Source: a virus. Taken from it: a stretch of 22,043 nucleotides of DNA. The DNA is taken from positions 1 through 22,043 of the IMG/VR virus record IMGVR_UViG_3300025545_000024; one strand, given 5' to 3'. Numbering within the stretch: the stretch's first letter is position 1; the number at the start of each line of letters is the position of its first letter. This document shows, piece after piece, positions 1-22,043 of this stretch. The notes under the pieces were generated by a model, which worked only from the letters and a program-made list of their open reading frames with translations, was not told the origin of the DNA and did not search any database. A program made the position numbers and the translations under genes.

Positions 1-2
1 GT

Positions 3-374
3 GGAAGGTCTACTGCTACTTTTTATAAAATTTTAAAAGATCGATGTAATGTTAATATTCTGGGATTTTTCTTAACTGGAAGAAGATTTAAATACATAAG
101 TCAGGATATTTCCTGGGGTACAAAGGATGCTCCAACTTCTGCTGAAATTTTAAAACTTTGGAAAAGAGAGAAGTCGTATGTTGCTTCAAATTATCTTGGT
201 TATGATAAATTGTATTACATTAAAGATGGTGAAGATTTGAATGTTGGAAATGAAGATTTTGTTGTTAGTGAAGATGCTTCAAAAAGTCAATTGACTAAAG
301 CATTTAAAAACTTTAATAAGAAAAAACTTACTAATAGAATTGTTTTGAAAAGTTTTGCAGAAATGGTCGCATGA
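3..374 (+). CDS. C-terminal fragment of a probable VWA-domain (CobT-like) protein
   Basis: The reading frame is open from the left edge and ends at TGA 372-374, so only the last 123 residues are seen and the start lies outside the window. The fragment begins GRSTATFYKIL, continues with a hydrophobic strand-like stretch (VNILGFFLTG) and ends in NRIVLKSFAEMVA. This resembles the tail of VWA/CobT-like proteins that T4-like marine phages carry near a CobS-like ATPase, and a CobS-like gene does follow at 927. MoxR/CobS-type AAA+ ATPases typically work with a VWA partner. The MIDAS metal-binding motif would lie upstream and cannot be checked. The next gene starts 3 bases downstream, so the two are probably co-transcribed. 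The coding call is firm; the family call is moderate. Confidence 0.6.
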   Translation, partial: GRSTATFYKILKDRCNVNILGFFLTGRRFKYISQDISWGTKDAPTSAEILKLWKREKSYVASNYLGYDKLYYIKDGEDLNVGNEDFVVSEDASKSQLTKAFKNFNKKKLTNRIVLKSFAEMVA

Positions 375-377
375 ATC

Positions 378-770
378 ATGACAATCGATAATCCTATATG
401 GGACAATAAAAACAAAGAAATACAAAAAATACTAACAGAAAAATCTTTAACAGATTCCCAATTGCTTAAAGCAATGGAAACATCTGCCCATAAAGAAATA
501 AATAGACTGCAAGAACATGCAAATCTTTTAGTAAAACAAGCAAAAGAAATCATGGACAGAGTACAATTAACAAAGAGAATTCATGAAAAAGTCAACATTT
601 CATTTCGTATTGTAAAAGAAAGACATTACTTCTTATATGCAGATGATATGTTGTCTTTGATTTCTCCCGAAGAATGGAATAAGAAAGAATCAGCAATTAC
701 AGTAAAACAATTAGGGGATGGAACTTGGGAAGAAGTGAAAAAAATGGATTTAGACCAAGAAATGTCTTGA
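378..770 (+). CDS. DUF2452-like conserved phage protein
   Basis: A 130-residue protein that I match by eye to the DUF2452 family, of unknown function. The supporting signature is the central helix with ANLLVKQAKEIMDRV followed by FLYADDMLSLISPEEW, the characteristic aromatic strand and 'LSLISPxEW' end of that family. The N-terminus is shorter than I would expect for the family. A charged heptad-like helix (about residues 38-70) suggests a coiled coil. It starts 3 bases after the preceding stop with no obvious Shine-Dalgarno, so translational coupling is likely. Its TGA stop lies inside the -35 box of the next promoter. Function cannot be stated. Confidence 0.75.
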   Translation: MTIDNPIWDNKNKEIQKILTEKSLTDSQLLKAMETSAHKEINRLQEHANLLVKQAKEIMDRVQLTKRIHEKVNISFRIVKERHYFLYADDMLSLISPEEWNKKESAITVKQLGDGTWEEVKKMDLDQEMS

Positions 771-795
771 CAAATAGGCGTGGATTTGAGATAAT
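767..795 (+). promoter_or_regulatory. Sigma70-type promoter upstream of the CobS-like gene
   Basis: TTGACA (767-772), a 17-base spacer and GATAAT (790-795) give a near-consensus host sigma70 promoter. The -35 box contains the TGA stop of the upstream gene. The expected start is about base 802, giving a leader of roughly 125 bases before the ATG at 927. The -10 region (TTTGAGATAATA) is shared with the promoter at 14005. Confidence 0.75.
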
Positions 796-926
796 AGTAG
801 TGAAAGGTGGAGGAAGTTCGCAAATGGTTTCCTTCTGGAAATGTTCTGGTGCCTGCAACGGTGTAATTTAGTGGCGGCGAATTTATTTCATCTTTCATTT
901 TTTATTAATTATATTATGGAGAAAAT
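796..926 (+). promoter_or_regulatory. Long leader with a possible 15-codon mini-ORF
   Basis: This 131-base leader follows the promoter at 767. It contains a good Shine-Dalgarno (GGAGG, 809-813) and, ten bases later, an ATG at 824 that opens a 15-codon frame (MVSFWKCSGACNGVI) ending at TAG 869-871. The frame can also be read in phase from GTG 800. Short complementary segments (AGGAA with TTCCT) suggest some folding but no clear terminator. The mini-ORF may be a leader peptide or coincidence. The ribosome site of the main gene is GGAGA at 918-922. Confidence 0.35.
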
Positions 927-2114
927 ATGAACGTGAATCAAAAGGCTCTTGTTCAAGCTGTTATTGATGCTGGTTATGAAGACGAAATTTCTCGTCCGGA
1001 ATTGAAAGCAATTGGAAGACAACTTGGTGTGAGTACTGCATGGGTGCAGAAAAATGAGACATATAAAGTTGCTAGAGGTGTATATCGTATCCCTCAACTT
1101 GATGGTTCTATGAAAAGTGCATTAGCACAAACAGTTGTTAATGAAAATCCTGAAGAAAAAAAGGAATCTAAAGTGATTCCATTTCCCGTACAAACCGAAT
1201 CATTTATTCCAGATAAAGATTCTCATTTTGTTAGATTTGGACATTGTAAAGATGTCGAACAGATTGTCAAATCGAGAATTTTTTATCCAACTTTTGTGAC
1301 TGGTCTTTCTGGTAATGGTAAAACATTCATGGTTGAACAAGTTTGTGCAAAACTTAATCGTGAAATGTTTCGTGTTAACGTTACTATTGAAACTGATGAA
1401 GATGATTTGCTTGGTCACTATCTTTTGAAAGATGGGGAAACTGTTTGGCAAGATGGTCCAGTTATTCAAGCAATGAAACGAGGTGCTATTCTGCTTCTTG
1501 ATGAAGTCGATCTTGCATCAAATAAAATTATGTGTTTGCAACCTGTTCTTGAAGGTAAAGGTATTTTCATTAAAAAGATAAATCAATGGATTCGTCCCGT
1601 TCGAGGTTTTAATGTTTTTGCTACTGCAAATACTAAAGGAAAAGGTTCTGATGATGGACGATTTATCGGAACAAATATTCTTAATGAAGCATTTCTTGAA
1701 AGATTTGCAATTACTATGGAACAAGATTATCCGAGTATTTCAGTTGAGAAAAAAATTCTCAATGCAGTTCTTGTTTCTCTTGGTTGTGAAAATGAAGAGT
1801 TTGTTGATAAACTTACAAACTGGGCGGACATTATTCGTAAAACATTTTACGATGGTGGTGTTGACGAAATTATTGCTACTCGCCGACTAGTTCATATTTG
1901 TAATGCATACGCTATTTTTGGTGATAAAATGAAATCAATTCAGATGTGTGTTAATCGTTTTGATGAAGAAACTAAATCTGCGTTTCTTGATTTATACAGC
2001 AAAGTTGATGCTGATGTTACTGTTCCTGGGGAAACCCCTGCTGAAGACGGAGAATCTACCCTTGAAGAAGAGAATACATCTAATGAAGAAGAGGATACAG
2101 AAACACCCTTTTAA
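927..2114 (+). CDS. cobS-like: CobS/MoxR-like AAA+ ATPase
   Basis: A 395-residue AAA+ ATPase. Walker A is GLSGNGKT (residues 126-133) and Walker B is LLLDEVD, with the acidic pair D192-E193. A sensor-1-like FATAN stretch follows. This is the architecture of the porphyrin-biosynthesis-like CobS protein common in T4-like marine phages. Residues 1-60 form an extra helix-turn-helix-like domain (RPELKAIGRQLGV) that may bind nucleic acid or a partner. The C-terminus is a very acidic Glu-rich tail. The probable VWA protein nearby suggests an ATPase/VWA remodelling pair rather than a full cobaltochelatase; no CobN is seen. The start is supported by GGAGA at 918-922. Confidence 0.88.
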   Translation: MNVNQKALVQAVIDAGYEDEISRPELKAIGRQLGVSTAWVQKNETYKVARGVYRIPQLDGSMKSALAQTVVNENPEEKKESKVIPFPVQTESFIPDKDSHFVRFGHCKDVEQIVKSRIFYPTFVTGLSGNGKTFMVEQVCAKLNREMFRVNVTIETDEDDLLGHYLLKDGETVWQDGPVIQAMKRGAILLLDEVDLASNKIMCLQPVLEGKGIFIKKINQWIRPVRGFNVFATANTKGKGSDDGRFIGTNILNEAFLERFAITMEQDYPSISVEKKILNAVLVSLGCENEEFVDKLTNWADIIRKTFYDGGVDEIIATRRLVHICNAYAIFGDKMKSIQMCVNRFDEETKSAFLDLYSKVDADVTVPGETPAEDGESTLEEENTSNEEEDTETPF

Positions 2115-2122
2115 TTGACAGT

Positions 2123-2160
2123 CATAAATAGAGGATAGGGAATAAATTCTTATCCTCTAT
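2123..2160 (+). promoter_or_regulatory. Late-promoter-like box overlapping a strong hairpin
   Basis: CATAAATA (2123-2130) matches the NATAAATA late-promoter motif of T4-like marine phages, 50 bases before the next start. It overlaps a perfect 10-base-pair inverted repeat, ATAGAGGATA (2128-2137) with TATCCTCTAT (2151-2160), extendable inward by G-U and A-U pairs. No T-tract follows, so it is not a classical intrinsic terminator. It could protect the mRNA 5' end or mark a processing site. Confidence 0.5.
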
Positions 2161-2180
2161 TACTGTATCATGGAGATATA

Positions 2181-3194
2181 ATGCAAATTGAAATTAAAGT
2201 TGAAGAATTAAGAAAGAAAAAGATTTTTGTTGCAACACCAATGTATGCTGGGCAATGTGCGGGTATGTACACAAAGGCATGTATTGATCTAGCAACAATG
2301 TGTGCAAATTATGGAATAGAATGTAAGTTTTTTTTCATATTCAATGAATCTCTTATTACTAGAGCTAGAAATTATTTAGTTGATGAATTTCTTAGAGCAG
2401 AAGAATTTACTCATTTGATGTTTATTGATGCTGATATTCATTTTGATCCAAGAGACGTATTGTCTCTTGCCGCACTGTGTGACGATAAACACCCTATTAT
2501 CGGTGGCCCCTATGGGAAAAAATGTATTGCGTGGGAAAAAATTGTGCAAGCAGTTGATGCTGGGGTGGCTGATAAAGATCCAAACGAATTGCAGAAATTC
2601 GTGGGCGATTTTGTATTTAATCCAGTTCAGGGAACCACTGAATTAAAGATAAACGAACCCGTAAAAGTTTTAGAAATTGGAACTGGATTTATGATGATTC
2701 AAAGAGAAGTTTTTACTAAATGGAAAGATGCATATCCTCAGTTTCATTATAAACCAGATCACAATCGTTCTGAACAATTTTCTGGAGACCGATATATTCA
2801 TGCATATTTTGATACGGTTATTGATAATGACTCCTATATGCCAATGGGATCTTCAAACAAGTCTGATAGGTATCTTTCCGAAGATTATGCATTTTGTCAA
2901 TTAGCAAGACATATTGATATAAACATTTATCTTTGTCCTTGGATGAAGCTCGGTCATATTGGAACATATGTGTTTGATGGTTCAATGTCTGACCTTGGAA
3001 GAATAGATTCGTCTAATGAACTTGCTAGGGTTCATATGGAACAATCACAAAAATTAAGACAAGCTAGAATAAACGTTACTGAAGAAGCAATAGCAGTACA
3101 AAATATTGAGCGGATTGAAGAGAAGAAATCAACTAGGCAAGACAGAAGAAAATCTTTAAGGGACAAAAAGAAAAATTTAAAAAAGAAAAAATGA
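2181..3194 (+). CDS. GT-A-like glycosyltransferase family protein
   Basis: A 337-residue protein with the features of a nucleotide-sugar glycosyltransferase of the GT-A fold. It has an opening strand (KIFVATPMYAGQC), a helix ending near RARNYLVDEFL, and a DxD-type metal site in FIDADIHFD (D83, D85). Later come an EIGTGFMMI segment and an SEDYAFC acidic region, as expected for the acceptor side. The C-terminal 60 residues are highly basic and coiled (ending KKNLKKKK) and may bind DNA or lie disordered. The substrate is unknown; phage DNA or a host surface glycan are possibilities. GGAGA at 2172-2176 supports the start. The poly-lysine end runs close to gp45, 30 bases downstream. Confidence 0.7.
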   Translation: MQIEIKVEELRKKKIFVATPMYAGQCAGMYTKACIDLATMCANYGIECKFFFIFNESLITRARNYLVDEFLRAEEFTHLMFIDADIHFDPRDVLSLAALCDDKHPIIGGPYGKKCIAWEKIVQAVDAGVADKDPNELQKFVGDFVFNPVQGTTELKINEPVKVLEIGTGFMMIQREVFTKWKDAYPQFHYKPDHNRSEQFSGDRYIHAYFDTVIDNDSYMPMGSSNKSDRYLSEDYAFCQLARHIDINIYLCPWMKLGHIGTYVFDGSMSDLGRIDSSNELARVHMEQSQKLRQARINVTEEAIAVQNIERIEEKKSTRQDRRKSLRDKKKNLKKKK

Positions 3195-3224
3195 AATTTA
3201 AACAATTAAATATGGAGTGTTATT

Positions 3225-3902
3225 ATGAAACTAAGTAATCAAACCGTTTCAGTTTTGAAGAATTTTGCCAATATCAATAATGGTATTTTTTTTGAAAAAG
3301 GAAAAATAATTAAAACAGTTGCTCCCACTAAAGCAATTTTAGCAAAAGCGAATATTATAGAAGATATACCGAGGAATTTCGGCATATATGATATAACAAA
3401 AATGCTCGGGTCTTATTCTTTATTTGAAACTCCTGAAGTTGAATTTGAAGAAAAATACATTCTTATTGAGGACAAGAAAAATCAAAGAAAAGTTAAATAT
3501 TGGATGTGTGACCCAGATCTTGTTGTAAGGCCCCCCGAAGGAAAAAATGTCCATCTTCCTACTGAAGATGTTAGTTTTACTCTTGAATCAAGTGCTTTAG
3601 ATTTTTCCATTAAGCAAGCAAGCGTACTTTCGTTGCCTGAAATAGGTATCATAGGTAATGGGGCTGATATAACTATTACAGCATTAGATTCACAAACTAA
3701 TGAAACTTCTTCTGAACAAGTAGTTGGTGAAACTGATAAAAATTTCAAATTTATTTTTAAATTTGAAAATATTACAAAATTAATGTCTAAAAATTATAAT
3801 GTATTGTTATCAAGTAAAGGATTGGCTCAATTTATAAGTTCTGATAATGTTATAGAATATTTTATTGCTATAGAATTAGCAAATTCAATATATGAAGATT
3901 AA
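3225..3902 (+). CDS. 45: Sliding clamp, DNA polymerase processivity factor (gp45)
   Basis: A 225-residue protein, against about 228 in T4. The N-terminus MKLSNQTVSVLKNFANINNG closely follows the T4 gp45 opening. The C-terminus keeps the clamp-like pattern NYNVLLSSKGLAQF...YFIAIE. In T4, gp45 forms a trimeric ring that tethers gp43 to DNA and also activates late transcription. It heads the block gp45-gp44-gp62-RegA-gp43, as in T4 and cyanophages. GGAG at 3214-3217, 7 bases before ATG, fixes the start. Late-promoter-like boxes elsewhere in this window are consistent with clamp-dependent late transcription. Confidence 0.93.
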   Translation: MKLSNQTVSVLKNFANINNGIFFEKGKIIKTVAPTKAILAKANIIEDIPRNFGIYDITKMLGSYSLFETPEVEFEEKYILIEDKKNQRKVKYWMCDPDLVVRPPEGKNVHLPTEDVSFTLESSALDFSIKQASVLSLPEIGIIGNGADITITALDSQTNETSSEQVVGETDKNFKFIFKFENITKLMSKNYNVLLSSKGLAQFISSDNVIEYFIAIELANSIYED

Positions 3903-3921
3903 CCCATTGCGCGGATTATAA

Positions 3922-4863
3922 ATGTTTGGAGAATCTTTTTTATGGGTCGAAAAATATAGACCTAAAACAATTGAAGAGTGTATACTTCCTGATAGAATAA
4001 AAACACTTTTTAGTCAGATATCATTGGAAGGACGTATTCCTAATATGATTCTTTCTGGGGATCCTGGTACGGGTAAAACGACCGTAGCAAAAGCTCTTTG
4101 TAATGAAATAGGGTGTGATTTTCTTATGATAAATGGTTCTGAAGAATCTGGCATTGATGTTTTACGTACTAAAATTAGAGGATATGCGTCAACAGTCAGT
4201 TTTGATGGTGGAAGAAAAGTTGTTATACTTGATGAAGCAGATTATTTAAACCCCAATTCTACCCAACCGGCTCTAAGATCTTTTATTGAAGAATTCGAAA
4301 AACATTGTTCATTTATACTGACGTGTAATTATGTTAATCGAATTATTGAGCCTTTGCGATCTAGATGTCAATCAATTGATTTTAAGATAAGCAGAGAAGA
4401 TAAGTTAACTGTTGGGACGAATTTCGGAAAAAGACTTTATAATATCCTAGATCAAGAAAATGTAAATTATGATAAAAAAGTGGTTGCGGAAGTGTTGATG
4501 AAACATTTTCCTGATTATCGTCGAACACTGAATGAACTTCAAAAATATTCTAAATACGGTAACATAGATACGGGTATATTGTCTCAAATTTCAGATTTAG
4601 ATTTGACCGAACTTATGAATTACATGAAGGTTAAAAAATTCAATGATGTGCGAAAATGGGTTGTGAATAACTTGGATAATGATCCGCAAAAAGTTTACAG
4701 AAAAATTTATGATGTTGCATCAAATCACGTTCAAGCAACATCGATACCTCAATTGGTATTAATTTTAGCAGATTCGCAATATAAATCGGCTTTTGCGGCA
4801 GATCATGAATTAAATCTAGTTGCTTGTCTTGTAGAAATAATGGTAGAATGTCAATTTATTTAA
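3922..4863 (+). CDS. 44: Clamp loader large subunit (gp44), AAA+ ATPase
   Basis: A 313-residue clamp-loader ATPase, close to T4 gp44 (about 319). Walker A is GDPGTGKT (46-53), Walker B is LDEAD (D104-D107), and the SRC motif carrying the arginine finger is S147-R148-C149. Four copies are expected to assemble with gp62 and open the gp45 ring using ATP. The start lacks a clear Shine-Dalgarno and lies 19 bases after the gp45 stop, so coupled translation is plausible. The TAA stop is followed by an A-rich run and then 64 further sense codons in the same frame (see 4864). Unlike the usual order, gp62 does not follow directly. Confidence 0.95.
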   Translation: MFGESFLWVEKYRPKTIEECILPDRIKTLFSQISLEGRIPNMILSGDPGTGKTTVAKALCNEIGCDFLMINGSEESGIDVLRTKIRGYASTVSFDGGRKVVILDEADYLNPNSTQPALRSFIEEFEKHCSFILTCNYVNRIIEPLRSRCQSIDFKISREDKLTVGTNFGKRLYNILDQENVNYDKKVVAEVLMKHFPDYRRTLNELQKYSKYGNIDTGILSQISDLDLTELMNYMKVKKFNDVRKWVVNNLDNDPQKVYRKIYDVASNHVQATSIPQLVLILADSQYKSAFAADHELNLVACLVEIMVECQFI

Positions 4864-5058
4864 AAAAAATGTTATACATTTCAGTTTAATGATACTTGGG
4901 CAGAAAATCTTTTTTCAGTCAATGAATTAAAATGTGTTACCTCAGAAAAAACGTTACCCTCTTTTTTTCCTTCTAAACTAAACAAATCAATAAATAATAA
5001 AGACAAAGTACAACAAGAAGAATCGAAAGAGAAAATCACGTCAATTTTTCAAGGATAA
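4864..5058 (+). other. Open frame in phase with gp44 after its stop, no start codon
   Basis: Directly after the gp44 TAA (4861-4863) the same frame stays open for 64 codons to TAA 5056-5058. The predicted peptide begins KKCYTFQFNDTWAENLF and ends in a charged, lysine- and glutamate-rich tail. There is no ATG, GTG or TTG in phase near the beginning. It may be a readthrough extension of gp44, the remnant of a gene broken when the neighbouring protease was inserted, or chance. A64-codon open run is uncommon in DNA this AT-rich. AATAAATA at 4989-4996 also resembles a late promoter. No family is recognised. Confidence 0.35.
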
Positions 5059-5061
5059 AGC

Positions 5062-6126
5062 ATGAAAAATATCAAGTATAATATCTTGATATGTTTATTT
5101 ATTATGTTTATAGGTGTCAAGTTTAACATATCAGCACAAGAAAACGGATCATTTGAAAATGTTATTAAAAAAGCAAACCAATCAGTAGTATTGTTATCTA
5201 CGAATCCTAATGCAGACCCAGAAACGAACGCATCACGTACTGGTTTATGTACTGGAACAGTTGTTGATAATATAGGTCATGTTATTACTAATTTTCATTG
5301 TATTTACAAACAAAATTATATAAAATTATATTATCACGAGCAAACTGATTGGAGAGAGTATGAAATAAAGATAATAGGTGTTGATCCCCTTGCTGATTTA
5401 GCTTTACTTAAAATTATAGGAAAAAAAGAACCGATTCCTTATCTTGAATTTGTAAAAGACACCAATGCAATATCAGTAGGTGCTGATGTTTTCGCCATAG
5501 GCCATCCTATGGGAATGATTTGGTCTGTAACCAAAGGAATTGTTTCTAGCATTGACCGATTTGTAGGACATCCTTTTATCAAAGCGATACAGACTGATTC
5601 CGCGATCAATAAAGGAAATTCTGGAGGCCCTCTTCTGAATATGAAAGGAGAAATTGTAGGAATCAATACGTTAATCGTTTCTACAATCTCTGAAAATGCA
5701 GGAATTGGTTTAGCGATTAGAAGCGATATTGTAAAAACGTCTTTAAATTCTATGTTAATGTTTGGAAAAGTCGATAGACCAGCAATTGGTGTTATGGTTG
5801 TACCATTAAATCTGAAAAAACAAAGAGAAAAAATTATAACAAAATTTCCTGAAATTGACCCAGAATTCGTTCCGAATACGTTTGGGGTATTCGTATTGCC
5901 TAATGACAGTTTTCCGCCGGACTTAAATAAATTTGATACCATTATTGGAATTAATGGTGTAATTATTAATACTGGATTACAGTTTTCAAATGAAATATAC
6001 AAATATAATATAGGAGAGACGGTCGCATTAACGATTGTGAGAAAACGAAGATTTCTAATTGTGAATGTTCTTTTAAAAAGACTCTTTATTAATGCAGATG
6101 TAATGTATGCCTCAATACGAGAATAA
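5062..6126 (+). CDS. Secreted HtrA/DegP-like serine protease with one PDZ domain
   Basis: A 354-residue S1C-type trypsin-fold protease. Residues 1-25 are a hydrophobic signal peptide with a plausible cleavage at SAQ, so the protein should act in the periplasm. The triad is visible: H79 (TNFHC), D112 (DPLADLALL) and S187 (GNSGGP, 185-190). From about residue 235 a single PDZ-like domain begins (RPAIGVMVVP) and includes FDTIIGINGVII. HtrA proteases degrade or refold misfolded envelope proteins. AAGGA at 5051-5055 supports the start. It sits between gp44 and gp62, splitting the normal clamp-loader pair, so it looks like an acquired host-type gene. The target is unknown. Confidence 0.9.
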   Translation: MKNIKYNILICLFIMFIGVKFNISAQENGSFENVIKKANQSVVLLSTNPNADPETNASRTGLCTGTVVDNIGHVITNFHCIYKQNYIKLYYHEQTDWREYEIKIIGVDPLADLALLKIIGKKEPIPYLEFVKDTNAISVGADVFAIGHPMGMIWSVTKGIVSSIDRFVGHPFIKAIQTDSAINKGNSGGPLLNMKGEIVGINTLIVSTISENAGIGLAIRSDIVKTSLNSMLMFGKVDRPAIGVMVVPLNLKKQREKIITKFPEIDPEFVPNTFGVFVLPNDSFPPDLNKFDTIIGINGVIINTGLQFSNEIYKYNIGETVALTIVRKRRFLIVNVLLKRLFINADVMYASIRE

Positions 6127-6143
6127 TCTTAATTAAAATAAAA

Positions 6144-6536
6144 ATGACTCCTTTTGATTTTTTAAACGATATTAATTACGGTAAAAAAAATCTGATGATC
6201 GGTGATACTGACCATCAGGTTGAAAAACAATATTTGCCTTTCATTGTCAATAAGGGACTATCTTATACAATGGATACAGTCCTTTATGCGAATGAAATGA
6301 ATATTCGACCTAATACTGATAAGAAACTTCAATTTGATTATTTAATAAATACAGTCAGACGAAACAAACGTTTTCCTAAGTGGATAAAATCCCAAGAAAA
6401 TGAAAATATTAAAATGATCGTAAAATATTATGGATATAATGTACAAAGAGCTAAAGAAGTTTTACATTTGCATTCCGTGAAAGATCTCGATCTGATCAAA
6501 GAAAAATTAAATACAGGTGGCGAAGGAAATAAATGA
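6144..6536 (+). CDS. 62: Clamp loader small subunit (gp62)
   Basis: A 130-residue protein resembling the short gp62 of T4-like marine phages; T4 gp62 has about 187 residues. The diagnostic opening is MTPFDFLNDINYGKKNLM, followed by a conserved YANEMN segment and QFDYLINTVR...KRFPKW. One gp62 is expected to assemble with four gp44 subunits to load gp45. Its stop overlaps the start of regA by ATGATG, which points to translational coupling. There is no strong Shine-Dalgarno; the region before ATG is A-rich. Identity rests on family pattern and its position beside regA. Confidence 0.85.
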   Translation: MTPFDFLNDINYGKKNLMIGDTDHQVEKQYLPFIVNKGLSYTMDTVLYANEMNIRPNTDKKLQFDYLINTVRRNKRFPKWIKSQENENIKMIVKYYGYNVQRAKEVLHLHSVKDLDLIKEKLNTGGEGNK

Positions 6537-6931
6537 TGTATGATATCGGCGAAATGGTAGAGATTACGTTAAAAGAACCTGATGATTTTCTAAAAGTAAA
6601 AGAAACACTAACTCGTATTGGTGTTGCTAGTAGAAAAGAAAAAACTCTTTATCAATCTTGTCACATTTTACACAAACAGGGCAAATATTACATAGTACAT
6701 TTTAAAGAATTATTTGCTCTTGATGGTAAACCTTATAATTTTTCAGATACAGATATTGCTAGAAGAAATACAATATCAAATAGGTTAGAAGAATGGAATT
6801 TAATTAAATTAGTTGATGTAAACAAAACAACAGATCCAATTTTACCCCTAAATCAATTAAAGATTTTGTCTTTTTCAGAAAAAAAAGAATGGTCTTTGAT
6901 TCCAAAATATAATATAGGCAAAAAATCATAA
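6533..6931 (+). CDS. regA: Translational repressor RegA
   Basis: A 132-residue RegA homologue. The core MVEITLKEPDDFLKVKETL and LYQSCHILHKQGKYYIVHFK align closely with T4 RegA, and the end VISF-like SFSEKKEWSLIPKY is also conserved. RegA binds AU-rich translation initiation sites of early phage mRNAs and blocks ribosome access, including those of replication genes. The start could be ATG 6533 or 6536, giving a seven- or six-residue extension ahead of the usual MVEITL start, for which ATG 6554 is an alternative. The start overlaps the gp62 stop, and its own stop overlaps the next start as TAATG. Several neighbours have weak Shine-Dalgarno and AU-rich starts, as RegA targets would. Confidence 0.95.
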   Translation: MMYDIGEMVEITLKEPDDFLKVKETLTRIGVASRKEKTLYQSCHILHKQGKYYIVHFKELFALDGKPYNFSDTDIARRNTISNRLEEWNLIKLVDVNKTTDPILPLNQLKILSFSEKKEWSLIPKYNIGKKS

Positions 6932-7461
6932 TGAATGAATCAACAGCGGTTGCATTACAACAAAAATTAGGAATTTTTTGTTTGCATGATGATGTTGAAC
7001 TGCCAACATTGGCCACAAAAAAATCTGCATGTTTTGATTTAAAGGCATATTTCAATTCATTTACAAAAATATTAGCATACGATCCATATAATACTAAAAA
7101 AGAAATTTTTATAAAAAATAATTGTTTACTCATGTCTCCTGGCTGGAGATATTTAATTCCTACAGGAATAATTTTTGATATTCCGAAAGACCATTATATT
7201 AAAATTCATCCACGTTCAGGCAATGCATTGAAAAAGGGTTTAATTACTGCAAATAATGTTGGAATTATTGATGAAGATTTTGTGGAAGAATGTAATTGTA
7301 TTATGATAAATGTATCATATGACCCTATTCAAATAACCCATGGTGATAGAATTGCACAAGCTGAATTGCGTAAATTAGAAAATTTTAAAATTGATTTCCT
7401 AAATAACAGACCAAATCAAAAAACCGATAGAGAAGGTGGATTTGGGTCTACAGGAACTTGA
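6931..7461 (+). CDS. dut: dUTP diphosphatase (dUTPase)
   Basis: A 176-residue trimeric-type dUTPase that hydrolyses dUTP to dUMP and pyrophosphate, limiting uracil in DNA and feeding dTMP synthesis. All five motifs are visible in order: SACFDLKA (I), HPRSGNALKKG (II), NNVGIIDEDF (III, with the catalytic aspartate), HGDRIAQAEL (IV) and the C-terminal DREGGFGSTG (V). Motif III has F and E where Y and G are usual (IDEDFVEE), and there is an insert of about 20 residues between motifs I and II. It starts in a TAATG overlap with regA. Its TGA stop lies within the -35 box of the hsp20 promoter. Confidence 0.93.
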   Translation: MNESTAVALQQKLGIFCLHDDVELPTLATKKSACFDLKAYFNSFTKILAYDPYNTKKEIFIKNNCLLMSPGWRYLIPTGIIFDIPKDHYIKIHPRSGNALKKGLITANNVGIIDEDFVEECNCIMINVSYDPIQITHGDRIAQAELRKLENFKIDFLNNRPNQKTDREGGFGSTGT

Positions 7462-7486
7462 CAAATTGCATATATAGTAGTATAAT
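7458..7486 (+). promoter_or_regulatory. Perfect-consensus sigma70 promoter of hsp20
   Basis: TTGACA (7458-7463), exactly 17 bases, then TATAAT (7481-7486): both boxes match the consensus fully. The -35 box overlaps the dut stop codon. Transcription should begin near 7493, giving a 5' leader of about 98 bases with tandem hairpins before hsp20. Host housekeeping polymerase should recognise it early in infection. Confidence 0.88.
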
Positions 7487-7494
7487 AGATCTTA

Positions 7495-7554
7495 TGAGAG
7501 TGCATTTGCATCTCATCCGTTGCATGTAGCAACATCCTCTGGCCCTTGCAGAGG
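7495..7554 (+). promoter_or_regulatory. Three tandem hairpins in the hsp20 leader
   Basis: Hairpin 1 pairs 7495-7499 plus 7501-7504 with 7507-7515, with G7500 bulged. Hairpin 2 is GTTGC (7519-7523) with GCAAC (7529-7533). Hairpin 3 is CCTCTG (7536-7541) with CAGAGG (7549-7554). They are followed by the Shine-Dalgarno hairpin at 7561-7590. A series of hairpins ahead of a final ribosome-site hairpin is the layout of ROSE-type leaders. Confidence 0.7.
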
Positions 7555-7560
7555 AAAATA

Positions 7561-7590
7561 ATTAATCTCGCTAATAATACAGGAGATAAT
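7561..7590 (+). promoter_or_regulatory. ROSE-like RNA thermometer hairpin covering the hsp20 ribosome site
   Basis: ATTA-A-TCTC-G-CT (7561-7572) pairs with AG-GAGA-TAAT (7581-7590) around an 8-base loop, ending right before the ATG at 7591. The stem encloses the Shine-Dalgarno AGGAGA (7581-7586). The anti-Shine-Dalgarno strand contains UCGCU (7568-7572), matching the ROSE signature U(U/C)GCU, with G70 unpaired opposite AGGA as in ROSE elements. The pairing is weak and AU-rich, so melting on warming is plausible. Activity is inferred. Confidence 0.72.
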
Positions 7591-8061
7591 ATGTATTTAG
7601 TACCAAAAACTATAGAAGACCTCAATCGCCAACTTTCGACCTCAGTAGGGTTTGACTCTTTTTTTAATCGTCTATTTGATAATGCTTATAATTCGGGTGG
7701 TTCAGGCACTTATCCCCCTTATAACATTCGAAAAGTGACTGATTGCGATTACGTAATCGAACTTGCCTTAGCAGGATTTACGAAAGACGATCTAGATTTA
7801 GAACTGACAGAGGGCACTCTTACAATAAAATCAGTGCCGCAAAAAGATGAAAGTGATGAAAGTTATCTACATCATGGAATCGCCAAACGAGTCTTTGTTC
7901 GAAAATTTAATATCGCTGATGATGTCGTTGTATCGGGTGCGGATTTATTCAACGGCTTGCTTAAAATTAACTTAAAGCGAATTATTCCTGAAGAAAAAAG
8001 ACCTCGTAAAATTACCATTATCGATGATGGTGTTAAAGTAGTTGATCATAAAGTTGTATAA
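7591..8061 (+). CDS. hsp20: Small heat shock protein Hsp20 (IbpA-like)
   Basis: A 156-residue alpha-crystallin-domain chaperone of the IbpA/IbpB type. Recognisable pieces are YPPYNIRK at the domain start, ELALAGFTKDDLDLEL, GIAKRVFVRKFNIADDV, and the closing NGLLKINLKRIIPEEKRP. Such proteins hold unfolding proteins soluble until ATP-dependent chaperones refold them; in T4-like marine phages Hsp20 is common and may help phage particle assembly. I chose ATG 7591 because AGGAG (7581-7585) is correctly spaced; an upstream TTG at 7546 lies inside the leader hairpin. It is a single-gene transcript: perfect promoter before, strong terminator after. A ROSE-like element probably controls its translation by temperature. 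Confidence 0.95.
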   Translation: MYLVPKTIEDLNRQLSTSVGFDSFFNRLFDNAYNSGGSGTYPPYNIRKVTDCDYVIELALAGFTKDDLDLELTEGTLTIKSVPQKDESDESYLHHGIAKRVFVRKFNIADDVVVSGADLFNGLLKINLKRIIPEEKRPRKITIIDDGVKVVDHKVV

Positions 8062-8085
8062 ATCAAATACAACTCAGTTAATGAT

Positions 8086-8115
8086 AAAATGGAGGCCATA
8101 TGGCCTCCATTTTTT
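8086..8115. terminator. Bidirectional Rho-independent terminator
   Basis: An 11-base-pair perfect palindrome (8089-8099 with 8100-8110, GC-rich core GGAGGCC) is flanked by AAAA and TTTTTT. It should end hsp20 transcription, and by symmetry would stop transcription from the other side. The T-tract runs directly into the ribosome site of the next gene. Confidence 0.9.
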
Positions 8116-8123
8116 AGGATAAA

Positions 8124-8588
8124 ATGATATTCACCAAAAATTTTTCATTTAAAGAAATGACTTTTTCTGATACAGCAATTAGAAAAAATATAGATAATGA
8201 TCCCAGTGAAGAACAAATAATAAATCTAGCAAATTTATGCAATCATATTTTGCAACCCATAAGAGAACATTTTGGGAAATCAGTAAAAATTAATTCTGGA
8301 TATAGATCAATTAAATTATGTGAAGCAATAGGAAGTTCTAGAAAATCTCAACACGCAAGAGGTCAGGCCGCAGATTTTGAAATTAATAGCATATCTAATG
8401 CAGAAGTTGCAACATGGATTTATAAAAATTTAGATTTTGATCAAATAATTTTAGAATATTATGATCCAAAAGGTGATCCCAATAGTGGTTGGATTCATTG
8501 TTCTTATAAAAATGATGGAACTAATCGCAAAACCGCTTTAATAATTAATAAATACACAAAAGGTAAATATTTGCCTTGGAAACCATAA
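8124..8588 (+). CDS. M15-family peptidase, probable endolysin
   Basis: A 154-residue zinc peptidase of the M15 (VanY/peptidase M15_3) type that would cut peptidoglycan peptide bridges. The zinc ligands are visible: H77 and D84 in SQHARGQAADFE and H125 in GWIHCSY. INSGYRS precedes them, as in the family. No signal peptide is present, so export would need a holin; none is seen nearby. The opening KNFSFKEMTFSDTA is typical of these phage lysins. AGGA (8116-8119) lies 4 bases before ATG and directly after the hsp20 terminator T-tract, so expression needs readthrough or another promoter; TATAAATC at 8057 is a weak late-promoter candidate upstream of the terminator. Confidence 0.88.
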   Translation: MIFTKNFSFKEMTFSDTAIRKNIDNDPSEEQIINLANLCNHILQPIREHFGKSVKINSGYRSIKLCEAIGSSRKSQHARGQAADFEINSISNAEVATWIYKNLDFDQIILEYYDPKGDPNSGWIHCSYKNDGTNRKTALIINKYTKGKYLPWKP

Positions 8589-8658
8589 AATTTTATTTGT
8601 TAAATCAAAATTGTTTTTTCGGAAATATTATTTTGTTTTTGTAAGTAGAATGCATGGG

Positions 8659-8687
8659 TTGACAAATATAGTATAATGTGTTATTAT
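8659..8687 (+). promoter_or_regulatory. Sigma70-type promoter of the DNA polymerase gene
   Basis: TTGACA (8659-8664), 17 bases, TATTAT (8682-8687, five of six). A perfect TATAAT also lies at 8672-8677 but only 7 bases from the -35, too close for pairing with it. The leader to ATG 8725 is about 30 bases. The region 8589-8724 contains nothing else I can support; a GATATT direct repeat (8691, 8706) is minor. Confidence 0.65.
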
Positions 8688-8724
8688 TAAGATATTCAAA
8701 ACCTTGATATTATAAATTCACCAA

Positions 8725-11238
8725 ATGGCTTTTTATACAAATGTTCAAAATTGGGGCGGTAAAATCTATTGTAGAGGAATAGATTCTACTGGAACTCATT
8801 TCAAAGAAAAAATAGATTATAATCCAGCTCTATTCATTAACTCTCCAAAACCCACAAAATATAAAACTCTTGATGGCAATTATCTTGCTCCTATTGACTG
8901 CGGCAGTATTAACGAAGCCAGAAATTTTATAAAAAAATATGAAGGTATAGATAATTTTCAAATTTTTGGAAATACCAATTATCATTATACTTTTATTGCA
9001 GACAATTTTCCCAATCAAGTAGAATACGATTTAAATAAAATAACAATTGCTAACATTGATATAGAAACTGGTTCAGAAAATGGATTTCCCAATCCTGAAA
9101 TTGCTCAAGAACCCGTCACTGCAATTACTGTTTCTTTTAAGGGAACATATTATGTTTTTGGTTATGGGGAATATAAAGTACATAGAAATGATATTAAATA
9201 TTTTGATTGTAAAAACGAAGTGCATTTGCTTCACGAATTTATGTCTTTTTGGTCTAATCAAGATATAGATATTATTACTGGTTGGAATGTTAAATTTTTT
9301 GATATACCATATCTCGTGAATAGAATGGATTTATTATTTGATAAATCTTTTTATTCTGATTTATCTCCTTGGCATTTTGTGAGCGAAAGAACAGTAATGG
9401 GTTTTGGAGGAGCAAAACCCCAGCAATCATATGAGATTATGGGAGTTGGTATTCTTGATTATTTAGACCTATATCGAAAATTTACTTATAAAAATCAAGA
9501 ATCATATAGATTAGATCATATTGCTCATGTTGAATTAAATGAACGAAAATTAGACTATTCTGAATATGGTTCATTACACAATCTTTGGAAAGAAGACTAT
9601 CAGAAATTTATAGAATATAATATAAAAGACGTAGAACTTGTGAACCGATTAGAAGATAAAATGAAACTAATCGAAATGGCTACTGTATTAGCGTATGATG
9701 CTAAGGTGAACTATACAGATGTTTATACTCAAGTTAGAATGTGGGATACGTTGATTTATAATGAATTACGAAATAAAGGCATCCAGCTTCCTCCTAAAAA
9801 AAATTCAATAAAAGATGACCCATATATAGGTGCTTATGTGAAAGAACCCGTTCCAGGAATGTATGAATGGGTTGCTAGTTTTGATTTAGACAGTTTATAT
9901 CCTCATTTAATTATGCAATATAATATTTCTCCAGAAACATTACTCACAAAACTTCCTCAAAAATCATTATCAATTGATAACCTGTTAGACCAAGAAATTG
10001 ATACAGATTATGCTAATGCTGAAAATGTATGTTTAGGAGCTAATGGGTTTCATTTTACAAGAGATCATCAAGGATTTTTACCAGAAATGATGGAGAGAAT
10101 GTATGCTGAAAGAAAGAAATTCAAAACTGATATGCTTGAAACATCACAATTACTTGAAAATGAAAAAAATGAAACAGAAAAAAAACGTTTAATAAAAGAG
10201 GTTTCAAGATTAAATAACATGCAGATGGCGAGAAAAATTCAACTCAATTCTGCTTATGGTGCTTTGGGTAATCAATATTTTAGATTTTATGATGAAAGAC
10301 AGGCAACGGCTATCACAACTGGTGGACAACTTTCTATTAGGTGGGTTCAAAATGACGTTAATCTTTATTTGAACGCTCTTCTAAAAACAAAAAATAAAGA
10401 TTATATTATAGCCGCCGATACAGATTCGATTTATATTTGTTTAGATGATTTAGTTAAAACTGTTTTTACTGATACAACCAATAAAGAAAAAATTATTAAA
10501 TTTTTAGATAAAGTATGTGATACAAAAATACAAGATTGTATAAATGATTCATTTAATAAACTGCATGTATATATGAATGCATTTGAACAAAAAATGAATA
10601 TGTCTAGAGAAGTTCTTGCAGACAAAGCAGTTTGGACCGGTAAGAAGCATTATATCATGAACGTTCATAATAGTGAAGGAGTACAATATGCTAAACCCAA
10701 AATAAAAGTAATGGGACTAGAATCAGTTAAATCTTCGACTCCCGCAGTTTGTAGGGATAAATTAAAACAATCTTTCGATATTCTTATGAATGGCTCTGAA
10801 CATCAAATGCAAGAATTTATTGAAGAATTTAAAGAATCATTTGACTTGCTTTCTCCAGAAGATATTGCATTTCCCAGGTCTGTAAGAGGAATTGAGAAAT
10901 ATCGTGATAGTGTATTATCGTATAAAAAAGGTACTCCTATACATGTAAAGGGAACGATTATACACAATAAGTTATTAAAAGAACATAAACTTACAAAGAA
11001 ATATCAAATCATTCAGGAGGGAGAAAAGATTAAATTTTCTTATCTTAAAGAACCAAACCCCGTAGGAGATACTGTAATTAGTATGGGAACAATCTTACCC
11101 CCCGAGTTTGGATTACACCAATATATAAACTATAAAATGCAATTTGAAAAATCTTTTTTAGAACCATTAAAAGCAATATTAAAATGCGTTGGGTGGGAAC
11201 ATGAAAAAACAAGTACAATCGAAGATTTTTTTATTTAA
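8725..11238 (+). CDS. 43: Family B DNA polymerase (gp43)
   Basis: An 837-residue replicative polymerase with proofreading, against 898 in T4. The exonuclease motifs are IDIETGS (D112, E114), GWNVKFFDIPYL and EYNIKDVEL. Polymerase motif A is FDLDSLYPH (D387), with D389 where T is found in T4. Motif B is LNSAYGALGNQYF, and motif C is ADTDSIY (D565, D567). WTGKKHYIM matches the KKxY region. The C-terminal tail KTSTIEDFFI is the expected clamp (gp45) interaction peptide. No Shine-Dalgarno precedes ATG, and the start region is AU-rich, as expected of a RegA target. A promoter lies at 8659. The gene appears intact, with no intein or frameshift. Confidence 0.97.
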   Translation: MAFYTNVQNWGGKIYCRGIDSTGTHFKEKIDYNPALFINSPKPTKYKTLDGNYLAPIDCGSINEARNFIKKYEGIDNFQIFGNTNYHYTFIADNFPNQVEYDLNKITIANIDIETGSENGFPNPEIAQEPVTAITVSFKGTYYVFGYGEYKVHRNDIKYFDCKNEVHLLHEFMSFWSNQDIDIITGWNVKFFDIPYLVNRMDLLFDKSFYSDLSPWHFVSERTVMGFGGAKPQQSYEIMGVGILDYLDLYRKFTYKNQESYRLDHIAHVELNERKLDYSEYGSLHNLWKEDYQKFIEYNIKDVELVNRLEDKMKLIEMATVLAYDAKVNYTDVYTQVRMWDTLIYNELRNKGIQLPPKKNSIKDDPYIGAYVKEPVPGMYEWVASFDLDSLYPHLIMQYNISPETLLTKLPQKSLSIDNLLDQEIDTDYANAENVCLGANGFHFTRDHQGFLPEMMERMYAERKKFKTDMLETSQLLENEKNETEKKRLIKEVSRLNNMQMARKIQLNSAYGALGNQYFRFYDERQATAITTGGQLSIRWVQNDVNLYLNALLKTKNKDYIIAADTDSIYICLDDLVKTVFTDTTNKEKIIKFLDKVCDTKIQDCINDSFNKLHVYMNAFEQKMNMSREVLADKAVWTGKKHYIMNVHNSEGVQYAKPKIKVMGLESVKSSTPAVCRDKLKQSFDILMNGSEHQMQEFIEEFKESFDLLSPEDIAFPRSVRGIEKYRDSVLSYKKGTPIHVKGTIIHNKLLKEHKLTKKYQIIQEGEKIKFSYLKEPNPVGDTVISMGTILPPEFGLHQYINYKMQFEKSFLEPLKAILKCVGWEHEKTSTIEDFFI

Positions 11239-11247
11239 GGAGACGAA

Positions 11248-12300
11248 ATGGGTTTTTTGAAAGAAGTACTTAAGGAAATAGGTAATGAATATGCTGGATT
11301 TGTGTCTGACGGAATTGAAGCAGGAGATGTTGAAACTTTCATTGACACTGGCAGTTATGCTTTTAATGCTTTACTTAGTGGAACTATATACGGGGGGTTG
11401 GCTTCAAATAAAATCACAGCATTTGCTGGAGAAAGTGCAACCGGAAAAACTTTCTTTGTCCTCGGAATTGTCAAGCAATTTTTAGAAGACAATCCTACGG
11501 GAGGAGTTCTTTATTTTGAATCCGAATCCGCTATAACTAAACAAATGATAGAACAGCGAAAAATAGATACTTCTCGTATGGTCATGTTACCAGTTGCGAC
11601 GATTCAAGAGTTTGCTCATCAAGTCACAACAATTCTTGATAAACATCTTGCTAGTGCAGATAGAGTGCCTTTGATGATATGTCTTGATAGTCTTGGTATG
11701 TTATCTACTTCAAAAGAGGTTGGTGATATTACTGATGGTAAAGAGACGAAAGATATGACAAGAGCCGCACTTGTAAAGGGAGCATTTAGAGTGTTGACCC
11801 TTAAAGCAAGTAAAGCAAAGGTTCCTGTATTGATTACAAATCACACATATAGTCAAATCGGTGTGATGTTTCCCCAACAAATTATGGGGGGTGGTACGGG
11901 TCTATATTATGCTTCAAGTAATATTGTGTTTCTTTCAAAAAGAAAAGAAAAAAGTGGTACCGAAGTAATCGGAAACATCATTCATTGTAAAAATCACAAG
12001 TCTAGACTGACTGTGGAAAATAGAATGGTTGATGCATTAGTTACTTATAATAAGGGATTAGATCGTTGGCATGGTATGTTAGAGCTTGCTGAAGAAGCTG
12101 GTATTTTCATCAAAGTATCAACGAGATATGAGCTTCCAAGTGGTATAAAATTATTCGGTAAACAGATCATGCAAGATCCTGAAAAACATTTTACTGAAGA
12201 AATAATGTTAAAAATAGATAAATTTTGTCAGGAGAAATTTTTATATGGAACAACAGTCGATGAAGAAGTGGTACAAACTGGTGAAAAATCCTCAGAATGA
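11248..12300 (+). CDS. uvsX: UvsX, RecA-like recombinase
   Basis: A 350-residue RecA/UvsX recombinase; T4 UvsX has about 391. Walker A is GESATGKT (61-68) and Walker B is MICLDS with D147. The segment TNHTYSQIG and the downstream [11 protein letters not shown] match the L1/L2 DNA-binding region of UvsX. It coats single-stranded DNA and drives strand invasion for recombination-dependent replication and repair. AAGGAGA at 11237-11243 overlaps the gp43 stop and fixes the start, so it is in the gp43 operon. The last 56 bases overlap the next gene in another frame. Confidence 0.95.
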
Positions 12301-12607
12301 TGAGGATGACCAATTCGCTTTTGTTATCACTACGGGTAAATTTAAAAATGTAATTTATAAGTATAATCGATTCGGTTTAATAGACCCAGAGAAAGATGCT
12401 GAAGAGTTGAAATATCGGTTCGAATATGATATACTAGAAATACCTGAAGATATTAGAAAAAAATCATACGCTGATACTGAAGGTATAGAATTTGAAAAAT
12501 TAATAGGTGAAATTTTAATAGAAGTAATTCAAGAAAATATAGATTTAGATACACATGGAAATGATGAGGATCGAGGACACGATATTGAAGAACCTGATAT
12601 TCAATGA
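12245..12607 (+). CDS. Small conserved phage protein between uvsX and gp41
   Basis: A 120-residue acidic protein of unknown function found between uvsX and gene 41 in T4-like marine phages. The recognisable part is [10 protein letters not shown], then [22 protein letters not shown], a beta-rich small domain, followed by an acidic tail ([12 protein letters not shown]). It overlaps uvsX by 56 bases and gp41 by 53. AGGAG at 12230-12234, ten bases upstream, supports ATG 12245; ATG 12260 is the alternative and gives the conserved MKKWYK start. Position suggests a role with recombination or helicase loading, but nothing in the sequence proves this. Confidence 0.75.
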
Positions 12608-14003
12608 TGAATATACCAGAAAAGCTTTACCATATATAAAAACAGAATATTTTTCAGAACATAATGACCGATATCTTTTTAATGAAATAGAAAAATATGT
12701 AAATGCGTTTAATGTTCTTCCTACTCAAGAAGCCCTAATTATAGAGATTGGAAATAATACAAGTATTTCTGAACAACAATTTGATATTGTTTCTAAAAAA
12801 GTTGCGGAATTTTTCAATAGTAAAGAAAACACCGAAACTGCTTGGTTACTTGAAACTACTGAAAAATTTTGTCAAGACAAAGCAATCTATAATGCAGTAT
12901 TTGAATCAATTAATATCATTGATAATCAAAAAGATACAGAACAGGACAAAGGAGTAATACCCCAAATTTTATCTGATGCTCTTGCAATTTGTTTTGATCC
13001 TAATATCGGTCATGACTATATTGAAGACTCGGATGAACGATTTGAAAGTTATCATAGGGTTGAAGAAAAAGTAAGGTTTGATTTAGATTATTTCAATAAA
13101 ATAACCAATGGTGGATTATCTAAAAAAACCTTGAATATTACACTTGCTGGTGTAGGTGTAGGAAAATCGTTATTCATGTGTCATCATGCGGCCGCTTCAA
13201 TATCTCAGGGTTTAAATGTTTTATATATTACTCTTGAAATGGCAGAAGAAAAAATTGCGGAAAGAATTGATGCCAATTTAATGAATATTACGATAGATGA
13301 TTTACATGATATTCCTAAAGATGTGTTTGATAAAAAAATGAAAAAGGTTAAAAAGACGACAGCAGGTAGATTGATTGTCAAGGAATACCCGCCCGCTTCT
13401 GCAAATGTAAACCATTTTAAAAATTTATTGAATGAATTAAAATTAAAAAGAAAATTTGTTCCTGAGATTATATTTGTAGATTATTTAAATATTATGTCTT
13501 CAGCAAGAATGAAGTATGGTAATTCTGTAAATTCGTATAATTATGTTAAATCGATTGCAGAGGAACTTCGTGGTCTTGCAGTTGAAAATAATCTTCCTAT
13601 CTGTTCTGCTACACAAACAACTAGATCAGGATTTACGGATACGGATTTTGGTCTTGAAGATACTTCTGAATCATTTGGATTGCCAGCAACTGCGGATTTT
13701 ATGTTTGCTTTGATTAGTACAGAAGAATTGGAAGAACTCGATCAAATTTTAATTAAACAGTTGAAAAATCGTTATAGTGACCCTGGCAGACATAAAAGAT
13801 TTGTGATTGGAATTGATAGAGCAAAAATGAAATTGTATGATCTTGAAGAATCTGCTCAAAGTGATCTTGTTTCAAGAAATGCACCAAACAAAAAGAAAGA
13901 TTCTTGGGTTAAAAAAGATGATGCTCCCCCAGTATTTGATGTTGAAATAAACGATAGAAAAAAGAAAAAAAAGAAAGATTTTTCGGAATTTACCTTTAAT
14001 TAG
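12555..14003 (+). CDS. 41: Replicative DNA helicase (gp41, DnaB-like)
   Basis: A 482-residue RecA-fold hexameric helicase, close in length to T4 gp41 (about 475). Walker A is GVGVGKS (199-205), the Walker B strand is FVDYLN (D309), and the SATQTTRSG motif (H4-like) follows. The N-terminal helical domain ([15 protein letters not shown]) matches the DnaB/gp41 N-domain. It unwinds the fork 5'-3' and works with primase, which is not in this window. ATG 12555, 12561 and 12564 are all possible starts; none has a clear Shine-Dalgarno, and overlap with the gene before implies coupling. The C-terminal tail is very basic (NDRKKKKKKDFSEF). Confidence 0.94.
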   Translation: MEMMRIEDTILKNLIFNDEYTRKALPYIKTEYFSEHNDRYLFNEIEKYVNAFNVLPTQEALIIEIGNNTSISEQQFDIVSKKVAEFFNSKENTETAWLLETTEKFCQDKAIYNAVFESINIIDNQKDTEQDKGVIPQILSDALAICFDPNIGHDYIEDSDERFESYHRVEEKVRFDLDYFNKITNGGLSKKTLNITLAGVGVGKSLFMCHHAAASISQGLNVLYITLEMAEEKIAERIDANLMNITIDDLHDIPKDVFDKKMKKVKKTTAGRLIVKEYPPASANVNHFKNLLNELKLKRKFVPEIIFVDYLNIMSSARMKYGNSVNSYNYVKSIAEELRGLAVENNLPICSATQTTRSGFTDTDFGLEDTSESFGLPATADFMFALISTEELEELDQILIKQLKNRYSDPGRHKRFVIGIDRAKMKLYDLEESAQSDLVSRNAPNKKKDSWVKKDDAPPVFDVEINDRKKKKKKDFSEFTFN

Positions 14004-14004
14004 C

Positions 14005-14033
14005 TTGACTCTCCTTCCTATATTTGAGATAAT
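14005..14033 (+). promoter_or_regulatory. Sigma70-type promoter after gp41
   Basis: TTGACT (14005-14010), 17 bases, GATAAT (14028-14033), one base after the gp41 stop. The -10 region TTTGAGATAATA repeats that at 784-796. Expected start is near 14040, immediately upstream of a terminator-like hairpin. Confidence 0.72.
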
Positions 14034-14082
14034 ATAAGTGTAATGGTGGAGCTATATTGGCTCTTTTTGTTAATCTCAAATA
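14021..14082 (+). repeat. 10-base inverted repeat flanking a terminator-like hairpin
   Basis: TATTTGAGAT (14021-14030) is the exact inverted complement of ATCTCAAATA (14073-14082). The left arm overlaps the -10 box of the promoter at 14005; the right arm precedes the lipoprotein start. The hairpin at 14048-14064 sits between the arms. Readthrough RNA from gp41 could fold both; RNA started at about 14040 could fold only the inner one. Confidence 0.7.
14048..14068 (+). terminator. Probable Rho-independent terminator or attenuator
   Basis: GGAGCTA (14048-14054) pairs with TGGCTCT (14058-14064) across a 3-base loop, with two G-U pairs, followed by TTTT (14065-14068). It could end the polymerase-helicase operon. 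It is oddly placed just after the predicted start of the 14005 promoter. Confidence 0.6.
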
Positions 14083-14093
14083 AATGAGGTAAT

Positions 14094-14813
14094 ATGTATA
14101 AATTTATGCTGATAATATTGTCATTCGTAGTAACAATATTTTCAAGTTCCTGCGCCCCCTATCCAGTTGTGGCGACAACCCCTGTTAATAAAATTAGTGA
14201 AAAAGTAGGACTGCCATTTGGTACTGTCATAACTCTTGGCGGTAAAAAAATGGTTGTAATTAGTCAAGAAAATGAAGAAGTAAGATTACAACTTTTCAAA
14301 CCTGTAATTGTAAAAGCAGTAATTCCTAAGGTAAAGGTTACTGAAATTATTTCTGATCTTCCAACGCCAGAATGGGAGAGTAAAACAGTTATTACAGAAG
14401 GCGTAAAAAATGTTCAAGAGTGTCTTAATCCTATGGGTTGTCCTCAAGACACTAAAACAGGTGAATGTCTTAAAGGATGCACTGAACAAAAAGTACGTGT
14501 TGAAATCATAGAAACAATCGTTGATTCGACAAATGTTATCACAAACGAAATAATTGATCCTGATGTAGTTTTAAATGCTTTATTGTTAATAGATCCCACT
14601 AACGGATCATGGAAAAATCATCATAGTCCACATTATGGAAAGATTACTTGGATATGTGTTTTGGCAAACAATATAGGTTTTCCAAAATCTGTAATAGCAT
14701 TGTCAAAACTGATTTATAATATTCCGGGCCTTCTAGACAAATGTAATAGAGCATTTGCTCACAATTCATTGGCGAATAGCTGGACAAATGAGTCAACACT
14801 GTCTTCTCTTTAA
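14094..14813 (+). CDS. Probable exported lipoprotein of unknown function
   Basis: A 239-residue protein with a lipoprotein-type signal: a short positive start (MYK), a hydrophobic run (LIILSFVVTIF) and an imperfect lipobox SSSC with C20 as the lipidated residue. This places it in the cell envelope. The mature protein has two strand-rich stretches (GTVITLGGKKMVVISQE, then VRLQLFKPVIVKAVI). Next comes a four-cysteine cluster spaced C-x5-C-x8-C-x3-C near residues 110-130 (ECLNPMGC, ECLKGC). The C-terminal 80 residues have a different, more hydrophobic character. I recognise no family. Envelope lipoproteins from phages can serve superinfection exclusion, but that is only a possibility. AGG at 14087-14089 is a modest ribosome site. 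Confidence 0.7.
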   Translation: MYKFMLIILSFVVTIFSSSCAPYPVVATTPVNKISEKVGLPFGTVITLGGKKMVVISQENEEVRLQLFKPVIVKAVIPKVKVTEIISDLPTPEWESKTVITEGVKNVQECLNPMGCPQDTKTGECLKGCTEQKVRVEIIETIVDSTNVITNEIIDPDVVLNALLLIDPTNGSWKNHHSPHYGKITWICVLANNIGFPKSVIALSKLIYNIPGLLDKCNRAFAHNSLANSWTNESTLSSL

Positions 14814-14835
14814 ATAATCCTCAATTAGATAATAT

Positions 14836-14843
14836 AATAAATA
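14836..14843 (+). promoter_or_regulatory. Late-promoter-like box before the cargo genes
   Basis: AATAAATA fits the NATAAATA late-promoter motif of T4-like marine phages, about 42 bases before the ATG at 14885. The surrounding TATAATAAATAG is close to the T4 late consensus. A small hairpin AATAGT/ACTATT follows. The site is AT-rich, so chance occurrence is possible; its place before head-type genes favours it. Confidence 0.45.
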
Positions 14844-14884
14844 GTTAATACTATTAATGTTTATATTGGATATTATAAAGGATC

Positions 14885-16120
14885 ATGCTTTTATTTAAAG
14901 AATTTTTATTAGAATCTCAGGGTGCTAATAAGCACCTTGAACATTTAGAAGATGAAGTTTTAAACGGTGGATTTGATGGTGTAAAAAAAGCAATCACATA
15001 TTTAAGTTCATTAGGATCAACACTAAAAGGGGATTCTTCTAAACAAATTAAAATAACAACTAAATGGGATGGGGCTCCTGCAGTTGTGGCCGGAATCGAT
15101 CCTGAAACTGAAAAATTTTTTGTAGCCACTAAGCATGGTGCATTTTCAAAAGTACCCAAATTAAATTTTTCAAATGAAGACATTGAAAATAATCACGAGG
15201 GTGGGTTACAGGAAGTTTTAAAAGATTCTTTGAGATATCTTAAAGATATTGGAATGGATGGCGTTTATCAAGGGGATTTATTATACAGTCCACAAAAACC
15301 TACAACGATACAATCTATAGATGGAGAATCGCATATTGTTTTTACTCCAAACACTATAACATATGCGATTAAATTAAAAAGTGAATTAGGGAAAAAAATA
15401 AATGCTTCAAAATTAGGCATTGTTTGGCATACAAAATATACTGGTGAAGTAGTAAATCAAATGAATGCTACATTTGATGTAAATGTTGATAATTTTAAAC
15501 AAACATCAAGTGTGTGGTTTAAAGATGCTGAATATGAAAAAATGGACGGAATAGCATCTTTTACTAAAGAAGAAACTGATTCATTTTTCAGTGTGCTTTC
15601 ACTGGCTGGTAAGTTATTTAGAACTCTTGATAAGAAGTTACTTGACGGTATAAGAGATGATAAATATTTAAATACGCAAATTAAAGCATTTGCTAATTTT
15701 AAAATACGGCAGGGTAAACCCATTGGAAATGTTAATGCACATGTTATTGGATTGATTAAATATTTACAACATAAATTAACTAACGAGGTTGATAAATTAA
15801 AATCAGAAAAGGGCAAAGAAAATAGACGTAAAAAAAATGAAGACATTTTAAAATTTTTTACAGAAAATAAAAATGCTTTGAAAAACATGTTTCAAATGCA
15901 AAATGTTCTTATAGCCGCTAAAATGATAATAATTAAAAAATTACAAGATATTCAGCCCATGACAAAAACATTTATTCAAACCGATAATGGGTTTGAAATT
16001 ACGAATCCGGAAGGATTTGTTGCAGTTACAATTGCTGATGGAGCAATAAAACTAATAGATAGATTAGAATTTTCAAGACAAAATTTTTTAGCACCAAAAA
16101 CATTTGGGAGTAAAGCATAA
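14885..16120 (+). CDS. DUF6267-like protein with N-terminal capsid-targeting peptide and KxDG motif
   Basis: A 411-residue protein matching, by eye, the DUF6267-type family of T4-like marine phages. The first ten residues, MLLFKEFLLE followed by S, resemble the T4 internal-protein capsid-targeting sequence MKTYQEFIAE, and L8-L9-E10 before S11 fits the gp21 site L/I-x-E. This suggests packaging in the head core and trimming. The rest has TKWDGAPAVVAG with a KxDG-like site (K60-W61-D62-G63), FFVATKHG, and VYQGDLLY (127-134). These are reminiscent of motifs I and III of covalent nucleotidyltransferases (ligase or capping enzyme fold). Catalysis is unproven. AGGA lies 5 bases before ATG. Its stop overlaps the next start. 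Confidence 0.8.
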   Translation: MLLFKEFLLESQGANKHLEHLEDEVLNGGFDGVKKAITYLSSLGSTLKGDSSKQIKITTKWDGAPAVVAGIDPETEKFFVATKHGAFSKVPKLNFSNEDIENNHEGGLQEVLKDSLRYLKDIGMDGVYQGDLLYSPQKPTTIQSIDGESHIVFTPNTITYAIKLKSELGKKINASKLGIVWHTKYTGEVVNQMNATFDVNVDNFKQTSSVWFKDAEYEKMDGIASFTKEETDSFFSVLSLAGKLFRTLDKKLLDGIRDDKYLNTQIKAFANFKIRQGKPIGNVNAHVIGLIKYLQHKLTNEVDKLKSEKGKENRRKKNEDILKFFTENKNALKNMFQMQNVLIAAKMIIIKKLQDIQPMTKTFIQTDNGFEITNPEGFVAVTIADGAIKLIDRLEFSRQNFLAPKTFGSKA

Positions 16121-16533
16121 TGGAAGTATCAGAACAAAATCTCTTAAACAAATTAGGCGAATCTTATATGAAAATAGTATTGACTGAAGATGTTGATGCT
16201 CGATTAAAAAGATTAGCAAGAGAAGGTTTAATTAATCAAGATGAATATGCACTGTTTCTTAAAACAATGCAAGATTTAGAAGCCGATAAAAAGCCAAATC
16301 CAAAACAAAGAATGATGATTATACGGATTTTTGATAAGCTCCTTGGTCTAATTATGGGGGACAAGGTTGTGTATCAAAAGATATTGCAAACTGTTAAAAA
16401 GAGCAAAAAAAATAAAGAAAAAATTAAAGAAGATACTTTTAGATCAACTCATACAATAATTGTTCATGAAGGCATAGAATATTATGTGACTGCTGATAAA
16501 GAATTAATAGAAGTACCATCTTCATTTGAATAA
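16120..16533 (+). CDS. Small conserved phage protein of unknown function
   Basis: A 137-residue protein. The N-terminal 95 residues look helical, with the recognisable stretch RLAREGLINQDEYALFL and KQRMMIIRIFDKLLGLI. A short strand-rich end follows (HTIIVHEGIEYYVTADKEL). It starts at an A shared with the previous stop (TAATG), so translation is coupled to the DUF6267-like gene. It is probably made with the head-cargo genes. Unlike its neighbours it lacks a clean capsid-targeting peptide at the N-terminus, although VLTED lies near residue 22. I cannot assign a function. A similar small protein occurs beside DUF6267-type genes in related phages, from memory. Confidence 0.7.
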   Translation: MEVSEQNLLNKLGESYMKIVLTEDVDARLKRLAREGLINQDEYALFLKTMQDLEADKKPNPKQRMMIIRIFDKLLGLIMGDKVVYQKILQTVKKSKKNKEKIKEDTFRSTHTIIVHEGIEYYVTADKELIEVPSSFE

Positions 16534-16541
16534 ATAATTCT

Positions 16542-18524
16542 ATGAAGATTTATAAAAAGTTTTTAGTAGAAACAAAGCAAGAAAAGACGGCAATTGCAAC
16601 TTTTGGGAGAATGAATCCTCCTTCTATAGGTCATGTTAAACTTGCAAAAAAGATTTTATCAGAGGCAAGAAAGCATAAAGCAGAACCTTATATTTGCTTG
16701 TCTCCTACTCAGAATGCTAAAAAGGATCCTTTGGGTCCAGAAAGAAAACTTTATTATGTTGAAAAAACGATAGGTCCACATATTCATATTGATGTTAAAC
16801 CTACAGTTTTTGAAGCATTATCTGATTTGTATTCTAAAGGATTTAAAAAACTTGTATTTGTTGTTGGTAGTGATAGACTAAGTAAATTTTCAAAATGGAT
16901 ATCACAATATAATGGAGTAGAAGGAAAAGCTCATGGATTTTATGATTTTACAGATATTGATTTTGTAAGTTCAGGAGACCGTGATCCCGATGCTGAAGGT
17001 GCCGCTGGAATGTCTGCATCAAAATTAAGAGAGTTTGCAGTTTCTGGAGACATTGATAGTTTTAAAAAAGGTACGAAATTATCTGCTAAAGATACAAAGT
17101 CTATGTATAACGAAATTAGGAAGGCTATGAAACTTGAAACCATAAAAACGGAACAAATTAATTTGAAAGAAGCACTTCGCCCTGAAAAAGTACCCGCACA
17201 TAAAATAAAAGAAGGTAGAGAATTTCCCAAAACACCAGCAGACAAGAAAGCTCATTTACATAAATTATTTAAAAAAGTGGCAGATGTAAAAAAACAAAGA
17301 GAAAAAGATTGGGGCGTTAGCATAGTAGATAAAACCCCTAAAGGATATGGCCCTGATGAAGAAGCCCCCCCTGGAAGAGAAATACAAGTAAAAACATTAA
17401 AAAAGAAAGTGGGTGCGGATAAAGCATATGCGTTTGCTTGGGCGCAACATAATAAACATGGATTGCCAGAGGGTACTGGATTACAAGTAAAAATGGCTTT
17501 AGATGATGCAGGAGTAAAGGGAGAGTTTAAAGATGGAAAAGTTAATGTTCATAAAAAACATGTAAAAAAAGCACATAAGGCTTTAAAGGGAAATGTTTAT
17601 TATAAAGGAAAAACTCCTGATGTTGTGGGAGAAGATATAATTGATGAGGAAAAATTTTCGAATAAAATGATAGATAAACTGAAACAGCAATATGAGCCGT
17701 GGAGAGGGAAAAGAATTAGTTTGGGTAGAAATGTAGAATTAGAGAAAATAGTAAGACAACTTGCAAAAAATAAAGATGCATTGACACAACTTGTTAAAGC
17801 AGATATTCCTTTTATTTCTATGAATGCAAGACTAATTATGCATCAGGATCATGGTGTGCCTCTGAATAAATTTGAAGGAGTGGAAAATCCATATGCTAAT
17901 TTGAAAAAAGGACCGTCTAGAGCAACGATTCATAAAATGTGGGCAAATAAACAACAAGAAAAGAAAAAGAAAATGATGAAGTCCAGTCATCCAGGATATA
18001 ATGAAGAAATTATAATTGATGAAATGGGACATATTGTAAATATAAGTGAGGCTAAAGCACAGTTCACTATAGAAGAAAATTTAAAAAGGAAAGCAGAACA
18101 ATCAGGCATTTCATTTAAAATTTTAGAAAAAGTGTATGATCGTGGAGTTAGTTCGTGGAAAACTGGTCATAAACCAGGAACTACTTCTCAAGAATGGGCA
18201 GAGTCAAGAGTTAATTCGTTTTTAACTGGCGGCAAAACCAGATTAATCGCGGATGAAGACTTATGGAATCAAGTTAATTCTAAACACAGAATAAAGGAAG
18301 AAATGGACACAGATCAGGCATTTAAAAAATGGTTGGCTATTAGTGAAGCAGATGTAGTTATAGACACTCCTCAGGGCAGATATGTAAAAGCAGGAAATGT
18401 TGCTTCTGCAAAAATAAAAGCAAAAAAATCATTTAGGGACCATAAAGACAAGATAAAAGTAACTAGTAGACTTGCCACGCCTTTAGATAAAAAATATCTT
18501 CAACACAAAGACGGAGAGGCATAA
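16542..18524 (+). CDS. Cytidylyltransferase/NMNAT-like protein fused to extra modules, with capsid-targeting peptide
   Basis: A 660-residue multidomain protein. Residues 1-10, MKIYKKFLVE before T11, resemble the T4 capsid-targeting peptide. Residues 17-200 are a nucleotidyltransferase fold of the cytidylyltransferase/NMNAT type: GRMNPPSIGH (22-31, the HxGH-type motif) and GMSASKLREF (from 156, the ISSTxxR-type motif with R163). Such enzymes use ATP or CTP and release pyrophosphate; NAD+ synthesis is one option. L208-K209-E210 before A211 ends this module at a protease-type site. The rest holds basic regions, a DUF5872-like stretch (SWKTGHKPGTT to FLTGGKTR, about 531-565), and two further sites, I501-S-E503/A and I600-S-E602/A. 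No Shine-Dalgarno precedes ATG. A stop-start contact leads into the next ORF. Confidence 0.8.
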   Translation: MKIYKKFLVETKQEKTAIATFGRMNPPSIGHVKLAKKILSEARKHKAEPYICLSPTQNAKKDPLGPERKLYYVEKTIGPHIHIDVKPTVFEALSDLYSKGFKKLVFVVGSDRLSKFSKWISQYNGVEGKAHGFYDFTDIDFVSSGDRDPDAEGAAGMSASKLREFAVSGDIDSFKKGTKLSAKDTKSMYNEIRKAMKLETIKTEQINLKEALRPEKVPAHKIKEGREFPKTPADKKAHLHKLFKKVADVKKQREKDWGVSIVDKTPKGYGPDEEAPPGREIQVKTLKKKVGADKAYAFAWAQHNKHGLPEGTGLQVKMALDDAGVKGEFKDGKVNVHKKHVKKAHKALKGNVYYKGKTPDVVGEDIIDEEKFSNKMIDKLKQQYEPWRGKRISLGRNVELEKIVRQLAKNKDALTQLVKADIPFISMNARLIMHQDHGVPLNKFEGVENPYANLKKGPSRATIHKMWANKQQEKKKKMMKSSHPGYNEEIIIDEMGHIVNISEAKAQFTIEENLKRKAEQSGISFKILEKVYDRGVSSWKTGHKPGTTSQEWAESRVNSFLTGGKTRLIADEDLWNQVNSKHRIKEEMDTDQAFKKWLAISEADVVIDTPQGRYVKAGNVASAKIKAKKSFRDHKDKIKVTSRLATPLDKKYLQHKDGEA

Positions 18525-21500
18525 ATGAAACCGAACCCACTTCATGAAAACTGGAAAACACTTGCGCCCGGTTTATTCACAGAACCCGAAAACGATTTAA
18601 TATATAAAGAATTTTTAAAATTGAAAGAGCAAGGAGATGTCCATCATCATCATTATGCTAAAGACGATAATCCTGATGATAAAAAAAAACGTGAAAAAGA
18701 TGCTACTGCAAACGTCAAGAAAAAATCTAATAAATCAAACAATGATGATGAAACGCCAGCACAGAGTCGTAGTGAAAAAAAGAAAAAATTGGATCCTGTT
18801 GGCAAAGAAGATGGAGATATAGATAACGATGGAGATATAGATAATAGCGATAAATTTCTTGCAAAAAAAAGAAAAGCAATTAATAAGTCAATTAAATCTC
18901 GACAAAATACAAAATCTGAAAAAAGTATAAAATTATCGGGTAAAAAAGAAAAAATTGAAATTTACAAAGGAATTGAAGAAAATAAGAAACGATATACTAA
19001 AGATATTTTTGCTTTCGGTCAAAAAATTAAAAATCGACAAAGTGTTTTCGAATGCAGAAAAATAAATAAAAATTATGATGCAAATATCGAAAAGAAAACC
19101 GTTGACCTCAATGAAGGTGGAGATCAAATTTGGTTCAAAGGAATTAAAATGACTTTTGATGAATATTCTTTGATTTTTGCAACAATGTATGTTCCTGGCT
19201 CAAGAGTATTGCCAACAGAAGTTGCACCAGACAATTCCAAATATGGATCATTGTTGAAGAAATTGCCACGAAAAGATCAAAATTGGGTAGTATCATTACT
19301 CAAAGATTACATGAAACGTGGTGGGGTAGTTCATAAAGATGTTGTTAAGAATTTTGTTTTGAAAGAAGAAGTTGAACTTAATGAAGCACTTAAACCAAAA
19401 GATAAAGATGTCATACAGGCGTTTTATGATAAAGAAAGTTTGGAAGGTAGATTACTCTCCACTGATGGTAAGACATTAGAAAAACTTGGTATGGGTGGTC
19501 AAACAATCGCAGTGTGGAAAAACAATAAGATTGTAGTTACTGCTGTGAGCGATGTCAAATCAACAGATGAAATACTTAGATATATGAAAAAATCTATACC
19601 AAAACTCAATTTTGATAAAAAAAGTTGGCAAGAGTTTTTCGAGGAAGTTGAACTTGATGAAAGGCATGGAGGATGGAAGCCCGGCCCATATAACATTATT
19701 AATGTAACGACAGGAGAAATTCTTCAGGTAGTTAAAACTGGTACAGGAGCCAAAAGAATTGCAGATAAAATTAATTTTTCGCCCAAGACTCCCGATGATC
19801 AGATGGTGGGAGTATATCATGTGGACGCTAGAAATGATACGACAACTATAAGATGGTGGAAAAAGGAAAATGGAAAAAAAGTATATTATGGCGATTTAAA
19901 ATCAGTCAACTGGTCTAAAATTAAACCGGGCGCTAAATCTGAAGAAGTTGCTGAAGGATGGAAAAAAGGTAAGTATACAATTAAAGACGAAAATGGAAAA
20001 ATACTTGGCACATACAGTTCTGGTGGTAAAGCTAAAAAGGTAATGGATGACCTTATGCAAAAAGGTGATTACCCCGAACTAACTGTCTCAATGGTAGAAG
20101 AAGTTGAAGTTGCTGAAAAATTTGCAGGATGGATTGCAATATATGGTGGAAAGCAATTGGAAATTAAGAAAAGTGAAGCAGATGGAATATGGCCCGCAAA
20201 ACAATTAGCAATTAAACACTTTAAAGTTCCTAAATCGAAACAAGGACTTCTTGCGATTAAACCAGCAGAAGAGGAAGTTGAACTTGGTGAAGCCGCATCA
20301 AAATATAAAAACGAGTTTGTCAAATATGCAGTAGAAATTATTAAAAAACTCAAAAAAGATGGTAAGATTGATGACTCGACAAAAGATAGTTTAATTATAA
20401 ACACCATTTCCCCTATCATGGGTAGTATGGGTAGTCAACGTGAACGTTCCGTCTATAAAAAATACTTCCCAGACAAATATGATTTAAAACTTTTCGACAA
20501 TTCTGGAGGCAATCAATATGATTCGGAATGGTCATCCCAGACTGATGCTAAAATGGACACAATTGCAAAGATGGCATTGAAAAAATTTAGACAAAATGAA
20601 GAAGTTGAACTTGGTGAAATGTCATATGTAATCAAATACAAAAAGGCAAAGAATAGATATTTGAGTAACAAGTCCAGAGATGTTGATAACACAAAAGATG
20701 CACTCCAATTCAAATCAGAAAAAGATGCACAGTCAACACTGAATGGTTTAGATTATCAGTTCAGAGGCAATTATGAAATTGTTAAAGAGGCCAGTGATAG
20801 TTGGGATGAGTGGAAAAATACAAGAATACAATCTAAAAATATCTTCAGAATGTTAAAACAAAAACATAAAAATAATATTCCTAAAATGAAGAGTGGTTTA
20901 GAACTCATCTTTAAACAAAATAAAACAAAACCAGACCAAGAAAAAGTAATGTGGCAGGAATTTAATAAATTTTTCAAAATCAAAGAAGACGTTGAACTTG
21001 GTGAAGCCGCATCAAAATATACAATCTATCACAAAACTTTTACCTCTGCGGCAACTCATGCCAAGGATTATGCAGAAAAACAGGGGTATGATTTAGATGA
21101 TGGCGATTGGAACAGAGAAGTCACTATGGGCGGTGCTTCTGGAAGAGGTCGGCCAGGTGAAGGAAAGACCAAAAGGTTTAATATCGGGTTGGAGAAAAAC
21201 GGTAAACCACAAAAGAAAAGGTTACAATTTCAAGTCTTCGGAATGCCTAAGGGTTCATATGAATTGAATATGTATATTGAAGAAGTTGAACTTAGTGAAG
21301 CGGCCGTGAAAACAAAATTGCGTGATCTTTCTCAAGAATTATCCGCTTATGCAAAAAAACATAGAAATAGTATTGATAGCTTATATTTTAAAAAACTTGC
21401 ACAAATAGCCGCCTCAGGAAAAATTCCTTCCGTTCAGGACATTGATAATGAAATAGAACCACGAAAAATTGTTTTAGATATGATGGCTAAATCTTTTCCT

Positions 21501-22043
21501 GAAGAATTTATTAATCAAGATCATTCACAAAGTAAAGATTCGATAAAAAATCAATCCGGGCTTTTTTATGCACGACATGGAGAAAACGATGAAGTAAATG
21601 AAATAACTACAGGATTACTTAGTAGAGCCGCAAGTAAAGCCGAAGTTCAAGGGAGAGAACCCGGAGGTTCTGGTGGAGCAAGTGCAAATTATGGAAATAA
21701 CTCCGGCAAGGTAAGAAATAAACGGAAACTCCAATCAGTTAAATTCGCAAAGGCTTTTTCTAAAAAATATTTTAAAAACGAGGATAACATGATAGAAAAT
21801 TTAAAATCAATCGATAAAGAAATTGATAAATTTCATAGTCGAACTAAACACTTAAAATATCTTTCCGGGAAAGATCGTGATCACATGCGAATGTTATCAA
21901 GAAAAAGAGATGGCTTTTTAAAAAATAACGAAGTCGAAGAAGCAGTTAATGAAGAATTTAAGTCAAGAATTTCTAACAATCCAATAGTAAATAAACTTTA
22001 TTTGATGAATCAAGCAAAATCTATTGCAAAAGAAATCACGGGC
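18525..22043 (+). CDS. Giant modular capsid-type polyprotein, C-terminus beyond window
   Basis: The ORF starts at ATG 18525, directly after the previous stop, and remains open for all 1173 codons to the window end. Residues 1-196 are polar and basic, with HHHH at 40-43 and a calcium-loop-like DGDIDNDGDIDNSD (96-109). From there the chain is a string of small domains, separated by E-[ED]-V-E-L-x-E linkers. The glutamate before each predicted cut is E197 (VDLNE/G), E287, E379, E589, E698, E827 and E925; E477 and E531 have V in place of L. The sites fit the T4 gp21 consensus L/I-x-E, mostly followed by A or G. Near the start, YKEFLKLKE (27-35) resembles a capsid-targeting peptide. The modules are unrecognised. 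It was not listed as closed because no stop occurs here. Confidence 0.85.
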   Translation, partial: MKPNPLHENWKTLAPGLFTEPENDLIYKEFLKLKEQGDVHHHHYAKDDNPDDKKKREKDATANVKKKSNKSNNDDETPAQSRSEKKKKLDPVGKEDGDIDNDGDIDNSDKFLAKKRKAINKSIKSRQNTKSEKSIKLSGKKEKIEIYKGIEENKKRYTKDIFAFGQKIKNRQSVFECRKINKNYDANIEKKTVDLNEGGDQIWFKGIKMTFDEYSLIFATMYVPGSRVLPTEVAPDNSKYGSLLKKLPRKDQNWVVSLLKDYMKRGGVVHKDVVKNFVLKEEVELNEALKPKDKDVIQAFYDKESLEGRLLSTDGKTLEKLGMGGQTIAVWKNNKIVVTAVSDVKSTDEILRYMKKSIPKLNFDKKSWQEFFEEVELDERHGGWKPGPYNIINVTTGEILQVVKTGTGAKRIADKINFSPKTPDDQMVGVYHVDARNDTTTIRWWKKENGKKVYYGDLKSVNWSKIKPGAKSEEVAEGWKKGKYTIKDENGKILGTYSSGGKAKKVMDDLMQKGDYPELTVSMVEEVEVAEKFAGWIAIYGGKQLEIKKSEADGIWPAKQLAIKHFKVPKSKQGLLAIKPAEEEVELGEAASKYKNEFVKYAVEIIKKLKKDGKIDDSTKDSLIINTISPIMGSMGSQRERSVYKKYFPDKYDLKLFDNSGGNQYDSEWSSQTDAKMDTIAKMALKKFRQNEEVELGEMSYVIKYKKAKNRYLSNKSRDVDNTKDALQFKSEKDAQSTLNGLDYQFRGNYEIVKEASDSWDEWKNTRIQSKNIFRMLKQKHKNNIPKMKSGLELIFKQNKTKPDQEKVMWQEFNKFFKIKEDVELGEAASKYTIYHKTFTSAATHAKDYAEKQGYDLDDGDWNREVTMGGASGRGRPGEGKTKRFNIGLEKNGKPQKKRLQFQVFGMPKGSYELNMYIEEVELSEAAVKTKLRDLSQELSAYAKKHRNSIDSLYFKKLAQIAASGKIPSVQDIDNEIEPRKIVLDMMAKSFPEEFINQDHSQSKDSIKNQSGLFYARHGENDEVNEITTGLLSRAASKAEVQGREPGGSGGASANYGNNSGKVRNKRKLQSVKFAKAFSKKYFKNEDNMIENLKSIDKEIDKFHSRTKHLKYLSGKDRDHMRMLSRKRDGFLKNNEVEEAVNEEFKSRISNNPIVNKLYLMNQAKSIAKEITG
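18810..18844 (+). repeat. Tandem 17-base repeat encoding a calcium-loop-like segment
   Basis: GATGGAGATATAGATAA occurs at 18810-18826 and again at 18828-18844 (period 18). It encodes DGDIDN twice (residues 96-107), giving a D-x-D-x-D-G-D pattern like dockerin or EF-hand loops. Similar 'DIDNDGDIDxSDK' segments occur in other marine T4-like phage proteins, from memory. Confidence 0.75.
20277..20307 (+). repeat. 31-base exact direct repeat, copy 1 (polyprotein linker)
   Basis: This stretch, encoding V-E-L-G-E-A-A-S-K-Y, is identical to 20991-21021. It contains the proposed cleavage site after E589. Other linkers share the shorter core GAAGTTGAACTT. Identity over 31 bases at a linker suggests recent recombination or duplication of module ends. 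Confidence 0.85.
20991..21021 (+). repeat. 31-base exact direct repeat, copy 2 (polyprotein linker)
   Basis: Identical to 20277-20307, 714 bases apart (an exact number of codons, so in frame). It carries the proposed cleavage site after E827. Recombination between the copies would delete two modules without changing frame. Confidence 0.85.

Follow-up and report, generated by a model that had tools for sequence, protein, structure and literature searches.

The internal proteins of phage T4 place many unrelated bodies behind one tag, which is cut off after L/I-x-E (PMC9026906, PMC3012670), and mutation of IPIII has mapped the residues of its capsid-targeting sequence (CTS) to positions 4, 7, 8, and 10 (PMC9026906). 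Large, multidomain, head-packaged proteins are also known as polyvalent proteins (P1 DarA, DdrB); some are cut before packaging, and they are predicted to counter host defences (PMC5512222). In cyanophages, purified virions contained a cytidylyltransferase homologue in S-SM1 (PMC3037559) and S-CREM2 (PMC10665884) and an NMNAT-like protein in S-SCSM1 (PMC9602691). Finally, RNA-repair sets comprising an RNA ligase, a polynucleotide kinase, and a HAD phosphatase have been reviewed for jumbo phages (PMC7824862).

We analyzed a 22,043-nt stretch of viral DNA (IMG/VR record IMGVR_UViG_3300025545_000024, positions 1 to 22,043; the window), from a marine T4-like phage that appears to tag an RNA-ligase-like enzyme, a nucleotidyl-transferring enzyme, and a chain of modules for packing into its head. 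The locus contains the following features:

14836..14843, + strand: late-promoter-like box AATAAATA
14885..16120, + strand: DUF6267 gene, 411 aa (PF19782 match)
14885..14914, + strand: capsid-targeting-like peptide MLLFKEFLLE of DUF6267, predicted cut before S11
16120..16533, + strand: ORF of 137 aa between the two tagged genes
16542..18524, + strand: cytidylyltransferase-fusion gene, 660 aa (Pfam/PHROG searches)
16542..16571, + strand: capsid-targeting-like peptide MKIYKKFLVE of the cytidylyltransferase fusion, predicted cut before T11
18525..22043, + strand: modular polyprotein gene, the largest ORF, open at the window end, 1173 aa inside the window

An earlier note on this DNA had described three large genes in a row, where the ORF list gives four; the additional 137-aa ORF keeps its position and length in the relatives G001-G004. 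The promoter-like box named in the same note fared unevenly. Upstream of DUF6267, at a distance of 42-59 bases, all 15 relatives printed retain ATAAATA, but AATAAATA with at most one mismatch has 99 matches against 86 expected in the AT-rich window, which is not unusual. The TATAAATA count in the window was thus rejected as promoter evidence, and the case for the box comes from its conservation because the count is not above chance.

Both ORFs and their peptides, MLLFKEFLLE/S at 14885 and MKIYKKFLVE/T at 16542, were located as the earlier note had claimed. Its T4 reference peptide, MKTYQEFIAE/A, begins IPII and IPIII (translated from NC_000866), while IPI begins MKTFKEFTSTTTPVSTITE/A. The two window peptides fit the T4 tag at all four mapped residues, including those that serve targeting (4 and 7) and processing (8 and 10) in a T4-type CTS. 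Across 44 DUF6267 relatives (identity about 44%), conservation falls on exactly these positions: residue 4 is F/Y in 37 of 41 rows, residue 7 is F/Y in 37 of 41, residue 8 is L/I in 39 of 42, and residue 10 is E in 41 of 42, while positions 2, 3, 5, 6, and 9 vary. The residue after the predicted cut is most often Ala (19/42). The capsid-targeting reading of both N-termini, already put forward in the earlier note, is thereby well supported at the level of sequence.

When the DUF6267 proteins were grouped into 33 clusters at 70% identity, the full pattern was found in 28 and [VLIMF]xE in 32. The core [FY]xx[FYL][LIV]xE formed part of the N-terminal peptide in 22 of the 33 clusters and occurred in none of 7062 windows of 16 aa taken from the DUF6267 bodies. 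Summed over seven related contigs, with up to six start codons tried per gene, M-x(1,4)-[FY]xx[FYL][LIV]xE was present at 18 of 910 called gene starts versus 6 of 3936 internal Met residues.

Orthologues without the peptide, which the earlier note had named as a refuting observation, do exist and count against the main reading, but they are a minority. From 102 DUF6267 loci of IMG/VR examined, six without a readable motif or start were dropped (L084, L099, L116, L121, L135, L136). Among the remaining 96, many of them near-identical, 81 fit the full pattern and 15 missed it, a count made with a looser pattern than the 22 of 33 clusters above; [VLIMF]xE was absent from three (L098, L107, L026). 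Contig G016, the source of the dropped L121, does carry the peptide. S-PM2 p141 and Syn9 gp183 are likewise orthologues without it. In two cases where DUF6267 lacks the peptide, the neighbouring cytidylyltransferase has one (MKNFFQFLTE/A in L026, MKKFSAFLSE/A in Syn9). Among 41 unique N-termini of the cytidylyltransferase, the strict core motif is present in only 18, which also weighs against the main reading.

The body behind the first tag was confirmed as DUF6267 (PF19782, E 9.6e-104, 348.1 bits versus a cut-off of 27), as the earlier note had suspected. In a VIA-align search with its AF2 model (pLDDT 83 overall, under 50 at residues 1-17), all 50 listed entries were nucleic-acid ligases, the best of them a moderate match (Z 8.0, rmsd 3.8, 180 aligned). 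The best Foldseek E-value was 0.061, and a DUF6267 profile search of PDB sequences returned nothing meaningful (best E 0.64). ATP-dependent RNA/DNA ligases share the motif I KxDG lysine, the motif IV Glu, and the motif V Lys. K60, D62, G63, E376, G377, and K389 are invariant in 44 DUF6267 sequences, and we take K60-W-D62-G63, E376-G377, and K389 to be ligase motifs I, IV, and V. From the model, DUF6267 is probably an RNA-ligase-like covalent nucleotidyltransferase, a new assignment. A kinase of the Zeta_toxin/AAA_33 type also occurs in relatives, as does a HAD phosphatase.

For the second tagged protein, which the earlier note had called a nucleotidyltransferase, the PHROG cytidyltransferase profile agreed (phrog_3041, E 1.8e-59), but Pfam CTP_transf_like reached 13.6 bits, below its cut-off of 21; the latter profile passes its cut-off in the relative L159. 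The profile match and a GH-type nucleotide-binding motif (GRMNPPSIGH) point to a predicted cytidylyltransferase or NMNAT-like enzyme. Its domain spans about residues 3-203 and is followed by a modular tail, which includes DUF5824 at residues 517-569 and whose modules also appear in ORF 18525 of relatives or have been exchanged into it there.

The gene at 18525, whose product reaches 1413 aa in the longer contig G001 and was not described as a polyprotein in the earlier note, contains a series of modules and candidate cleavage sites:

18678..18932, + strand: segment with the DGDIDNDGDIDNSDKFL motif, residues 52-136 (phrog_4359, E 7e-12)
19371..19385, + strand: linker VELNE/A, predicted protease site
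19647..19661, + strand: linker VELDE/R, predicted protease site
19941..19955, + strand: linker EEVAE/G, predicted protease site before module GWKKGKYTI
20103..20117, + strand: linker VEVAE/K, predicted protease site
20277..20291, + strand: linker VELGE/A, predicted protease site
20604..20618, + strand: linker VELGE/M, predicted protease site
20991..21005, + strand: linker VELGE/A, left of the YHK module
21006..21284, + strand: YHK module, residues 828-920, a folded alpha/beta domain of about 90 aa
21285..21299, + strand: linker VELSE/A, right of the YHK module

We compared the polyproteins by ungapped chained matches, as gapped BLAST smeared the alignments across modules. Even close relatives differ in module order and have gained or lost modules, and module GWKKGKYTI has its boundary at the same EEVAE/G site in relatives. 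For boundaries supported by at least two chains in proteins of IMG/VR contigs, which are not independent of one another, 56 of 126 block ends and 46 of 126 block starts lay within 4 aa of [VLI]xE (18.7 and 18.8 expected, respectively); the stricter [DEN][VLI]xE was only about twice as frequent as expected (starts 13/126 versus 6.4, ends 13/126 versus 6.1). The N-terminus in the window, MKPNPLHENWK..., has no clear tag, a point against the main reading. The whole polyprotein had no match in the phage collection (tblastn, E 0.01), and searches of Pfam and PHROGs with E up to 0.1 found no peptidase family in its window part, where a divergent one is possible. One of its modules is also present in Methylophilales phage Melnitz.

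The YHK module is widespread in IMG/VR, with at least 439 relatives among at least 599 stretches. Its AF2 model has a pLDDT of 84.5, with no confident known fold in structure searches (Foldseek E 0.098 or worse, VIA best Z 5.0). Among 25 unique copies, out of 43 recognized by pattern in 80 loci among the matches listed, all 25 have a site to the left, whatever precedes the module, and 12 of the 13 internal copies have one to the right; the chance of such a site in a 12-aa window is 20%. In 12 copies the module is the last of its protein, with no linker after it. Sites on the left take the forms LNE/A, VSE/A, FTE/A, and MDE/A. In L193, L194, and L196 the lone module is a 107-aa ORF starting at MKSFKNFIEARG with a tag-like N-terminus, which carries FIEA, not FxxE, and in this respect counts against the main reading.

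Part of the related contigs encode the T4-type prohead protease gp21. A gp21 family match adjoins gp22 and gp23 in G003, and PF03420 scores above its cut-off in 2 of the 16 contigs that are close or short, in 6 of the 8 longer ones with DUF6267, and in 6 of the 12 that contain the YHK module. A profile search did not find gp21 in the window or G001, both of which are fragments; this weighs against the main reading. An L-x-E site precedes the conserved shell part of gp23 in five of five relatives read (placement by eye), and their gp23 N-terminal regions contain FLTE/G, FLSE/A, ILSE/T, LLME/T, and MLNE/T.

Taken together, we consider it likely that the tagged enzymes and the tandem polyprotein are cargo of the T4 internal-protein type, probably with protease-cut tandem cargo. 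Both N-termini would act as capsid-targeting propeptides that dock their proteins, DUF6267 and the cytidylyltransferase fusion, in the scaffold core during prohead assembly, after which a T4-type gp21 would cut behind the Glu of [LI]-x-E. The gene at 18525 would encode a tandem cargo polyprotein in which acidic EEVELxE linkers connect small domains, and gp21 would most likely also cut it and the cytidylyltransferase tail into separate small proteins, which would remain in the head and enter the host together with the DNA. We infer that cleavage takes place, that DUF6267 and the modules are packaged, that the cargo is injected, and that it serves in RNA repair or counter-defence.

The propeptides might instead be genuine while the polyprotein is a structural protein of the head-core or scaffold type, whose modules help form or fill the head and are then broken down or kept there, with no role in the host. 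Similar acidic or lysine-rich stretches are present in gp22 and in the basic protein adjoining gp21 in G003; the DGDIDNDGDIDNSDKFL segment also lies in a protein adjoining gp21 in the distant contig L034 (DGDIDNDGD), and the T4 head core is likewise cut by gp21 (PMC9026906). We judge this unlikely, since the reordering and turnover of modules among close relatives fit variable cargo better than a scaffold; moreover, YHK is a compact conserved fold that also stands alone, and the neighbouring genes are enzymes.

Shuffling at disordered linkers is common, and the linkers could be flexible acidic spacers that tolerate it in a polyprotein acting uncut in the infected cell. The sites are E-rich and their P3 is often Val, compared with the Leu/Ile preferred in T4, which also counts against cutting at the linkers as proposed in the main reading. 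The linker ending is, however, fixed beyond acidity: E100 is invariant in a six-copy YHK alignment, the left-hand site is kept regardless of the preceding module, and its forms resemble the gp23 and CTS sites of relatives. This makes mere spacers quite improbable. That the N-terminal pattern is chance or a generic amphipathic start helix unrelated to the capsid, as its length of only ten residues and the frequency of M, K, F, L, and E in AT-rich genes might allow, is barely credible: it was rejected by the internal-Met and body-window controls, and the exact positional agreement with the T4 map and the mostly Ala residue after Glu also speak against it.

A more specific version of the preferred cargo reading can be offered tentatively, as a possibility we would not yet favor. 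One chain would give rise to about ten small effectors, cut in the prohead and co-injected with an RNA-repair and nucleotide-metabolism kit, and module swaps at the sites would retune a counter-defence set. The packaged kit in this version comprises the RNA ligase and the cytidylyltransferase, with the kinase and HAD phosphatase in relatives.

Kyanoviridae-type T4-like phages rank among the most abundant viruses in the ocean. If the cargo reading is true, their internal head cargo, known so far from scattered virion proteomes, would become readable from a tag and a protease site, DUF6267 would gain its first functional assignment, and the recurring cytidylyltransferase in cyanophage virions would be explained. 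One gene would then load many injected proteins in a modular, protease-cut form, and the tag and linker would be parts for packing several proteins into phage heads.

Like T4 IPI, IPII, and IPIII, the two tagged proteins described here have a 10-residue tag with F/Y at positions 4 and 7, L/I at 8, and E at 10. Unlike in T4, the bodies include predicted enzymes, and one gene lines up further modules behind internal [VLI]xE sites; tandem cargo does not figure in the available portions of the T4 internal-protein accounts (PMC9026906, PMC3012670), and we did not recognize a precedent in the accessible parts of the open-licence literature searched, though one may exist elsewhere. The cytidylyltransferase belongs by homology to the same gene family as the cyanophage virion protein (NMNAT-like, T4-GC190), whose accounts, in the parts available, deal with the protein by itself, without a modular tail or polyprotein, and mention neither a targeting peptide nor a protease site (PMC3037559, PMC10665884, PMC9602691). 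With polyvalent proteins the polyprotein shares the feature of many modules per chain, but those are released by embedded peptidase domains (PMC5512222), whereas the sites here resemble gp21 sites. As in RNA-repair sets, the kinase and the HAD phosphatase named above occur in these phages along with the ligase-like DUF6267. The accessible text of the jumbo-phage review contains nothing of the kind on packaging of such members (PMC7824862). In contrast to those sets, the members here have N-termini resembling the capsid tag or follow LNE/ or IRE/ sites, suggesting that they are packaged before infection.

The reading frames and N-terminal peptides resembling the T4 capsid targeting sequence (CTS) that the earlier note described at 14885 and 16542 were found as stated in the window, a 22,043-base IMG/VR record. 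An identical locus lies in the 56.7-kb contig G001, which extends further, and the cultured or complete relatives carrying it (Melnitz, HTVC008M, and phage C48C1) are all filed as Kyanoviridae. The PF19782 profile (DUF6267) covers the full length of the 14885 protein (E 9.6e-104), the 16542 protein matches PHROG cytidyltransferase families (E 1.8e-59), and a single profile, PHROG 455, joins the two. Directly upstream of the locus (14094-14813) is a lipoprotein-like ORF with an SSSC lipobox read by eye, found in the same place in contigs G002-G004. In loci L006-L023 a near-perfect palindrome, ATAAATAGT...ACTATTTAT, surrounds the late-promoter-like box upstream of DUF6267; it is partly decayed in the window and could be a pair of divergent late promoters or a hairpin. 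The window also encodes a trypsin-like (HtrA-like) protease at 5062-6126 (Trypsin_2 E 2.4e-27), which matches PDZ, seems to have a signal peptide, and has an N-terminus similar to one in G003 and G004.

Translated from NC_000866, T4 IPII and IPIII both begin MKTYQEFIAE/A (slash, cut site or predicted cut site) and IPI begins MKTFKEFTSTTTPVSTITE/A. We examined 102 DUF6267 loci gathered from IMG/VR, 96 of them with a readable start and many near-identical. The CTS-like pattern fits 81 of the 96 starts, and [VLIMF]xE precedes the conserved HLEHxED core in 93. After near-identical loci were collapsed at 70% identity into 33 clusters, the pattern was retained in 28, [VLIMF]xE in 32, and the strict core [FY]xx[FYL][LIV]xE in 22; the strict core occurs in none of 7062 windows of 16 aa from DUF6267 bodies. 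In an alignment of 44 relatives (~44% identity), four peptide positions besides Met are held (residue 4 F/Y, 37/41; 7 F/Y, 37/41; 8 L/I, 39/42; 10 E, 41/42), residues 2, 3, 5, 6, and 9 vary, and Ala is the commonest residue right after the Glu. For the T4 IPIII CTS, targeting is ascribed to residues 4 and 7 and gp21 cleavage to residues 8 and 10 (PMC9026906), the cut falling after L/I-x-E (PMC9026906, T4 head review). The held positions agree with those of the IPIII CTS residue for residue.

Across seven contigs the tag pattern stands at 18 of 910 gene starts versus 6 of 3936 internal Met positions. A scan for further tagged genes, proposed in the earlier note, gave hits that include, besides DUF6267 and the cytidylyltransferase, HAD phosphatases in G001 and G017. 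These phosphatases match phrog_415 and begin MKTFKEYVLEK (G001 49256-49867, locus L040) and MQSFKQFITE/Q (G017 131148-131753, minus strand, locus L155). For DUF6267 the case for a T4-type tag is strong, and for the cytidylyltransferase it is good. Of the original proposal that both proteins are packaged and probably injected, the tag is supported by sequence conservation and packaging is probable; delivery into the host and the function of the cargo are what we infer beyond this.

Comparison of orthologues showed the peptide to be usual, yet DUF6267 of L098, L107, L026, S-PM2 (p141), and Syn9 (gp183) is without it. The cytidylyltransferases adjoining the untagged genes of L026 and Syn9 begin MKNFFQFLTE/A and MKKFSAFLSE/A, respectively. 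That of HTVC008M begins MKTLKELLRKK, without a site, and the strict core is found in 18 of 41 unique cytidylyltransferase N-termini from distant loci, with several having none. Because untagged cases occur in both families, the tag is usual rather than universal. In C48C1 (L058, 18515) the annotated cytidyltransferase start seems too late, and in-frame upstream VIKNFSQYLLEEEREVYFTFGRMNPP would supply a tag-like peptide.

The T4 gp21 family adjoins a gp22-like scaffold and gp23 in G003. Among longer DUF6267 contigs 6 of 8 encode it, as do 6 of 12 contigs carrying a polyprotein module but only 2 of 16 in the close or short set, all of these contigs being classed as possible fragments. By eye, L-x-E precedes the conserved gp23 shell domain in 5/5 cases (G003 FLTE/G, G016 FLSE/A, G017 LLME/T, G018 ILSE/T, G019 MLNE/T). 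In G024, the contig of L230, the gp21 family matched twice within one 620-aa open frame (113140-114741, minus strand), possibly through duplication or an insertion, for example of an intein.

The polyprotein ORF that begins at window position 18525 reaches 1413 aa in G001. In its relatives in G002-G005, G009, and G010 both ends are kept but the same small modules are reordered, and some of them appear in the cytidyltransferase tail instead. Acidic linkers such as EEVELNE/A, EEVELDE/R, and EEVELGE/A join the modules. The motif [DE]x[DEN][VLI]xE was counted 37 times over the 11,617 aa of 14 such proteins versus 39 times over the 56,777 aa of the other called genes from four contigs. Seven of these motifs lie in the G001 polyprotein (shuffled versions average 0.76) and none in the G001 cytidyltransferase gene. 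[VLI]xE is no more than 4 aa away from 56/126 ends of reordered blocks (18.7 expected) and from 46/126 starts (18.8 expected). For the stricter [DEN][VLI]xE the counts are 13/126 ends (6.1 expected) and 13/126 starts (6.4 expected). Since the boundaries are related to one another, no probability is attached to this enrichment. The module boundaries support the polyprotein as a putative protease-cut cargo, which is the most interesting reading of the locus. A protein adjoining gp21 in L034 (8351-9139) shares a VGKEDGDIDNDGD...RRK motif with the polyprotein start.

One small domain was followed individually:
Residues 828-920 of the window polyprotein: YHK module

Among 599 stretches, a profile search with this module returned at least 439 relatives. 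Pattern matching recognised 43 copies, of which 25 are unique; 25/25 have [VLIMF]xE no more than 12 aa to their left (chance expectation 20%), and a site lies to the right in 12 of 13 internal copies, with neighbours of at least seven different kinds. In 12 copies the protein stops two residues past YELNMY or YELNVY, without a linker. As a stand-alone unit the module occurs in 107-aa ORFs of L193, L194, and L196 with a start at MKSFKNFIEARG, which is tag-like but has its Glu one place early. Modelled alone, the module folds confidently (pLDDT 84.5), with no clear relative in the PDB.

The AlphaFold2 model of DUF6267 is confident (mean pLDDT 83), residues 1-17 being of low confidence. Among the VIA-align matches listed, 50/50 are nucleic-acid ligases, RNA ligases first (Z 8.0 for Naegleria RNA ligase, 7.1 for T. 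brucei REL1, 6.9 for Trl1, and 6.6 for both T4 Rnl1 and Rnl2); the Foldseek match is weak (E 0.061). K60-W-D-G, E376-G, and K389 are among the residues invariant in 44 sequences, and we take them to be ligase motifs I, IV, and V. DUF6267 is probably an RNA-ligase-like enzyme with a helical insertion. A search of a library of open-licence papers for the word DUF6267 found none. The cytidyltransferase gene of G018 and G019 runs on into a Zeta_toxin/AAA_33-type kinase behind IRE/GVHD or LNE/GVHD (profile scan run on the G018 protein), and in HTVC008M such a kinase is gp129, between DUF6267 and the cytidylyltransferase. A related kinase in G001 (52203-52901, L040) starts MIQFNSFIEKTELTE/GVYD. Together, DUF6267, the kinase, and the HAD phosphatases resemble an RNA-repair set.

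Published work already places the cytidylyltransferase family in virions: such a protein is reported from S-SM1 virions (PMC3037559) and, with 3 peptides and the authors' warning about co-purification, from S-CREM2 (PMC10665884), and an NMNAT-like protein from S-SCSM1 virions (PMC9602691). T4 IPI is described as injected and as shielding against a restriction enzyme (PMC3012670). The nearest published idea is that of polyvalent proteins, as described in PMC5512222.

Follow-up and report, generated by a model that had tools for sequence, protein, structure and literature searches.

A linker-separated polyprotein of T4-like phages: candidate head cargo built from exchangeable modules

Background

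Phage T4 carries three internal proteins, IPI, IPII and IPIII, small domains whose N-terminus has aromatic residues at positions 4 and 7, an aliphatic residue at position 8 and glutamate at position 10, and which are cut by gp21 after L/I-x-E (PMC9026906). The locus described here resembles them in that neighbours of a long polyprotein gene match this targeting sequence at its exact spacing. It differs in that T4 has one domain per gene, whereas here a single chain strings many domains together and the cutting motif recurs at their junctions. In phiKZ and SPN3US, head cargo is likewise cut after x-x-E by the gp21 relatives gp175 and gp245, and some propeptides have multiple sites, but the outcome is propeptide removal and no series of modules is released (PMC9026906, PMC10052503).

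Phages and conjugative elements also encode polyvalent proteins, which are multidomain, mosaic and fast-changing and whose entry into the host together with the DNA has been predicted (PMC5512222). The polyprotein also combines distinct domains in one polypeptide and shows mosaic exchange. For polyvalent proteins, a peptidase within the chain has been proposed to do the splitting (PMC5512222), whereas here the linker is uniform and suits the head protease, and no domain shared between the two was recognised. The cyanophage cytidylyltransferase T4-GC190, which has been detected in virions, is homologous to the gene directly upstream of the polyprotein, but it is reported as a single enzyme, with no targeting N-terminus or modular neighbour in the text searched (PMC3037559, PMC10665884, PMC9146016). 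No description of such a linker or of a prohead-protease polyprotein was found in open-access PMC papers, supplements aside.

The polyprotein and its genomic setting

The DNA analysed (the window) is a stretch of 22,043 nucleotides from a viral IMG/VR record. Its features at this locus are summarized in Table 1. The polyprotein ORF starts with ATG and is still open at the window end. It is identical in L001 (IMGVR 3300025614_000006), a longer contig in which the full-length version of 1,413 aa ends at a stop at L001:14242. The single ORF of at least 1173 codons with a repeated linker, proposed from the sequence alone, is thereby confirmed and completed. The gene order is that of a Kyanoviridae (T4-like) locus, namely uvsX, gp41, DUF6267 and cytidylyltransferase, with the polyprotein last.

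Table 1. Features of the polyprotein locus in the window (a slash marks the predicted cut)
Feature	Position	Strand	Remarks
DUF6267 CDS	14885..16120	+	T4-type targeting N-terminus MLLFKEFLLE/S
Small CDS	16120..16533	+	within polyprotein locus
Cytidylyltransferase-DUF5824 CDS	16542..18524	+	targeting N-terminus MKIYKKFLVE/T; homologue detected in cyanophage virions
Linker-separated polyprotein ORF	18525..22043	+	first 1,173 of 1,413 aa
N-terminal region	18525..19115	+	MKPNPLHENW... to VDLNE197; conserved QGDVHHHHY
EF-hand/dockerin-like module	18789..18899	+	aa 89-125; DPVGKEDGDIDNDGDIDNSD
Variant linker	19101..19115	+	VDLNE/G (E197)
Linker	19365..19385	+	EEVELNE/A (E287)
Module A	19386..19640	+	aa 288-372; L007 94% identical; L163 100% over 39 aa; L074, L118, L021 ~50%
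Linker	19641..19661	+	EEVELDE/R (E379)
Module B	19662..19940	+	aa 380-472; no relative found
Variant linker	19941..19955	+	EEVAE/G (E477)
Module C	19956..20096	+	aa 478-524; L007 98% identical; also found in L162 and L148
Linker	20097..20117	+	EEVEVAE/K (E531)
Module D	20118..20270	+	aa 532-582; compact b-b-a-a-b model
Linker	20271..20291	+	EEVELGE/A (E589)
Module E	20292..20597	+	aa 590-691; no relative found
Linker	20598..20618	+	EEVELGE/M (E698)
Module F	20619..20771	+	aa 699-749; no relative found
Variant linker	20772..20789	+	YEIVKE/A (E755)
Module G	20790..20984	+	aa 756-820; no relative found
Linker	20985..21005	+	EDVELGE/A (E827)
Module H	21006..21278	+	aa 828-918; YTIYHKTF...YELNMYI
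Linker	21279..21299	+	EEVELSE/A (E925)
Module I	21300..21602	+	aa 926-1026; KLRDLSQELSAYAKK

Neither Pfam nor NCBIfam has a family that matches the 1,413 aa chain at E <= 0.01, and the chain contains no recognised polyvalent domain or embedded peptidase. Pfam, PHROGs and NCBIfam assign no function to the window modules, and the small CDS has no family match at the curated cut-off. The whole polyprotein found no tblastn match in INPHARED phages; single-module queries gave weak matches in Melnitz phages and HTVC008M. Among cultured phages, linkers occur in Methylophilales phage Melnitz (genes 20 and 21) and Pelagibacter phage HTVC008M (gp132). No T4-type late promoter (TATAAATA) was found in the window, and AATAAATA at 14836 was rejected as one, its frequency being no higher than chance.

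AF2 models of modules D and H, the two that were modelled, are both compact and have flanking linkers mostly of pLDDT <50, in agreement with the earlier suggestion that the linkers lie outside the folds. Fold searches with both modules gave no PDB match with E <= 0.001. The best VIA-align Z for module H, 5.4 to PAS/cystatin-like arrangements, is too weak to name a fold. A joint multi-module alignment for structure prediction was dropped because MAFFT misaligned it.

A repeated linker at the module borders

The motif E[ED]VELxE occurs six times in the polyprotein, ending at E287, E379, E589, E698, E827 and E925, against a shuffled mean of 0.0006 and a maximum of 1 in 20,000 shuffles. These six are the linkers listed by the sequence-only reading, whose variant sites are present as well (EEVEVAE at E531, EEVAE at E477 and VDLNE/GG at E197); IVKE755/AS, VNE1026, VNE1143, VKE1268 and LTE1357 are further sites that it had missed. 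L/I-x-E is a weak motif and its raw count is not enriched over shuffles ([LIV]xE, 27 vs 21 ± 4; L/I-x-E-[AGS], 5 vs 2.9), so isolated LxE tripeptides prove nothing, and their counting was rejected as evidence. What counts as evidence is the recurrence of the 7-mer and its placement at module borders.

At these junctions L/I-x-E tends to be followed by a small residue, as in gp21-type substrates. The residue after the linker (P1') is A, G or S at 69/113 linkers other than EEVELDE, compared with a background of ~21%. Linker statistics in general are inflated by the selection of loci L011-L130 via the linker itself; independently chosen loci agree but are fewer. A small P1' is likewise present at gp23 sites (FLTE/A in T4, LSE/A in Melnitz, LTE/A in S-SZBM1), and one P1' in the polyprotein is Arg (E379/R). 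A different protease, from the host or a phage-encoded trypsin-like one, might cut the linkers in the cytoplasm, and the window does encode a secreted-type serine protease (CDS 5062-6126). We regard this as highly improbable, given that the product of this CDS starts with a signal-like hydrophobic N-terminus and that L-x-E/A is the motif of gp21 (PMC9026906).

The junctions are also nearly uniform as DNA (GAA GAA GTT GAA CTT xxT GAA), with a codon likeness of 0.77 vs 0.56 expected.

Shuffling and exchange of modules between phages

Alignment of same-locus orthologues, proposed earlier as a check, shows that they retain the linkers while module content and order differ. The orthologues share the ends of the ORF, and the modules between are reordered. 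In L144, whose DUF6267 is 85% identical, module I directly follows the N-terminal region, the start of which is common to L144 and L148; in L148 (1,431 aa) the order is D-C-...-H-...-I, with one module duplicated. Homology starts at linkers in 187/494 cases (82 ± 16 expected) and ends at them in 167/382 (60 ± 12), with 0/1,000 random shifts as good for either, and 30/94 module pairs are in discordant order. Between the window and L007, three modules are 93-98% identical in nucleotides yet reordered, with breakpoints located at linker DNA, compared with 69-71% nucleotide identity for the core genes. Near-identical modules in genomes that differ by ~30% in DNA suggest selection on these domains.

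The commonest shared module, H, has relatives in 29 loci. [LIVMF]xE is found at most 14 aa upstream in 23/25 copies (background 0.26, P = 6e-12), in the form of FTE, LEE, IEE, IDE, VDE, LKE or LQE where the linker differs; 9 copies end at a stop codon and 14 at the next linker. Some domains also exist as single genes, and these bear a T4-type capsid-targeting sequence (CTS) where the polyprotein has the linker. For example, MISFSQYLKE/GDYPLYHK in L209 corresponds to ...FTE/AKSDYTIYHK in L023, and the single gene C48C1 (MKKFKQYIDE) matches an L064 module at 79%. The architecture of the polyprotein is thus modular, with linker-bounded homology, shuffling and recent transfer, and its domains are equivalent to CTS-tagged single genes.

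Some of these features would also be expected of an uncleaved multidomain polyvalent protein, with linkers serving as flexible joints and recombination points and the whole chain active in the infected cell. Recombination alone could explain linker DNA conserved beyond codon bias, and the polyvalent proteins of other phages are transferable as multidomain chains (PMC5512222). However, the linker protein sequence matches the gp21 motif and shows the P1' preference expected of it, LxE precedes module H even in differing linkers, which codon-level copying does not explain, and single modules bear a CTS that ends in LxE. An uncleaved chain is therefore improbable.

Prohead protease and virion proteins

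The sequence-only reading had expected a gp21 homologue in the genome. The expectation holds in relatives, where gp21 is present on 17/22 linker-bearing contigs and on 13/13 of the searched ones of at least 70 kb; in the window's own phage, gp21 was found neither in the window nor on its 56.7 kb contig, which also has no gp23. Mass spectrometry of virions has detected gp139 and gp140 in S-SZBM1 (PMC9146016) and gp154, gp155 and gp160 in S-CREM2 (PMC10665884). Among these proteins of cultured relatives, S-SZBM1 gp139 and S-CREM2 gp155 and gp160 are rich in LxE and lie at or near the polyprotein position. Their LxE sites are fewer, their module homology to the other multi-linker ORFs is only weak, and none to the window ORF was detected.

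The presence of such proteins in virions bears on the idea of a sacrificial core, an accessory prohead scaffold like gp22 or gp68 whose LxE sites would serve shredding and expulsion, leaving the modules functionless after maturation. The gp22 of these phages is itself rich in LxE sites, and the EF-hand-like module, found in many linker ORFs, is common to the polyprotein and the gene that immediately follows gp21 in L009. Nevertheless, the LxE-rich proteins beside or near the cytidylyltransferase remain in mature S-SZBM1 and S-CREM2 virions (PMC9146016, PMC10665884). Moreover, the modules are conserved domains, two of them modelled as compact, that are exchanged and also occur as separate CTS-tagged genes, and the gp22 proteins examined show no comparable modularity. 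Pfam and PHROGs scans returned no gp22 family, and no gp22 homology was found along the chain. We consider a sacrificial core unlikely.

Capsid targeting and the proposed mechanism

In the window, both DUF6267 and the cytidylyltransferase have the aromatic4-aromatic7-aliphatic8-E10 N-terminus. The strict T4 targeting pattern is found in 52/82 DUF6267 homologues and 9/32 cytidylyltransferases, compared with 56/977 other plus-strand ORFs and 0/496 antisense ORFs. No canonical CTS was found on the window polyprotein (MKPNPLHENW...), whose sole CTS-like stretch is YKEFLKLKE (aa 27-35), and a relaxed CTS is not significantly more frequent in multi-linker ORFs (12/65) than in other ORFs of the same loci (45/335). 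The earlier idea of a head-cargo polyprotein is thus partly upheld, by modularity, border linkers, linkers outside the two modelled folds, gp21 and virion proteins of relatives, and CTS-bearing neighbours, although the polyprotein itself lacks a canonical CTS.

Taken together, we think it likely that the ORF encodes a head-targeted cargo polyprotein, a predicted substrate of a gp21-type prohead protease, with linker DNA as the point of module exchange. The findings suggest cassette-like modules that are packaged in the head, separated there by cutting and traded from phage to phage. The polyprotein would be loaded into the prohead core alongside its neighbours bearing T4-type capsid-targeting sequences, and the protease would cut after the glutamate of each linker (EEVEL-x-E/A/G/K), leaving ~10 or more independent domains of roughly 50-110 residues within the head, probably to be ejected with the DNA. 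Because the junction DNA is nearly uniform, recombination at linkers could carry modules from one phage to another with the reading frame kept, and the repertoire would therefore turn over fast. For this polyprotein we infer gp21 cleavage, packaging, injection and a function against host processes or defences.

More tentatively, this may be a plug-in cargo system of marine T4-like phages, in which the linker is both protease site and swap homology for effector or anti-defence domains, so that one gene yields many effectors per head and is reshuffled between distant phages. If the head-cargo reading is true, the heads of a widespread marine group, the Kyanoviridae (phages related to those of Pelagibacter, Methylophilales and Synechococcus), deliver many small domains that have so far gone unrecognised, and the diversification of injected proteins in T4-like phages, an old question, becomes testable. 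The linker would then be a simple rule for dividing many hypothetical phage proteins into functional units, and the likely head cargo of a phage could be listed, with nothing but its sequence, from capsid-targeting sequences and linkers. In S-CREM2, the T4-derived pattern predicts virion detection (5/13 vs 5/122, p = 7e-4).

Gene content of the window and linkers of the probable polyprotein

The window carries genes for a sliding clamp, a clamp loader, a family-B polymerase, uvsX and gp41, followed by the putative head-cargo locus (see table), and is a piece of a T4-like phage genome. On L001, a 56.7 kb contig identical across the ORF, the polyprotein is full-length at 1,413 aa and is followed by more small genes. 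The sequence-only reading had described modules joined by prohead-protease sites, and every junction it named is present as described. The linker E[ED]VELxE occurs six times in the ORF, against 0.0006 copies expected from shuffling. The L-x-E tripeptide by itself is not enriched in the ORF, so the argument rests on the repeated 7-mer and its position.

In our best reading, the polyprotein is probably a head cargo cut by the prohead protease. Its modules might serve as injected effectors and might be supplied in equal dosage. Unlike polyvalent proteins (PMC5512222), it has a uniform linker and no recognised embedded peptidase, and it differs from the T4 internal proteins in having many domains in a single chain. 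Searches of the accessible literature turned up no account of such an arrangement.

Coordinates of features in the window and in related sequences
Sequence	Feature	Position	Remark
Window	Trypsin/DegP-like serine protease	5062-6126	Signal-like N-terminus (phrog_11383, phrog_9683)
Window	Lipoprotein-like CDS (FSSSCAPYPV)	14094-14813	Between gp41 and the head-cargo locus; also in related locus L144; no family match
Window	DUF6267 CDS	starts 14885	
Window	Small CDS of the locus	starts 16120	
Window	Cytidylyltransferase + DUF5824 CDS	starts 16542	Directly precedes the polyprotein ORF
Window	Polyprotein ORF	18525-22043 (+)	Open to window end
L001	Repeat-rich structural gene	16054-18387	777 aa
L003	Repeat-rich structural gene	4638-7070	810 aa; one repeat unit apart from L001, the two phages being otherwise nearly identical
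L007	CTS-tagged single gene, FTRHFLDRVNDxRN module	9823-10212	MMKTFKQHLNED
L064	Cytidylyltransferase ORF with embedded FTRHFLDRVNDxRN module	3097-6210	
S-CREM2 (OR473000, locus L139)	gp12, annotated Cas9-like	7704-10313 (-)	Present in virions; T4-type targeting motif RFASFMAE/AA near N-terminus

Spread and module borders

At least 120 stretches in IMG/VR encode EEVELDEA. Together with loci obtained by other routes, the matches listed yielded at least 65 non-redundant ORFs, each carrying two to eight linkers. In these ORFs and the L144 fragment, 124 internal modules with a median length of 97 aa fall into 57 families, and 45 of the families were seen once. A syntenic locus is found in the cultured phages HTVC008M (Pelagibacter), Melnitz (Methylophilales), P-RSM1 and S-SZBM1 (both cyanophages); the block itself also occurs in phage C48C1. 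In S-CREM2, the cytidylyltransferase is retained at another place in the genome, again beside LxE-rich genes. One linker-bearing ORF of alignment A2 contains a RimK-like ATP-grasp domain, so enzymes too would be carried in such chains.

Sequence comparisons indicate that the linkers are the borders of modules. In these multi-linker ORFs, homology starts at linkers in 187 of 494 cases (82 ± 16 under random shifts) and ends there in 167 of 382 (60 ± 12), more than twice random and equalled in none of 1,000 shifts. Module order is reversed in 30 of 94 co-occurring pairs in these ORFs. For module H (aa 828-918), the commonest, 25 copies were traced; LxE lies just 5' of 23 despite varied linkers (FTE, LEE, IEE, IDE, VDE, LKE, LQE), and the C-terminal border is a stop codon in 9 and the next linker in 14. 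Border counts of this kind carry a bias, as loci L011-L130 were picked via the linker itself, but the site is present in all 7 copies from loci found in other ways (L134, L148, L162, L175, L209, L217, L220).

AlphaFold2 models were built with flanking linkers from 7 sequences of module D and 25 of module H. Both modules are predicted to form compact cores (pLDDT about 85-90 in most core blocks), and the linkers on both sides of D and left of H fall below 50; the linker right of H lies at 60 to 80. Fold searches with D and H recognised no known fold.

Linkers are kept while module content varies, as anticipated for orthologues. L144 (DUF6267 85% and uvsX 92% identical to the window) has the window's N-terminal region followed directly by module I, which in the window lies at the far end. 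L148 shares both ends, with modules D, C, H and I reordered and one module duplicated. In L007, modules A, D and C stand in changed order and share 88-98% protein identity and 93-98% DNA identity with their counterparts in the window, against protein identities of 69% for uvsX, 60% for gp41 and 43% for DUF6267; the DNA likeness starts and stops at linker DNA or a few bases away. L163 has 142 bp of module A in common with the window (98.6%). Linker codons within one ORF have a similarity of 0.77, versus 0.56 predicted from codon usage. The simplest account is that single modules have recently moved horizontally between phages by exchange at their linkers.

Prohead protease and virion evidence

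The predicted protease, gp21 (PF03420), was found on 17 of the 22 contigs that have either linker ORFs or the DUF6267 locus; each of the 13 contigs of at least 70 kb carries it. On the 56.7 kb contig of the window's own phage the search found neither gp21 nor gp23, which places the head genes outside the sampled part. The gp23 cleavage site is established in T4 (FLTE/A) and predicted in Melnitz (LSE/A), S-CREM2 (LTE/A) and S-SZBM1 (LTE/A); L-x-E/A is common to the gp23 sites of these four phages and the linkers.

The cytidylyltransferase has been found in virions of S-SM1 (PMC3037559), S-CREM2 (PMC10665884) and S-SZBM1 (PMC9146016). In S-SZBM1 it is directly followed, at the polyprotein's position, by LxE-rich gp139, which has a short module in common with one multi-linker ORF and was detected in virions by four peptides (PMC9146016). 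S-CREM2 gp155 and gp160 were also virion-detected; the authors of that study caution that proteins expressed at high levels could co-purify with the particles (PMC10665884).

Head targeting sequences

T4 internal proteins have a ten-residue N-terminal capsid-targeting sequence (CTS), in which targeting requires residues 4 and 7 and processing requires 8 and 10 (PMC9026906); one such sequence is MKTYQEFIAE/A. The polyprotein's neighbours begin similarly, DUF6267 with MLLFKEFLLE/S and the cytidylyltransferase with MKIYKKFLVE/T. The strict T4 pattern occurs in 52 of 82 DUF6267 homologues and 9 of 32 cytidylyltransferases, versus 56 of 977 other plus-strand ORFs and 0 of 496 antisense ORFs. In the published S-CREM2 virion proteome (PMC10665884), a pattern slightly loosened from the three T4 sequences marks 5 of 13 detected versus 5 of 122 undetected proteins outside the structural region (p = 7e-4, on small numbers); the detected bearers include a SAM hydrolase, a kinase, a Cas9-like protein and the cytidylyltransferase.

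The window polyprotein's N-terminus has no canonical CTS, and a relaxed CTS did not distinguish multi-linker ORFs significantly from other ORFs of the same loci. Packaging of the polyprotein could proceed via a CTS-like stretch at aa 27-35, or by another route. Among the matches listed and the other loci, about 20 short CTS-tagged genes code for a domain that also forms part of a multi-linker ORF. Several of these genes are cytidylyltransferases; others correspond to true internal modules. Judged by these sequences, one domain can therefore apparently be carried in either of two ways, behind an N-terminal CTS or next to an internal linker. The FTRHFLDRVNDxRN module, found both as a single gene and embedded (see table), is perhaps nuclease- or toxin-like.
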